64,000 nucleotides of DNA from Burkholderia cenocepacia (GTDB taxonomy: Bacteria; Pseudomonadota; Gammaproteobacteria; Burkholderiales; Burkholderiaceae): the NCBI RefSeq assembly GCF_014211915.1, contig NZ_CP060039.1:1922001-1986000 (forward strand). The letters run 5' to 3'. The first letter of the stretch is position 1. Each line of letters begins with the position of its first letter. The position numbers and the translations under genes were made by a program. Below, one piece after another: positions 1 to 64,000 of this stretch. Below the pieces are notes generated by a model. The model had not been told where the DNA came from and ran no database searches. It saw only the letters and a program-made list of their open reading frames with translations.

Positions 1-174
1 GACGAGACGCGCCAGGCGATCGCCGATTCGCGTTCGATCCGCATGAGCGCGCAGGCGCACAAGGTCACGTACTACACGACGATGTCGGGCGCGCGCGCGG
101 CCGTTGAAGGCTTGCGCTACCTGAAGGATCTGGAAGTCTATGATTTACAAGGTCTTCACGCTCGCCTAAACTAA
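1..174 (+). CDS. carB: carbamoyl-phosphate synthase large subunit, C-terminal end (partial)
   Basis: The window opens inside a reading frame that ends at TAA 172-174. Its last 57 residues include HKVTYYTTMSGARAAVEGL, which I recognise as the C-terminal end of the CarB allosteric (MGS-like) domain. CarB with CarA makes carbamoyl phosphate from glutamine, bicarbonate and ATP for pyrimidine and arginine synthesis. Only the tail is present, so catalytic domains cannot be checked. greA follows on the same strand after a terminator-like hairpin, the usual Burkholderia order. Confidence 0.85.
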   Translation, partial: DETRQAIADSRSIRMSAQAHKVTYYTTMSGARAAVEGLRYLKDLEVYDLQGLHARLN

Positions 175-204
175 GCGGTCAGTTACCTGTCGAAGCAACA
201 CGTG

Positions 205-264
205 CCGCGATTAGGCGGTGTTTCCAGTGCATCGGAAGCGCGCTTAATCGCGGTGATTTTTTTT
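205..264 (+). terminator. Rho-independent terminator after carB
   Basis: The arms 205-217 (CCGCGATTAGGCG) and 241-253 (CGCTTAATCGCGG) pair over 13 bp with one G-U. An eight-T run follows at about 257-264. The loop is long (23 nt). It lies between carB and greA, so it ends the carAB transcript or attenuates read-through into greA. Confidence 0.7.
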
Positions 265-292
265 ATAGCCGTTTTTAGCGATTGAGCCGTTT

Positions 293-769
293 ATGAGCAC
301 CATTCCGTTGACAAAGCGTGGCGCAGAGCAACTGCGCGATGAATTGCAGCGCCTCAAGTCCGTCGAGCGGCCGGCCGTGATCAACGCGATCGCGGAGGCC
401 CGCGCACAGGGCGATCTGTCCGAAAACGCCGAATACGACGCAGCGAAGGAAAAGCAGGGCTTTATCGAGGGCCGCATCGCGGAACTCGAATCCAAGCTGT
501 CCGCCGCGCAAATCATCGATCCCACGGTGCTCGACGCCGATGGCCGCGTGGTGTTCGCCGCGACGGTCGAACTCGAGGATCTCGAGTCGGGCGACACCGT
601 CAAGTACCAGATCGTCGGCGACGACGAAGCCGATATCGATCACGGCCTGATCTCGGTCAGCTCGCCGATCGCACGCGCGCTGATCGGCAAGTCCGAAGGC
701 GACGTCGCGGCCGTGCAGGCACCGAGCGGCGTGCGCGAGTACGAAATCATCTCGGTCAGCTACATCTGA
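293..769 (+). CDS. greA: transcription elongation factor GreA
   Basis: This 158-residue protein has the normal GreA length. The N-terminal coiled coil (about residues 1-75) carries the acidic-tip region [18 protein letters not shown], where the D and E residues stimulate RNA polymerase to cleave backtracked RNA. The C-terminal FKBP-like domain ends in [16 protein letters not shown]. It rescues stalled transcription complexes in the cytoplasm. The ATG at 293 is kept because it gives the canonical start [14 protein letters not shown]. It lies downstream of carB, separated by a terminator, so it probably has its own promoter. Confidence 0.97.
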
Positions 770-783
770 AGCGGGGCGACGTG

Positions 784-1242
784 ATGCCGCATCGCGTGTT
801 CCGTCTGCTGTCGGCCGTATGGGTCGGCAGCCTGCTGACGATCGGGTATGCGGTCGCGCCCGTATTGTTCAAGACGCTGGAACGGATGACGGCCGGTTCG
901 GTCGCCGCCCAGCTGTTCCGTATCGAGGCGATCCTCGGCGTCGTGTGCGGCGTGCTGCTGCTCGCGTTGTCGAATCAGCAGGTGCGGCGCGGCAGCAGCG
1001 AGTATCGCCGTGTGCGCTGGATCGTCGCCGCGATGGTCGTATGCGTGCTGGTCGGGTATTTTGCGCTGCAGCCGTTCATGAATGCGCTGCGCGTGGCCGC
1101 GATGGATGCGGGCACCGATATCGCGAATTCGCCGTATGCGAGCCGCTTCGGGATGCTGCACGGCGTCTCGAGCGTGTTCTATCTCGTCGAAAGCGTGCTG
1201 GGGCTGATGCTGATCTGGCGTCTGCCGGCGCGCGACGCCTGA
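784..1242 (+). CDS. DUF4149-type membrane protein
   Basis: A small integral membrane protein of 152 residues with about four hydrophobic segments: near residues 8-28, 45-65, 80-100 and 130-148. The pattern (YAVAPVLFKTLE near the N-terminus, GMLHGVSSVFYLVES near the C-terminus) fits the DUF4149 family common in beta-proteobacteria; function is unknown. GTG 781 and ATG 784 are both possible starts; I take the ATG. It begins 14 bp after greA stops and may be co-transcribed with it. Confidence 0.8.
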   Translation: MPHRVFRLLSAVWVGSLLTIGYAVAPVLFKTLERMTAGSVAAQLFRIEAILGVVCGVLLLALSNQQVRRGSSEYRRVRWIVAAMVVCVLVGYFALQPFMNALRVAAMDAGTDIANSPYASRFGMLHGVSSVFYLVESVLGLMLIWRLPARDA

Positions 1243-1291
1243 GCGCCGCGCTGGGGCAGGGCGGCACGGGAATCCGTGCCGCACCGGCGGA

Positions 1292-1816
1292 TTACTTGTC
1301 CTGGAACGGCCGCTTGGTGCTGGCCTGGCGCTTTTTCGCACGCTTCACGGTGCCGCCTGCCGTCACGCGTTCGTTGCCGCGCACCGTGACCTTCACCGGC
1401 CTCGGACGGCGCACGGGGCTTGCGTTCGGCGACACCTTGACGACCTTGACGGTGCGCGGGGCGCGGCCTTTCTTGTCATCGGCGGCTTCGGCCGCGCTGG
1501 GCAGCGCACCGGCACGACGGCCGCGGGCCGGGGCCGCTGCGGCTTCGGGCCTCCAGATCACCAGCAGCTTGCCGATATGCTGAATCGGGGCCGCGTTCAA
1601 GCGGTCGCAGATCTCGTCGTAGATCGCGATCCGTTCGTCGCGCTCGTCGCCGAACACGCGGATCTTGATCAGCTGGTGCGCGTCGAGGTGCACCTTGATT
1701 TCCTTCAGCACGGCGTCGGTCAGCCCTTCGGCGCCGATCAGCACGACGGGCTTGAGCGCATGGGCCTGGGAGCGCAGCGCGGAGCGCTCGGCGGGAGAAA
1801 GCGAAAGGGCGGGCAT
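1292..1816 (-). CDS. yhbY: YhbY/CRS1-YhbY (CRM) domain RNA-binding protein
   Basis: Residues 1-95 form a CRM domain (LSPAERSALRSQAHALKP, then GLTDAVLKEIKVHLDAHQLIK, and a GKLLVIWRP end), as in YhbY, which associates with pre-50S ribosomal particles. A lysine/arginine-rich, low-complexity tail of about 80 residues follows, making the protein 174 aa against roughly 97 in E. coli. The start ATG at 1816 gives MPALSLSPAE; the frame stays open upstream but reads into non-coding sequence. It is divergent from rlmE, another rRNA biogenesis gene, an arrangement widely conserved. Confidence 0.9.
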   Translation of the reverse strand: MPALSLSPAERSALRSQAHALKPVVLIGAEGLTDAVLKEIKVHLDAHQLIKIRVFGDERDERIAIYDEICDRLNAAPIQHIGKLLVIWRPEAAAAPARGRRAGALPSAAEAADDKKGRAPRTVKVVKVSPNASPVRRPRPVKVTVRGNERVTAGGTVKRAKKRQASTKRPFQDK

Positions 1817-2009
1817 GGAAATGTCGAAATCTAAATAAGGGCGCGCTGACTGAAAAGCGATCGCGGGACGTTCCCGCGTCAGCCGTGCGCCGAAACCACG
1901 TAAAATCGCGGCTTGGGCCTGAAAAGGGGCCGCAGCCGCGCGAAGAAGACGCGTATTATCCGCTAAAAGCGCGGCTTCACGAAGCAATTGGCAGCAATCT
2001 CTCTCTCGA

Positions 2010-2672
2010 ATGGCAAAAAACCGCTTCAACCAGCACTGGCTGCACGACCACATCAACGACCCGTACGTCAAAATGGCGCAGCGGGAGGGCTATCGCGCGC
2101 GCGCCGCGTACAAGCTGAAGGAAATCGACGAGCAGGACAAGCTGATCCGTCCCGGCCAGGTGATCGTCGATCTCGGCGCCACGCCGGGCAGCTGGAGCCA
2201 GTATGCCCGCAACAAGCTCGCGCAGGGCAAGAAGCGTGACGCGGAGCGCGAAGGCGGCATCGACGGCACGATCGTTGCGCTCGACATCCTGCCGATGGAG
2301 CCGATCGCCGACGTCCACTTCCTGCAGGGCGACTTCCGCGAGGACGACGTCCTCCACCAGCTGGAAGAAGTGCTCGAAGGCCGCGCGGTGGACCTTGTTA
2401 TTTCCGACATGGCCCCCAACCTCTCCGGCGTGGCGTCGGCGGACGCGGCGCGCATCGAGCATCTCTGCGATCTGGCGCTCGAATTCGCGCAGAACCATCT
2501 GAAGCCGGACGGTGCGCTGCTCGTGAAGTGCTTTCACGGTAGCGGCTACAGCCAGATCGTCGAGAAGTTCAAACAGCAGTTTAAGGTTGTCGCGCCGCGC
2601 AAGCCCAAGGCATCCCGCGACAAATCGTCCGAAACGTTCATTTTGGGTCGGCAGCTGAAGCATCCGCGCTGA
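2010..2672 (+). CDS. rlmE: 23S rRNA (uridine-2'-O-)-methyltransferase RlmE (FtsJ/RrmJ)
   Basis: A 220-residue heat-shock methyltransferase that 2'-O-methylates U2552 in the 23S rRNA A-loop on the 50S subunit, using SAM. Visible motifs: [12 protein letters not shown] (with the catalytic Lys), the SAM-binding [28 protein letters not shown] (catalytic Asp) and LVKCFHGSG (catalytic Lys). Between residues about 75 and 86 it has a short basic/acidic insertion ([12 protein letters not shown]) that is typical of beta-proteobacterial RlmE. ftsH follows on the same strand, as in E. coli rlmE-ftsH. Confidence 0.96.
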
Positions 2673-2838
2673 TGCGGAGTGCGGTGCCGCAAACGGGCTC
2701 CGGCCCTTGCCAGACAAGCGAAGCGCTATCGCGGCGGTTGTCAATGCTTATGGCGGGGGTGGTCGGACTGGATTAGAATGACCGAGGGGCGCCGCAAGGA
2801 AAATGTAGGCGCTCGTCTACGAGTGAAGGAGTGGTGCT

Positions 2839-4734
<1,896 letters not shown>

Positions 4735-4754
4735 TCTCCGCTTTAACGCCGTTC

Positions 4755-4787
4755 ACGGGCTGGTGTGGCTTCACACCGGCCCGTTTT
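4755..4787 (+). terminator. Rho-independent terminator after ftsH
   Basis: A 13-bp stem (ACGGGCTGGTGTG at 4755-4767 with CACACCGGCCCGT at 4772-4784, one T-G pair) closes a GCTT loop and is followed by a T run. It ends the ftsH transcript. It also argues against any folP start upstream of about 4790. Confidence 0.8.
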
Positions 4788-4810
4788 GCATTCATCCACG
4801 CCCGTTGCTC

Positions 4811-5704
4811 GTGTCCGATTCCGCTGTGTCCCCGTCCATTCCCGCGCCGCTCCAGTGCGGCCGCTTCGAACTGACGTTCGAACGCCCGCTCGTGATGGGC
4901 ATCCTCAACGCCACGCCCGATTCGTTCTCCGACGGCGGCCGCTTCCTCGCGCGCGACGATGCGCTGCGCCAGGCCGAGCGGATGATCGCCGACGGCGCGG
5001 ACCTGCTCGACATCGGCGGCGAATCGACGCGCCCTGGTGCGCCGCCGGTGCCGCTCGACGAGGAGCTCGCGCGCGTGATTCCGCTCGTCGAGGCGCTGCG
5101 GCCGCTGAACGTGCCGCTGTCGATCGATACCTACAAGCCGGCCGTGATGCGCGCGGCGCTGGCCGCCGGCGCGGATCTGATCAACGACATCTGGGGGTTC
5201 CGCCAGCCAGGCGCGATCGATGCGGTGCGCGACGGCAACAGCGGCCTGTGCGCGATGCACATGCTCGGCGAGCCGCAGACGATGCAGGTCGGCGAGCCCG
5301 ACTACGGCGACGTCGTGACCGACGTGCGCGATTTTCTCGCTGCGCGTGCCGAGGCGCTGCGCAACGCTGGGGTGGCGGCGGAGCGCATCTGCGTCGACCC
5401 CGGCTTCGGATTCGGCAAGGCGGTCGTCGACGACAACTATGCGCTGCTGGCCGCGTTGCCGGACACGGCGCCGGCGCGCCCCGACGGGCGCGCCTATCCG
5501 ATTCTCGCGGGCATGTCGCGCAAGTCGATGCTCGGTGCGGTGATCGGCGGCAAGCCGCCGATGGAACGCGTCGCGGCGAGCGTGGCGGCCGCGGTGTGCG
5601 CGGTCGAGCGGGGCGCCGCGATCGTGCGCGTGCACGACGTCGCGGCGACGGTCGATGCGCTGAAAGTATGGAATACCGTGCGCGCAGTCGCACGGCAACG
5701 ATAA
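4811..5704 (+). CDS. folP: dihydropteroate synthase
   Basis: A cytoplasmic TIM-barrel enzyme that joins p-aminobenzoate to dihydropterin pyrophosphate in folate synthesis; the sulfonamide target. Motifs: [15 protein letters not shown] near the N-terminus, [28 protein letters not shown] and [10 protein letters not shown]. About 297 residues from the GTG at 4811. The frame is open back to 4763, but that start would lie inside the ftsH terminator. glmM follows after 31 bp, the standard ftsH-folP-glmM order, and the two are likely co-transcribed. Confidence 0.94.
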
Positions 5705-5735
5705 GCAAGTCAGAAAGACGAAGGAGGAAGGACTC

Positions 5736-7091
<1,356 letters not shown>

Positions 7092-7153
7092 CCAGCGGCA
7101 GGCGCGCGCGGCGGTCCGGCCGCCCGCGCGCCGGCTTCCGGCGAATTCGCATG

Positions 7154-7179
7154 CGGCGCCTTCGGGCGCCGTCGTTTTT
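7154..7179 (+). terminator. Rho-independent terminator after glmM
   Basis: A perfect 7-bp GC stem (CGGCGCC 7154-7160, GGCGCCG 7165-7171) with a TTCG tetraloop is followed by TCGTTTTT. It ends the folP-glmM transcript before the phosphate operon. Confidence 0.85.
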
Positions 7180-7428
7180 CTCAGACGCAAAGGTTTGCCA
7201 TACCTATAAGTAACGTACTTCGGCAAACGCATTATTCCGATCTCATCGGGTATCCGACCCCACAATTTCAGCGACCGCGAAACCGGCTTCCCGCCCGGCT
7301 GACGCTGCGCTACGATGGGTCAGCACGCCCTCGAAGACAGACGCCATCCCCTCCCTCCGAGCCAGGCAATTCTTGCCGCCACCGCCGCTCCGGCGTCCCG
7401 ACGCGCCGCCCGATATTCCCTTTCAACC

Positions 7429-7477
7429 AGTCATGTTACTGTCACGCCAGTTTCATCGATTGTCACATTATCGTCAT
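7429..7477 (+). promoter_or_regulatory. Pho-box array (PhoB operator) upstream of pstS
   Basis: Five TGTCAT-like half-sites occur at 7429 (AGTCAT), 7440 (TGTCAC), 7451 (TTTCAT), 7461 (TGTCAC) and 7472 (CGTCAT), spaced 11, 11, 10 and 11 bp. Two full 18-bp boxes stand out: CTGTCACGCCAGTTTCAT (7439-7456) and TTGTCACATTATCGTCAT (7460-7477), against the consensus CTGTCATAAATCTGTCAT. They lie 57-95 bp before the pstS ATG, a normal activating position for phosphorylated PhoB. Confidence 0.85.
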
Positions 7478-7533
7478 GAGCAGCCCCTAACCTTCGCGGT
7501 GCCGTAGTCATCCGCTCACACACTGGAGGTCTC

Positions 7534-8568
7534 ATGAAATTGATGCAAACCGCGATTGCCGGCCTGGCTGGCGCGCTTTTCGCCGTCGCCGCCCACGCTG
7601 CCGACATCACGGGCGCAGGTAGCACGTTCGCGATGCCGATCTATACGAAATGGGCTGCGGACTACCAGCAGTCCGGCGGTTCGAAGGTCAACTACCAGGG
7701 CATCGGCTCGTCGGGCGGCCTGAAGCAGATCGTCGCGAAGACGGTCGATTTTGCCGGTTCGGACGCTCCGCTGAAGGACGAAGAACTCGCGAAGGAAGGC
7801 CTGTTCCAGTTCCCGACGGTGGTCGGCGGCGTGGTGCCGGTCGTCAACGTGCCGGGCGTGAAGGCCGGCGAACTGACGCTGTCGGGCCCGGTGCTCGGCG
7901 ACATCTACCTCGGCAAGATCAAGAAGTGGAACGACCCGGCGATCGCCGCGCTGAACCCGAAGCTCAAGCTGCCGGATACGGACATCGCCGTGGTCCGCCG
8001 CGCTGACGGCTCGGGCACGAGCTTCATCTGGACGAACTACCTGTCGAAGGTCAACGACGAGTGGAAGTCGAAGATCGGCGAAGGCACGACGGTCAACTGG
8101 CCGACGGGCACGGGCGGCAAGGGCAACGACGGCGTCGCGGCCTTCGTGCAGCGCCTGCCGGGCGCGATCGGCTACGTCGAGTGGGCGTACGCGAAGAAGA
8201 ACAACATGACCTACACTGCGCTGAAGAATTCGACGGGCACGGTGGTCGAGCCGAAGACGGAAACGTTCAAGGCCGCAGCGGCAGGCGCGAACTGGTCGAA
8301 GTCGTTCTACCAGATCCTGACGAACCAGCCGGGCAAGGAAGCGTGGCCGGTCGTCGGCGCGACGTTCGTGCTGCTGCACGCGAAGCAGGACAAGCCGGAG
8401 CAGGGCGCGGAAACGCTGAAGTTCTTCAGCTGGGCGTTCAAGAACGGCGAGAAGGCTGCCGACAGCCTCGACTACATCTCGCTGCCGGCGACGGTCGAGA
8501 CGGAAATCCGCAAGCAGTGGAAGACGAAGGTGACGGACGCTTCGGGCAAGCCGGTCGCCGCCGAGTAA
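7534..8568 (+). CDS. pstS: phosphate ABC transporter substrate-binding protein PstS
   Basis: The periplasmic high-affinity phosphate receptor, 344 residues. A signal peptide (about 1-22, ending AVAAHA) precedes [18 protein letters not shown]. Phosphate-binding segments [23 protein letters not shown] and [10 protein letters not shown] are visible. GGAGG (7523-7527) lies before ATG 7534. It is the first gene of pstSCAB-phoU-phoBR under the Pho boxes, so expression should rise on phosphate starvation. An intercistronic hairpin follows it, which may favour PstS-rich transcripts. Confidence 0.97.
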
Positions 8569-8584
8569 GCCATCCAGCGGTTCG

Positions 8585-8609
8585 CTGCCCGGCCGTGCCG
8601 GTCGGGCAG
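8585..8609 (+). other. intercistronic hairpin between pstS and pstC
   Basis: A 10-bp stem, CTGCCCGGCC (8585-8594) with GGTCGGGCAG (8600-8609), one G-T pair and a GTGCC loop. No T run follows, so it is not a classical terminator. It could stabilise or partly end the pstS transcript, giving more of the binding protein than of the permease. Confidence 0.5.
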
Positions 8610-8662
8610 TGTGTGCGGTAAAGCCGGGCGTTACGGCGCCCGGCGATCAAAAGCAGGCACCC

Positions 8663-9649
8663 ATGTCTGATATTTCATACACGTCCTCCCGATCGCCCGA
8701 CAGCGCGCAGCAGCGCGCGCCGAGCCGTCTCGGGGATGTCCTGTTCGGCGGCCTTGCGCGGCTGGCCGCGATCGTGACCCTGCTACTGCTGGGCGGGATC
8801 ATCGTTTCCCTGATCATTGCGTCGTTGCCGACCATCCAGAAGTTCGGCGTCGGCTTCCTGTGGCAATCCGAGTGGGACCCCAACTCGGACATCTACGGCG
8901 CACTCGTGCCGATCTACGGCACGATCGTGACGTCGCTGATCGCACTCGTCATCGCGGTGCCGGTCAGTTTCGGCATCGCACTGTTCCTCACCGAGCTGGC
9001 GCCCGTGTGGCTGCGCCGTCCGCTCGGCATCGCGATCGAGCTGCTCGCCGCGATTCCGTCGATCGTGTACGGCATGTGGGGTCTGCTCGTGTTCGCGCCG
9101 ATCTTCGCCGAATACTTCCAGAAGCCGCTCGGCCGCCTGCTCAAGGACGTGTGGGTGCTCGGCCCGCTGACGTCCGGCGCGCCGATCGGCATCGGCATCC
9201 TCGCGGCCGGCGTGATCCTCGCGATCATGATCATCCCGTACATCGCATCGGTGATGCGCGACGTGTTCGAGGTCACGCCGGTGCTGCTGAAGGAATCGGC
9301 ATACGGGATCGGCTGCACGACCTGGGAAGTGATGTGGAAGGTCGTGCTGCCCTACACGAAGACCGGCGTGATCGGCGGCGTGATGCTCGGCCTCGGCCGC
9401 GCGCTCGGCGAAACGATGGCCGTGACCTTCGTGATCGGCAACACCAACCTGCTCGACAGCGTGTCGCTGTTCGCGCCGGGCAACAGCATCACGTCGGCGC
9501 TCGCGAACGAATTCGCGGAAGCGCAGCCGGGCCTGCATACGTCGGCGCTGATGGAACTCGGCCTGATCCTGTTCGTGATCACGTTCATCGTGCTGTCCAT
9601 CTCCAAACTGCTGCTGCTTCGTCTCGAGAAGGGAGAGGGCAAGAAATGA
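8663..9649 (+). CDS. pstC: phosphate ABC transporter permease PstC
   Basis: An inner-membrane subunit of the PstSCAB phosphate importer, 328 residues with about six membrane segments. The transporter coupling region EAAYGIG-like ([21 protein letters not shown]) and [18 protein letters not shown] are seen. The ATG at 8663 is chosen over an upstream GTG (8609) because it gives [14 protein letters not shown] and does not overlap the hairpin. It overlaps pstA by 4 bp (ATGA), so translation is coupled. Confidence 0.96.
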
Positions 9650-10539
9650 GCGAGCCCATCATGAATTTCCCGGGGCCGGACGGCGCCGCGCTCGACGCGA
9701 TGCGCAACCGCCTGCAGCGCAAGCGCAAGGCTGTCAACGCGATCGCGCTCACCGCGTCGCTCGGCGCGATGGCGTTCGGCCTGCTGTGGCTCGTGTGGAT
9801 TCTCTACACGACGGTGCATCTCGGCGTCGGCGGCCTGTCGCTGCAACTGTTCACCGAATCGACGCCGGCGCCGAACACCGAAGGCGGCGGCCTCGCGAAC
9901 GCGATCGTCGGCAGCCTGCTGCTGTGCGGCTTCGGCACGCTGGTCGGCACGCCGATCGGTATCCTCGCGGGCGTCTATCTCGCCGAATACGGGCAGAAGA
10001 ACCTGCTGGCCAGCACGATCCGCTTCATCAACGACATCCTGCTGTCCGCGCCGTCGATCGTCATCGGCCTGTTCGTGTACGCGATCGTCGTCGCGAAGTC
10101 GGGGCGCTTCTCGGGCTGGGCCGGCGTGATCGCACTGGCGCTGCTGCAGATCCCGATCGTGATCCGCACGACCGAGAACATGCTGAAGCTCGTGCCGAAT
10201 GCGCTGCGCGAAGCGGCCGTCGCGCTCGGCACGCCGAAGTGGCGCATGGTGCTGAAGATCACGCTGCGCGCATCGGTTGGCGGGATCGTGACGGGCGTAC
10301 TGCTCGCGGTCGCGCGGATCGCCGGCGAAACGGCGCCGCTGCTGTTCACCGCGCTGTCGAACCAGTTCTTCTCGTGGGACATGAGCCAGCCGATGGCGAA
10401 CCTGCCGGTCACGATCTACAAGTTCGCGATGAGCCCGTTCGCGGAATGGCAGTCGCTCGCGTGGGCGGGCGTGTTCCTGATTACGCTCGGGGTGCTCGGA
10501 CTGAACGTCCTGGCGCGCTCGATCTTCTCGAAAAAGTAA
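9646..10539 (+). CDS. pstA: phosphate ABC transporter permease PstA
   Basis: The second permease subunit, 297 residues with about six membrane segments. The cytoplasmic coupling loop [20 protein letters not shown] and [16 protein letters not shown] are visible. Its ATG at 9646 overlaps the pstC stop in an ATGA, a strong sign of translational coupling. It works with PstC to form the channel and PstB to energise it. Confidence 0.96.
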
Positions 10540-10554
10540 CGGCGGAGCAATCCG

Positions 10555-11403
10555 ATGAATATGGCAGAAAGCCACCTGAATCCCGTCGAGCGCACCGCTG
10601 CGCCCGCCGGCACGCAAGACGCGGCGCACGGCCGTCCGCTCGCGCCGCTGAACGCGAAGATCGAGGTCAACAACCTCAACTTCTTCTACAACAAGTTCCA
10701 CGCGCTGAAGAACATCAACCTGCGCATTCCCGAAGGGAAGGTGACGGCGTTCATCGGCCCGTCGGGCTGCGGCAAGTCGACGCTGCTGCGCACGTTCAAC
10801 AAGATGTTCGCGCTCTATCCGGAGCAGCGCGCCGAAGGCGAAATCCTGATGGACGGCGAGAACCTGCTGACGACGAAGCGCGACATCTCGCTGCTGCGCG
10901 CGCGGATCGGCATGGTGTTCCAGAAGCCGACCCCGTTCCCGATGTCGATCTACGACAACATCGCGTTCGGCGTGAAGATGTTCGAAAAGCTCACGCGTTC
11001 GGAAATGGACGACCGCGTCGAGTGGGCGCTCACGAAGGCCGCGCTGTGGAACGAAGTGAAGGACAAGCTGGGCCAGAGCGGCTATGGGCTGTCGGGCGGC
11101 CAGCAGCAGCGTCTGTGCATCGCGCGCGGCATCGCGATCCGTCCGGAAGTGCTGCTGCTCGACGAGCCGTGCTCGGCGCTCGACCCGATCTCGACGGGCC
11201 GCATCGAAGAGCTGATCGCGGAGCTGAAGAGCGACTACACGGTCGTGATCGTCACGCACAACATGCAGCAGGCCGCACGCTGCTCGGATTACACGGCCTA
11301 CATGTACCTGGGCGAGCTGATCGAGTTCGGCGAGACCGAAAAGATCTTCATCAAGCCGGTGCGCAAGGAAACGGAAGACTACATCACCGGCCGCTTCGGC
11401 TGA
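10555..11403 (+). CDS. pstB: phosphate ABC transporter ATP-binding protein PstB
   Basis: The 282-residue ATPase of the Pst importer. Walker [12 protein letters not shown], the Q-loop [13 protein letters not shown], the signature [14 protein letters not shown], Walker [14 protein letters not shown] and the switch histidine IVTHN are all present. An N-terminal extension of about 30 residues before [10 protein letters not shown] is normal for Burkholderia. It lies 15 bp after pstA and 18 bp before phoU. Confidence 0.97.
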
Positions 11404-11421
11404 TGACGGAGAACAACAACC

Positions 11422-12126
11422 ATGTCGGATAAACATCTGTCGAGCCAGTTCGACGCGGACCTGAATGCCGTGTCGTCGAAAGTGCTGGAAATGGGCGGAC
11501 TCGTGGAGTCGCAGATCGTCGGCGCGATGCGCGCGCTGAACGAATTCGATCGCGATACGGCCGAGAAGGTGATCGCGGCCGAGGAAACGCTGAACGCGAT
11601 GGAAGTGGACATCGACCAGGAATGCGGCAACATCATCGCGCGGAGACAGCCTGCCGCACGTGACCTGCGTCTTTTGATGTCGATTTCGAAAACGATTACG
11701 AACCTCGAGCGCGCCGGCGACGAGGCAGAGAAGATCGCCAAGCGCGTGCGCCGCCTGGTCGACGAGCCGGCCGCGCGTGCGGTCAACATCGCCGAGATCA
11801 AGGTGTCGGGCGAGATGGCCGTGACGATCCTGCGCCGCGCGCTCGACGCGTTCGCGCGCCTCGATACGGTGGCCGCCGCGCAGATCGTCAAGGACGACAA
11901 GGAAATCGACATGGAATTTCGCGCGTTCGTGCGCAAGCTCGTGTCGTACATGCAGGAAGATCCGCGCACGATCTCGGTCGGCCTCGACTACCTGTTCATC
12001 GCGAAGGCGATCGAACGGATCGGCGACCACGCGAAGAACATCGCCGAATTCATCATCTACATCGTGAAGGGCACCGACGTGCGGCACCAGCCGCGCGACA
12101 CGCTCGATCGCGAAGCCAACAGTTAA
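11422..12126 (+). CDS. phoU: phosphate signalling regulator PhoU
   Basis: A 234-residue, all-helical cytoplasmic protein that links Pst transporter state to PhoR and keeps the Pho regulon off when phosphate is plentiful. Two repeats of the PhoU fold are seen, with metal-ligand motifs EKVIAAEETLNAME and RAGDEAEKIAK in the first half and IERIGDHAKNIAEFIIY in the second. It is placed between pstB and phoB. Confidence 0.97.
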   Translation: MSDKHLSSQFDADLNAVSSKVLEMGGLVESQIVGAMRALNEFDRDTAEKVIAAEETLNAMEVDIDQECGNIIARRQPAARDLRLLMSISKTITNLERAGDEAEKIAKRVRRLVDEPAARAVNIAEIKVSGEMAVTILRRALDAFARLDTVAAAQIVKDDKEIDMEFRAFVRKLVSYMQEDPRTISVGLDYLFIAKAIERIGDHAKNIAEFIIYIVKGTDVRHQPRDTLDREANS

Positions 12127-12155
12127 TCGACTCCATAGGAAGAACAGAGGTGCCG

Positions 12156-12857
12156 ATGCCCAGCAACATTCTCGTCGTTGAAGATGAGCCCGCGATTTCC
12201 GAACTGATCTCGGTGAATCTCCAGCACGCCGGTCACTGCCCGATCCGCGCTTACAACGCCGAACAGGCGCAGAACCTGATCAGCGACGTGCTGCCCGATC
12301 TCGTGCTGCTCGACTGGATGCTGCCGGGCAAGTCCGGCATCGCGTTCGCGCGCGACCTGCGCAACAACGAACGGACCAAGCACATCCCGATCATCATGCT
12401 CACCGCCCGCGGCGACGAGCAGGACAAGGTGCTCGGCCTCGAAATCGGCGCGGACGATTACGTGACGAAGCCGTTCTCGCCGAAGGAACTGATGGCGCGC
12501 ATCAAGGCCGTGCTGCGCCGCCGCGCGCCGCAGCTGACCGAGGACGTCGTGTCGATCAACGGGCTGCGCCTCGACCCGGCCACGCATCGCGTCGCCGCGC
12601 ACGGCGACGGCAGCGAGATCAAGCTCGATCTCGGCCCGACCGAGTTCCGCCTGCTGCATTTCTTCATGACGCATCCGGAGCGCGTGCACAGCCGCACGCA
12701 GCTGCTCGACCAGGTGTGGGGCGACCACGTGTTCGTCGAGGAGCGTACCGTCGACGTGCACATCAAACGATTGCGCGCGGCCTTGAAACCGGCCGGCTGC
12801 GATGCGATGATCGAAACCGTGCGCGGCAGCGGCTACCGCCTCGCCAAGCACGCGTAA
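12156..12857 (+). CDS. phoB: phosphate regulon response regulator PhoB
   Basis: An OmpR/PhoB-family DNA-binding regulator, 233 residues. The receiver domain has the acidic pocket EDEP, the phosphoacceptor Asp in LVLLDWMLPGKSG, the Thr of MLTARG and the Lys of VTKPFSP. The C-terminal winged helix ends SGYRLAKHA. ATG 12156 is preferred to a GTG two codons earlier. It follows phoU by 29 bp, likely on the same transcript, so the operon is autoactivated through the pstS Pho boxes. Confidence 0.97.
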   Translation: MPSNILVVEDEPAISELISVNLQHAGHCPIRAYNAEQAQNLISDVLPDLVLLDWMLPGKSGIAFARDLRNNERTKHIPIIMLTARGDEQDKVLGLEIGADDYVTKPFSPKELMARIKAVLRRRAPQLTEDVVSINGLRLDPATHRVAAHGDGSEIKLDLGPTEFRLLHFFMTHPERVHSRTQLLDQVWGDHVFVEERTVDVHIKRLRAALKPAGCDAMIETVRGSGYRLAKHA

Positions 12858-12914
12858 CGTATTCGGGCATGCCGCGTGACGCGGCGTGCCGTTCCTTCTT
12901 TCGGACGCTGAATC

Positions 12915-14234
12915 ATGAACATCATCTGGGCGCGCTTTCTGGTGTCGCTCGTGCTGCTCGTGCTGATCGGCGTATTGGTCGGCGTCTTCGCCGGCCCGAC
13001 CGCGGGCCTCGTGTTCGTGGTCGTGATGCTGGTCGCGCAGGGCTTTTTCAGCACCTTCCATACGCAGCGTCTGTGGCGCCTGCTCGATGCGCCCGTCTAC
13101 GGCGAGGTGCCGAGCGCGCCGGGCATCTGGGGCGAGATCTACTATCGGCTGCACAAGCTCGCGAAGCAGTGGCATGCGCAGGTGCGGCAGGTCGAACAGC
13201 AGCACTCGCGTTTCATCCAGGCGATCCAGGCCTCGCCGAACGGTGTCGCGATGCTCGACGACCATGACCAGATCGAGTGGTGCAACGCGATCGCCGAAGT
13301 CCATTTCGGCCTCGATGCGAAGCGCGACCTGCGCCAGCACATCACGAACCTGGTGCGCCACCCCGATTTCGTCCGCTACCTCAATGCGCAGCATTACGAC
13401 GAGACGCTGCTGATGCGCGGCATGGGCGATTCGCGACAGAACGTGCTGGCCGTGCAGGTGTTTCCGTACGGCGAGAACCGCAAGCTGCTGCTCACGCAGG
13501 ACATCACCGAGCTCGAACGCACCGACGCGATGCGGCGCGACTTCGTCGCGAACGTGTCGCACGAGCTGAAGACGCCGCTCACGGTGCTGTCGGGTTTCCT
13601 GGAGACGATGCGTGAGCTGCCGCTGAACGAGGAGGACCGCGCGCGCTATCTCGACATGATGGAGCAGCAGGCGTCGCGCATGCGGCACATCGTGACCGAC
13701 CTGCTGGTGCTCGCGAAGCTGGAAGGCGAGAGCAAGCCGCCGGTCGATCACGCGATCGACATGCGGGCGGTGTTCGATCATCTGAAGGAGGATGCGCAGA
13801 CGCTGTCGAACGGGCATCACGACATCGCGTTCTCGATCGACGAGACGCTCGGCGTCACGGGGGCTCAGACGGAGTTGTTCAGCGCGTTCGCGAATCTCGT
13901 CACGAACGCGATCCGCTATACGCCGGACGGCGGCAAGATCGTCGTGTCGTGGCGGCGCGAGGGCGCGCAAGGCGTGTTTTCCGTCACGGACAGCGGCTTC
14001 GGGATTCCGGCCGCCGATTTGCCGCGGCTCACCGAGCGCTTCTACCGGGTCGACCGCAGCCGTTCGCGCGATACCGGCGGCACGGGCCTCGGGCTCGCGA
14101 TCGTCAAGCACGTGCTGCAGCGGCACGATGCGCATCTGTACGTGCAGAGCGAGGAAGGGCGCGGCAGTACGTTCACCGCGCGGTTCCCTGGCTCGCGCGT
14201 CATCGCGATCCGGCCGGCTGCTTACGAAGCATGA
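12915..14234 (+). CDS. phoR: phosphate regulon sensor histidine kinase PhoR
   Basis: A 439-residue inner-membrane kinase. Two adjacent N-terminal membrane segments (about residues 5-50) lack a sizeable periplasmic domain, as in other PhoR proteins that sense through Pst/PhoU. A PAS-like domain (AIQASPNGVAMLDDHDQIEW) follows. The HisKA box is NVSHELKTPLTVLSGF with the phosphoryl His, and the ATPase domain has NLVTNAIRYTPDGG, DSGFGIP and GGTGLGLAIVKH. It phosphorylates PhoB in low phosphate. A bidirectional terminator follows. Confidence 0.96.
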   Translation: MNIIWARFLVSLVLLVLIGVLVGVFAGPTAGLVFVVVMLVAQGFFSTFHTQRLWRLLDAPVYGEVPSAPGIWGEIYYRLHKLAKQWHAQVRQVEQQHSRFIQAIQASPNGVAMLDDHDQIEWCNAIAEVHFGLDAKRDLRQHITNLVRHPDFVRYLNAQHYDETLLMRGMGDSRQNVLAVQVFPYGENRKLLLTQDITELERTDAMRRDFVANVSHELKTPLTVLSGFLETMRELPLNEEDRARYLDMMEQQASRMRHIVTDLLVLAKLEGESKPPVDHAIDMRAVFDHLKEDAQTLSNGHHDIAFSIDETLGVTGAQTELFSAFANLVTNAIRYTPDGGKIVVSWRREGAQGVFSVTDSGFGIPAADLPRLTERFYRVDRSRSRDTGGTGLGLAIVKHVLQRHDAHLYVQSEEGRGSTFTARFPGSRVIAIRPAAYEA

Positions 14235-14258
14235 TCGTGTAGCGGCTCGTCGGCGTTC

Positions 14259-14288
14259 AAAAAAAGCAGCCCGCGGGCTGCTTTTTTT
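14259..14288. terminator. bidirectional terminator between phoR and ppk1
   Basis: The palindrome GCAGCCCGCGGGCTGC (14266-14281) is flanked by seven A on the left and seven T on the right. It therefore acts as an intrinsic terminator on both strands, for the convergent phoR and ppk1 transcripts. Confidence 0.92.
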
Positions 14289-14328
14289 CATGGCGATGCG
14301 TCGGCGCGATCTGCATCGCGCCGACGGT

Positions 14329-16392
14329 TCACGAACAGAACTTCGCGAGCAACCCGAGCTGCGCGTTGCGGATCGTCTTGCCGGTGCGGCGCCGGCGATA
14401 GTGACCGTCGCTGTGCATCTGCCATGCCGACTGGTTGTCGCCGAGGCACACCGACAGTCCTTCGGCGATCACGCGCCGCTTGAGCTTGCGCTCGCGGATC
14501 GGGAACGCGACTTCGACGCGGCGGAACAGGTTGCGGTCCATCCAGTCGGCGCTCGACAGATAGACGTCCTCGGCGCCGCCCGCATGGAAATAGTAGATGC
14601 GGTGGTGTTCGAGGAAGCGGCCGACGATCGAGCGCACCGTGATGTTTTCCGACAGCCCCGGCACACCGGGCTTCAGCGCGCAGACGCCGCGCACGATCAG
14701 GTCGACCTTGACGCCGGCCTGCGACGCTTCGTACAGCGCGGCGATCACCGACGGCTCCAGCAGCGCGTTCATTTTCGCGACGATGCGCGCGCGCTTGCCG
14801 GCCTGCGCATTGTCGATCTCCGCGCGGATCGACTCGATGATGCGCGGATGCAGCGTGAACGGCGACTGCCACAGCTCGTGCAGCGTCAGTTCGCCGCCGA
14901 TCCCGGTCAGTTGCTGGAACACGTGATGCACGTCCTCGCAGATCTTCTGGTCGGCCGTCATCAGCCCGAAGTCGGTGTAGAGGCGCGCGGTGCGCGGATG
15001 GTAGTTGCCGGTGCCGAGATGCACGTAGCGGCGCAGCGACGCCTTGCCGGCCTGCACGACGCGTCGCACGATCAGCATCATCTTCGCGTGGCACTTGTGG
15101 CCGACCACGCCGTACACGACATGCGCGCCGACGGCTTCGAGCTGCGACGCCCAGTTGATGTTGGTTTCCTCGTCGAAGCGCGCGAGCAGCTCGACGACGA
15201 CGGTCACTTCCTTGCCGTTGCGCGCGGCTTCCATCAGCGCGTCCATCAGCGGCGAGTCGGTGCCGGTGCGATAGATCGTCTGCTTGATCGCGACGACGCT
15301 CGGGTCTCTCGCGGCCTGCTGCAGCAGTTCGAGCACGGGCTGGAAGCTCTCGTACGGGTGGTGCAGCAGGATGTCGCCGGCGTCGATCGCGTCGAACATC
15401 GTCGGCGCGTTGGCGATTACCGCGGGGGTCGATGCGGTGAACGGCGTGAACTTCAGGTCCGGGCGGTCGACGAGGTCGGGAATCTGCATCAGGCGCACGA
15501 GGTTCACGGACCCGGCCACGCGGTAGCAGTCCTTGTCGCCGAGTTCGCTTTCCTCGAGCAGGCGCCGCACGATGTGCAGCGGCGTGTCGGCCGACACTTC
15601 GAGGCGCACCGCGTTGCCGAGGTGGCGCGCGGGCAGTTCGCCCTGCAGCGCGACACGCAGGTTCGTGATTTCGTCTTCGTCGACGAACAGCTCGCTGTTG
15701 CGCGTGATGCGGAACTGGTTGCAGCTCTTCACGACGAGTTGCGGGAAGAGTTCGCCGACGAAGCGCTGCATGAACGAGCTCAGCAGCACGAAGCCGTGCT
15801 CGAAACCCGACAGCGCATGCGGCATGCGCACGACGCGCGGCAGCGCGCGCGGCGCCTGCACGATGCCCATCACGGCCTGGCGGCCGAACGCGTCGCGGCC
15901 TTCGAGCTCGACGACGAAGTTCAGGCTCTTGTTCAGCACGCGCGGGAACGGGTGGGCCGGATCGAGGCCGATCGGCGTCAGCACCGGCAGCAGTTCGTCG
16001 AGGAAGTAGCGTCGCGCCCATTCGAGTTGCTCGTCGTTCCACGAGTCGCTCGCGTGGAAGTAGATGCCTTCCTGTTCGAGCGCCGGCAGCACGGTTTCGT
16101 GCAGCATCGTGTACTGTCGATGCACGAGCCGCTGCGCGCGTTCGACGACGAGATCGTAAGCGTGCTGCAGCGACATGCCGTCGGGCGTCAGCGCGCCGGG
16201 ATTGTCGCGGATCTGCTCCTGAAGGCCGGCCATCCGGACTTCGAAGAATTCGTCGAGGTTGCTGCTGGTGATGCAGATGAAGCGCAGGCGCTCGAGCAAA
16301 GGGACTTGCGGATCGGCCGCCTGGGCCAGCACGCGCTCGTTGAAACCGAGGATGCCGAGTTCACGGTTGAGAAGCGGGTAACGGACGGACAT
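14329..16392 (-). CDS. ppk1: polyphosphate kinase 1
   Basis: Reversibly polymerises the ATP gamma-phosphate into inorganic polyphosphate. At 687 residues from the ATG at 16392 (MSVRYPLLNRELGIL) it has the family length; the frame stays open far upstream only because it shadows ppx. The active-site segment HLGTGNYHPRTARLYTDFGL with the autophosphorylated histidine and the RFDEETNINWA loop are visible. It is divergent from ppx, and a good Pho box in the shared promoter points toward ppk1. Confidence 0.95.
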   Translation of the reverse strand: MSVRYPLLNRELGILGFNERVLAQAADPQVPLLERLRFICITSSNLDEFFEVRMAGLQEQIRDNPGALTPDGMSLQHAYDLVVERAQRLVHRQYTMLHETVLPALEQEGIYFHASDSWNDEQLEWARRYFLDELLPVLTPIGLDPAHPFPRVLNKSLNFVVELEGRDAFGRQAVMGIVQAPRALPRVVRMPHALSGFEHGFVLLSSFMQRFVGELFPQLVVKSCNQFRITRNSELFVDEDEITNLRVALQGELPARHLGNAVRLEVSADTPLHIVRRLLEESELGDKDCYRVAGSVNLVRLMQIPDLVDRPDLKFTPFTASTPAVIANAPTMFDAIDAGDILLHHPYESFQPVLELLQQAARDPSVVAIKQTIYRTGTDSPLMDALMEAARNGKEVTVVVELLARFDEETNINWASQLEAVGAHVVYGVVGHKCHAKMMLIVRRVVQAGKASLRRYVHLGTGNYHPRTARLYTDFGLMTADQKICEDVHHVFQQLTGIGGELTLHELWQSPFTLHPRIIESIRAEIDNAQAGKRARIVAKMNALLEPSVIAALYEASQAGVKVDLIVRGVCALKPGVPGLSENITVRSIVGRFLEHHRIYYFHAGGAEDVYLSSADWMDRNLFRRVEVAFPIRERKLKRRVIAEGLSVCLGDNQSAWQMHSDGHYRRRRTGKTIRNAQLGLLAKFCS

Positions 16393-16455
16393 CGGCAGAG
16401 TAGGAGGTAATTCAGGCGATGATTCGAAAGGACGCTCGGAAACTCTCACGGTACG

Positions 16456-16473
16456 ATGACGTGCTGATGACAA
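16456..16473 (-). promoter_or_regulatory. Pho box upstream of ppk1
   Basis: Read on the minus strand, TTGTCATCAGCACGTCAT is a 7+4+7 Pho box (consensus CTGTCATAAATCTGTCAT) with half-sites TGTCAT and CGTCAT 11 bp apart. It lies 64-81 bp before the ppk1 start, similar to the pstS boxes, so PhoB activation of ppk1 is likely. Confidence 0.7.
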
Positions 16474-16674
16474 TAATGGTTTTATATCGGGAAATTCTAC
16501 GCCGTAACCCTTTCGTCGCATAAATGTTTCGGCTATATGGAATCGAGCAGTGTGCATGCCCGTGAAGCGTGGCAACGGCAAGCGTTCCACGCTTAAAATG
16601 TCGCCTTTGATTGATCGCCCGCGGTTGCCGGAGGAACGGCTGCCGCGGAAGAACGCGCACGGAGCCCCCTTCTG

Positions 16675-18189
16675 ATGGTTACAACTCCCCACTTGCTGGC
16701 TGCCGTGGATCTCGGCTCGAACAGCTTCCGGCTGATCGTCGGGCGCGTCGAGGAAACGCCGGCGGGCAGCCAGATCTATCCCGTCGACGCGCTGCGCGAG
16801 CCGGTTCGGCTCGCCGCGGGCCTGTCGAGCGACAAGATGCTCGATCGCGCGTCGCAGGAGCGTGGCTGGGAGGCGCTCAAGCGGTTCGGCGAGCGCCTGC
16901 GCGATTTCCATCCCGATCATGTGCGCGCGGTGGCGACCAACACGCTGCGCGTCGCGAAGAACGCCGCCGAATTCCTCGGCGAGGCCGAGGCGGCGCTCGG
17001 GTTCCCGATCGAAGTGATCGCGGGCCGCGAAGAGGCGCGCCTGATCTATGCGGGCGCCGCGCACTCGGTGCCGGCGAGCGCCGGCAAGCGGCTCGTCGTC
17101 GACATCGGCGGCGGCTCGACCGAATTCATCATCGGCTCGCACTACACGCCGATCGTGATGGAGAGCCTCTATATCGGTTGCGTGAGCCATAGCCGCACCT
17201 TCTTTCCGGCCGGCAACGTCGACGAATACACGATGCGGCAGGCCGAACTCGCGGCCAAGCGCGAGATCCAGATCATTTCGAGCGAATACAAGAAGGCTGG
17301 CTGGGACCAGGCGATCGGCTCGTCCGGCACCGCACGCGCGCTCGCCGAGCTCGTCGAGGCGAACGGCTTCAACGATCCGGGCATCACGCACGGCATTTCG
17401 CGCGGCGGCCTGGAGCGGCTGAAGCGTGCGCTGATCAAGTCGGAGAACGTCAACCGGCTGAAGCTGATCGCGCTGAAGCCCGACCGCGTGCCGGTACTCG
17501 CGGGCGGCCTGGCGATCATGCTGGCGGTGTTCGAGGAGCTGGGCGTCGACTACGTCGACACGACCGACGGCGCGCTGCGCCTCGGCGTGCTGTACGACCT
17601 GCTCGGCCGGACCCAGCACGAGGACATGCGCGCGGTGACCGTCGAGGGTTTCACACGCCGCTACGGCGTCGATCGCGCACAGGCCGAGCGGATCGGGGCG
17701 CTCGCCGCGCGTTTTTACGACGAGCTCGAGGAAGACGACGAGGAAGCGCGCGAGGAAGGGCGGATGTTCCTCGGCTGGGCGGCCGCATTGCACGAGATCG
17801 GCCTGTCGATCTCGCACAGCGCGTATCACAAGCATTCGGCCTATATCGCGAGCAATGCGGACATGCCGGGTTTTTCGCGTACCGACCAGGCGCGGCTTGC
17901 CGCGCTCGTGCTCGGCCATGCGGGCAAGCTCGGCAAGCTGTCGCAGGCGCGGGAGGTCGAATGGCCGCTGCTGTTCTGCCTGCGGCTCGCGGCGCTGCTG
18001 TGCCGGCGCCGGACCGATGCGGGGCTGCCCGACATTTCCGTTTCGCAGATGAAGAAGGGCGGGTACGAGGTGCGTCTGCCGAGCGCCTGGGTCGAGCAGA
18101 ACCCGTTGACCGACTACAGCCTCAGCCAGGAGGCGGCGGAGTGGGAGAAGGTCGGTATCCCGTATCGCGTGGTTTATACCGGCGCGTGA
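16675..18189 (+). CDS. ppx: exopolyphosphatase (Ppx/GppA family)
   Basis: Removes terminal phosphates from polyphosphate (some homologues also hydrolyse pppGpp). It has 504 residues. The N-terminal actin-like ATPase fold carries AAVDLGSNSFRLIVGR and DIGGGSTEFIIG, and the C-terminal half (from about residue 310) is an HD-like helical domain with AAALHEIGLSISHSAYHKHSAY. It is divergent from ppk1, so the polyphosphate synthesis and breakdown genes share a 282-bp promoter region. Confidence 0.95.
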   Translation: MVTTPHLLAAVDLGSNSFRLIVGRVEETPAGSQIYPVDALREPVRLAAGLSSDKMLDRASQERGWEALKRFGERLRDFHPDHVRAVATNTLRVAKNAAEFLGEAEAALGFPIEVIAGREEARLIYAGAAHSVPASAGKRLVVDIGGGSTEFIIGSHYTPIVMESLYIGCVSHSRTFFPAGNVDEYTMRQAELAAKREIQIISSEYKKAGWDQAIGSSGTARALAELVEANGFNDPGITHGISRGGLERLKRALIKSENVNRLKLIALKPDRVPVLAGGLAIMLAVFEELGVDYVDTTDGALRLGVLYDLLGRTQHEDMRAVTVEGFTRRYGVDRAQAERIGALAARFYDELEEDDEEAREEGRMFLGWAAALHEIGLSISHSAYHKHSAYIASNADMPGFSRTDQARLAALVLGHAGKLGKLSQAREVEWPLLFCLRLAALLCRRRTDAGLPDISVSQMKKGGYEVRLPSAWVEQNPLTDYSLSQEAAEWEKVGIPYRVVYTGA

Positions 18190-18312
18190 CGGGCGATAGC
18201 GGGCCCGGGAGGTGCTCCGGGCGCCGGGTGGATGGATGTGCGGGTGAGGCGCCCGTCAGGCGCGGCGCCGCACGATCGTCAGGGCCGCGCAACGTGGGTG
18301 CCGACGGTCGGC

Positions 18313-18750
18313 TCAATCCGACGAGCAGACGATCGCGATCAGGAACGGGAACGCCTGCTTGACGGTTGCATCGCTGCCGGCCTTGCGCACGGCTTCCTCG
18401 ACCGCGCTCTTCGTGCCGCGCACGACGACGCCGTAGGCCCAGTCGCCGATCGGCGTGCCGTCGCCCGGACGGAAGATCGGATCGTTCGCCTGGTAACCGA
18501 GCACGACGTAGACGCCGAAGCCGTAGGCCGTCAGCGAGCGGTTCGTGCGGAACGCGTTGACCGAATTCGATTCGACGTGCATCGGCTCGGACTGGATGTC
18601 GCCGGCGGCGAGCAGCGGCGCGACGAACTTGTGGCCGGTCGAATGACAGTCGAGCGCGTCGTCGAGCGCTTTCGCCGACGCGGTGCCGGCGGTGGTCGCG
18701 AGCACGAGCAGCGACGCGCAGAGGGCTGGCTTGAGAACGTTGTTTTTCAT
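18313..18750 (-). CDS. secreted hypothetical protein
   Basis: A 145-residue protein with a clear signal peptide (MKNNVLKPALCASLLVLATT, cleavage near TASA-KA). The mature part has two cysteines, one near the N-terminus (DDALDCHSTGHKF) and one at the C-terminus (IAIVCSSD), which could form a disulfide in the periplasm. I do not recognise a family. It stands alone between ppx (convergent) and tRNA-Pro. Confidence 0.75.
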   Translation of the reverse strand: MKNNVLKPALCASLLVLATTAGTASAKALDDALDCHSTGHKFVAPLLAAGDIQSEPMHVESNSVNAFRTNRSLTAYGFGVYVVLGYQANDPIFRPGDGTPIGDWAYGVVVRGTKSAVEEAVRKAGSDATVKQAFPFLIAIVCSSD

Positions 18751-18925
18751 GCGCGGTTGCGGGTTGTTTCACACGTATTATCGCGTGTTCCAGCAAGTTC
18801 CGTGCGCGGGCCTCGTGGGGGAGCGTGGGTGCGTCGACGCGGCGGTTGAGCCGGGCTTGGCCCGCATCGCGGCGAGCCCGGAAAACGGCGGACGATTCAA
18901 GGGCCGGTAAAAAACACCCGTAAAC

Positions 18926-18961
18926 GGAAAAAGGGGCTACGGTGTTCAACCGTAACCCCTT
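18926..18961 (-). terminator. terminator after tRNA-Pro
   Basis: On the minus strand a 13-bp stem (18949-18961 with 18931-18943, one T-G pair) is followed by a T run at 18926-18930. It starts 8 bp past the tRNA 3' end and terminates that transcript. Confidence 0.8.
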
Positions 18962-18968
18962 GATTCCT

Positions 18969-19045
18969 TGGTCGGAGCGATAGGATTCGAACCTACGACC
19001 CTCTGATCCCAAATCAGATGCGCTACCAGGCTGCGCTACGCTCCG
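18969..19045 (-). tRNA. tRNA-Pro (anticodon TGG)
   Basis: On the minus strand a 77-nt cloverleaf is complete. The acceptor stem is CGGAGCG/CGCTCCG, the D arm GCGCAGCCTGGTAGCGC, the anticodon loop TTTGGGA on a TCTGA/TCAGA stem, and the T arm GTAGG-TTCGAAT-CCTAT. The discriminator is A and CCA is encoded. The anticodon UGG reads proline CCN codons. Confidence 0.97.
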
Positions 19046-19205
19046 ACGAGCCAAAGATAATAACGTCGAATGACCGCATCGGTCAATCACGATATGCGGG
19101 TAAATGCCGCGGCGGCGAGCGGTCCGCGATTTGCGACAATTCACAGGATGATCGGCCGCCCCCGCGCATGCGCGCGCGGGCGCTCGCCGAAGCAAGGAGA
19201 ACGTC

Positions 19206-19667
19206 ATGATGAACCTGATCCTGTGGCGCCACGCGGAAGCCGAAGACTACGCGACGAGCGATCTCGCGCGCCAGCTGACCGTGCGCGGCCGCAAGGACGC
19301 GCAGGCGATGGCCAAATGGCTGCGCGGCCGGCTCGAGACGAATACCGTGATTGTCGCGAGCCCGGCGGCGCGCACCGTGCAGACCGTCGAGGCGCTGACC
19401 GACCAGTACCGGACCGTCGACGCCCTCGCGCCGGGCGGCAGTGTCGACGACGTGCTGGCGGCGGCCGGTTGGCCGGACGGTATCGCACCGACGGTCGTGA
19501 TCGTCGGCCATCAGCCGACGCTCGGCAGCGTTGCCGCGCAGTTGGTCGCCGGCAGCGACGACAGCTGGAGCATCAAGAAGGGCGGAATCGTGTGGCTGGC
19601 GAGCCGCACGCGCGACGGCAGCAGGCAGGCCGTATTGCGGGCGGTTTTGACGCCGGAACTGGTGTAA
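19206..19667 (+). CDS. sixA: phosphohistidine phosphatase SixA-like (histidine phosphatase family)
   Basis: A 153-residue member of the histidine phosphatase superfamily. The catalytic RHG-type motif appears as LWRHAEAED and the second histidine as IVGHQPTLG; SPAARTVQTVE supplies the phosphate-pocket arginine. SixA proteins dephosphorylate phosphohistidine on relay proteins such as Hpt domains or the nitrogen PTS. AAGGAGA lies just before ATG 19206. The neighbours give no clear partner. Confidence 0.85.
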   Translation: MMNLILWRHAEAEDYATSDLARQLTVRGRKDAQAMAKWLRGRLETNTVIVASPAARTVQTVEALTDQYRTVDALAPGGSVDDVLAAAGWPDGIAPTVVIVGHQPTLGSVAAQLVAGSDDSWSIKKGGIVWLASRTRDGSRQAVLRAVLTPELV

Positions 19668-19837
19668 AGCCCGCCTGAATTGGTTTGAAGGGATTGATCG
19701 TACGGTTTCGCAAGCTTTCTGCTAAAGTCAATTCGGCGACACGTCATTGAAAGGACACGGTCGTGCCACATAACGGTCACGGCCGGTTACTACATTGGCG
19801 GGCATGTCGTCCTATTCCTTACGACCAGGAAAGCCTA

Positions 19838-20644
19838 ATGCGAGAACTGCCGACGCCTACGCTCCCTTTTGCCTCGCTGCCCCTCGACACGTCGCGACGC
19901 CACCTGCCGCGCGCCAGTGAAACCGTCACATCGGAGTATCGCCTGCGCGCCGCATGGGCGCGTACGGAAGACGAATTGCGCGAAGCCCAGCGCCTGCGCT
20001 ACAGCGTGTTCGCCGAAGAGATGGGCGCGCAGGTCAGCGGCCCGTCCGGTCTCGATGTCGATCCGTTCGACGTGTATTGCGACCACCTGCTGGTCCGCGA
20101 TCTCGACACGCTGAAAGTCGTCGGCACGTACCGCGTGCTGCCGCCGCACCAGGCGGCGCGTGTCGGCCGCCTGTACGCCGAAGGCGAATTCGACCTGTCG
20201 CGCCTCACGCACCTGCGCGGCAAGATGGTCGAGGTCGGCCGCTCGTGCGTGCACAGCGACTACCGCAGCGGCGCCGTCATCATGGCGCTGTGGGGCGGTC
20301 TGGGCGCATACATGATGCAGAACGGCTACGAGACGATGCTCGGCTGCGCGAGCGTGTCGATGGCCGACGGCGGCCACTACGCGGCGAATCTGTACCAGTC
20401 GCTGTCGGCGGGCTCGCTGACGGCGCCCGAGTATCGCGCATTCCCGCACACGGCCCTGCCTGTCGATGAACTGCAGACGGGCACCGTCGTCGCACCGCCG
20501 CCGCTGATCAAGGGTTACCTGCGTCTCGGCGCGAAGATTTGCGGCGCCCCGGCCTGGGATCCCGATTTCAACTGCGCGGATTTCCTGACGCTGTTCCGTC
20601 TGTCAGACATCAACGCGCGCTACGCCCGCCACTTCCTGGGCTGA
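19838..20644 (+). CDS. olsB: L-ornithine N-alpha-acyltransferase OlsB-like (GNAT fold)
   Basis: A 268-residue protein of the OlsB family: RLRYSVFAEEMGAQ near residue 60, then VVGTYRVLPP, VEVGRSCVHSDYRSGAVIMALW and GCASVSMADGGHYAANLYQSL. OlsB acylates ornithine from 3-hydroxyacyl-ACP, the first step to phosphorus-free ornithine lipids, which replace phospholipids in phosphate limitation. The ATG at 19838 gives MRELPTPTLPF; a GTG at 19763 would add 25 unconserved-looking residues. Its position just past pst-pho-ppk-ppx is suggestive, though no convincing Pho box precedes it. Confidence 0.85.
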   Translation: MRELPTPTLPFASLPLDTSRRHLPRASETVTSEYRLRAAWARTEDELREAQRLRYSVFAEEMGAQVSGPSGLDVDPFDVYCDHLLVRDLDTLKVVGTYRVLPPHQAARVGRLYAEGEFDLSRLTHLRGKMVEVGRSCVHSDYRSGAVIMALWGGLGAYMMQNGYETMLGCASVSMADGGHYAANLYQSLSAGSLTAPEYRAFPHTALPVDELQTGTVVAPPPLIKGYLRLGAKICGAPAWDPDFNCADFLTLFRLSDINARYARHFLG

Positions 20645-20688
20645 GCGATCCGAATCGCGCCGCACCTCCGAGGTGGGGCGCACACAAG

Positions 20689-20728
20689 CGAACGCCGTCG
20701 CACGGTAGCTGCCGTGCGACGGCGTTCG
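20689..20728. terminator. strong hairpin after olsB
   Basis: A perfect 17-bp stem (20689-20705 with 20712-20728) closes a TAGCTG loop. There is no T run on the plus side. It lies between olsB and the convergent 56-aa gene and probably limits both transcripts. Confidence 0.6.
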
Positions 20729-20848
20729 TGTATCCGGCCCGTGTCTGCGTATCGGGCCCCGATAATTTCAGCGATACGCAACAGCCACCGTGCCGCGTGG
20801 CGGCACGTCCGCGACGGCCCGTGGGAGGGCCGGACGACAGCGGCGCGC

Positions 20849-21019
20849 TCAGTGCTTGCGCCGCCAGTCGAGCAGGTGGTGTTCCGCCATCCAGTGGTGG
20901 ATCATCCCTTCGCCTTCGTGGCTGCGCTTGTATTCGCGCGACTCGAAGTACGACAGGGCGACCAGCACCATCAGACCGATGAACAGGCCGATCAGGCCCG
21001 CAATTTCCTCAGACGACAT
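20849..21019 (-). CDS. 56-aa single-pass membrane protein
   Basis: A short gene read from ATG 21019: it begins MSSEEIAGLIGLFIGLMVLV, giving one membrane helix (about residues 6-25), then a charged cytoplasmic-type segment YFESREYKRSHEGEGMIHHW and ends LLDWRRKH. A strong ribosome site, AAAGGAGG, lies 7-14 bases upstream. The His/Trp/Arg-rich tail is unusual. I do not recognise a family. Confidence 0.7.
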   Translation of the reverse strand: MSSEEIAGLIGLFIGLMVLVALSYFESREYKRSHEGEGMIHHWMAEHHLLDWRRKH

Positions 21020-21155
21020 GGCAGCCTCCTTTCAACGGCACAGCGCCATGCGTACATAGTAGGACATGCGCGGCGCAACCCCGAAACCGGATTTCCGCTA
21101 GACTCGGCGCGGTCCCGGCGTGCGATGGGCGCGCCGTTTTCCGGAGCCCTACCTG

Positions 21156-21338
21156 ATGACCCGTTTCGTGCTGGCCGTGCTGGCCGCATCCCTTCTTGCC
21201 GCCTGCAGCGGCGATCCTCGTCAGGCCCGCCGCGGTCACCCGCCGGAAGATCCGGCCGACTATCACGGCGTGCCGACCGACATGACGCCGCCGTCGATGC
21301 TCGACGCGCCGCCGCCGAAACCCGTGCAGCAGCAGTAA
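21156..21338 (+). CDS. small lipoprotein
   Basis: A 60-residue protein starting MTRFVLAVLAASLLAACSGD: a signal sequence with lipobox LLAAC, so the cysteine (about residue 17) should be lipidated. The mature part is short, proline-rich and ends PPPKPVQQQ. Divergent from the 56-aa gene and convergent with the MATE gene. Function unknown. Confidence 0.7.
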   Translation: MTRFVLAVLAASLLAACSGDPRQARRGHPPEDPADYHGVPTDMTPPSMLDAPPPKPVQQQ

Positions 21339-21357
21339 CGGTCGGCCGGGCCCGTAG

Positions 21358-22737
21358 TCACGCGCGGGCCGCGGGCGCGGCTTGCGGTGCGGCGCCAACG
21401 CGCCGCAACAGCGCCGGCAGGTAACGCGCGAGCGTCGCGCCGCGTGCCGCCATGAACAGCAGCAGCGCGAACCAGAGGCCATGATTGCCGAACGTGCCGA
21501 CGGCGGCGAGCGTCGCCGCGACGAAAATCGACAACGACACGACCATCGCGCGCATCAGCGATTGCGTCTGCGTGGCGCCGATGAACACGCCGTCGAGCAG
21601 GAAACCCCAGACCGACACGATCGGCGAGATCGCGGCCCACGGCAGGTAGCGCAGCGCGACGGCGCGGATCTCGGCCTGGTCGGTCAGGCGCGCGACGATC
21701 CAGCCGCCCGCCGCCCAGTAAACGAGCGCGAACAGCAGCGCGCCGAGTGCCGACCAGAACAGCGTGACGCGCACGGCTTGCCGGAAGGCGCGGCGATCGC
21801 GCGCGCCGGCCGCCGCGCCGACGAGCGCCTCGGCCGCATGCGCGAAGCCGTCGAGGCCGTACGCCATGAAGGTCTGGAAATTCAGCAGTAGCGCGTTCGC
21901 GGCGAGCGTCGCGTCGCCTTGTTTTGCGCCGAGATGCGCGAACCAGCCGAACGCGCCGAGCAGGCACAGCGTGCGCAGGAAGATGTCGCGATTGAGCGCG
22001 ATCAGCCGCTTGAGCGCGACGCGGTCGGCAAGCGCGCGTACCGCGAGCGGTGCAAGGCCGCGCGGCCGCAGCCGCCACAGCATCCACGCGCCGAGCGCGA
22101 AACCGCACGCGTCCGCGGTGGCGGTCGCGGCGCCGATGCCGGCGATGCCCCAGCCGAAGCCGTACACGTAGAGCAGCACGGCACCGATGTTCACCGCGTT
22201 GATGAACACCTGCGCGACGAGTGCGAGCCGGACGCGCTGTACGCCCAGCAGGTAGCCGAGCACCACGTAGTTCGCGAGCGCGAACGGTGCGCTCCAGATC
22301 CGTGCGTGGCTGTATGCGAGCGCCGTCGCGCGGACGGCATCGCTGCCGCCGAGCGCGGACAGCGCGAACGACAGCAGCGGCACCTGCAGCGCCAGCACCG
22401 CGGCGCCGAGCGCGAACGCGACGATCAGCGCGCGCAGCAGGTTCAGGCGGATTCCGGCGGCGTCGCCGGCGCCATGCGCCTGCGCGACGAGGCCGGTCGT
22501 CCCCATCCGCAGGAAGCCGAAGCCCCAGAACACGAAATTGAAGAACAGCCCGCCGAGCGCGACGCCGCCGAGATATTGCGTCCCGTCGAGGTGGCCGGCG
22601 ACGGCCGTGTCGACGGCGCCGAGGATCGGCTGGGTCAGGTTCGCAAGGACGATCGGGAACGCGAGCGCGAGGACGCGCCGATGCGTGACGGCGGCCGACG
22701 TGCTGCCGGCCCCGAGCGGTAAGGCGGATTCGGACAT
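21358..22737 (-). CDS. MATE-family efflux transporter (DinF-like)
   Basis: A 459-residue inner-membrane protein with about 12 membrane segments and the MATE pattern LALAFPIVLANLTQPILGAVDTAVAG at the first helix, plus LRMGTTGLVAQAHGAGD. MATE proteins export cationic drugs or metabolites using H+ or Na+. The DinF subgroup is suggested by the GVQRVRLALVAQVFINAVNI region. The start at 22737 gives MSESALPLGAG. It lies 10 bp after the DUF2288-like gene, probably one transcript. Confidence 0.9.
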   Translation of the reverse strand: MSESALPLGAGSTSAAVTHRRVLALAFPIVLANLTQPILGAVDTAVAGHLDGTQYLGGVALGGLFFNFVFWGFGFLRMGTTGLVAQAHGAGDAAGIRLNLLRALIVAFALGAAVLALQVPLLSFALSALGGSDAVRATALAYSHARIWSAPFALANYVVLGYLLGVQRVRLALVAQVFINAVNIGAVLLYVYGFGWGIAGIGAATATADACGFALGAWMLWRLRPRGLAPLAVRALADRVALKRLIALNRDIFLRTLCLLGAFGWFAHLGAKQGDATLAANALLLNFQTFMAYGLDGFAHAAEALVGAAAGARDRRAFRQAVRVTLFWSALGALLFALVYWAAGGWIVARLTDQAEIRAVALRYLPWAAISPIVSVWGFLLDGVFIGATQTQSLMRAMVVSLSIFVAATLAAVGTFGNHGLWFALLLFMAARGATLARYLPALLRRVGAAPQAAPAARA

Positions 22738-22747
22738 GACGGATGCG

Positions 22748-23068
22748 TCAGGCGCGTTCCTGCACGCAGACCCACGGCGAGACGACGACCGCCCACAGCT
22801 CCGGATTGCGCGCCGCGTAGTCGGCGGCGGTTTCGGCCGGCATGCGCGCGACGAGGCCGGACGACAGCCAGCGCGTAACCTGTTCGGCATCGTCGCTGGC
22901 AACCGCTTCCGCGACGCTGACGAGATCGAGGTCGCGCGCGATCGACAGCAGCTTGCCCTGCGCGAAGAAGCGTTCGAGATCGCACCAGTCGATCTTGGCG
23001 GTTTCGCCGAGGAGTTTGGCGTAGAGCGGGCTGTGCGACGCGCCCGCGGCGTGTTGATCAGAGGACAT
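22748..23068 (-). CDS. DUF2288-like protein
   Basis: A 106-residue cytoplasmic protein. The N-terminal part (LYAKLLGETAKIDWCDLERFF AQGKLL) and the end (NPELWAVVVSPWVCVQERA) match what I recall of DUF2288, a small family of unknown function. ATG 23068 (MSSDQHAAGA) is preferred to an in-frame start 10 codons upstream. The MATE gene follows after 10 bp. Confidence 0.75.
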   Translation of the reverse strand: MSSDQHAAGASHSPLYAKLLGETAKIDWCDLERFFAQGKLLSIARDLDLVSVAEAVASDDAEQVTRWLSSGLVARMPAETAADYAARNPELWAVVVSPWVCVQERA

Positions 23069-23140
23069 CGGTTTCTTGGAAAGACTGCGTGGCGCCACTA
23101 TAAACCATCCGGCCGGGCGGGCCGAGCGGCAGCGGGGCGC

Positions 23141-24760
23141 TCACGCGTCGCGCAGCGCGCGCCGGACGATCTTGCCGGTCGCGGTCATCGGCAGGGCGTC
23201 GACGAACGCGATCGCGCGCGGGTACTCGTGGGCGGCGAGCCGCGTGCGCACATGTGCCTGCAGCGCGCCGACGAGCGCGGCGTCGCCGACGTGGCCAGGG
23301 TTCAGCACGACGAACGCCTTGACGATCTCGGTGCGCGTCGCGTCGGGCACGCCGACGACGGCGGCCATCCGCACCGCCGGATGCGTGAGCAGGCAGTCCT
23401 CGATCGGGCCGGGGCCGATCCGGTAACCGGCGCTCGTGATCACGTCGTCGTCGCGGCCGACGAAGCGCACGAAGCCGTCGGCGTCGATCGTGCCCGTATC
23501 GCCGGTGAGCAGGTAGTCGCCCGCGAACTTGTCGCGCGTCGCGTCGGCGTTGCGCCAGTATTCGAGAAACATCACCGGGTCGGGGCGGCGCACCGCGATG
23601 CGGCCTTCGACGCCGGGCGGCAGCGGCGTGCCGTGCGCATCGACGATCGCGACCGCATGACCGGGCACCGCCTTGCCGATCGCGCCGGGCCGCGCATCGA
23701 ACAGCGCCGCGCACGACGACAGCACCATGTTGCATTCGGTTTGCCCGTAGAACTCGTTGATCGTTACGCCGAGCGCATCGCGGCCCCATGCCGTCAGTTC
23801 GGTGCCGAGCGATTCGCCGCCGCTCGCGACCGATTTCAGCGCCAGCGTGTGGCGTTCGCGCGGCGCCACGACGGCGCGCATCAGCTTCAGCGCGGTGGGC
23901 GGCAGAAAGGCGTGGGTGACGCCGTGCCGCGCCATCAGCGCGAACGCCGCGTCGCCGTCGAATTTCTCGAAGCGGTGCGCGAGCACCGGCACGCCGTGAT
24001 GCCATGACGGCAGCAGCACGTCGAGCAACCCGCCGATCCATGCCCAGTCGGCGGGCGTCCAGAACAGGCGCGCGTCGCGCGGGAAGCACTGCTGCGACAT
24101 CTCGACGCCCGGCAGATGGCCGAGCAGCACGCGATGCGCGTGCAGCGCGCCCTTCGGTTTGCCCGTCGTGCCGGACGTGTAGATGATCAGCGCCGGATCG
24201 TCTGCGGCCGTATCCACCGGCACGAAATCCGGCGCCTCGGCGGCGAGCGCCGCATCGTAGCGCAGCACGCCGGGCACGTCGGGCGCATCGTCGCCGATGC
24301 AGTAGACGGTATGCAGCGCCGGCAGTTGCGCGCGCAGCGGCGCGATCTTCGCGTAACCGGCCGAGTCGGTGACGAGCGCGGCCGCCTCGCTGTTCGCGAG
24401 CCGGTACTCGAGCGCATCGACGCCGAACAGCGTGAAGAGCGGTACCGCGATCGCGCCGAACTTGTACGCGGCCAGGTGTGCGATGGCCGTTTCGGGGCCT
24501 TGCGCGAGAAAGATGCCGATCCGGTCGCCGCGCCGCAGGCCGGCACGCGCAAAGCTGTTCGCGAGCCGGTTAGAAGCATGCTTCAGGTCGTCGAACGTGA
24601 GGCGGGAAACGTCGCCTTGCGCCGTTTCGTGGATCAGCGCGACGCGTCCGCTGCCGTCGGCCCATTTGTCGCACACGTCCACGCCGATGTTGTAGCGCGC
24701 CGGAATGTCCCAGCGGAAGCGGGAGAGGAGGTGATCGTAGCGGTCGGCGGCGGGCAGCAT
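23141..24760 (-). CDS. AMP-dependent acyl-CoA synthetase/ligase
   Basis: A 539-residue ANL-superfamily enzyme that activates a carboxylic acid through an acyl-AMP to its CoA ester. Signature motifs: the P-loop-like YTSGTTGKPKGALHAHR, the A5 motif NEFYGQTECNMVLSS, LLTGDTGTIDADG, and the catalytic lysine in LPMTATGKIVRRALRD at the C-terminus. It resembles medium-chain or acetyl-type ligases (RYNIGVDVCDKWADG at the N-terminus is ACS/ACSM-like). The substrate cannot be read from sequence. Confidence 0.88.
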   Translation of the reverse strand: MLPAADRYDHLLSRFRWDIPARYNIGVDVCDKWADGSGRVALIHETAQGDVSRLTFDDLKHASNRLANSFARAGLRRGDRIGIFLAQGPETAIAHLAAYKFGAIAVPLFTLFGVDALEYRLANSEAAALVTDSAGYAKIAPLRAQLPALHTVYCIGDDAPDVPGVLRYDAALAAEAPDFVPVDTAADDPALIIYTSGTTGKPKGALHAHRVLLGHLPGVEMSQQCFPRDARLFWTPADWAWIGGLLDVLLPSWHHGVPVLAHRFEKFDGDAAFALMARHGVTHAFLPPTALKLMRAVVAPRERHTLALKSVASGGESLGTELTAWGRDALGVTINEFYGQTECNMVLSSCAALFDARPGAIGKAVPGHAVAIVDAHGTPLPPGVEGRIAVRRPDPVMFLEYWRNADATRDKFAGDYLLTGDTGTIDADGFVRFVGRDDDVITSAGYRIGPGPIEDCLLTHPAVRMAAVVGVPDATRTEIVKAFVVLNPGHVGDAALVGALQAHVRTRLAAHEYPRAIAFVDALPMTATGKIVRRALRDA

Positions 24761-24937
24761 CGCGTGCTCTCCTGGTGTCGAGCGTGGCGTCGGGTGAACG
24801 GCTTACATCAGGATTTCACGCAGACGAATCCACAATGGTGTTTGCTGATAGGGAATGTTCGGACTCGTCCAATAGGCAAGGCTCAGTGCACGATTCCACA
24901 ATGACGCATAAGATCAAGACAAAACAGTGGTGTGACC

Positions 24938-25057
24938 ATGGATTTGCTTCTGATAGCTGCGGGGTTCAGCCTGATCGGAATCGGGGTGCTGGTGGCGTTT
25001 GCTCGTCACGTCGATCCGTTGTCCGGCCGTTTCACCGGACGTCTGCGCAAGCGCTGA
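24938..25057 (+). CDS. 39-aa putative membrane microprotein
   Basis: A reading frame starting MDLLLIAAGFSLIGIGVLVA and ending GRLRKR. It has one strongly hydrophobic helix (about residues 2-20), a short loop and a basic end, a plausible N-out/C-in single-pass peptide. Upstream bases 24830-24937 are markedly AT-rich for this genome, consistent with a promoter. It stands alone between divergent and convergent neighbours. The ribosome site is weak, so the call is tentative. Confidence 0.45.
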   Translation: MDLLLIAAGFSLIGIGVLVAFARHVDPLSGRFTGRLRKR

Positions 25058-25127
25058 CTTGATGTGTTCCGTTTTCGCCGCGACGACACGCGATGCGCGC
25101 CGGCATCGCGTGTCGTCTGTCGTGCGC

Positions 25128-25829
25128 TCAGCGCGCCGGCAGGTAGCGTGACGGATCGATCGAGCGGCCGCCGTAGCGCAGCTCGAAATGCAGTGCGACA
25201 CGATCGCTGTCGCTGTTGCCCATCTCGGCGATCGATTGCCCTTGTGTGACCGACTGGCCTTCCTTCACCAGCAGCGCGCGATTGTGCGCGTAGGCCGTCA
25301 GGTAATCGGCGTTGTGCTTCAGGATGATCAGGTTGCCGTAGCCGCGCAGCCCGTTACCGGCATAGACCACGACACCCGGCGCGGCCGCGACCACCGGCGT
25401 GCCCGGCGAATTCGCGATGTCGATGCCTTTCGATTTCGAGCCGTCGAACGTGCGCACGACGTTGCCGGCCGCCGGCCAGATCAGCGCAATGCTCGTGGCC
25501 GGCTTCACGGCCGATTCGACCGGTGCGGAAGGCGCCGGGCGCGCACGGCCGGCGCTGCCGGTGCCGGTGGTCGACGGCGTCGATGCGGTGGTCGTGCCGG
25601 GCGGCGGCGCGACGCGCAGCACCTGGCCGACTTCGATCGCATCGGGGTTCGTCATCTGGTTCCAGCGCACGATGCTCTGTACCGACGTGCGGTTGTCGCG
25701 CGCGATCTTGTAGAGCGTGTCGCCACGCTCGACGCGATAGAACCCGGGGCCGACGGGCGCGGAGCCGCACGCGACGAGCAGCGCGGCGCAGGCGGCTGCG
25801 AAGAGTCGCTTCGTTGTTGTTCCGAACAT
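25128..25829 (-). CDS. NlpD-like LysM/LytM lipoprotein (amidase activator type)
   Basis: A 233-residue lipoprotein: lipobox LLVAC at about residue 20, a LysM domain (YRVERGDTLYKIARDNRTSV), a Pro/Thr/Ser linker, and a C-terminal M23/LytM domain. The LytM core reads SKGIDIANSPG, where active enzymes carry a histidine before GID, so the zinc site looks degenerate as in NlpD and EnvC. Those proteins activate cell-wall amidases at the septum rather than cutting peptidoglycan. This copy is not beside rpoS, where the usual nlpD sits, so it may be a paralogue. Confidence 0.88.
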   Translation of the reverse strand: MFGTTTKRLFAAACAALLVACGSAPVGPGFYRVERGDTLYKIARDNRTSVQSIVRWNQMTNPDAIEVGQVLRVAPPPGTTTASTPSTTGTGSAGRARPAPSAPVESAVKPATSIALIWPAAGNVVRTFDGSKSKGIDIANSPGTPVVAAAPGVVVYAGNGLRGYGNLIILKHNADYLTAYAHNRALLVKEGQSVTQGQSIAEMGNSDSDRVALHFELRYGGRSIDPSRYLPAR

Positions 25830-25960
25830 TGAACCTCGCAAGACCCTGCCGCGCGTGACGCGGCAGGCAACACAAAACGTCCGATTTTAACGGGTTCGAC
25901 CCGCGCACCGCAGTTTCGGGCGCTGGCGCTGCTGTCGCGCCCGCATCGGTGCGGGTCGAA

Positions 25961-26872
25961 TCAGCCGGCCAGCGGGGTCACGCGGATTCGCAGCGTGGCC
26001 GTTTCGGTCGCACCCGGCGCGAGCGTGCGCAGCCCGAGGCCGTTGTGGATCGCATCGGGCAGGCCGAGCCACGGCTCGACGCAATAGAAGTCCGAATCCG
26101 GCTTTTCGGTCCAGGTGGTGACCGCGTACCACGGGATCGAGCCTGGCACGTCCAGCGCGATCTCGATCGTGCGGCGGCGGCCCGGCATCACGATGCGCAC
26201 TGGCGTGGACGGCGTACCGTCGAGGCAGTGGAAGCGGTCGAGGATGTCCGGATCGTCGAGGCGGTAGCGGGCTTCACCTGGTTCGGGCGGGCTGATCGAG
26301 CCGTCCGCGCGCTGCTGGCAACGGCGGGTCGGCGGCAACTCGAGGAGGGTGTCGGCCCGCTCGCCGTGCGGCAGCGCGAAGTAGAAATGGTGGCCGGCGT
26401 AGTAGGGCAGCGGCGTGTCGCCGCGATTGGTCGTCGTCAGCGCGACGTCGAGCGTATGCGCGTCGGCCAGCCGGTACGTGATGTCGAACCGGAAATCGAA
26501 CGGGTAACTCGCGCGCAGCGCGTCGTTCGCGTCGAGCGTCATCGACAGCGCGGCGCCGTCGGCCGACGGCTGCGCGTCGAACGGCAGATCGCGCGCGAAG
26601 CCGTGCATCGGCAAGTCGCGGACCACGCCGGCGGCGTCGCGCCAGCGGCCGATCTCGCCGTCGACGCGGTGGCGGCCGAGGAACGGGAACAGCAGCGGAT
26701 TGCCGCCGCGCACGCGGGCGAGGTTGCTCCAGTCGGCGGTTTCCGGCCAGAAGATCACCGGTTCGCCATCGACGTGCCAGGACAGCAGGCGGCCGCCGAA
26801 TTGCGGGGCGACCCGGACGAGCGACGGGCCGGCGTGAAGTTCGTGAATGTCGTGTTGCTGGAAGATCGGCAT
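25961..26872 (-). CDS. aldose 1-epimerase family protein
   Basis: A 303-residue galactose-mutarotase-like beta-sandwich. The pattern APQFGGRLLSWHVDG, GGNPLLFPFLGR, the histidine in LPMHGFARDLPF, YYAGHHFYFALP and the catalytic-glutamate segment YCVEPWLGLPDAIHNG fit the family. It would interconvert alpha and beta anomers of a sugar or sugar phosphate. The ATG at 26872 gives MPIFQQHDIHEL; upstream in-frame residues look non-coding. Confidence 0.88.
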   Translation of the reverse strand: MPIFQQHDIHELHAGPSLVRVAPQFGGRLLSWHVDGEPVIFWPETADWSNLARVRGGNPLLFPFLGRHRVDGEIGRWRDAAGVVRDLPMHGFARDLPFDAQPSADGAALSMTLDANDALRASYPFDFRFDITYRLADAHTLDVALTTTNRGDTPLPYYAGHHFYFALPHGERADTLLELPPTRRCQQRADGSISPPEPGEARYRLDDPDILDRFHCLDGTPSTPVRIVMPGRRRTIEIALDVPGSIPWYAVTTWTEKPDSDFYCVEPWLGLPDAIHNGLGLRTLAPGATETATLRIRVTPLAG

Positions 26873-27043
26873 GGCGAATCGGGTTGGGCGGGTGACGGGA
26901 GCAACGGGCGTTCCATTATCGGGCCGCAGCCGGTCGGGGAAAACCCTTCTCGGGAAACTGCGAGTTTTTAACATTGTCGACGGTCGGGATAATGCCTCTA
27001 AACCGGTGATGTTGCCGGGTCATGACACTTCGTGGAGGGGGCC

Positions 27044-27130
27044 ATGGATCTGGCAATGGCAATGGGAATCGCACTGTTCGGCATGTTTACCGGCAGCACG
27101 GTATTATTTTTCTATCAGCTCGGCCGCTGA
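27044..27130 (+). CDS. 28-aa membrane microprotein
   Basis: A tiny gene: it begins MDLAMAMGIALFGMFTGSTV and ends LFFYQLGR. A good ribosome site (GTGGAGGGGG) ends three bases before ATG 27044, and a textbook terminator begins 25 bp after the stop. The peptide is almost all one membrane helix with a C-terminal Arg. The neat gene-terminator unit makes it more likely real than its length alone would suggest. Confidence 0.6.
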   Translation: MDLAMAMGIALFGMFTGSTVLFFYQLGR

Positions 27131-27155
27131 CGGCAATTTCTGCCGAAGTCGACAG

Positions 27156-27182
27156 GCCCGCCATGCAAATGGCGGGCTTTTT
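27156..27182 (+). terminator. intrinsic terminator after the 28-aa gene
   Basis: A perfect 9-bp stem (GCCCGCCAT 27156-27164, ATGGCGGGC 27169-27177) with a GCAA tetraloop and T run. It defines a short transcription unit between the epimerase and uppP. Confidence 0.92.
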
Positions 27183-27351
27183 GCTTTCTGGGCGCTTACA
27201 AATTGCAAGCGTTTGTGTGCAGCGCCGCAATATCCTGCCAAATGCCTTGGCGCAGTAATCCGGGCTCGGCATAATCGGGGCGCGTTTTCCAGGACGCGCA
27301 TCGCGTCGTCCGCCTTCCTTCCCGCTTAATCTTCACTAAAAGGACCGACGC

Positions 27352-28182
27352 GTGAGCCTCTGGTTTCTGGTATTCCTGAGCGTCCTGCAGGGCGTCACCG
27401 AACTCTTCCCCGTCAGCAGCCTTGGCCATACGCTGCTCGTGCCGGCGCTGTTCGGCATGCACATCGACAAGCACGCGCCGCAACTGCTGCCGTTCCTCGT
27501 CGCACTCCACCTCGGCACCGCGCTGGCGCTGCTGTGGTATTTCCGCGCGCGCTGGATCGCGCTGATCGGCGGTTTCTTCGCGCAGCTCGGCGGCCGCAAG
27601 AACGACGACGGCCACCTGATGTGGGCGCTGATCATCGGCACGATCCCGACCGGCATCGTCGGGCTGCTGCTCGAGAAGCGCATCGAGCGCGTGTTTCACG
27701 ATCTGCGGATCGTCGCGATCGCGCTGATCGTCAACGGCGTGTTGCTGTGGCTCGGCGATCGCATCCAGCGCAGCCGCGCGCATCAGGCGCCCGAGAAAAT
27801 GACGTTCAAGCAGGCGTTCTTCGTGGGGCTCGCGCAGATCGGCGCGCTGATTCCGGGCTTCTCGCGCAGCGGGCTGACGATGATTGCCGGCAATGTGGCC
27901 GGGCTGACGGCGGAAAAGGCGGCGGAATTCTCGTTTCTGCTCGGCACGCCGATCATCTTTGCCGCGGGCGTGCTCGAACTGCCGAAGCTGTTCCATGCGC
28001 GCGACCAGCTCGCGGACGCGCTGCTCGGCGGCGTGCTGACGGCGATCGCCGCGTACCTGAGCGTGCGGTTCCTGATGCGCTATTTCGAAGGGCGCGGCCG
28101 GCTCGCGTCGTTCGGCGTGTATTGCGTGATCGCCGGCGTGTTCTGTCTCGGCTGGTTCATGCTGCATCCGCAGCCGGTTTGA
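27352..28182 (+). CDS. uppP: undecaprenyl-diphosphatase UppP (BacA)
   Basis: A 276-residue polytopic membrane enzyme that dephosphorylates undecaprenyl diphosphate to recycle the lipid carrier of peptidoglycan and polysaccharide synthesis. The two signature loops are seen: [14 protein letters not shown] near the N-terminus and [16 protein letters not shown] in the middle. Both differ slightly from the E. coli forms (FLPVSSTGH, PGTSRSG), so a paralogue with special use is possible. The start is GTG 27352, after AAAGGACC. Confidence 0.93.
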
Positions 28183-28224
28183 TGCGGCGGCGCCGATCTC
28201 GCGTGATCTGGCGCGATGATCGGG

Positions 28225-28230
28225 TATAAT
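28225..28230 (+). promoter_or_regulatory. possible -10 box (TATAAT) ahead of tRNA-Arg
   Basis: A perfect TATAAT sits 113 bp before the tRNA, in a genome where that hexamer is rare. No good -35 is seen at 17 bp. A long leader with two hairpins would precede the tRNA. Confidence 0.35.
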
Positions 28231-28342
28231 TTCGGGCTCGGCTTCGTGTCGGGCCCGTTTTGTTTCGGGGCTTTGAGTTGTTGTTGCTCAAAACCCCGAT
28301 GCCGAATGCGGTCCGTGTCAGGCCATGTCTTTTCTCCCCCGA

Positions 28343-28419
28343 CCGCCCTTAGCTCAGTTGGATAGAGCAACGGCCTTCTAAGCCGTAGGTCACACGTTCG
28401 AATCGTGTAGGGCGGGCCA
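28343..28419 (+). tRNA. tRNA-Arg (anticodon TCT)
   Basis: A complete 77-nt cloverleaf: acceptor CCGCCCT/AGGGCGG, D arm AGCTCAGTTGGATAGAGC, anticodon stem ACGGC/GCCGT with loop CTTCTAA, T arm CACAC-GTTCGAAT-CGTGT region, discriminator G and encoded CCA. Anticodon UCU reads AGA/AGG. Confidence 0.97.
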
Positions 28420-28470
28420 GTTTGATCACTGGGCGATCTTCCCGGGGCCACCCCGGATTACGCGAGCGCA

Positions 28471-30288
28471 TCACTCCACCGTCACCGATTTCGCGAGATT
28501 CCTCGGCTTGTCGATATCCGCGCCGCGCAAGCACGCCGCGTGATACGCGAGCAACTGCAACGGCACGACGTGCAGAATCGGCGACAGCAACCCGTAATAA
28601 TCCGGCATCCGCAATACCGACACGCCTTCGCCGTTGTCGATCCGCGTATCGGCATCCGCGAACACGTAAAGCTGCCCGCCGCGCGCCCGCACCTCCTGCA
28701 TGTTCGACTTGAGCTTTTCGAGCAGCGCATCGTTCGGCGCGATCGTCGCAACGGGCATCGTGTGCGTGACGAGCGCGAGCGGCCCGTGTTTGAGCTCGCC
28801 CGCCGGGTACGCTTCCGCGTGGATATACGAAATCTCCTTCAGCTTCAACGCGCCTTCGAGCGCGATCGGGTAGTGCAGCCCGCGCCCGAGAAACAGCGCG
28901 TTTTCATGCTGCGAGAATTCCGCCGCCCAGCGCGCGATCTGCGACTCCAGCCCCAGCACGTCTTCGAGCGCGCCGGGCAGGCGCCGCAACTGCGTCGTAT
29001 AGCGCGCGAGTTGCGCATCGTCGACGTAGCCGCGCAGTCGCCCGAGCGTCACCGCGAGAATGAACAGCGCGACGAGCTGCGTCGTGAACGCCTTGGTCGA
29101 CGCGACGCCGATTTCCGGGCCGGCCCGCGTCAGGAAGCGCAGTCCGGTCTGGCGCATCATCGCGCTGGTCGGCACATTGCAGATCGCCAGCGTGTCGATG
29201 TGGCCGAGCGCCTGCGCGTACTTGAGGGCGGCGAGCGTGTCTGCGGTCTCGCCGGATTGCGACACGCTGACCACCAGCGTATTCGGCGTCGCGAGCGCGT
29301 CGCTGTAACGGTATTCGCTCGCAATCTCGACCTGCGCGGGGATGCGTGCGATCGTCTCGAGCCAGCGGCGTGCGGTCAGGCCGGAGTAGTGGCTCGTGCC
29401 GCACGCGAGGATCAGCACGTTGTCGATCTGCTCGAACGCGCGCGCGGCGTCCGGGCCGAATACGGCGGGATCGAACAGCCCGGCATCGGGGATCGTCGCG
29501 GCCACGGCCTGCGGCTGCTCGAAAATTTCCTTCTGCATGAAGTGCCGGTAGGGGCCGAGCTCGACCACGCCCTGCGCGGACGAAATGGTTTGTATCGCGC
29601 GTTCGATCGGCGCGCCGGTGCGATCGAGTACCCGCACGCCGCCCGGCGTCAGCTCGACGATGTCGCCTTCCTCGAGAAAGATGAAGCGGTCGGTGATGCC
29701 GGCGAGCGCGAGCGCGTCGGACGCGAGAAAGCATTCGCCGTCCTTCACGCCGACGACGAGCGGCGAGCCGGCCCGTGCGCCGATCAGCCGCTGCGGCTCG
29801 TGCTTGCTGAACACCGCGATCGCGTAGGCGCCGTGCAGTTGCGAGGTCGCATCGCGCACGGCGGCGAGCAGGTCGCCTCGATACTTGCTGTGGATCAGAT
29901 GCGCGACCACCTCGGTGTCGGTCTGTCCGTCGAATTCGTAGTGCTCGTCGGACAGTTGCTTGCGCAACGTTTCATGGTTCTCGATGATGCCGTTGTGCAC
30001 CAGCGCGATTTCGTCGCGCGAGAAGATCGGATGCGCGTTGCACGTCGCGGGCGCGCCGTGGGTTGCCCAGCGCGTGTGCGCGATGCCGGTGTTGCCGGCG
30101 AGGCCGGCGCTGCGCACGTGGGCGTCGAGATCGGCGACGCGCGACATGCTGCGCTCGCGGCGTGCCTGGCCGTCGACGACGGTCGCCACTCCGCATGAAT
30201 CGTAGCCGCGATATTCGAGGCGGCGCAAACCTTCGATCAGAATCGGGACGATATCCCGTTGCGCGACCGCGCCGACGATGCCACACAT
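28471..30288 (-). CDS. glmS: glutamine-fructose-6-phosphate aminotransferase GlmS
   Basis: Makes glucosamine-6-phosphate from fructose-6-phosphate and glutamine, the entry to UDP-GlcNAc. It has 605 residues. The N-terminal glutaminase starts MCGIVGAV with the catalytic Cys2, and TRWATHG is seen. Two SIS domains follow ([39 protein letters not shown]), and the end is the diagnostic KSVTVE. It is the last gene of the minus-strand run from the polysaccharide locus, 49 bp after the preceding gene. A housekeeping or a locus-dedicated copy cannot be told apart here. Confidence 0.96.
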
Positions 30289-30337
30289 GACACGTCTCCT
30301 TCCCAGTAGATTTCCCCGGACCGTGCGCACGCGTGGA

Positions 30338-31426
30338 TCAGCGTGACGCGGTCTCCGTTGTCGCCGCCGTCGTGAAGCCGCATCGAGCGGGTGCGACCGG
30401 GTCGGCCATCCGGCTTTCGAATGCCAGGTAAAGCGCCTCCTCCAGTACGTTCCAGTGCGCGCCGTGCCGGTACGGGCCCGATCGTGCATGCCAGCACGCG
30501 ACCGTGTTCATGTCGTTCATCTTGAATGCGACCAGTGCGATCAAGCCCCACGGATAATCGGAGCTGGCGAGTTGCAGCCAGGTCTTGCCGTACTTCTGCA
30601 TCCACTGCGCATAGATCGTCTCGTTCGATTGCTGGGGAACCTGAATGCCGGAAAGAAGCGGAAAGACCTGCGCGACTTTCGCCGGATAGAACGTCGTGTC
30701 GCTGATGCGCTGCGTGCTCGCGCGAAAGCCGGACTGCGTGCCGCGCCAGAACACCTTCAGGATCGCGGACGCGAGCCGGTCGGCGCGCTGGCTCCACGGG
30801 CCGGCGCGCGTGGCGTCGCCATGCCGCACGTAATACGCGGCGAGCGCCTGGAACGCGCTGTGGACCTCGACGTTGTCCATCAGCAGCGCGACATGCAGCG
30901 TCGACGAGATCTGATAGACGCCCGCGGGCTTGCCGAGCAGCGCGTCCAGGTGCGCGGCCGCGCGATCGAGGCTGAGTTCCCATGCGGCGGGCAGACCCTC
31001 GGGCGGTGCGAAGCGCGCGAGCAGCTCGATCCAGGTCGCCATCATCGCATCGTCGGCGTCGGCTTCGGCGCATGAGCTGTACTGGCCGCTCTTCACGCAG
31101 TAGCGATCGAACCCGCCGTCCGGGCGCTGGCGCGGCAGCAGCCACGCGATCCAGGCGAGCGCGGCCTGATGGGCGTCGAGCCCGGCGTCGGCGGCGCCGA
31201 GCAGCGCCTTCGCCGCGAAATAAGGATCGATGCCGGCGCCGTTCAGGCGCACGGTGATCGCGCCGTCGGGGCGTTGGTAGAGTCCGTTGAGCTGGAGTTC
31301 GGCGGCACTCGCCTGCAGCGCGACGCCGCACGCGGCGACACAGCAGGCGACGCACCAGAGGCGGCATAGCCGGGCGGTGGCCGCCACGCGTGCGCGTGCG
31401 GCCGGGAAAAGCGCGGGCCGGTTCAT
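30338..31426 (-). CDS. secreted alpha/alpha-toroid, glycosidase-like protein
   Basis: A 362-residue protein with an N-terminal signal (long basic start, then [17 protein letters not shown]). The mature part is helical with repeated hairpins and resembles six-hairpin glycosidases: [29 protein letters not shown] (about 121-136) with clustered acidic residues like GH8-type catalytic sites, [17 protein letters not shown] and [16 protein letters not shown]. It may trim or release the polymer made by this locus. The family assignment is by pattern only. Confidence 0.6.
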
Positions 31427-31518
31427 GATGGGGGGCTCCTGCGCGATGGTCCTGCGCAAATCCCGCCGCGCGCGGCGTTGGCCGCGCCGCGCGCCGGCGG
31501 GTGGGTCGATGTCGCGGC

Positions 31519-33657
31519 TCAGTGCACCTTGGCGCTGGTGAACTTGAGACTGGTGCCGCTGTTCGCGGTCACGAGCCAGTACGTCGAGTCGGTGATGACG
31601 ACGCTGCCGAAGCCTTGCGTGATGATCGGCAGCGCGAAGCCCTTCTTCGGCAGGAGCCACGTCATGTTCGCGAGGCTGGTCGGATGGCTGGCGGCGAACG
31701 TCCAGCCGCTGCCCGTGTCGGTGGCCGACCACGTGACGTTCAGGCGTGCACGATCGAAGGTCGTGATGTCACTCATCGTGTACCACTTGAACTGACCCGT
31801 CAGTTTCAGCGTATTGGCTTGCGAGAAGATCGCGGACAACGTCGACGTGTAGGACGACGCGCCCAGCGGATGCGCGTAGATCAGCCGGCTCGTGCGGTTC
31901 GCGACGACGAAGTTCATCAGGGATGCGTACCAGTTGTTCACGTCGGCCGTCGGCACCGCGTATTGCTGGAACTCCTCGAACGTCGCGTACTTGCCGAACG
32001 GCATCACGGGGTACGCCCACAGGCCGGGGTTCAGCAGCGCGCCGTTGCGGTATGCGCGGGTCGGTGCCGAGCCGGTGTGGCCGGTGAAGTAGTAGCCGTT
32101 GAAGCCGTTGCTTTCGAGCCAGTTGACCGACCACGTCGGCGTGTTGCCTTCCGGCGCCGCGTACTCGACGTCCGGCTGGCCGGTCGCGGCCTGGACGGCC
32201 TGATGGTTCATCACCAGGTACTGCGTAAACGTGCTCGCGTTGGTTTCGCTCGCATTCGCCCCCCAGTAGTCGTGAATCCAGCCGCCGTGGCTGCCGACGC
32301 GATGGCCCTTGCTCACGAAATACTTGAGGAGATTCTGCGCGGACGGGTTGTTGGCGAGATTGATGCCGCCACCGTCGCCGAAGGCCGCTTCATCGGGGCC
32401 GGCCGTGACCACGAGCGAGAACGGCCCGTTGTTCCACACGCCGAGGCTCTTCAGGTAGAGCGCCGGCTGGATCTGGTCGCCCGCGCAGAAGTGCCAGTTG
32501 AACACGAGCCCGGCCATCGCCTTCGGCAGCGGCGACAGCGACGGCAGGTTCAGCATCTGCGTGCCGAAATAATGCAGGTAGCCGTGGATCAGCATGCCGT
32601 CGGTCTGGCCGTCGAGGTAGGCGAGCGGCAGGTTGACGAACAGCACGCCGCCGTTGCCGTACGTGTTGTAGCCGGACACCAGCCCGAAGGTCGGCGAGGT
32701 CAGGATCGTCGTGCCGGTGTACGTCCCCTGCGTAACGAAGCTCGGATAGGTGAGGAAGCCGTACACGTAGCCGGAGATGCCTTCGAGCGTGTCGCTGGTG
32801 GTGGCCAGCGTCGACGCGAGCGTGTTGGCCGTCTTGCCGGTCGACGTGCTCAGGAGCGAATTGGCGGTATACGTCGTGGTCTTCTTCAGCTTGCCGGTCA
32901 CGGTGCCGGTCAGCTTCGGCGTCGTCTGGTTCAGCACGCCGCTGCCCGTGGGCGGCGTCGTGTACTTGAACCATGCGTCGTGGTTGTAATTGGCGAGGCC
33001 GCCCGGGTTCGACGGGCTGGCGGCCAGGAACTGCGCGCTGCCCGACGACGTGTTCGTCGACGTGCCCGAGGTGCTCGTCGAGGCGAGCGCGGTCGCGGTC
33101 GTGGTGCTCGACGAAGCCGTGGTCCATGCCATCGACTTGCCGGGAGGCACCTGGAGCGTGCGCAGCCAGCTGCTCATGCCGGTCACGTTGCCGAGGCCGA
33201 TCATGTTGCCGCCGTATTGGTCATACAGCACATAGTCCACACCGACCATGCTGCTGAAGCGCGATTTCGGGCTGACGTAGAAGCCGGCGGAATTCAGCAC
33301 GCCGAAATCGTAGACGAGCATCACCTTGCCGCCGTTCAACGCGTAGTTCTGGATCGCCGTCACGAGTGTGTCGCTGGCCGTCGTGTGCACCTGGTCGGGC
33401 AGAATCAGGCCCGGATACTGCGACAGCGATGCGCCGGCCGCCATGAACTGGCTGTCGGTCATCACCTTGATCTGCAGCCCTTCTTCCTGCGCACTGTCGA
33501 GCCATGCGGACACGCGCGAATCGGGCAGCGTCAGCGTATCGGGCACCAGCAGGAGGAGCTGGTTGGTGGCCGCCTGAACGCCGCCCGGACTGAATGCGAA
33601 CGCGAGCGCGAACAGCGCGAACAGAATCCGCAAGAACTTGCCTGACTTTGCCAACAT
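31519..33657 (-). CDS. secreted polysaccharide-deacetylase-like multidomain protein
   Basis: A 712-residue exported protein (signal about 1-29). Residues 30-175 look like a Rossmann or amidotransferase-like domain (LLLLVPDTLTL, KVMLVYDFGVLNSAGF). A Ser/Thr-rich linker (about 179-207) and a Thr/Lys-rich stretch (247-290) follow. Residues about 383-630 resemble a NodB/PelA-type deacetylase barrel with altered motifs: FNWHFCAGD, GSHGGWIHDYW, AAPEGNTP and YAHPLG. The last 80 residues look like a beta domain. It probably deacetylates the polymer in the periplasm. Domain calls are by pattern. Confidence 0.6.
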   Translation of the reverse strand: MLAKSGKFLRILFALFALAFAFSPGGVQAATNQLLLLVPDTLTLPDSRVSAWLDSAQEEGLQIKVMTDSQFMAAGASLSQYPGLILPDQVHTTASDTLVTAIQNYALNGGKVMLVYDFGVLNSAGFYVSPKSRFSSMVGVDYVLYDQYGGNMIGLGNVTGMSSWLRTLQVPPGKSMAWTTASSSTTTATALASTSTSGTSTNTSSGSAQFLAASPSNPGGLANYNHDAWFKYTTPPTGSGVLNQTTPKLTGTVTGKLKKTTTYTANSLLSTSTGKTANTLASTLATTSDTLEGISGYVYGFLTYPSFVTQGTYTGTTILTSPTFGLVSGYNTYGNGGVLFVNLPLAYLDGQTDGMLIHGYLHYFGTQMLNLPSLSPLPKAMAGLVFNWHFCAGDQIQPALYLKSLGVWNNGPFSLVVTAGPDEAAFGDGGGINLANNPSAQNLLKYFVSKGHRVGSHGGWIHDYWGANASETNASTFTQYLVMNHQAVQAATGQPDVEYAAPEGNTPTWSVNWLESNGFNGYYFTGHTGSAPTRAYRNGALLNPGLWAYPVMPFGKYATFEEFQQYAVPTADVNNWYASLMNFVVANRTSRLIYAHPLGASSYTSTLSAIFSQANTLKLTGQFKWYTMSDITTFDRARLNVTWSATDTGSGWTFAASHPTSLANMTWLLPKKGFALPIITQGFGSVVITDSTYWLVTANSGTSLKFTSAKVH

Positions 33658-33991
33658 GGTGTGCTCCTCGCTCAAGGAATGGGGGCGTGCGGCAGCCGGA
33701 ATGCGCGTGCCGCCAGGTCGACCAATCCAGCCCCGTAGGTGTGTGCGGCTGTCCGGTTCGTCGGGTATCGAGCGGTGCATGTCGACGGCGGACGGATTGC
33801 GCCAGGGCGCCGGGGCGCCGCGCTGCCTTCGCCGATGAGAGGACTCGATGCGACGTATTGAAAGAAGCGAACAACGTGCCATTGACGCAGGAGGCCCGGT
33901 CCTGCTGGCTTCCTGCGATGCGGGCCGGGCGGCAGGGCCGGAAACGCGGCGGATTCGTTTCATCGCTGATACGGCGCGTTTGAACGCGCTA
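33658..33991. other. 334-bp gap inside the polysaccharide operon
   Basis: It lies between the membrane-protein gene and the deacetylase-like gene, both on the minus strand. A frame stays open across part of it but shows arginine-rich, non-coding character. I see no RNA gene or clear terminator. It may hold an internal promoter, which would split the locus into two transcripts. Confidence 0.5.
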
Positions 33992-34762
33992 TCAGCAGAC
34001 GGAATCGCGATCGCGCGTCAGTGCGCCGGGCCAGCTTGCGCAGTAGGTATAGAGCGTGACCAGCAGGCCGATCAGCAGTGGCCCGCCGAGCAGGAAATAG
34101 CAGAACGGCAGGAACAGCAGCGAACCGTGATGGATGATCGTCGCGTGCAGCAGCATCACGAACGGCAGCGCGAACACGAAGTAGCCGAGCACCAGCAGCG
34201 ACGCGACGGCTTTTTGCAGCAGCGAGAAATCGAGCGGGTAGTACAGCGCGGCCATCACCAGCGGGATCACTGCGATCGCCGCGCCGTACAGCACGAACAT
34301 GTCGCGCAGGTGCAATTGCGGGACATACGGAAACGTGCCGGGCGCGAGCCAGAAGTACGCGCAGATCAGCAGCTGGGTGAAGCTCGCGATACGTAACAGA
34401 TATGCAACAGGCAACCAGTTCGCCCGCCGGATGAAAGATGCGGCGAAGCCGGTCGCGCAGAGCGCGGTGGTGGCGGCCAGCAGCATGCCGCCCGGCATGC
34501 GGGCCGCGACATCGATCGACAGCAGCGGCACGCGCGGGGCGTCGGGCGGGTAACCGATCACGATCACGTGAAGCGCCGGATCGAGCTGGTGCGCGCCCCA
34601 CGCCATGACCGAGCGCCAGTAGCGCCACGCCAGCGGCAAGCCGAACCACAGCGACGCGTACAGCGCGGGCGTCAGCAGCGCGATCGACGAAAGCCAGCGC
34701 TGCGGGTACGCGTGGGTGCGCAGCGAACGATCGACGGGAGGACGGACGGGATGCGTGTGCAT
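33992..34762 (-). CDS. polytopic membrane protein of the polysaccharide locus
   Basis: A 256-residue protein with about six membrane segments after a short cytoplasmic N-terminus (MHTHPVRPPVDRS). Hydrophobic stretches include ALLTPALYASLWFGL, LLAATTALCATGFAASF, YLLRIASFTQLLICAYFW, FVLYGAAIAVIPLVMAALYY, ASLLVLGYFVFALPFVMLLH and FCYFLLGGPLLIGLLVTLY. No enzyme motif is recognised. It starts 13 bp after the YaiO-like gene ends and is probably part of the polymer export or assembly machinery. Confidence 0.7.
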   Translation of the reverse strand: MHTHPVRPPVDRSLRTHAYPQRWLSSIALLTPALYASLWFGLPLAWRYWRSVMAWGAHQLDPALHVIVIGYPPDAPRVPLLSIDVAARMPGGMLLAATTALCATGFAASFIRRANWLPVAYLLRIASFTQLLICAYFWLAPGTFPYVPQLHLRDMFVLYGAAIAVIPLVMAALYYPLDFSLLQKAVASLLVLGYFVFALPFVMLLHATIIHHGSLLFLPFCYFLLGGPLLIGLLVTLYTYCASWPGALTRDRDSVC

Positions 34763-34775
34763 GGCGCCCGCCCGG

Positions 34776-35789
34776 TTACCAGCGATAGAAGACGCTGAGC
34801 TCGCCACCGATTCGTGAGTAGTAAGGGTTGTGGTAATAGTCGAATTCGAGCTGCGTTCCCCACTTGCGCGTGAACCAGTAGCGCCATTTCGCGGTGATCT
34901 CGTGGCTGCGGAAATCCGCGATCTGCGTGCCGGACCCGGTGACCTGATACGCCTCGCGGCCAACGCCGCCGCGCAGCACGATCACGCTCTTGCCGACTTC
35001 GCCGTAGGTGACGGCGCCGTAGTACGCCGGCGCCTTCACCGATCCGGGTGAATCGATCGTATAGTTCGCGCCCGCCTCGAAAATCCACTTCGGCAATGCA
35101 TACCAGATCACGCCGGCGTGATACAGCTGATCGCGGTGGCCGCTGCGGTTCCATGCGTAGCCGGCGCCGAGCGACACGACCAGCGAACGATCGGACAATA
35201 GCTTGCGGTTGATCGACACGTCGACGCGCGCACTCGGCAGGATCGTGCCCGATGTGGTGCCGGAAAAGCCGATCCCGCTGAACCAGTCGGGGCCGAGGTC
35301 CTGCACGTAGGTCAGCGCGCCGAGCTGCGTGTTCTCGCCGAAGCGGTGCAGTTGCGCCAATTCGCCTAGCACGGTGCGGCCGCCATCCTGGTAGACGCCG
35401 CGCAGATGCACGCCGTACCAGTCGCCGTAGCCGTGCGTCAGGTGTGCGTTCGAATAGCCGAGCGTCAATTCGGTGTGCGATTCCTGCGGCGCCTGCACAT
35501 GCGTGACGACTGCATCGGGCAGCGGCGGGCGGTTCGTATCCTCGGGCGTGAACTCGGCGAGCGGCACGCCGTCCGGCAGGCCTTCGGCGTCCACGCGCAC
35601 GAACATCGACTCGTCGCGCATCCGTGGCGTGATGACGGTCGCGGGGGCCGGAGGCTGCACGGCCGGCGTGGCGGCGGCATCGTCAGGCTGCTCCGCCAGC
35701 GCCGCGGGCGCGCCGAAGGCGACGCCGCACAGCATCGCGAGGGTGGCAACCGGCACGCGCGGGCCGCGATGGCTGGGGCGATCGGACAT
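34776..35789 (-). CDS. YaiO-family outer-membrane beta-barrel protein
   Basis: A 337-residue protein: a signal peptide (to about AALA-EQ), a Pro/Ala-rich spacer of roughly 80 residues, then a barrel with alternating strands from ELTLGYSNAHLTHGYGDWYG to the terminal FYRW, an aromatic C-terminal residue as outer-membrane proteins require. The barrel pattern (YSNAHLTHGYGDWY, YAWNRSGHRDQLY, HEITAKWRYWFTRKWG) fits YaiO proteins. In E. coli yaiO lies beside a GT2 gene and a hexapeptide gene, as here. A role as the outer-membrane pore for a secreted polymer is likely. Confidence 0.78.
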   Translation of the reverse strand: MSDRPSHRGPRVPVATLAMLCGVAFGAPAALAEQPDDAAATPAVQPPAPATVITPRMRDESMFVRVDAEGLPDGVPLAEFTPEDTNRPPLPDAVVTHVQAPQESHTELTLGYSNAHLTHGYGDWYGVHLRGVYQDGGRTVLGELAQLHRFGENTQLGALTYVQDLGPDWFSGIGFSGTTSGTILPSARVDVSINRKLLSDRSLVVSLGAGYAWNRSGHRDQLYHAGVIWYALPKWIFEAGANYTIDSPGSVKAPAYYGAVTYGEVGKSVIVLRGGVGREAYQVTGSGTQIADFRSHEITAKWRYWFTRKWGTQLEFDYYHNPYYSRIGGELSVFYRW

Positions 35790-35799
35790 GAGGCGCTCC

Positions 35800-36795
35800 T
35801 TAACGGGATGTGTGGAACCAGCCGCTGCGCCACGCCACGAGATCGCCATGCACGCAGGCATGATTGACGATCGAGACGTCGCGCGCGCACGCGCTGACCG
35901 GATGGCCGGCGACGCCGATGCGCGCCCCAGTCAGTCGCAGCAGGCCGCCGGCCGACACGACGCCGTCGATGCAGCTCGCGTGGGCGAGCAACACGTCGTC
36001 GCGCGCGAATACCGCACCGTGCAGCAACGCATGACGTTCGAGTTCGACGCGATGCGCCTTGACGCTGCCGCGCAGCACGCAGCCTTCACCGAGGACGAGC
36101 GCGCCTTCGACGATCAGGTTGCCCTGCACGACCGTGTGTGCGGGCAGGCGAACGTCGCACGGCAGCAGGTAACGGCCGTGCAGGAAGCGATGCGGCAGCG
36201 ACGCGAAGTGGCGGGTGAGCGAGATCGCGCGGCGCGGGGCGGCCAGTGTGTCAGCGGGTCGCGGGCCGGGCGCCGCGCCGAAGACGAGCGGCTCGCCATA
36301 CAGGCACGCGAAGCCGCCGGCGCCGCGCAGGCGCACGGTGTCGCCGACCACGACGCCGCGCAGCACCGCGTCGTCGACGTCGATCAGCGGCGCATGCGCG
36401 AGCGTGCCGATCGTCGCGCCGGCATGGATGTCGATGTGCTCGTCGGCGAACGCGTACGCGGCCTGCGCGCCTTCGTCGAGCGTGATCGTGCGATCGGCGT
36501 AGAGCACGTCGTCGCGATGCGCGTCACGTGCGACGTGGATCGCGTCCGCGTGCTGCACGGCCAGTCCGAGCGTTTGCCACGGCGGCACGGCCGACGCATC
36601 CGCCGGCGGCGTGCCGGCCACGTGGGCACGCAGCGCGTCGTGCCAGCGCGCGGCGAGCAGCGCCTGATCGACGAACGGCCCGTCGCCGATCGGGAGTGCC
36701 GCGACGTCGCTGCGCCGGATCAGTTCATGCAGCATCGGCACGAACGGCAGGGCGAGTACGCTGGCCACCGGCACCATCACATTGAAGGTCGTCAT
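35800..36795 (-). CDS. beta-helix/hexapeptide-like (bactofilin-like) membrane-associated protein
   Basis: A 331-residue protein. It starts with a hydrophobic segment (MTTFNVMVPVASVLALPFVP). From about residue 110 on it has short repeated turns with I/L/V every six or so residues (HAPLIDVDDAVLRGVVVGDT, VQGNLIVEGALVLGEGCVLR, CIDGVVSAGGLLRLTGARIG), the look of a left-handed or bactofilin-like beta helix. It is not a clear acetyltransferase. The gene begins 3 bp after the GT2 gene ends, so translation is probably coupled; it may scaffold the synthase. Confidence 0.65.
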   Translation of the reverse strand: MTTFNVMVPVASVLALPFVPMLHELIRRSDVAALPIGDGPFVDQALLAARWHDALRAHVAGTPPADASAVPPWQTLGLAVQHADAIHVARDAHRDDVLYADRTITLDEGAQAAYAFADEHIDIHAGATIGTLAHAPLIDVDDAVLRGVVVGDTVRLRGAGGFACLYGEPLVFGAAPGPRPADTLAAPRRAISLTRHFASLPHRFLHGRYLLPCDVRLPAHTVVQGNLIVEGALVLGEGCVLRGSVKAHRVELERHALLHGAVFARDDVLLAHASCIDGVVSAGGLLRLTGARIGVAGHPVSACARDVSIVNHACVHGDLVAWRSGWFHTSR

Positions 36796-36798
36796 CGC

Positions 36799-38370
36799 TT
36801 ATCGCTCCGGTTTCAACTGCCGGCGAAAACGCTCGGTCTTGTCCCATTTCAGTTCGCGGCGAAACGCGGCGTCGAGCGCGAGCCCCCAGAGCGCGGAGAC
36901 GACCGCCGCGATCGTCACGCAAAAGCCGACGACGTTGACCGGCACGAGCCGCAGGCGCGTCGCGCGGCCGTCGAGCCGCGCGGCGACGACGATCTCGAAG
37001 AACACGCCGAAGTTGCCGAAGGTGCTGAACGAGAACAGTGCGAACAGCGACAGGAGCAGGCCGAGCGCGGTCGAGTTGACGCCGTTGAACAGGTAGAGCG
37101 CGAGCGCGGCGCTCCACGCGATCGCGAGCAGCGCCGGCATCGCGAATACGCCGAGCAGCAGTGCGCCGTCGAGCCGGCAGCGCCGCGAGATCAGCGGATT
37201 GCGCAGCACCGGCACCAGATAGCGCAGCATCGTCTGGTTGTGGCCCTTCGCCCAGCGGGTCAGTTGCCGGGCGCGGACGGCCCAGCGCTCCGGCACTTCC
37301 TCATAACATTCGGCGTGGTTCAGATAGACCGTGCGCCAGTCGCTCAGCAGCAGGCGGTAGGTCATGTCGGTATCTTCGGCGAGCGTGTCGTCGCACCAGC
37401 CGCCCACGGCGTCGAGCGCACCCTTGCGGATGCCGCCGACCGTGCCGCCGTACTGCGGCACCAGGTCGAGATTGTTGCGGGCTTGCTGGTTGACCTGATA
37501 GCCGCCCGCGCGCTCGAGATCGAGCAGCCGCGCGAGCAGGTTGCTGTCGGCGTTCTGCGGCACGACACGGCCCATCACCGCGCCGACTTCCGGGTCGAAG
37601 AACGGCGCGACGAGTTCCTTCAGCAGCCCCGGTCGAGGCAGGTAGTCGGCGTCGAATACCACCATGATGTCGCCGCGGATGAACCGCAGCGCATCCTTCA
37701 GCGCGGCTGCCTTGCCCGGCTTGCCGGTTTCGCGGTGAAACGGCTGGATCAGCTCGGGCGCGAGTGCCCGGACCTCGTCGATCAACGCGCGCGTGTTGTC
37801 GGTCGAGCGGTCGTTGACCGGGATGATCGTGAGCCGGTCGCGCGGGTAGGTCGTGGCCAGCAGCGCCATCAGGCAATCGACGATGACCGTTTCCTCGTTG
37901 TGGGCGGCGACGAATACCGTGAGCCGCGGCCAATCGCCGTGGGTCATCGTCCGGTAAGGCGCGTGCTGCGGCTTGAACAGGCGATCGAGGCTGAATACGT
38001 AATGCCGCGCGGCATACGCGCACGTCAGCAGCGTGAACAGCCACAGGTACGCCACGCACGGCATCAGCAGCAGCTCGGGATCGAACGTGATGCCCGCCGT
38101 GGTGGCGGGCGGCGGTTCGAGCGACGCGTCCGTGTCGGTCGCGGCCTGTGCGGCGAGCGAAAGCGTCACGCTGTCGAGCGCGGTGCGCTCCATCGCGATC
38201 GCGAGGTTCGCGGCGTTCGCGGCAGTCGTGATGTTGGCGGCGGGCACGCTGAAGCGGGCCGGTTCGGCGATCGCCCGCGATCCGGTGTCGCGCACGATCA
38301 GCGAGCAGGCCAGCACGATCAGCAGCAGGATGCCTTGCTCGCAGAGTGACGCCGCCCGCGTTTTCGTCAT
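36799..38370 (-). CDS. processive GT2 glycosyltransferase (polysaccharide synthase, BcsA/YaiP-like)
   Basis: A 523-residue inner-membrane enzyme. One N-terminal helix (about 13-28), a periplasmic loop and a second helix (101-120) precede the catalytic domain. That domain has VNDRSTDNT (about 185-193), the metal-binding DAD (240-242), the acceptor-site AEDTD (331-335) and QLTRW (369-373), the Q-x-x-R-W motif of processive synthases. Several membrane helices follow (400-500). It should polymerise a UDP-sugar and push the chain across the membrane. No PilZ domain is present. It is the first gene of the operon. Confidence 0.88.
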   Translation of the reverse strand: MTKTRAASLCEQGILLLIVLACSLIVRDTGSRAIAEPARFSVPAANITTAANAANLAIAMERTALDSVTLSLAAQAATDTDASLEPPPATTAGITFDPELLLMPCVAYLWLFTLLTCAYAARHYVFSLDRLFKPQHAPYRTMTHGDWPRLTVFVAAHNEETVIVDCLMALLATTYPRDRLTIIPVNDRSTDNTRALIDEVRALAPELIQPFHRETGKPGKAAALKDALRFIRGDIMVVFDADYLPRPGLLKELVAPFFDPEVGAVMGRVVPQNADSNLLARLLDLERAGGYQVNQQARNNLDLVPQYGGTVGGIRKGALDAVGGWCDDTLAEDTDMTYRLLLSDWRTVYLNHAECYEEVPERWAVRARQLTRWAKGHNQTMLRYLVPVLRNPLISRRCRLDGALLLGVFAMPALLAIAWSAALALYLFNGVNSTALGLLLSLFALFSFSTFGNFGVFFEIVVAARLDGRATRLRLVPVNVVGFCVTIAAVVSALWGLALDAAFRRELKWDKTERFRRQLKPER

Positions 38371-39548
38371 GTCCTGGTCCCCGTGCCCGCGACGACGACC
38401 GATGAGAGCTGAAGGCGCTCCGTGGATCGCGCGGATGTCAATGGAAGGCGGTGACGCGTTCGTCGCACAGGGGCGGTTGTCGGTTGCCCCGGACGGACGC
38501 GTCGCCTCCCGGCTTCGTTGCTTTGGCGTCCCCATCTGTTTGCTGCCGTGCGAGTGCTTCGGGACGCGCCTGTCTGACATTAAGCAAGGCGTGCGCCATC
38601 TGCCGGTATGCCCCGCGCGACAAGGGGGCGAGCGCCGCAGGCGAATGCGCGACGCGCGCGGACGGCGTGTTTTGATTCACTGACGAATCAGCGTGCGCGC
38701 GCCGCATTCGACTCCGCAGGGGCGATCGCACGCATTCGAACATGTCGCGCGGCGACCGGGGCGGTCCAACTTGTCGTGCCGCATTGTCGGCGCAGCCTGG
38801 CATGGCTGACCGTCGTGTGTCGTGCGTCGTGTGCGAGACGGTCCGGCGCGCTGAACGAACGCTGCTTTCACATGAGACAAATGGACCGGACTCCGATGTA
38901 TTTGCCGGTTTGGGCGTGGCGTTACACATTCGCAACATTTCCCGCGCACGGATTCGTGTGAGGCAAGCACCGTCGTGTGCGTGGGAAATCCGGTGCGCGC
39001 GAGGGTGGACGACGGTCGCGTGCGCGCTGCACGCTGCACAGACGAAAGCGTCGAATCGAGACGACGCAACGCGCGTCGAAAGATGCATGCGATTCGCCGC
39101 GTCACGCGCGCTCGACATGCATGCACGATTCATCGGACGACGTCGTCAGACGGATCGCGCGCACGTCCGGCTGTTTATCGTTGTCGTGTCGATCCGGCGA
39201 TGCGTGTGCCCGTAGCAGTTGTGAAACATTCCGCGACGCGCTGTTCGCACGCGATGGTCGCGGAACGAAGCGGGCCGGGAGGCGGGCCGGTTGGTTTGAA
39301 TATTGCTGTAGTGGGAGGACCTGATGCTCGACGCAGCGAGGAACGGCTCATGACGTGATCGATCCAGTACGACGGGACGCCGGTAGTACGACGATTCGCG
39401 CGGCTTCGACCGTGCGAACGAGGTGGCGCGCTCGCCCCGCGACACCGCCGCGTGTTGATCGCGTGCGAGTACGGGATGCGCCGCCCGAATACATGCTTCG
39501 CGCCACGTGCCGGATCGCCAGGCGCGAAGTGGCTAAACGAGGATAACG
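38371..39548. other. 1.18-kb divergent intergenic region, polysaccharide locus
   Basis: Between the GT2 gene and wecB there are 1,178 bp without a convincing gene. Codon use of the open frames is poor, and the base composition is patchier than in neighbours, with AT-richer blocks near 38860-38960 and 39280-39340. I see no tRNA, no strong terminator and no clear sigma-54 site. It is long enough for complex regulation or an undetected RNA. Confidence 0.6.
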
Positions 39549-40766
39549 ATGAAGAAGATCTTGCTTGTGTTCGGGACTCGGCCGGAGGCCATCAAGATGG
39601 CGCCGCTGGTGCGCGCGCTGAAGGCGCAGGCGGATGTCGACGCCCGGGTGTGCGTGACCGCGCAGCATCGCGAAATGCTCGACCAGGTGCTGACGCTGTT
39701 CGACATCAAGCCCGACTACGATCTCAACCTGATGCGGCAAGGCCAGACGCTGACCGACGTGACGACCGGCATCCTCCAGGCGATCGGCATGGTCTTCGAC
39801 GAATTGCGACCGGACATCGTGCTGGTGCACGGCGATACGACGACCACGCTCGCGGTGAGCCTGGCGGCGTTCTATCGCTATCTGCCGGTCGGTCACGTGG
39901 AAGCCGGCTTGCGCAGCGGCGACATCTGGTCGCCGTGGCCGGAGGAACTGAATCGCCGCGTGACCGATGCGGTGTCGTCATGGCATTTCGCCCCAACCGG
40001 GCAGGCGCGCGACAACCTGCTGAGCGAAGGCGTGCCGGGCGGGGCGGTCTCGCTGACCGGCAATACCGTGATCGATGCGTTGCACGAGGTCAAGCGCATG
40101 CTGGATCGCACCGCCGCGCTGTCGGACAGGATCGCCGCCTACTTCCCGTTCCTCGAACCGTCGCGGCGCGTCGTGCTGATCACCGGCCATCGCCGTGAAA
40201 GTTTCGGCGAACCGTTCCGGCATTTCTGCGACGCGCTGTGCACACTGGCGAGCCGCTATCGCGATGCGCAGTTCGTCTATCCGCTGCACCTGAACCCGAA
40301 CGTGCGGGAGCCGGCACGCGCACGGCTCGGCGGCGTCCCCAACATCTACCTGATCGAGCCGCAGGAATATCTGTCGTTCGTATTCCTGATGTCGCGCGCG
40401 TATTTCATCATCACGGATTCGGGCGGCATTCAGGAAGAAGGGCCGGCGCTCGGCAAGCCGGTGCTTGTCACGCGCGAGACGACCGAGCGGCCCGAAGCGA
40501 TTCAGGCCGGCACCGCGCGGCTCGTCGGCACCGACCGGGAGCGGATCGTGTGGGAGGCGTCGCGGCTGTTCGACAGCGAGAGCGCTTACGAGGAAATGTC
40601 GCGCGCGAGCAATCCGTACGGCGACGGCCATGCGAGCGAGCGGATCGTTCACGCGCTGATGCGCACGCCCGGCGTGCCGACGAAGACGACGAGTTTTGCG
40701 ATGGGCGCCGCGGAAATGCCGTTCAACGCGCTCACGCTCGGCTTGCAGGCGTTGCGCTCGCCGTGA
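39549..40766 (+). CDS. wecB: UDP-N-acetylglucosamine 2-epimerase (non-hydrolysing)
   Basis: Interconverts UDP-GlcNAc and UDP-ManNAc. It has 405 residues, starting [20 protein letters not shown]. Seen are [31 protein letters not shown] and [29 protein letters not shown], which supply catalytic and UDP-binding residues. GAGGATAACG precedes ATG 39549. It is divergent from the GT2 operon and is the only sugar-nucleotide enzyme beside it besides glmS, pointing to a GlcNAc/ManNAc-type polymer. Confidence 0.94.
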
Positions 40767-41219
40767 AGAAGGACGCGCGGTAGCGCCTGCCGGCGCGTTC
40801 GACGCAGGCGTCAAACATCCGGTCCGGCCGCGAGGTCGGCCGGATGTTTGCACGTGGGCGGTCCGGAACGCACGGTCCCGATGCATTCGAAAGTCACGCC
40901 GTCGACACGTCCTGTTCTCCGCCATATTTTCTCCCCGCTTGCCTAAAACTCCCGAACCGCGTCGATCCGACGTCAAATCCGAAATGGTTCGATAATGCGG
41001 ACGGCGATCCATGCGGACGAGCGTCTGGCCGGCGTGACGTTGAAAGGTTGCGCAGGCAACAGGCCGACAGCATCGTTCGCAGCATCAGCCCGACCGTGCT
41101 GCACGCGACACGGTCGACGAAACGGTGCCACGCCTGCCTGATCGTTCGGAATGTGCGCCGCGCCGTTCGAATCCCCACCCGATGCCTGCCCGGCGGGCAT
41201 CGCAACCAGGAGGTGAACG
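40767..41219. other. 453-bp intergenic region between wecB and iorA
   Basis: It contains the wecB hairpin. The rest shows no coding character on either strand. A purine-rich ribosome site (CAGGAGGTGAACG) at the right end serves iorA. The iorAB promoter should lie here; no operator is evident. Confidence 0.55.
40812..40850 (+). terminator. hairpin after wecB
   Basis: An 11-bp stem, CAAACATCCGG (40812-40822) with CCGGATGTTTG (40840-40850), with further internal pairing. No T run follows, so it may stop transcription poorly or protect the 3' end. Confidence 0.5.
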
Positions 41220-41681
41220 ATGATCACGCTGACCGTCAACGGTAGCGAGCAGCACTTCGACGGCAATCCCGACATGCCGTTGCTCTGGTATCTGCGCGAT
41301 GTGCTCGGCCACACCGGCACCAAGTTCGGCTGCGGGATGGCGCTGTGCGGTGCATGCACCGTGCATCTCGATGGCGTGGCGATCCGCGCGTGCATCACGC
41401 CCGTCGCGGTCGCCGCCGGCAAGCGCGTGACGACGATCGAAGGCTTGTCGACGGAGCTCACGCACCCGCTGCAGCAGGCGTGGCAGGAGCTGAACGTCGC
41501 GCAATGCGGCTACTGCCAGTCCGGGCAGATCATGCAGGCCGCGTCGCTGCTGAAGACGAATCCCCATCCGACCGACGCCGACATCGACGATGCGATGTCC
41601 GGCAACATCTGCCGCTGCGGCACCTATACGCGCATTCGCGCGGCGATCCGGCTGGCCGTGCGCCGCGGAGGTGCCGCATGA
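41220..41681 (+). CDS. iorA: isoquinoline 1-oxidoreductase alpha subunit-like (2Fe-2S)
   Basis: A 153-residue small subunit of a molybdenum hydroxylase. The plant-type [2Fe-2S] cluster motif is [16 protein letters not shown], and the second cluster ligands are [11 protein letters not shown] and [13 protein letters not shown]. It passes electrons from the Mo centre of IorB. A strong AGGAGGTGA precedes ATG 41220. It overlaps iorB by 4 bp (ATGA). There is no FAD subunit gene, as is normal for the Ior type. Confidence 0.92.
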
Positions 41682-44001
41682 GCGCGTCCGAACTCTCCGT
41701 GCACAACGCAAGCCGTCGCGCGCTGCTGCTGGGCTTCGCATCGGGCGGGCTGTTGCTCGCGTTCGGCGTGCCGTCGCTCGCGCAGGCGGCCGCGCCGGTG
41801 CAGCCGCCCGTCAGCGCGAATCCGCAGTACGGCGGCGCAGGGATGCCGCACGGCTTGCGCGACGATCCGAACCTGTTCGTGGCGATCGCCCCGGACGGCA
41901 CCGTCACGGTGACCTGCATCCGCTCCGAGATGGGGCAAGGCGTGCGCACGAGTGTGGCGCTCGTGGTAGCCGACGAGCTCGGCGCGGACTGGGCACGCGT
42001 GAAGGTCGCGCAAGCGGTAGGCGACGAGCCGCGCTACGGCAACCAGAACACCGATGGTTCGCGCAGCCTGCGCCAGAGCTTCGCCGCGCTGCGCCGAGCG
42101 GGCGCGGCCGCGCGCACGATGCTCGAGCAAGCCGCGGCAGCGACGTGGGGCGTCGACGTGCGCCAGGTGAAGGCGACGGTGCACGAGGTCGTGGACACGA
42201 AAACCGGCCGCAAGCTCGGCTTCGGCGAACTGGCCGCGAAAGCCGCCGCGCTGCCGGTGCCCGATACGAAAAGCGTGGCGTTGAAGGCGCCGGCCGAATT
42301 CCGCTATATCGGCAAGGGCAAGACGGCGCTGATCGACGGACGCGACATCGTCGGCGGGCGGGCGCAGTACGGGATCGATACGCGGCTCGACGGCATGCTG
42401 TACGCGGTCGTCGCGCGCCCGCCGGTCTACGGCGATACGGTGGCGTCGTTCGATGCATCGGCTGCCGGGAAGCTGCCGGGCGTCGTGAAGGTCGTGCAAC
42501 TGGCGTCGACGCCGCTGCCTTCCGGCTTCCAGCCGCTCGGCGGCGTAGCCGTGATTGCGCACGATACGTGGACGGCCATCCAGGCACGCGCGCAGTTGAA
42601 GATCGACTGGAAGCACGGACCCAACGCGGGCTACGACTCGGCCGAATATCGCAAGGCGCTCGAAGCGGCTGCCGCGCAGCCGGGCGACGTGATCCGCAAC
42701 GACGGCGACGCGGCGGCGGCACTCGCCGGTGCCGCGAAACGCGTGCGCGCGACGTACTACATTCCGCATCTCGCGCACGCGACGATGGAGCCGCCCGCGG
42801 CCGTCGCGCGGGTGGCCGACGGCCGCTGCGAAGTATGGACCTGCACGCAGGCGCCGCAGACCACGCGCGACGAAATCGCGAAGGCGCTCGGCTTGCCGAC
42901 GGAGCGCGTGACGGTCAACGTGACGCTGCTCGGCGGCGGGTTCGGCCGCAAGTCCAAGCCCGATTACGTGGTGGAGGCCGCGCTGCTGTCGAAGGCGGTC
43001 GGCGCGCCCGTGAAGCTGACCTTCACGCGCGAGGACGACATCGCGCACGACTACTTTCACGCGGTGTCGCTCGAAGCGTTCGACGGCGGGATCGATGCGT
43101 CCGGGAAGGTGGTCGCGTGGCAGCATCGCACGGTCGCGCCATCGATCCAGTCGACGTTCCGGCCCGGCGTCGTGCACGAGCAGCCGGGCGAGCTCGCGCA
43201 AGGCATCGCGGATCTGCCGTTCGCGATTCCGAACGTGCGGATCGAGAATCCGGCCGCGCAAGCGCACACGCGGATCGGCTGGTTCCGCTCGGTGTACAAC
43301 ATTCCGCATGCGTTCGGCATCCAGAGTTTCGTGTCGGAGCTCGCGCATGCGGCCGGCCGTGATCCGAAGGATTTCCTGCTCGACCTGATCGGGCCCGCAC
43401 GGCGTTTCGAGCCGCACATCACGGTGAAAAACGTGAACTACGGCGAGGACCCCGCGCTGTATCCGGTCGATACGGGGCGGCTGCGGCGCGTGGTCGAGAC
43501 GGTCGCGCGCGAAGCCGGCTGGGGCGCAAGCTGCCGAAGGGGCACGGGCTCGGGATCGCCGCGCATCGCAGCTTCGTGTCGTACACGGCCGCGGTGTGTG
43601 AAGTGCAGGTCGACGCGGACGGCAAGATCTCGGTGCCGCGCGTCGACATCGCGATCGACTGCGGGCCGCAGGTCAATCCGGAGCGCGTGCGCTCGCAGCT
43701 CGAGGGGGCGGTGGTGATGGGGCTCGGCATCGCGCTGCACGGCGAGATCACGTTCAAGGACGGCCGCCCGGAGCAGAGCAACTTCAACGGCTTCCAGGTG
43801 CTGAGGATGAACGAGGCGCCGCGCGAGATCCGCGTGCATCTCGTCGCGCCGGACGATTACGCGACGCCGCTCGGCGGTGTCGGCGAACCGGGCCTGCCGC
43901 CCGTCGCGCCGGCGCTGACCAACGCGATCTTCGCGGCGACCGGCACGCGCATCCGCAGCTTGCCGGTGGCCGATCAGCTCGCGAAACCGCAGGCCGGTTG
44001 A
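41678..44001 (+). pseudogene. iorB: isoquinoline 1-oxidoreductase beta subunit-like, frameshifted
   Basis: The large molybdopterin subunit with a Tat-type N-terminus (NASRRALLLGFASGG). The first frame encodes a normal sequence to about 43525 (VVETVAREAGWG), including GQGVRTSVALVVADELG and GGGFGRKSKPDY. After that the conserved sequence continues in another frame (VSYTAAVCEVQVDADGKISV to the end QLAKPQAG). Adding one base near 43526-43528 (GGCGCAAGC to GGCGCGAAGC) restores GWGAKLPKGHGLGIAAHRSF and a 774-residue protein. As given, the Mo-binding C-terminal part is lost. Confidence 0.85.
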
Positions 44002-44018
44002 CGCAGCATTTGTCCCGC

Positions 44019-44043
44019 GCCGGGCCGCATCGTGCGGCCCGGC
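44019..44043 (+). terminator. hairpin after iorB
   Basis: A perfect 11-bp GC-rich stem (GCCGGGCCGCA 44019-44029, TGCGGCCCGGC 44033-44043) with a TCG loop. It lacks a T run. It lies 18 bp past the iorB stop. Confidence 0.5.
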
Positions 44044-44207
44044 TCACTTCGAGCCCTGCGCCGGCTCGATCGACGTAATCCCGGATACGCGGACTAGCTT
44101 GCGCGTCGTTGTCGTTTGCGAACGACCGTGCTAAATTCCTGCCAGCGCTTGCAGTCACGCAACCCTTCATTCGGCTGACACGGCCGGCACCCCGGGGAGG
44201 CAGCACG

Positions 44208-46034
44208 ATGAGTCTGTTGATGTCGCGACGCGATCTCGCGTTCCTGCTGTATGACTGGCTCGACGCCGAAGCGCTCGTCGCGCTGCCGCGCTACACGGAG
44301 CACAGTCGCGAGACCTTCGACGCGGTGCTCGACACCAGCGAGCGGATCGCCGAAGACCTGTTCGCGCCGCACGCGGCGCGCGGCGATCGCGAGGAGCCGC
44401 GGTTCGACGGCGAACGCGTGACGCTGATCCCGGAAGTCGAACCGGCGGTGCGCGCGTTCGCGGACGCCGGCCTGATCGCCGCGGGTCACGACGAAGCGCT
44501 CGGCGGCATGCGCTTGCCGAAGCTCGTCGAAGCCGCGTCGTTCCTGTTCTTCCAGGCCGCGAACATCGCGACCGCCGCATATCCGTTCCTGACCGTCGCC
44601 AACGCGAACCTGCTCGTCGCGCACGGCAGCGCCGCGCAGATCGACGCGTTCGCGCGCCCGGAGCTGGAAGGGCGTTTCCTCGGCACGATGTGCCTGTCCG
44701 AACCGCAAGCCGGCTCGTCGCTGTCCGACATCGCGACGCGCGCCGATTTCGAAGGCGCTTCGCCGCTCGGCCCGCGCTACCGGCTGACCGGCAACAAGAT
44801 GTGGATTTCCGGCGGCGAGCACGAGCTGGCGGAAAACATCGTCCACCTCGTGCTCGCGAAGATCCCCGACGAACATGGCCGGCTGCAGCCCGGCACGCGC
44901 GGCATCTCGCTGTTCATCGTGCCGAAGTTCCTGACCGGCACCGATGGCGCGAGCGGCGAGCACAACGACGTCGTGCTCGCCGGGCTGAACCACAAGATGG
45001 GCTATCGGGGCACTACCAACTGCCTGCTGAATTTCGGCGAAGGCACGCGTTATCGGCCGGAAGGGCGCGCGGGCGCGATCGGTTATCTGGTCGGCCAGCC
45101 GAATCATGGCCTCGCCTACATGTTCCATATGATGAACGAGGCGCGTATCGGGGTCGGCGCGGGCGCGGTGGCGCTCGGCTACACCGGTTATCTGCACGCG
45201 CTCGACTACGCGCGCAACCGTCCGCAGGGGCGCCCGCTCGGGCCTGCGGCCAAGGATGCGGCCGCGCCGCAGGCGCCGATCGTCGACCATCCGGACGTGC
45301 GGCGCATGCTGCTCGCGCAGAAGGCCTATGTCGAAGGCGGGCTCGCGTTGATCCTGTACTGCGCGAGGCTGGTCGACGAAGCGCGCGCGCACGACGATGC
45401 GGTGGTGCGCGCCGAAGCTACGCGCCTGCTCGACATCCTGACGCCGATCGCGAAAAGCTGGCCGTCGCAGTGGTGTCTGGCCGCGAACGATCTCGCGATC
45501 CAGGTGCACGGCGGCTACGGTTACACGCGCGACTACGCGGTCGAACGGCTCTATCGCGACAACCGCCTGAATCCGATTCACGAAGGCACGCATGGCATCC
45601 AGGCGCTCGATCTGCTGGGCCGTAAGGTCACGCAGGACGACGGCGCGTCTCTGCGCGCGCTCGATGCGCGGATCGGCGCGACGGTCGAGCGCGCGCGAGC
45701 ACTGGATGCCGGCGCGTGCGAGCAGGCCGATGCGTTGGCGCAGCGTTGGGCGAGACTGTGCGACGTGACGTATCAGTTGAACGCGATCGGCGATCCGCGG
45801 ACACGGCTGGCGAACGCGAGCGTGTATCTCGAAGCGTTCGGCCATCTCGTCGTTGCGTGGCTGTGGCTCGACGTGACGCTCGCCGCGCACGGACACGACG
45901 GCGATTTCCACGACGGCAAGCGTGCGGCGGCCCGCTACTTCTTCCGCTGGGAACTGCCGAAGGTGGATGCGCAGCTCGACCTGCTGTCGAGCGTCGACAC
46001 GACGACGCTCGACATGCGCGACGCGTGGTTCTGA
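44208..46034 (+). CDS. acyl-CoA dehydrogenase
   Basis: A 608-residue flavoenzyme of the long acyl-CoA dehydrogenase type with a C-terminal extension (from about residue 480). Motifs: LGTMCLSEPQAGSSLSDI and TGNKMWISGGEHE (FAD and acyl pocket), MNEARIGVGAGAVALGY, and AIQVHGGYGYTRDYAVERLYRDNRLNPIHEGTHGIQ, which contains the catalytic-base region. It oxidises an acyl-CoA to enoyl-CoA and passes electrons to ETF. ATG 44208 follows GGGGAGGCAGC. The quinone oxidoreductase gene follows on the same strand. Confidence 0.93.
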   Translation: MSLLMSRRDLAFLLYDWLDAEALVALPRYTEHSRETFDAVLDTSERIAEDLFAPHAARGDREEPRFDGERVTLIPEVEPAVRAFADAGLIAAGHDEALGGMRLPKLVEAASFLFFQAANIATAAYPFLTVANANLLVAHGSAAQIDAFARPELEGRFLGTMCLSEPQAGSSLSDIATRADFEGASPLGPRYRLTGNKMWISGGEHELAENIVHLVLAKIPDEHGRLQPGTRGISLFIVPKFLTGTDGASGEHNDVVLAGLNHKMGYRGTTNCLLNFGEGTRYRPEGRAGAIGYLVGQPNHGLAYMFHMMNEARIGVGAGAVALGYTGYLHALDYARNRPQGRPLGPAAKDAAAPQAPIVDHPDVRRMLLAQKAYVEGGLALILYCARLVDEARAHDDAVVRAEATRLLDILTPIAKSWPSQWCLAANDLAIQVHGGYGYTRDYAVERLYRDNRLNPIHEGTHGIQALDLLGRKVTQDDGASLRALDARIGATVERARALDAGACEQADALAQRWARLCDVTYQLNAIGDPRTRLANASVYLEAFGHLVVAWLWLDVTLAAHGHDGDFHDGKRAAARYFFRWELPKVDAQLDLLSSVDTTTLDMRDAWF

Positions 46035-46175
46035 ACGTGGTTTCAACGACATTCCGGAATACCGACGATCTTGCCGATGCAATGGTCATCGCATGCACGT
46101 CGTGAACCGGCCGCGCGGGGCCATCCCGCACCCCGTACCGATGCCCGGCCACGCCGCGCAAGGAGACAGAAGCGC

Positions 46176-47156
46176 ATGAAAGCCCTGTTGTGTACCGCAT
46201 TCGGCCCGATCGACCGCTTGCGCATCGAGGACGTCGCGATTCCCGAACCGGCTGCCGGGCAGGTCCGGATTCAGGTGAAGGCGGCCTCGCTCAATTTTCC
46301 CGACGCGCTGATCGTCCAGGGGTTGTATCAGGTGAAACCGGCGCTGCCGTTTTCGCCGGGCGCCGAATTTGCCGGCGTGATCGACGCGGTCGGCGAGGGC
46401 GTCACCGCGTGGCGGCCCGGCGATTCGGTGATGGCGTTTACCGGGCACGGCGGGTTCGCGCAGCAGTGCGTGGCCGATGCGCGGCAGCTCGCCGCGCTGC
46501 CTCCCGGCATGACGTTCGAGCAGGGCGCGGCGCTCGTGCTCGCCTACGGCACGTCGCTGCACGCGTTGCAACAGCGTGCGCGCCTGCAGGCGGGCGAGAC
46601 GCTGCTCGTGCTGGGCGCGGCCGGCGGCGTCGGGATCGCCGCGATCGAGATCGCGAAGGCGCTCGGTGCGCGCGTGATCGCGGCGGCGTCGAGCGCGGAC
46701 AAGCTCGCGCTGTGCCGCGAAGCGGGCGCCGACGAGGCGATCGACTATGCGACCGAAGACCTGCGCCGCCGCGTCGACGAACTGACCGGCGGGCGCGGCG
46801 CCGACGTCGTCTACGATCCGGTGGGCGGCGCGTACAGCGAAGCGGCGCTGCGCGCGACCGCGTGGCGCGGCCGGTTCCTCGTGGTCGGTTTCGCGGCCGG
46901 CGAGATTCCGAAGATTGCGTTGAACCTTGCGCTGCTGAAGGAGCGCGACATTCTCGGCGTGTTCTGGGGCGATGCGGTGCGGCGCGACCCGGCACAGCAT
47001 GCCGCGAACATGCGGCTGCTCGCCGAATGGTTCGCAGCCGGCAAGGTGCGGCCCGCGATCACCGAGCGCGTGTCGCTGGACGGCGCGGCCGACGCGATCG
47101 CGCGGATGGCCAACCGGCAGGTGAAGGGCAAGGTGGTGATTTTTCCGGACGCTTGA
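46176..47156 (+). CDS. NADPH:quinone oxidoreductase family protein (MDR superfamily)
   Basis: A 326-residue zinc-independent medium-chain reductase. The N-terminal GroES-like domain has SLNFPDALIVQGLYQVKP and SPGAEFAGVIDAVGEGV. The Rossmann domain has LLVLGAAGGVGIAAIEIAKALGA and VYDPVGG. It reduces quinones or unsaturated carbonyls with NAD(P)H. ATG 46176 follows AAGGAGACAG. It may be co-transcribed with the acyl-CoA dehydrogenase 141 bp upstream. Confidence 0.9.
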   Translation: MKALLCTAFGPIDRLRIEDVAIPEPAAGQVRIQVKAASLNFPDALIVQGLYQVKPALPFSPGAEFAGVIDAVGEGVTAWRPGDSVMAFTGHGGFAQQCVADARQLAALPPGMTFEQGAALVLAYGTSLHALQQRARLQAGETLLVLGAAGGVGIAAIEIAKALGARVIAAASSADKLALCREAGADEAIDYATEDLRRRVDELTGGRGADVVYDPVGGAYSEAALRATAWRGRFLVVGFAAGEIPKIALNLALLKERDILGVFWGDAVRRDPAQHAANMRLLAEWFAAGKVRPAITERVSLDGAADAIARMANRQVKGKVVIFPDA

Positions 47157-47316
47157 TCGGGGCTCGCCGCGCGGCAATTCAATGCTGGCCGGGCGGCGGA
47201 TTTTTCACGACGTTGGGCGCGGCGCGCGACCTGCTGTAAAGCGCTGCGCTCCGCTACACCGGCGCGCGATTTCGATCGGCGGTGAAACGAACAACGCGCC
47301 TGCTTCGTCAGCCCCT

Positions 47317-47883
47317 TCAATCTTTCGGCAGGCGCAGCGTCTCGAGCGCATGCTGCGAAAACTCGACCCAGAACCGCTCGTTCGCGATGCCGGCCTGCAG
47401 CACCAGATGCTGCAGGCGCTTCGTGCGTGAATCGGCGGCCGCCGGATCGCCGGTCGCCGGATCGCCGGGCGCCACAAAATCACGCGCCTCGATCTGCAGA
47501 TACAAGTCCAGCTTTTCCTGATGCAGCGCGATGCGCCGCCGGATCTCGTGCTCGAGGCCGGCCGGCCCGAGCACGGCTTCCGCGCGCAGGCGCACCATCA
47601 ACGCTTCGCGCAGCGGCGTCGGATCTTCCGGCTCGGCGATCCAGCGGCGCAATTCCTTCTTGCCGGCCGGCAGGATCCGGTACGCGCGCTTGCGGCCGCG
47701 ACCGGACTCGGCGGGCAGCGATTCGATCCAGCCCATTTCCTCGAGACGCCCGAGTTCGCGATAAATCTGCTGGTGCGTCGCCTGCCAGAAATAGCCGATC
47801 GAACGATCGAAGCGATCGGCGAGCTCGGACCCCGAACCGGGGCGTTCGGCGAGGGCGGTGAGAAGCGCGTGCGGCAGGGACAT
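47317..47883 (-). CDS. PadR-family transcriptional regulator
   Basis: A 188-residue winged-helix repressor. The N-terminal domain reads LPHALLTALAERPGSGSELADRFDRSIGYFWQATHQQIYRELGRLEEMGW, the PadR core, and the C-terminal part is a helical dimerisation and effector domain. It is divergent from the 2,4-dienoyl-CoA reductase gene, with two palindromes between them, so it very probably represses both. The ligand is unknown. ATG 47883 gives MSLPHALLT. Confidence 0.9.
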   Translation of the reverse strand: MSLPHALLTALAERPGSGSELADRFDRSIGYFWQATHQQIYRELGRLEEMGWIESLPAESGRGRKRAYRILPAGKKELRRWIAEPEDPTPLREALMVRLRAEAVLGPAGLEHEIRRRIALHQEKLDLYLQIEARDFVAPGDPATGDPAAADSRTKRLQHLVLQAGIANERFWVEFSQHALETLRLPKD

Positions 47884-47957
47884 GTCGAATCGGCGAAGGC
47901 TGCGGAATGAACCGCATCTTGCCATATCGGGGCCGCAGCACAAACGACGCGGATGCT

Positions 47958-47979
47958 TTTATGCAACATGTTGCATAAA
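47958..47979. promoter_or_regulatory. PadR operator 1, perfect palindrome
   Basis: A perfect 22-bp palindrome with core ATGCAACATGTTGCAT (47961-47976), flanked by TTT and AAA. It resembles the PadR-type ATGCAA/TTGCAT consensus and lies 75-96 bp before the padR start. Confidence 0.82.
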
Positions 47980-48001
47980 CAAAGCCGGCGAGCTACCATC
48001 A

Positions 48002-48017
48002 ATGCAACTTGTTGCAT
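48002..48017. promoter_or_regulatory. PadR operator 2
   Basis: ATGCAACTTGTTGCAT has 7-bp perfect arms (ATGCAAC/GTTGCAT) around TT. Its centre is 41 bp from operator 1, about four helical turns, so dimers would bind on the same DNA face. It ends 17 bp before the fadH-like start and would block its promoter. Confidence 0.8.
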
Positions 48018-48019
48018 AA

Positions 48020-50059
<2,040 letters not shown>

Positions 50060-50106
50060 TACCGATTCGTTTCTTCCCCCGTCCAACCACGTTACTGGAG
50101 ACTGCG

Positions 50107-50547
50107 ATGACGCACTCGCCGCTGAATGTTCATCCTGCCGTCGCGAAATCGCTCGACGCATGGCACGCGATGGTCGAACGCAAGGATTTCGGCACGCTGG
50201 AATCGATCGTCCATCCGGACGCCACGTTCCGTTCGCCGATGGCGTTCAAGCCGTACGGGCCGGCACCCGCGCTGCTGATGGCGCTGCGCACGGTGATCAC
50301 GATCCTCGAGAACTTCACGTATCACCGCCAGTTCGCGACCGACGACGGCAAGAGCGTCGTACTGGAGTTCGGCGCGACCATCGGCGACAAGGCGTTGAAG
50401 GGAATCGACATGATCCGCTTCGACGACGACGGCCGGATCGTCGACTTCGAGGTGATGATCCGGCCGTTCAATGCGCTGCAGGCGCTCGGCGCGGAGATGG
50501 GCGCGCGGCTCGGGCAGCAGTTGCCGGCGTTCAAGACCGGCGGTTGA
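50107..50547 (+). CDS. SnoaL/NTF2-like fold protein
   Basis: A 146-residue protein with the SnoaL-like pattern: DAWHAMVERKDFGTLESIVHPDATFRSP near the N-terminus and GKSVVLEFGATIGDKALKGIDMIRFDDDGRIVDFEVMIRP. Such proteins are small cone-shaped isomerases, hydrolases or binding proteins. The ATG at 50107 gives MTHSPLNVHPAV after CTGGAGACTGCG. It is probably in the PadR-controlled transcript with fadH. Confidence 0.8.
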   Translation: MTHSPLNVHPAVAKSLDAWHAMVERKDFGTLESIVHPDATFRSPMAFKPYGPAPALLMALRTVITILENFTYHRQFATDDGKSVVLEFGATIGDKALKGIDMIRFDDDGRIVDFEVMIRPFNALQALGAEMGARLGQQLPAFKTGG

Positions 50548-50754
50548 GCGGGGTGGCGGCTAGCGTGCAACCGACTCGTTGCGGAGCCCCGCGCGCGAGG
50601 TTGTGCGCGGCCTCGACGAGGCGCGCGGCGAGCATGCGCGTGCGCGGATGCTCGCATTCGCGGCACGTAACCGGCCGTAGCGCGACAAGTTCGGCTTCCC
50701 GCTGTAGCCGCGCGGGGCGATAACTCAAGCTGTCGAAACCCTGACGGATCAAGT

Positions 50755-50769
50755 TGATATATTGTATCA
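50755..50769. promoter_or_regulatory. AT-rich inverted repeat upstream of TonB receptor
   Basis: TGATATATTGTATCA has 5-bp arms TGATA/TATCA. It is the only AT-rich block in this region and lies 78-92 bp before the receptor start. Fur- or Zur-family binding is possible, as these regulators use AT-rich palindromes, but the match to either consensus is poor. Confidence 0.4.
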
Positions 50770-50846
50770 TCTGACGTTTTCGTCGCCGGCCGGCCGGGCT
50801 ACCCGGGCCGGCCGCGTGCGGCGACACCAACGAAGATCGATACGAC

Positions 50847-53057
50847 GTGACGAGAACCGGACATACCCCGGCGCGCGGGGAGCGGCGCCATGCCGCGCCG
50901 CGCCGGACCACGGGCGCCTGGCGCACTCGCGCGGCACGCAGGTGCACGACCTTGCTGGGCTGCGCGATGGCCACCACCGGCGCGCTGGCCGCCGAAGCTG
51001 CGGCGTCGGCGCCGGATGACCGGCACGCGCTGCCGGCGATCAACGTCACCGCGTCGTCCGCGCCGGCCGATCCGCTGACGCAACCGCTCGAAACGGGCTC
51101 GCGGCTCGGGCTTGCCAGTCTCGACACGCCCGCGAGCGTCGAAACCGTCACGGCCGACACGATCGACGCACGCGGCGATCGCACGGTGCTCGACGCGGTC
51201 ACGCGCACGGCCGGCTTTGCGAGCGCGATCGCACCGGGCACCGGCGGCACCGCACTGAGCGTGCGCGGCTTCAGCGGGCAGGAATCGGTGATGACGCTGC
51301 TTGACGGCGTGCGGCTGATGCCGGCGGCCGGCACGATCACGTTTCCGTTCGACACGTGGTCGGTCGCGCGCATCGAGGTGCTGCGCGGCCCGGCATCGGT
51401 GCTGTACGGCGAAGGGGCGATCGGCGGAGTCGTGAACGTGGTGCCGAAGCGGCCGCAGCGCACGCGCGAGACGACGCTGCAGGCGGGCGTCGGCCCCGAC
51501 GGCGCGAAGCGCTTCGCGTTCGATACGACGGGCGCGCTCGGCCCGCGGCTGTCGTACCGCTTCTACGCAAGCGATGCGCGTGCGAACGGTCTCGCCGAGC
51601 GGGCCGACACGCATACGACGGCCATCGGCGGCGCGCTGACGTTCGACGTGAGCCCGCAGCTCACGCTGACGCTCGACTACGACTACGGGCGTCAGATGCC
51701 GGCGACCTACTATGGCGTGCCGGCGCCGCACGGCGTGCTCGATCCGTCGCTGCGCAAGCTGAACTACACGGTCGGCGACGCGACGATTTCGTACTACGAC
51801 CAGTGGACGCGCCTGTCGGCCAGCTACCGGCCCGCGCCCGGCGTGACGATCAGCAACCAGCTCTACTACCTGACATCGAACCGTCACTGGCGTAACGCCG
51901 AGTCATATGTGCTCGACCCCGCGACGGGACGCGTCACGCGCGGCGACTATCTCGACATCGGCCATCATCAGCGGCAGATCGGCGACCGGCTGAGCGCGCG
52001 TTTCGACGGGATGCTGTTCGGTCGCGCGAACCGTTTCGTCGTCGGCACGGAATTCAGCCAGATCACGTTCAGCGGTACCAACAATTCGCCGTACGGCGGC
52101 GAAACGACGGTGCCCGCGCACGGCTTCGATCCTGGTGTGTTCACGAGCCCCGATCCGACCGTGCCGCAATTCAGCACGCGCGCACGGCAGGCGGCGGTAT
52201 TCGCGGAGAACCGGCTCGAGGTGCTGCCGCGGCTCGCGTGGGTGAGTGGCCTGCGCTACGACCATATCGCGTTCAGTCGCGAGCAGGCGGAGACCGGCGC
52301 GGGCTTCGACAAGCGGTTCGCGAACGTCGGCTGGCGCACCGGTGTCGTGTTCGACATCGCGCCGACGTTCACCGCCTATGCGCAGTACACGACGGGCGCG
52401 GAGGGCGTCGGCTCGCTCGTGACGCTGTCCGCGTCGCAGATGAACGTCCGGCTCGCGACCGGCGAACAGTGGGAAGCCGGGCTCAAGCAGACGCTGCTCG
52501 ACGGGCGCGCGTACTGGACGTTCGCGGTGTACGACATCACGAAGCGCAACCTGCTCAGCACCGATCCGTTCAATCCGGCGCTGCGCCAGCAGGTCGGCCG
52601 GCAGTCGTCGCGCGGCGTCGAGCTGACCGGCGGCGCGCGGCTGCCGCACGGCTGGACGATCGAGGCGAACGTCGCGTTGCTGCGTGCGCGCTACGACGCA
52701 TTCAACCAGACGGTCGGCGGCGCGACGGTGTCGCGGGCCGGCAACGTGCCGTCGAGCGTGCCGCAGCAGACCGCGAACCTGTGGCTCGGCTGGGCATTCG
52801 CCGAGCGCTGGCACGTGAATGCGGGCGTGCGTTACGTCGGCGCGACCTACGGCGACGATGCGAATCGCGTGCAGGTGCCGTCGTATACGGTGTTCGATGC
52901 GTCGCTGCGCTGGCAGCCGACGTCGCGCACCGAGCTCGCGCTGTATCTGCGCAATCTCGCGAACCGCACGTACGCGGTGACGACGTCGAACGGCGGCGAG
53001 CAATGGCTGCTCGGCCCGTCGCGCTCGGCGGAGCTCGTCGCGACGATGCGCTTCTAG
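50847..53057 (+). CDS. TonB-dependent outer-membrane receptor (FhuA/FecA-type)
   Basis: A 736-residue receptor. The start is GTG 50847; the signal segment (CTTLLGCAMATTGALAAEA) follows a long basic N-terminus of about 30 residues, which is unusual. The TonB-box/plug region runs from LPAINVTASSAPADP through TPASVETVTADTID to RIEVLRGPASVLYGEGAIGG. A 22-strand barrel follows, ending in ELVATMRF with terminal Phe. It takes up a metal chelate or cobalamin-like ligand, with the ABC genes next to it. The ligand is not readable from sequence. Confidence 0.9.
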   Translation: MTRTGHTPARGERRHAAPRRTTGAWRTRAARRCTTLLGCAMATTGALAAEAAASAPDDRHALPAINVTASSAPADPLTQPLETGSRLGLASLDTPASVETVTADTIDARGDRTVLDAVTRTAGFASAIAPGTGGTALSVRGFSGQESVMTLLDGVRLMPAAGTITFPFDTWSVARIEVLRGPASVLYGEGAIGGVVNVVPKRPQRTRETTLQAGVGPDGAKRFAFDTTGALGPRLSYRFYASDARANGLAERADTHTTAIGGALTFDVSPQLTLTLDYDYGRQMPATYYGVPAPHGVLDPSLRKLNYTVGDATISYYDQWTRLSASYRPAPGVTISNQLYYLTSNRHWRNAESYVLDPATGRVTRGDYLDIGHHQRQIGDRLSARFDGMLFGRANRFVVGTEFSQITFSGTNNSPYGGETTVPAHGFDPGVFTSPDPTVPQFSTRARQAAVFAENRLEVLPRLAWVSGLRYDHIAFSREQAETGAGFDKRFANVGWRTGVVFDIAPTFTAYAQYTTGAEGVGSLVTLSASQMNVRLATGEQWEAGLKQTLLDGRAYWTFAVYDITKRNLLSTDPFNPALRQQVGRQSSRGVELTGGARLPHGWTIEANVALLRARYDAFNQTVGGATVSRAGNVPSSVPQQTANLWLGWAFAERWHVNAGVRYVGATYGDDANRVQVPSYTVFDASLRWQPTSRTELALYLRNLANRTYAVTTSNGGEQWLLGPSRSAELVATMRF

Positions 53058-53068
53058 GGCGGCACGAC

Positions 53069-53854
53069 ATGCGTCCCGTCAAACACATGCTCGACATCGA
53101 ACGCGTGAGCTGGTCTCCCGGCGGCGCGGTCGACGTGCTCGATTCGGTGACGCTGACGGTGGCCGAAGGCGAGTTCGTCGGGCTGGTCGGCCCGAACGGC
53201 AGCGGCAAGACGAGCCTGCTGCGCTGCGTGTTCCGCTACGCGCAGCCCGACGCGGGCCGCGTCGCGCTCGACGCGCGGGACGTGTGGCGCATGCGGCCGC
53301 GCGCAGTCGCACAGCGCATCGCGGTGCTGCAGCAGGAAGCGCCCGACGATTTCGGGTTGACGGTCGACGAGCTGGTCGGCATGGGCCGCACGCCGCACAA
53401 GCGGGCGTTCGATGCGGAGTCGGCCGACGACCGCCGGATCGTCGAATCCGCGCTGCACGATGTGGGCCTCGTCGAGCGTCGCGCGCAGCGTTTTGCGTCG
53501 CTGTCGGGCGGCGAGAAGCAGCGCGCGCTGCTGGCCCGCGCACTCGCGCAGCAACCCGAGCTGCTGTTGCTCGACGAACCGACCAACCATCTCGACCTGC
53601 GTCACCAGCTCGAACTGCTCGCGCGCGTGCGCCGCCTCGGCATCGCGACGCTCGCGACGATTCACGACCTCAATCTCGCGGCCGCGTATTGCGACCGGCT
53701 CCATGTGCTCGCGCACGGCCGCGTCGTCGCGTCCGGCGCGCCGGACGACGTGCTGACCGAAGCGCTGCTGCGCGACGTGTTCGGCGTCGCCGCACTCGTC
53801 GATCGCCATCCCGCCACGGGCCGCCCGCGCATCACGCCGCTTCATCCGGAATGA
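53069..53854 (+). CDS. iron-complex/cobalamin-type ABC transporter ATPase
   Basis: A 261-residue FecE/BtuD-type ATPase: Walker A GLVGPNGSGKTSLL, Q-loop IAVLQQEAPDDFGLTVDELVGMG, signature LSGGEKQRALLARAL, Walker B LLLLDEPTNHLD, and switch TIHDLN. It starts 11 bp after the receptor stop and overlaps the binding-protein gene by 4 bp. It energises the FecCD-like permease. Confidence 0.93.
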   Translation: MRPVKHMLDIERVSWSPGGAVDVLDSVTLTVAEGEFVGLVGPNGSGKTSLLRCVFRYAQPDAGRVALDARDVWRMRPRAVAQRIAVLQQEAPDDFGLTVDELVGMGRTPHKRAFDAESADDRRIVESALHDVGLVERRAQRFASLSGGEKQRALLARALAQQPELLLLDEPTNHLDLRHQLELLARVRRLGIATLATIHDLNLAAAYCDRLHVLAHGRVVASGAPDDVLTEALLRDVFGVAALVDRHPATGRPRITPLHPE

Positions 53855-54843
53855 CCACCATGCCGTTTCCTCTCCTGTCTTTCGTCGCCCGCCGGCTGGT
53901 CGCAGCTGCCGTGCTCGGCGGCGCGGCCGCGCACGCGCTCGCCTATCCCGTCACCGTGCGCAGTTGCGATCGCGACGTGACGTTCGAGCGCGCACCGACG
54001 CGCGCGGTGAGCAACGACGTGAACCTGACCGAGATGATGCTCGCGCTCGGCCTGAAGGACCGGCTCGTCGGCTATACGGGCATCGGCGGCTGGAAGACGG
54101 GCACCGCGCGCGTGCGCGACGCGTTGCGCGGCGTGCCCGAACTGGCGAGCCAGTATCCGTCGCTGGAAGTGCTGGCCGCCGCGCGCGCCGATTTCTATCT
54201 CGCGGGCTGGAACTACGGGATGCACGTCGGCGGGCCGGTGACACCGGCGACGCTCGCGCCGTTCGGCATCCGCACCTACGAACTGACCGAATCGTGTTCG
54301 CACGTGATGAAGCAGTCGGCCGCGTCGTTCGACGACGTGTTCCGCGACCTGACCAATCTCGGTCGCATCTTCGGTGTCGATGCGCGCGCCGCGCAGGTCG
54401 TCGCCGGGATGCGCGCGCGGCTCGCGGCGGTGTCGCGCGCGATCGGGCGCCCGGCGCCGCTGCGCGTGTTCGTGTACGACAGCGGCACCGACAAGCCGAT
54501 GACCGCGGGCGGGCTCGCGATGCCGACCGCGTTGCTCGCGGCGGCGGGCGCGCGCAACGTGATGGACGACCTGCCGCGCAGCTGGACGCAGGTGAGCTGG
54601 GAAAGCGTGGTCGCGCGCGATCCGCAGGTGATCGTGATCGTCGACTATTCGGCGGTCACGGCCGCGCAGAAGCAGCAGTTCCTGGCGAGCCAGCCGGCGC
54701 TCGCGCGCGTGGCCGCGATTCGCGACCGGCGCTTCGTCGTGATTCCGTACGATGCCGCGACGCCCGGCCCGGAGAACGTCGCGGCGGTCGAGACGCTGGC
54801 CCGCGCGCTGTATCCGGCCGCATTCGCCGGAGCGGCACGATGA
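53851..54843 (+). CDS. ABC transporter substrate-binding protein (FecB/BtuF-type)
   Basis: A 330-residue periplasmic protein. Signal peptide ends about AAHALA-YP; the mature start YPVTVRSCDRDVTFERAPTRAVS follows the class III pattern, with the conserved MMLALGLKDRLVGY and DPQVIVIVDYS segments of two lobes joined by a long helix. The N-terminal VRSCDRDVTF with a cysteine resembles the F420-0/metal-chelate subgroup. The order receptor-ATPase-binding protein-permease is slightly unusual. It overlaps both neighbours by 4 bp. Confidence 0.9.
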   Translation: MTTMPFPLLSFVARRLVAAAVLGGAAAHALAYPVTVRSCDRDVTFERAPTRAVSNDVNLTEMMLALGLKDRLVGYTGIGGWKTGTARVRDALRGVPELASQYPSLEVLAAARADFYLAGWNYGMHVGGPVTPATLAPFGIRTYELTESCSHVMKQSAASFDDVFRDLTNLGRIFGVDARAAQVVAGMRARLAAVSRAIGRPAPLRVFVYDSGTDKPMTAGGLAMPTALLAAAGARNVMDDLPRSWTQVSWESVVARDPQVIVIVDYSAVTAAQKQQFLASQPALARVAAIRDRRFVVIPYDAATPGPENVAAVETLARALYPAAFAGAAR

Positions 54844-55880
54844 GCGTGCGCGGGCAGGCGGCGCGGCTCGACATGCGCGTGGTGCTGCCGGGGCTGGCCG
54901 TGCTGCTGATCGTGTCGATCGTCGTGTCGGCCGCGTTCGGTCCCGCGCCGATCGCGATGCCGGCCGCGGTGCGGATCGTCGCCGCGCACGTCGCGTCGGC
55001 GTTCGGCGGCGCCGATGCGTTTGCGGCGGCGCCGGGCGACGACAGCATCGTGTGGTTGATCCGGATGCCGCGTGCGCTGCTGGCCGCGCTCGTCGGCGCG
55101 ACGCTGGCGACGGTCGGTGTCGCGTTGCAGGCGGCGACCGCGAACCGCCTGGCCGATCCGCACCTGCTCGGCGTGAGCGCGGGCGCAATGCTCGGCGCGA
55201 TCGCGGTGACGGTGGTGGCCGGCGCGGCGTTCGGTCCGTTCACGCTGTCGGCCGCCGCGTTTGCAGGGGCGCTCGCGGCGACCGCGTGCGTGGTCGCGCT
55301 CGCTTACCGGAGCGGCCGGCTCGAATCGGACCGGCTGCTGCTCGCGGGTGTGTCGGTGTCGTTCATGATGGCCGCGTTCGGCAACCTGCTGCTGTATCTC
55401 GGCGACCAGCGCGCCGCGTCGTCGGTGCTGTTCTGGATGCTCGGCGGCGTCGGGCTCGCGCGCTGGGACCTGCTGCCGGTGCCGGCCGTATGCGCGGTGC
55501 TCGCCGGCGGCGCGCTCCATGCGCGCCGACGCGAACTGAATGCGCTGATGTCGGGCGACGTCGCCGCCGCGTCGCTCGGCGTGCCGAGCGCGCGGATGCG
55601 GCGCGAGGTGTTCGTCGTCGCGTCGTTCGCGACGGGCGCGATGGTCGCGGTGAGCGGCGCGATCGGCTTCGTCGGGCTCGTGACGCCGCATCTGTGCCGT
55701 CGCGTCGTCGGCGCGGAGCACGGCCGGCTGCTGCCGGTCGCCGCGCTGGCCGGCGCGATCCTGCTCGTGTGGGCCGATGTCGCCGCGCGCACGCTCGCGG
55801 CGCCGGAGGACCTGCCGATCGGCATCGTGACCGCGCTGTTCGGCAGCCTGTTCTTCGTCGCGCTGTTGCGCCGGCGCTGA
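54840..55880 (+). CDS. FecCD/BtuC-type ABC transporter permease
   Basis: A 346-residue inner-membrane protein with about ten membrane segments. Typical motifs: IRMPRALLAALVGATLATVGVALQAATANRLADPHLLGVSAGAMLGA, AGVSVSFMMAAFGNLLLYLG, and AIGFVGLVTPHLCRRVVG, the last being the coupling region to the ATPase. It overlaps the binding-protein gene by 4 bp (ATGA). Only one permease gene is present, so it should act as a homodimer. Confidence 0.92.
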   Translation: MSVRGQAARLDMRVVLPGLAVLLIVSIVVSAAFGPAPIAMPAAVRIVAAHVASAFGGADAFAAAPGDDSIVWLIRMPRALLAALVGATLATVGVALQAATANRLADPHLLGVSAGAMLGAIAVTVVAGAAFGPFTLSAAAFAGALAATACVVALAYRSGRLESDRLLLAGVSVSFMMAAFGNLLLYLGDQRAASSVLFWMLGGVGLARWDLLPVPAVCAVLAGGALHARRRELNALMSGDVAAASLGVPSARMRREVFVVASFATGAMVAVSGAIGFVGLVTPHLCRRVVGAEHGRLLPVAALAGAILLVWADVAARTLAAPEDLPIGIVTALFGSLFFVALLRRR

Positions 55881-55900
55881 GCGAAGGCACGGTCACGCGG

Positions 55901-55927
55901 GGGCGGGTAGCCGCCCGCCGCCGTTTT
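55901..55927. terminator. hairpin between the ABC permease and the sensor kinase
   Basis: GGGCGG-GTAG-CCGCCC (55901-55916), then CCGTTTT, lies between two convergent genes. It is a weak intrinsic terminator for the plus-strand operon. Confidence 0.5.
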
Positions 55928-57312
55928 CATCGAAGCGGGACGACCGTGCCCGTGCCGCTGCGGCGGCGCGCATCGGCATGCGTGCTTTCCACGTGCTGCG
56001 CGACGTCGAACAGACTGTCCGGCAGCGCACGCACGGGCAGCGTGATCACGAAGCGCGCGCCGCCGAGCGGCGAATCCTCGAGCCGCACGTCGCCGCCGTG
56101 CACCTGCGCGACGCGCCGCACGATCGCGAGCCCGAGCCCGAAACCGCCGGTCTGACGGTCGCGGCTCGAATCCAGCCGCTGGAACGGCTCGAACACGCGG
56201 GCGCGTTCGGCGGCCGGAATGCCGGGGCCATCGTCGTCGACGCTCAGCACGAGCGCGCCGGACGGGTCGCGGGTCGCGGCCAGCACGACCTTGCGCGACG
56301 CATAGCGGGCGCCGTTGCGAATCAGGTTCAGCAGCGCGCGGGCGACGAGCTTAGGATCGCAGACGTGGGTCGCGGGCGCGTCGAACGTCGACACGTCGAG
56401 CGCGATGCCGCGATCGGCGATGTCGTCCGCGACGTTGCCGGCGACGCTGTCGATCAGCGCATCGACGACGACTTCCATCGGCGCGAGCTCGCTCGCACCC
56501 TGTTCGAGCCGGCCGATCGTCAGCAACTCGGTGACGAGCTCGTCGAGTTCGCGCACGTCGCGTCGCAGCGCGTCGCGGCGCTCGCGCATCCGGCCCGTCT
56601 CGTCGGCGTCGGCGAGCAACGCGAGCCCGAATTCGAGCCGGGCGAGCGGCGTTTTCAGTTCATGCGAGATGCCGTGCATCATTTCGCGCTGTTGCTTGAT
56701 CGACGCCTCGATACGCGCTGCCATGTCGTTGAACTGCTGCGACAGCTCGTAGATGTTCGACTTGCCCGACAGTTTCACGCGCGTCGACAGCATTCCGGCG
56801 CCGAACGCGCGCGCGGCATCCTGCAGCCGGCGAATGTCGCGCCAATGATAGTGAATCCACAGCACCACCGCGAACAGCGTCGCGAGCGCGAGCAGCATGT
56901 ACGCATAGATCCGGATGTCGAGGTCGGGCGCCTCGATCGGGCGGGCATGCAGCACCGAGCCGTCCGCGAGCGGCATGTAGTAATCCTTGCCGTTGTAGCT
57001 GATCGCGATCCTGCCGGCATCGAGATCGCGCAACGGCGCGCCGCTCAGTTGCGCACGCGCGTCGGCCATCGACATGAAGCCGAATCCTTCGCGGCCATGC
57101 AGCGCGAGTTCGCGCAATGCGAGCTCGCGCTGCGCGCCCGGATGGCGTTCGAGGTAGTCGTTCAGCACGAACGAATAGGTCGTCAGCGAATCGCGCTGCG
57201 CCTGCGCGCCGCGTTCATAGAAGATCCGGTCGAACGACAGCTGGATGAAGATGATCGACGCGCCGACGAACAGGATCACGACGAGGTACAACCGGAGCAA
57301 CGGGCGCAGCAT
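55927..57312 (-). CDS. sensor histidine kinase (RstB-like)
   Basis: A 461-residue inner-membrane kinase. Two membrane helices (about 7-27 and 135-155) flank a periplasmic domain of about 105 residues. HAMP follows, then the HisKA box MMHGISHELKTPLARLEFGLALL and ATPase boxes NLIRNGARYAS, DDDGPGIP and GGFGLGLAIVRRVA. The pattern YGKDYYMPLADGS-like segment and gene order match RstB. It abuts the regulator gene exactly (start at 57312, regulator stop at 57313). Confidence 0.9.
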   Translation of the reverse strand: MLRPLLRLYLVVILFVGASIIFIQLSFDRIFYERGAQAQRDSLTTYSFVLNDYLERHPGAQRELALRELALHGREGFGFMSMADARAQLSGAPLRDLDAGRIAISYNGKDYYMPLADGSVLHARPIEAPDLDIRIYAYMLLALATLFAVVLWIHYHWRDIRRLQDAARAFGAGMLSTRVKLSGKSNIYELSQQFNDMAARIEASIKQQREMMHGISHELKTPLARLEFGLALLADADETGRMRERRDALRRDVRELDELVTELLTIGRLEQGASELAPMEVVVDALIDSVAGNVADDIADRGIALDVSTFDAPATHVCDPKLVARALLNLIRNGARYASRKVVLAATRDPSGALVLSVDDDGPGIPAAERARVFEPFQRLDSSRDRQTGGFGLGLAIVRRVAQVHGGDVRLEDSPLGGARFVITLPVRALPDSLFDVAQHVESTHADARRRSGTGTVVPLR

Positions 57313-58038
57313 TTACTCGTCCCACGCAGAAGGGCTGAACAGGTAGCCGCGACCCCAGATCGTCTTGATCTTGTGCGGCTCCGATGACGCATCCTCGAAG
57401 CGGCGGCGCAGCTTCGAGATGCCGGAATCGACCGAGCGGTCGAGCCCGTCGAATTCGATCCCGCGCAACTGCTTCAGGATGTCGTCGCGGCTCAGCACGG
57501 TGCCGGCCGCACGCGCGAGGATCAGCAGCAGGTTGAATTCGGCGGTCTTCAGCTCGACCGGCTCGCCGCGCCACGTGACGGTGCGGTTCGGCGGCGAAAT
57601 GGCGAGCTCGCCGAAGACGAGCGCGTCGGGCGCGACCGCGGGCGCTTCCGCCGCGGCCGGCTGCGCGCGGCGCAACAGCGCGCGGGCGCGGGCGACGAGC
57701 ACGCGCGGCTCGATCGGCTTCGTCACGTAGTCGTCGGCGCCCGTCTCGAGCCCGGCGACCTGGTCGTACACGTCCGCGCGCGCGGTCAGGATCAGCACCG
57801 GGACGTTGGTGAACGCGCGGATGCGCCGGCAGACTTCCATGCCGTCGAGATTCGGCAGCATCAGGTCGAGGATCACGAGGGCCGGCTGGTGCTCGCGCAC
57901 CGCCGCGACGGCGAGATCGCCGCGCCGCACGACCGTCACCGCGAATTCATAGCCGTCGAGGTATTCGCGGACGAGCTGCGCGAGGCGATCGTCGTCCTCG
58001 ATCAGCAGCACACGGTATTTGAGTGGAACTTCGTTCAT
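57313..58038 (-). CDS. response regulator, OmpR family (RstA-like)
   Basis: A 241-residue regulator. The receiver shows LLIEDDDRLAQLV, the acceptor Asp in LVILDLMLPNLDG, the Thr of ILTARAD and VTKPIEP. The winged helix ends KTIWGRGYLFSPSAW. Its partner kinase follows with no gap. Divergent from the MipA/OmpV barrel gene, with 212 bp between the starts, which holds phased ACAAT repeats. It likely controls the barrel gene and itself. Confidence 0.93.
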   Translation of the reverse strand: MNEVPLKYRVLLIEDDDRLAQLVREYLDGYEFAVTVVRRGDLAVAAVREHQPALVILDLMLPNLDGMEVCRRIRAFTNVPVLILTARADVYDQVAGLETGADDYVTKPIEPRVLVARARALLRRAQPAAAEAPAVAPDALVFGELAISPPNRTVTWRGEPVELKTAEFNLLLILARAAGTVLSRDDILKQLRGIEFDGLDRSVDSGISKLRRRFEDASSEPHKIKTIWGRGYLFSPSAWDE

Positions 58039-58139
58039 GGACTCCTCAGGATGCACGCGCCATCTCCCACCCGGCAGACCGATGCGCGGCGCGGCACGCG
58101 AATTCTATCCGGCCGATCGACCGCCGGGGCAGCGGGGCG

Positions 58140-58165
58140 ACAATCTCCAACAATCGAACACAATT
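58140..58165. promoter_or_regulatory. phased ACAAT direct repeats (possible response-regulator site)
   Basis: ACAAT occurs at 58140, 58150 and 58160, exactly 10 bp apart, in the shared promoter. OmpR-family regulators bind tandem direct repeats about 10-11 bp apart. Binding by the adjacent regulator is an inference. Confidence 0.45.
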
Positions 58166-58250
58166 GCGCACAGATTCGCCGCACATTCAGGACAGTCTCG
58201 GCGCGGGGCGGCACCTAGACTGCGGGCTTCGTCACTTTTATCTCAATATT

Positions 58251-59030
58251 GTGCGCCCATTACTTCGCCGCTACCGCTATTGCATGCCGCTCGCCGGCCT
58301 GACCCTCGCCGCCGCCGCCCACGCGGAAAACCAGTATTCGTTGTCGCTCGGCGGCGGGTTCGCACCGCGCTACCAGGGCAGCAAACAGTATCGCGGCGTG
58401 GTTGCGCCGTCGTTTTCCGCGAAGTTCGGCAATGGCTTCTTCGTCGACAGCACGGAGGGTGCCGGCTACCGGCTGGACCTGCCGCACGGGGCGTTCGTGT
58501 CGGCGGCGGTGAGCTACGACGCGGGCCGCGCGGACGAGAACCGCTTCGACCTGCCGGGCTCGGACTATCTGAAGGGAATGGGGCGGATTCCGGGCTCGGT
58601 GCTGGTCGGCGTGCGTGCCGGCGTGACGCTCTTCGATGCGGCGGAGCTGAGCGTCACGATCGATACTCCCGTGACGCATACGTCGCGCGGCGTGTCGGGG
58701 CACGTGGATCTCGCGGTGCCGGTGCTCAAGACGTCGCAGCACGAGATCATCGTGACGGGCACCGTGCACGCGGGCTCGGGACGCTACATGCAGACCTTCT
58801 ACGGCGTGACCGACGCACAGTCGATGACGAGCCGGTTTCGGCCGTATTCGGTGAGCGGCGGGATCGACAGCGCATCGATGGCGGTCGCGTGGAACTGGAC
58901 GCTGTCGCGGCACTGGTCGGTGCTCGCGACCGGCGGCGTGACGCGGCTGCTCGGCCGCGCCGGCGACAGCCCGATCGTGCAGTCGCGCAGCAACTACTAC
59001 GGCATCGCGGGCGTGACGTACAAGTTCTGA
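58251..59030 (+). CDS. MipA/OmpV-family outer-membrane protein
   Basis: A 259-residue barrel from GTG 58251, chosen because it gives a signal peptide (YCMPLAGLTLAAAAHA-EN); other in-frame starts are further upstream in the promoter. The mature part begins YSLSLGGGFAPRYQGSKQYR, with the MipA/OmpV strand pattern and terminal YYGIAGVTYKF. E. coli MipA scaffolds murein synthase MltA and PBP1B. It is divergent from the RstAB-like system, which likely regulates it. Confidence 0.85.
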   Translation: MRPLLRRYRYCMPLAGLTLAAAAHAENQYSLSLGGGFAPRYQGSKQYRGVVAPSFSAKFGNGFFVDSTEGAGYRLDLPHGAFVSAAVSYDAGRADENRFDLPGSDYLKGMGRIPGSVLVGVRAGVTLFDAAELSVTIDTPVTHTSRGVSGHVDLAVPVLKTSQHEIIVTGTVHAGSGRYMQTFYGVTDAQSMTSRFRPYSVSGGIDSASMAVAWNWTLSRHWSVLATGGVTRLLGRAGDSPIVQSRSNYYGIAGVTYKF

Positions 59031-59302
59031 ACGGATTGCCGCGCGTGCCGGGCGCACGCGATGCGTCGGCGTCGCGCCGTCGCCGCGAACCGCGTGCGGT
59101 AACATGCGCTCGGGTTCGGCGTCAGGCCGGGCCTGCGACGCGGGTGCGCCGGGGCGGCTCGGCCGGGTCGCGAAAGGCCGCCATGCGCTGGCCGGCTCCG
59201 TCAGGAAACGGCCGGCAGCATGCGGAATCGATCATGCATGCGATGCCCGGCCATGCACGAGTGCCGCACATGGACCGCCGGGCCCGCGACAGGGAGAAAC
59301 CG

Positions 59303-59638
59303 ATGAAGAACACGATCGCGATGCTCGTTGCACTCGTTGCGAGTGCAACTTTTGCAGGATGTGCGGACATGGACACGAAACACCCCAACGCCACCGCGGG
59401 CGGCGCGGCCAGGCCCCCTCTGCAGTCGGGCGCCGCGCAGGCATGCAAGGCGGACGCCGCGCCGGACGATGCGCTGGTCGGCAAGACCGAGGCCGATGCG
59501 ACCGCGCTGCTCGACGGCTGCCTGTGGCGCGTGCTCGAGCGCGACGGCAAGTCGTTGCCGGGCACGATGGACTACCGCGAGGAGCGCCGCAATCTCGGCA
59601 TTCGCGACGGCAAGGTGATCTGGGTGCGGCGCGGGTGA
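59303..59638 (+). CDS. I78-like protease-inhibitor lipoprotein
   Basis: A 111-residue protein with a lipobox (LVASATFAGC, Cys about 20). The mature C-terminal part VGKTEADATALLDGCLWRVLERDGKSLPGTMDYREERRNLGIRDGKVIWVRRG fits the I78 family of small serine-protease inhibitors: the TMDYREERRN loop is the conserved core. Two cysteines (about 48 and 72) may form a disulfide. ATG 59303 follows AGGGAGAAACCG. It stands alone between MipA and the transglycosylase gene. Confidence 0.8.
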   Translation: MKNTIAMLVALVASATFAGCADMDTKHPNATAGGAARPPLQSGAAQACKADAAPDDALVGKTEADATALLDGCLWRVLERDGKSLPGTMDYREERRNLGIRDGKVIWVRRG

Positions 59639-59775
59639 GGGCCGTGTGACGATTGCGTCACCGGAATCGTCGACGTCGCGCGATCTGCGCGTGTATGTCA
59701 TGAAGCGCGGCGCGCCCGAACTGCCGCTGACCGCACGGAAATGATCGCCGCGATACGCGTGCGATCGGACGCGCG

Positions 59776-61001
59776 TTACTTCGAGATGTACCACAGCGCG
59801 TCCGCGCTGGCGCGCGACGGCTGAGCGGCCGCAGCCGGTGCTTGAGCCGGCGCGGGTGGCGGCGTGTTCGACGTGATGGCCGTCGGCAGGGTGGCAGGAA
59901 TATTCGCGGTCGAAGGCGAGGCCGCCGCCGTTCCCGACGTGGACGGCGTATTCACGTACCACAGCGCATCGGCCGAGGCGGTGCGTTTCGCTGCCGTATT
60001 GGATGCCGTGTTCGTCGCGGCATTCGCTGCCGCACCGGCCGGCTTCCTCGATGGTGGGGCCGATGCGCCGGCCGTCGCCGTGCCCGCCGTCCCGGCCTGC
60101 GCGGTCATGCCTGCGGTCGCCGCACTGCGCTGCGCGCGCGCTTCAAACGGCCCGAGCTGAAAGATCAACGTTTGCGCGGGACGCGTCACGACGGCATAGG
60201 GAAACTGCAGCTCCCACGACATCAGCACGCGCCCGGCCGACGTCTCGGTGAAGATCGCCGGCACGTGCTTCATGTCGCTGAACTGCACGTAGACCCGCGC
60301 ACCGTCGTCGAACACCTGGGTCGGCTTGGCCTGGTCGGCGCCGGTGACCGTCCATCCGAAGTTGTACGTACCGGCCGGGCCGGCGGGGCCCCCTGCGGCG
60401 GCGCCGGCGGCGAGGCCGGCGAGATCGTCCGTGCGCGCGTGACGGGCGGCGCCGACACGCTCAGGCTCGCGAACGGGTTGTACGTCTGCGCCTGTTGCGG
60501 CGGCGTGAAGGAGGGTGGAAGGATGGGCATGGGAGTATCCGGCGAATCCGGCATGGTCCGGATTGCATCATAGACCTTGCGCGCATAGGCGAGGCGCTTG
60601 TCGGGCGACGCGGAGTTGTACGCGCCGATCGCGTTCCAGTTGGGGCCGAGCTGGCGGATGTTCTGCGACAGGATCCACGCACCGACGTACGCGTTCGTGC
60701 ACGCATCGAACAGGCTTTCCCGCGTGATGCCTTCGCGTGCGAGCGTCGGCAGCCACGTGCTGTTGATCTGCATCAGCCCGATGTCGACCGTGCCGTTGGT
60801 ATTCGTGTTGATGGCGTTCGGATTCATCCCCGATTCGACTTGCGCGATGCCGCGCATCAGGCTGACGCTCACGTGCTGGAACGCGGCCGCGTCGTCCAGG
60901 CAATCGGCCCGCGCGACGCCGCAGAGCGCGCACGCGAGCGCGATCGTCGAGGCGAAGGGCAGCGAGTGGCGGCCGAACAGGCGAGTGGTATGACGCGGCA
61001 T
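59776..61001 (-). pseudogene. lytic transglycosylase fused to a VirB9/TrbG-like domain, frameshifted
   Basis: From ATG 61001 an exported SLT domain reads RGIAQVESGMNPNAINT (catalytic Glu) and GLMQINSTWLP, then a proline-rich linker. After about 60390 the frame turns to nonsense (ARPVRTTSDGRS). The next frame there gives YNFGWTVTGADQAKPTQVFDDGARVYVQF, a VirB9/TrbG/CagX-like domain, and then a low-complexity tail. Adding one C to the C5 run at 60389-60393 joins both into a 408-residue protein. As given, the first part is intact and the second lacks a start. Confidence 0.8.
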
Positions 61002-61316
61002 GGCAGGATGGGGCGGAATCCGGGCGCCCGGTGCAAGGAAATTACGCAGACGCGAAGTGTGCCATAGCAGCCGGGCAAATGGCTCGCGTCAAACTTTCCT
61101 TTGCATTTATCCGCGCGTTCGACGCGCATTTGTATCGCGCCGGATCAGGGTCCGAGGCGGTGCGGGATCGGCAAGAATGGCCGGCATTGGCGCGAATGCC
61201 GATGCAATGGCGGCGACCGGAACCTGACGTATTACGTCATTCGCAGGGTGAAACCGGCAATCAAGCGAGCGAAAGAGAAAATCGCGCGCCAGCCGTTCGT
61301 GGCGCAAAAGGAAGCG

Positions 61317-61342
61317 GCAAAAAATCGGCGGCCGAAGCCGCC
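61317..61342 (-). terminator. intrinsic terminator after the porin gene
   Basis: On the minus strand GGCGGC-TTCG-GCCGCC is followed by GATTTTTT. A 6-bp stem with a UUCG tetraloop and T run, 73 bp past the porin stop. Confidence 0.88.
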
Positions 61343-61414
61343 TTATGTGCAACGCGGAGTCGGCCGGCCCGCGCGGAGCGCAACCGGCCGTCTCCGGGTA
61401 TCGCAATATCGCGA

Positions 61415-62575
61415 TCAGAAGCGGTGACGCAGGCCGAGGTTGACCATCGTCTGCGAGCTCGTGCCCGCATAACCGTACGAGCCGATCGATGCCTGCGCGG
61501 CCATCGAGCCGCCATTGCCGTCGCCGGTCTGGCCGCTCGCGTGCTGGTACGCGGCGGTCAGGTAGACGTCGGTGCGCTTCGACAGGCTGTAGTCGGCGCC
61601 GGCCGATACCTGGTGATAGGTCGCCGACGTGTCGCCGCCCGAGCGCGTGTAGCTGTAGCCGACACCGACGAGCAGCGCGTTCGTCGCCTGGTAGTTCACG
61701 AAGCCTTGCCCCGTGTTGTAGTGCTCGTTCGAACCGAACACCGAGCTCGCGTCGCGGCGGTACTGCGCGTTGCTGTAGCCGACGCCGAACGTGAACGGGC
61801 CGGCGACGTACTGGCCCGCGATGCGCGCGATGCCGAACGAGTGCGCGCTGGCATAGCCGCTGTTGATCGGGCCGTCGAACGTGCCGTCCGACGAGCTGGT
61901 CCAGCCGTTGCGCACGCCGTTCAACGCGGGGCTGTTGGTCGCGTGGAAGTAGCCGCCGGCGACGCTGAACGGCCCGTTGTTGTACGACACGGCGGCCGAG
62001 TACGACTGCGCGGCGCCGGTGCTGCCGGCGATCCCGCCGAACGAATACATCGCCGCGAACTGCAGGCCCGAATAGACGGCCGACGTGTACTTCACCGCGT
62101 TGTCGACGCGGAAGCTGTTGTCGTAGTTGTCGACGTCGCCCGGCGTCGCGAACACGCTGCCCAGGTAGTTGTCGGCGGTGATGCCCTGCACGAGGTCGAC
62201 GAGCGGGTCGTACTGGCGGCCGAACGTGAGCGTGCCGTAGCGGTCGCTCGTCAGGCCGACGAAGGCCTGACGGCCGAACAGGCGGCCGCCCTGGCCCTGC
62301 CGGCCGTTGCTCGGGTCGAAGCCGTTCTCCAGCTGGAACAGCGCCTTCAGCCCGCCGCCGAGATCCTCGGTGCCTTTCACGCCCCAGCGGCTGCCGGCGA
62401 GGTTGCCCGCGCTGCTGTTGCCGAGCATCCACGCGTTGTCCTTGCCCTGTGCGTGGTTCACATAGGTGATCGACGTGTCGATCACGCCATACAGCGTGAC
62501 GCTCGATTGCGCATGCGCGACGGGCATCGCCGCGAACGACGCGAGCGAAATCAGCGAGAGGGTCGTGCGTTTCAT
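61415..62575 (-). CDS. Gram-negative general porin (OmpC/Opc-like)
   Basis: A 386-residue trimeric porin. The signal peptide ends VAHA-QS, and the mature start QSSVTLYGVIDTSITYVNHAQGKDN is the beta-proteobacterial porin pattern (GVKGTEDLGGGLKALFQLENGF, RQAFVGLTSDRYGTLTFGRQYDPL). It ends in NLGLRHRF with terminal Phe. Such porins let small solutes cross the outer membrane. The start ATG 62575 follows AAGGAGATGACATG. It has its own terminator, so it is a single-gene unit. Confidence 0.95.
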   Translation of the reverse strand: MKRTTLSLISLASFAAMPVAHAQSSVTLYGVIDTSITYVNHAQGKDNAWMLGNSSAGNLAGSRWGVKGTEDLGGGLKALFQLENGFDPSNGRQGQGGRLFGRQAFVGLTSDRYGTLTFGRQYDPLVDLVQGITADNYLGSVFATPGDVDNYDNSFRVDNAVKYTSAVYSGLQFAAMYSFGGIAGSTGAAQSYSAAVSYNNGPFSVAGGYFHATNSPALNGVRNGWTSSSDGTFDGPINSGYASAHSFGIARIAGQYVAGPFTFGVGYSNAQYRRDASSVFGSNEHYNTGQGFVNYQATNALLVGVGYSYTRSGGDTSATYHQVSAGADYSLSKRTDVYLTAAYQHASGQTGDGNGGSMAAQASIGSYGYAGTSSQTMVNLGLRHRF

Positions 62576-63069
62576 GTCATCTCCTTGGCGCATGGGTGGG
62601 GGTCCTTGATCCGGAATGGCAGGAGACTACCGAGCCGCGATAAAACGGCAAAAATGAAATTCTTCGTTGTGGCCTGATGTCGACAGGCACATTCCCGGAA
62701 ATTCATTTTTGAGGGATCTGAATTATTGATCGTTGCGTATCAATGGGTTTCTGTTTCGCGTTTTTTTTAGCGCGGTTTGCATGGGGCGTGATAATTCGGC
62801 GCGATTTTCGCGTGAATTCCCGCAATCTCAATATTGTTATCGATCCGTCAAATCATTATTTAACGAATCGAATTGGCCGGGCTGGAACGAGTGTGATAGC
62901 CGCATGCGGTCCGCCATCCGCGGGGCGACACTCACGCGGCTTCGCCATCCTCCACTTCGCGTCAGCGTCGCCACCGGCGCATCGAAACCGCGGTCGCTAT
63001 CTTACTTTTGCATATAATAATCATTCTCATTTACGGAATCGCTGACGCTCGCGCACCCGGAACCCGGCC
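62576..63069. other. 494-bp AT-rich intergenic region between porin and fecI
   Basis: Notably AT-rich (62630-62870). It holds an imperfect inverted repeat AAAAATGAAATTC (62650-62662)/GAAATTCATTTTT (62698-62710), a second, ATTGAT-8-ATCAAT (62725-62744), and the Fur box near 63010. Promoters for both flanking genes should lie here. No convincing coding frame is seen. Confidence 0.6.
63010..63028 (+). promoter_or_regulatory. Fur box upstream of fecI-like sigma factor
   Basis: GCATATAATAATCATTCTC matches the 19-bp Fur consensus (GATAATGATAATCATTATC) at 14 positions, including the central AATCATT. It is 42-60 bp before the start, so iron-loaded Fur should repress the sigma gene. Confidence 0.75.
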
Positions 63070-63579
63070 ATGTCCGCTGACAAGCTGTCCCTCCATCGAG
63101 AAATCGACGCCCTTTATGTCGGCCACCACGCGTGGCTGCGCGGCTGGCTGAGCCGGAAGCTCGGTTGCGCGCACCGCGCGGCCGACCTGGCGCACGACAC
63201 GTTCGTGCGCCTGCTCGCACGCGACGAGCCGATCGGCGCCGACGAGCCGCGCGCGTTCCTGACCACGGTCGCGCAGCGTGTGCTGAGCAACCACTGGCGG
63301 CGCGAGCAGATCGAGCGCGCGTATCTCGACGTGCTCGCGCAGCGCCCGGAAGCGGTTGCGCCGTCGCCGGAAGAGCGGGCCGTCGTGGTCGAGACGCTGC
63401 TCGAGATCGACCGGCTGCTCGACGGCCTGCCGCCCGCGGCGAAGCGTGCGTTCCTGCTCGCACAGCTCGACGGGCTCACGCAGGTCGAGATCGCGCGCGA
63501 GCTCGGTGTGTCGCTCGCGACGGTGAAGCGCTATCTCGTGAAGGCCGGCACGCAGTGCTTCTTCGCGATGGCGGCCTGA
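63070..63579 (+). CDS. fecI: FecI-type ECF sigma factor
   Basis: A 169-residue ECF sigma factor for iron-uptake genes. Region 2 shows LYVGHHAWLRGWLSRKLGCAHRAADLAHDTFVRLL with DEPRAFLTTVAQRVLSNHWRR; region 4 shows LPPAAKRAFLLAQLDGLTQVEIARELGVSLATVKRYL. The FecI group usually acts with a FecR anti-sigma and an STN-bearing TonB receptor. It lies 3 bp before the damaged fecR. Iron control through the Fur box is expected. Confidence 0.94.
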   Translation: MSADKLSLHREIDALYVGHHAWLRGWLSRKLGCAHRAADLAHDTFVRLLARDEPIGADEPRAFLTTVAQRVLSNHWRREQIERAYLDVLAQRPEAVAPSPEERAVVVETLLEIDRLLDGLPPAAKRAFLLAQLDGLTQVEIARELGVSLATVKRYLVKAGTQCFFAMAA

Positions 63580-63582
63580 CCG

Positions 63583-64000
63583 ATGGCCGCCCCGGGAGCG
63601 TCGGCGGTGCCGCCGCACGTCGCACGTCGCACGTCGCGCAGTCGAGTGGTGGGTCGACCGGCAGTCCGGCCGCACGGACGACGCGTTCACCGCCGCGCTC
63701 GCGCGCTGGCGTGCGGAAGATCCGGCGCACGATGCGGCGTGGCGTCACATCGAAGCGATGCAGGGCCGGTTCGGCCGGCTGACGGCCGGCACGGGGCTCG
63801 TCGCGCTGCGTCAGCCGGGCGGGGGCTACACGCTGATGCGCGCCGACGGCTCGGCGGCCGGCCCCGTGGCGGCCGGCGTCGCGCCAGCCGCCGAGTTGCC
63901 GACGATCGACGTGCGCTCCAGCGCCTTGCGCGCCGAAAGCTATCGCGCGCCGAAGGAAGCGGGCGTGCTGCGCTCCGACATTCCGCTGCTCGACACCGCG
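63583..64000 (+). pseudogene. fecR: damaged fecR/fecA-like gene (partial at window end)
   Basis: ATG 63583 begins MAAPGASAVPPHVARR, a FecR-type start. Three copies of CACGTCG (63616-63636) then put the frame wrong; two copies would join it to AVEWWVDRQSGRTDD, the FecR N-terminal (DUF4880) domain. After AWRHIEAMQGRFGRL (about 63784) the sequence turns to TAGTGLVALRQPGGGYTLMRAD, the end of an STN domain, then LPTIDVRSSALRAESYRAPK, a FecA-type plug start. So most of fecR and the N-terminus of fecA look deleted in frame. The end lies beyond the window. Confidence 0.7.
63616..63636 (+). repeat. 7-bp tandem repeat (CACGTCG) x3 in fecR
   Basis: Three perfect copies of CACGTCG. The unit is not a multiple of three, so copy number sets the frame: two copies give an open fecR, three break it. 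Slipped-strand mispairing is a plausible origin. Confidence 0.85.

Follow-up and report, generated by a model that had tools for sequence, protein, structure and literature searches.

Organization of the locus

The window, that is, the whole 64,000-nucleotide stretch of Burkholderia cenocepacia DNA analyzed here, contains a run of minus-strand genes from GT2 to glmS and a divergent wecB. The genes and features of the locus are as follows.

glmS, 28471..30288, minus strand: neighbour in Burkholderia, outside the conserved unit
GH, 30338..31426, minus strand, 362 aa: secreted glycosidase-like protein, probable alpha/alpha toroid
Deac, 31519..33657, minus strand, 712 aa: secreted NodB/CE4-fold protein
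Block missing in 19 genomes of the same genus, 31587..38401: GT2 to Deac, except for some 21 codons at the end of Deac
TM6, 33992..34762, minus strand, 256 aa: multi-helix membrane protein with no known family or matched fold
YaiO, 34776..35789, minus strand, 337 aa: outer-membrane beta-barrel with a signal-peptide-like start; proposed export channel
BHelix, 35800..36795, minus strand, 331 aa: N-terminal hydrophobic helix and bactofilin-like beta-helix
GT2, 36799..38370, minus strand, 523 aa: processive polysaccharide synthase
sigma54-like -24/-12 element before GT2, 38583..38598, minus strand: conserved as GG-N10-GC
sigma54-like -24/-12 element before wecB, 39292..39307, plus strand: conserved as a 16-mer and as GG-N10-GC
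wecB, 39549..40766, plus strand: non-hydrolysing UDP-GlcNAc 2-epimerase, divergent from the minus-strand run

All genes named in the initial annotation are present, and the family matches of YaiO, wecB, and GT2 were above their cut-offs. The intergenic gaps of the minus-strand run, from GT2 to glmS, are 3, 10, 13, 334, 92, and 49 bp, and Deac, GH, and YaiO have signal-peptide-like N-termini. The eight genes from glmS to wecB were found in identical order, with 65 to 99% identity, in 20 of 22 further genomes of the genus that have YaiO. In this comparison, L036 has no Deac or glmS next to its cluster, and L037 carries the other kind of YaiO. Because this order is kept and the dN/dS values of the six genes from GH to GT2 lie at 0.11 to 0.27, the block is not a product of chance. 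We thereby confirmed a real, conserved unit of seven genes, namely, GH, Deac, TM6, YaiO, BHelix, GT2, and the divergent wecB. The gene set originally proposed needed two corrections: glmS is a neighbour (13 of 62 loci, 12 in Burkholderia and one in Cupriavidus), and wecB is the seventh conserved gene.

Distribution of the system

The initial annotation had named co-occurrence of the members in other genomes as a test, and a comparative genomic search showed that they widely occur together, in 62 loci found through Deac and eight found through TM6. In the search for relatives, the best 80 of 133 were kept. We fetched 78 loci and set aside 16 that had no GT2 of 300 bits; in 15 of these, Deac was the only gene of the system in the stretch retrieved (six such stretches measure 4.9–12.6 kb), and the other, L142, is a 4.4 kb contig carrying BHelix, YaiO, and wecB. 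The remaining 62 loci all have GT2, and Deac is present in every one by design, since the loci were fetched through it. BHelix occurs in 62, wecB in 60, YaiO and TM6 in 59 each, and GH in 50, being missing from 12. The three loci that lack both YaiO and TM6 lie on contigs of 8–11 kb, and the two without wecB are L132 (a short contig) and L143 (6.2 kb before GT2). In all 60 loci with wecB, this gene lies within 3.6 kb of GT2 (median, 589 bp); the two share a strand in 47 of these loci, all of them among the 48 from outside Burkholderia. Gene order is shuffled among the 62 loci, and the linkage extends across phyla: the system is found in many bacteria of soil and water, among them Burkholderia, Cupriavidus, Ralstonia, the sheathed Leptothrix and Sphaerotilus, and soil Acidobacteriota.

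A search with TM6 in 399 genomes of the order detected eight loci in seven genomes; GT2, BHelix, YaiO, wecB, and GH were present in all eight, and Deac in six. As a control, 13 other YaiO loci showed no match to wecB, TM6, Deac, GH, or BHelix at E 0.01, and neither did the 10 kb stretch around E. coli yaiO. A match in G452 was below the cut-off and was left out, and BHelix-like matches apart from the rest of the system were seen in G618 and G647. Absences in the genome searches are soft, as few candidates were scored per genome (two for Deac, six for TM6, and five for BHelix).

Within Burkholderia, we examined 25 of the 42 YaiO-negative genomes, picked for having a wecB match. In 19 of the 25, the five core genes (GT2 to Deac) were absent as one block, whereas glmS, GH, and wecB were kept. 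In the 26 further wecB loci of the genus, all without the core, wecB adjoins glmS in every case and GH is present in 19; neither wecB nor GH is therefore exclusive to the system in this genus. These genomes count against a tight coupling of the unit.

The synthase

GT2 matched PF13641 with 109 bits (cut-off, 27). Hydropathy indicated hydrophobic stretches at residues 8–31 and 100–118 before the catalytic domain and 403–498 after it. The motifs DxD (240–242), ED (332–333), and QxxRW (369–373) are invariant in a 24-sequence alignment. The nearest NCBIfam model was that of PgaC (TIGR03937), for which the score of 118 bits was below the equivalog cut-off of 422, and the CelA model gave 67 bits against a cut-off of 699. 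Among four E. coli glycosyltransferases compared, PgaC was by far the best match with 105 bits; YaiP gave 44.7 bits and NfrB 25.8 bits (E 0.015). In a phylogenetic tree, the GT2s of the system formed a single clade (support, 100/99) apart from YaiP, PgaC, NfrB, and BcsA, the placement of these four themselves being unsure. Each locus has one system-type GT2, split or weak matches aside. No c-di-GMP domain, including MshEN, was detected in GT2 using Pfam. The seven proteins showed no Pfam or NCBIfam match to PilZ, BcsB, PgaA, PgaB, or PgaD.

The envelope and secreted proteins

YaiO clearly exceeded the curated cut-offs of TIGR04390 (193.4 versus 32 bits) and PF19413 (118.7 versus 23.9 bits), and no TPR was matched in it by Pfam or NCBIfam. 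The YaiO profile of the system misses E. coli YaiO, yet TIGR04390 includes both. BHelix scored 23.7 bits against the bactofilin family PF04519, under the cut-off of 27.9; its profile matched the bactofilin structures 6ria and 2n3d at E ~0.002, a level that ice-binding proteins also reached. TM6 had no match in Pfam or NCBIfam, and two distant relatives had none in Pfam. Its predicted model (pLDDT 89, pTM 0.81) matched no PDB structure at E ≤0.001.

Deac scored 21 bits against Pfam, below the cut-off. It has a NodB/CE4 fold, and its N-terminal domain resembles part of GH42 enzymes; an alignment with PelA spans the whole model with an rmsd of 7.6. His389, His457, His462, and His596 are invariant in the alignments and Asp422 is nearly so. 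Motif 1 of CE4 enzymes is usually FDD; it reads NWH in Deac, and catalysis by this protein is therefore uncertain. The gene is in two pieces in L029 and L072, which were taken as one genome. GH scored 18.9 bits against PF22422 (MGH1-like), under the cut-off of 27. In 26 sequences from the system, Asp123, Asn185, Glu187, Tyr247, and Trp293 of GH are invariant and Asp126 is nearly so, whereas Asp123 is replaced by Glu in 10 of the 19 loci of the genus that keep GH without the core.

wecB and the precursor sugar

The wecB product scored 500 bits against TIGR00236, above the equivalog cut-off of 210, and only 75 bits against the NeuC model, below its cut-off of 236. It is identical to E. coli WecB at 224 of 376 aligned positions. 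Five residues (Lys15, Asp95, Glu117, Glu131, and His213 in E. coli numbering) are kept in the window wecB and in all 58 cluster copies of at least 350 aa; we take the last four to be the remaining catalytic residues of E. coli WecB besides Lys15. Lys15 is given as a catalytic residue in the available text of PMC8669472. The wecB product is thus predicted to make UDP-ManNAc from UDP-GlcNAc. Neither the 68 system loci searched nor the window yielded a wecC homologue at E 1e-10, and the wecB-wecC pair of this genome sits on another contig. Gene linkage is the sole basis for assigning ManNAc to the polymer, because GT2 is far nearer to PgaC, whose donor is UDP-GlcNAc, than to NfrB.

Promoter-like elements

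Of the 12 positions of the sigma54 pattern, the element before GT2 fits 10, and the window contains nine sites with at least 10 (6.9 expected); the element before wecB fits nine, and there are 42 sites with at least nine (41 expected). Since such raw matches are not significant, the elements draw their weight only from conservation. GG-N10-GC is kept before GT2 in all 22 GT2-wecB loci of the genus and in each of the 20 core-less loci that were scanned. The 16-mer before wecB is identical in 20 of the 22 loci, with GG-N10-GC in all 22, and all 20 of the scanned loci without the core also have the element. Outside Burkholderia, a match at 10 or more of the 12 positions was seen for eight of 47 clusters, compared with 1.04 expected; six of the eight are from Cupriavidus. 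No such element was seen upstream of the Ralstonia and Acidobacteriota clusters. Transcription is probably sigma54-dependent in Burkholderia and Cupriavidus, as judged from this conservation.

Discussion

We consider it fairly probable that the locus is a self-contained synthase-dependent exopolysaccharide system whose polymer contains N-acetylmannosamine. The scheme below builds on the computed linkage and conservation of the genes, on the families and folds of their products, and on conserved promoter-like elements; the sugar, the order of the steps, the activity of each protein, and the topology are our proposals. WecB would convert UDP-GlcNAc to UDP-ManNAc, which GT2 would polymerise, possibly with GlcNAc, while moving the chain across the inner membrane. 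TM6 may help GT2, and the bactofilin-like BHelix may act as a partner bound to the membrane. The CE4/PelA-like Deac would deacetylate the chain in the periplasm, where the GH-like protein would trim it, and the chain would then exit via the YaiO barrel. The initial proposal of a synthase-dependent polysaccharide system that modifies its product in the periplasm and differs from pel, pga, and bcs is supported here, and the accompanying guess of a GlcNAc/ManNAc-type polymer fits the linkage of wecB.

What the chain consists of can be narrowed only tentatively. It is possible, and we put it no higher, that the product is a dedicated poly-ManNAc homopolymer, partly deacetylated, i.e., a polymannosamine and cationic relative of PNAG and Pel, made from Burkholderiales to Acidobacteriota by a system with its own synthase clade, deacetylase, hydrolase, YaiO exit, and new-fold membrane protein. 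A mixed ManNAc/GlcNAc polymer, in which the single GT2 would incorporate both sugars, much as hyaluronan synthase draws on two donors, would suit both the one system-type GT2 per locus and a PgaC-like catalytic domain with wecB linked; we find it doubtful, as the second donor has no direct evidence and the alternation of two sugars by one GT2 is rare. GlmS makes GlcN-6-P for UDP-GlcNAc, and GT2 might use UDP-GlcNAc supplied by glmS and the general pathway for a PNAG-like or chitin-like polymer, with wecB serving another pathway. The proximity to PgaC among the NCBIfam models and the E. coli enzymes points that way, as do glmS adjoining the cluster in Burkholderia and the retention of wecB and GH without the core in 19 genomes. 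We nevertheless regard this as unlikely given the close linkage of wecB to GT2, on the same strand in nearly all loci outside Burkholderia, the missing PgaA, PgaB, and PgaD matches, and a score under the PgaC cut-off.

Two further readings concern the fate and the ancestry of the product. A glycan that is linked to lipid or protein, or that stays in the periplasm as an envelope glycan, would be consistent with a YaiO without a TPR match, and bactofilin-like and orphan membrane proteins are unusual in export systems. However, the set of a QxxRW synthase, two periplasmic proteins resembling a deacetylase and a hydrolase, and an outer-membrane barrel in 59 of 62 loci follows the usual logic of export, which makes a non-secreted glycan quite improbable. 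The initial annotation regarded the locus as an enlarged form of the E. coli yaiO/yaiP/yaiX cluster. The order of glycosyltransferase, beta-helix protein, and YaiO is common to both; GT2 scores higher with PgaC than with YaiP (105 versus 45 bits) and falls in a separate clade, the YaiO profile misses E. coli YaiO, and the 10 kb around the latter are without accessory matches. That derivation is therefore not supported, and we hold it very improbable that the two clusters make the same product.

Few biofilm polymers of the synthase-dependent kind are known, and a further one could explain surface material that goes unnoticed when pel, pga, bcs, and alg are sought. The proposed system also suggests export of the polymer as the likely role of YaiO family barrels, and a single enzyme with a single nucleotide sugar would suffice to test whether a GT2 can polymerise ManNAc.

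Comparison with known systems

The system shares with PNAG pgaABCD the nearest synthase family and the logic of a deacetylase plus a hydrolase. Unlike in that system, two separate proteins carry the deacetylase-like and the hydrolase-like part, and wecB is linked. The Pel synthase PelF is a GT4 enzyme, whereas the synthase here is a GT2, and no other Pel component was matched among the seven proteins by Pfam or NCBIfam. The cellulose system (BcsA, BcsB, BcsZ, and BcsC) likewise combines a GT2 synthase, a secreted hydrolase-like protein, and an outer-membrane exit, but differs in the low score of GT2 to CelA and the lack of PilZ and BcsB matches. With E. coli yaiP-yaiX-yaiO the locus has in common the order of glycosyltransferase, beta-helix/hexapeptide protein, and YaiO family barrel, although glycosyltransferase and barrel are only distantly related and wecB, TM6, GH, and Deac are unmatched there.

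No description of the seven-gene set, and no measured polymer for this system, was found in the literature searched, as judged by titles and the openings of abstracts; the search was not by meaning, and subscription journals were outside its scope. The following candidates were rejected as far as their available text goes. Rubrivivax psc1 is a Wzx/Wzy cluster with PEP-CTERM-type genes (PMC3684757). The main text of a Leptothrix/Sphaerotilus genome paper is without "epimerase" or "deacetylase", and its candidates for the sheath are wza, wzb, and wzc (PMC13386937). Two studies of sigma54/NtrC in B. cenocepacia have "epimerase" nowhere in the text available (PMC5491218, PMC5552954).

The system would be most comparable in its working to the NGR pathway of E. 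coli (NfrA, NfrB, and WecB; also an nfrA-nfrB-wecB cluster in Achromobacter xylosoxidans). According to the portions available, that pathway has an inner-membrane glycosyltransferase and an outer-membrane exporter, wecB is the sole ECA gene required, and the polymer is proposed to be ManNAc-based (PMC8669472, PMC8669469). The same sources used the same argument from gene linkage, and wecB is linked to the synthase gene here as well (60 of 62 and eight of eight loci). The synthase, barrel, and accessory set differ: GT2 has 523 aa, no match to a c-di-GMP domain, and 26 bits to NfrB; a YaiO barrel replaces NfrA; and TM6, BHelix, GH, and Deac are additional.

Gene content of the B. cenocepacia locus

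The window lies on contig 1 of a 7.6-Mb genome, and every gene that the initial annotation had assigned to a YaiO-type polysaccharide synthesis and export locus was located in it, as follows.

36799-38370, minus: GT2 synthase
35800-36795, minus: beta-helix protein (BHelix)
34776-35789, minus: YaiO
33992-34762, minus: membrane protein (TM6)
31519-33657, minus: deacetylase-like protein (Deac)
30338-31426, minus: glycosidase-like protein (GH)
downstream end of the minus-strand run, after GH, minus: glmS
39549-40766, divergent from the minus-strand run: wecB

The first four genes are spaced by 3, 10, and 13 bp; the five genes from GT2 to Deac are hereafter called the core. The plus-strand stretch 41220-44001 of the window carries what we take to be a 2Fe-2S-type protein and then a large-subunit-like ORF (41345-43717) that seems to continue in a different frame (43576-44001), reflecting either a broken gene or a sequence error.

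Conservation and possible core loss within Burkholderia

YaiO was present in 23 of 65 same-genus genomes. Among the 22 besides the window's own, 20 matched the window in both content and order of the eight genes, one lacked Deac and glmS beside the cluster (L036), and one had a YaiO locus of a different kind (L037). The dN/dS values for the six genes between glmS and wecB ranged from 0.11 to 0.27 in five comparisons. In genome G016 (loci L036 and L184), the system occupies a different site without glmS, and a glmS-wecB pair, with a 67% identical wecB, is retained at the usual site.

Another 26 wecB loci from the genus were retrieved (one from G016 and the rest from 25 of the 42 YaiO-negative genomes), in addition to the second wecB locus of the window's genome. 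The core was missing in 19 of the 26, with glmS, GH, and wecB kept, and the other seven had glmS and wecB only. Similarity to the window ended at 31556-31586 and restarted at 38402-38465 in 16 of the 19 core-less loci, so that no more than about 21 codons from the end of Deac remain. This stub tentatively suggests loss of the core rather than its gain. GH had no stop codon in any of the 19 core-less matches; D123 was replaced by E in 10 of them and E187 by D in one. Since GH has an open frame and wecB is present in these loci, both seem to retain a use without the synthase, which no explanation proposed covers well. The GH open frame adjoins glmS in these loci (L161-L175, L177-L179, and L183), and in the 19 genomes it sits behind a promoter-like element that elsewhere faces GT2.

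The GT2-wecB intergenic region is 1.1 to 1.3 kb long and is more conserved at both ends, beside GT2 and beside wecB. A GG-N10-GC element, resembling a sigma54 consensus quoted in PMC5491218, was found in each conserved end in 22/22 GT2-wecB loci and also in 20/20 core-less loci scanned, and as raw matches both Burkholderia elements are no better than chance. Similar elements lie 140 to 180 bp before wecB in six of 10 Cupriavidus loci; in the Ralstonia and Acidobacteriota clusters, no element matched at least 10 of 12 positions. These putative sigma54-like elements suggest that the core and wecB are regulated together in Burkholderia and Cupriavidus, and are not proof of sigma54 use.

Recurrence of the gene set beyond the genus

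The proposal that these genes form one system predicted their co-occurrence in other genomes, and the same set does recur inside and outside Burkholderia. A phylum search found YaiO in 17 of 398 genomes (16 above the cut-off). Two of the 14 YaiO loci fetched outside the genus, L056 and L058, contain the same set in rearranged order, with wecB inside the cluster on the same strand. In the other 12 and in L037, YaiO is paired with a GT2, and wecB, TM6, Deac, GH, and BHelix had no match at E 0.01 in any of these 13 loci or in the E. coli yaiO stretch. A Pfam scan of three of them (L057, L061, and L062) detected a HEAT protein in each; L057 and L062 also have a response regulator, and the L057 YaiO carries TPRs. 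These three loci, with YaiO, a HEAT-repeat protein, and GT2, represent another YaiO kind.

Using Deac as bait against GTDB contigs, we obtained 78 loci, the best of 133 relatives; 62 of the 78 carried GT2 at 300 bits or more. These 62 contained BHelix (62), wecB (60), YaiO (59), TM6 (59), GH (50), and glmS (13). YaiO and TM6 were both missing from three contigs of 8 to 11 kb, GH from 10 Acidobacteriota loci (9-22 kb) and two short contigs, and wecB from L132 (short) and L143 (with 6.2 kb of sequence before GT2). GT2 and wecB lay within 3.6 kb of each other in 60/60 loci and shared a strand in 47. Among the 16 loci without GT2 at this threshold, 15 had Deac alone, some on short contigs; thus, Deac occurs outside the system too. 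Such relatives, with no other system member in the fetched stretch (some short), are L082-L084 (about 10001-12136), L085-L088, L092, L097, L101, L108, L110-L112, and L144, and include second copies in B. latens, B. cenocepacia, and Burkholderia sp. Bp9142. In the sheath-forming genera Leptothrix (sp. C29, L104) and Sphaerotilus (sp., L134), the system is present with three Deac copies.

Because the 62 loci had been found through Deac, TM6 was used as a second bait, giving eight loci in seven of 399 genomes of the order. GT2, BHelix, YaiO, wecB, and GH were present in all eight and Deac in six. At E 0.001, BHelix had matches in 73 of the 399 genomes, 10 above 100 bits and 63 below 30 bits, the latter a pattern that would be expected of a common repeat fold. 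The 10 strong genomes were the seven with TM6 and those of L193, L194, and L195. L193 is a short contig carrying BHelix with wecB, GH, and GT2. L194 (about 9424-10485) and L195 (about 9015-9908) encode a BHelix-like C-terminal domain (118-124 bits), and no other system member was found in the 19 kb fetched.

The system GT2s formed one clade (support 100/99), which includes sequences from 46 Pseudomonadota and 12 Acidobacteriota and a single Syntrophaceae sequence that was flagged as a long branch. The E. coli GTs added as references are long branches as well, which makes their exact placement unsure. The closest named relatives of the window's GT2 are from Burkholderia species.

Predicted function and the case for ManNAc

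The system is real and conserved and belongs to the synthase-dependent type; it has a synthase clade of its own, its list of parts is new, and its polymer may contain ManNAc. We found no report of it in the open-access papers searched. The genes are linked, and we infer each individual activity as follows. WecB, a non-hydrolysing epimerase by model match and residues, would form UDP-ManNAc. GT2, which carries DxD, ED, and QxxRW, would polymerise and translocate the chain, and TM6 and BHelix might, as a guess, be its membrane partners; the distribution of charges at the BHelix anchor suggests that the beta-helix faces the cytoplasm. In the periplasm, Deac and GH may modify and trim the chain, and YaiO would be its exit.

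No wecC homologue was found in the 68 system loci or the 64-kb window. Another contig of the window's genome has an adjacent wecB-wecC pair (G000:C2:2566110-2568528), whose products are 61% identical to the window's WecB and 67% identical to E. coli WecC, respectively. Outside Burkholderia, wecB shares the GT2 strand in 47 of 48 loci; within Burkholderia, the argument for ManNAc is weaker because glmS and wecB are neighbours even in loci that lack the core. The argument is of the same type as that made in PMC8669472 and PMC8669469 for the E. coli NGR pathway, where ManNAc was likewise argued from genetics and linkage.
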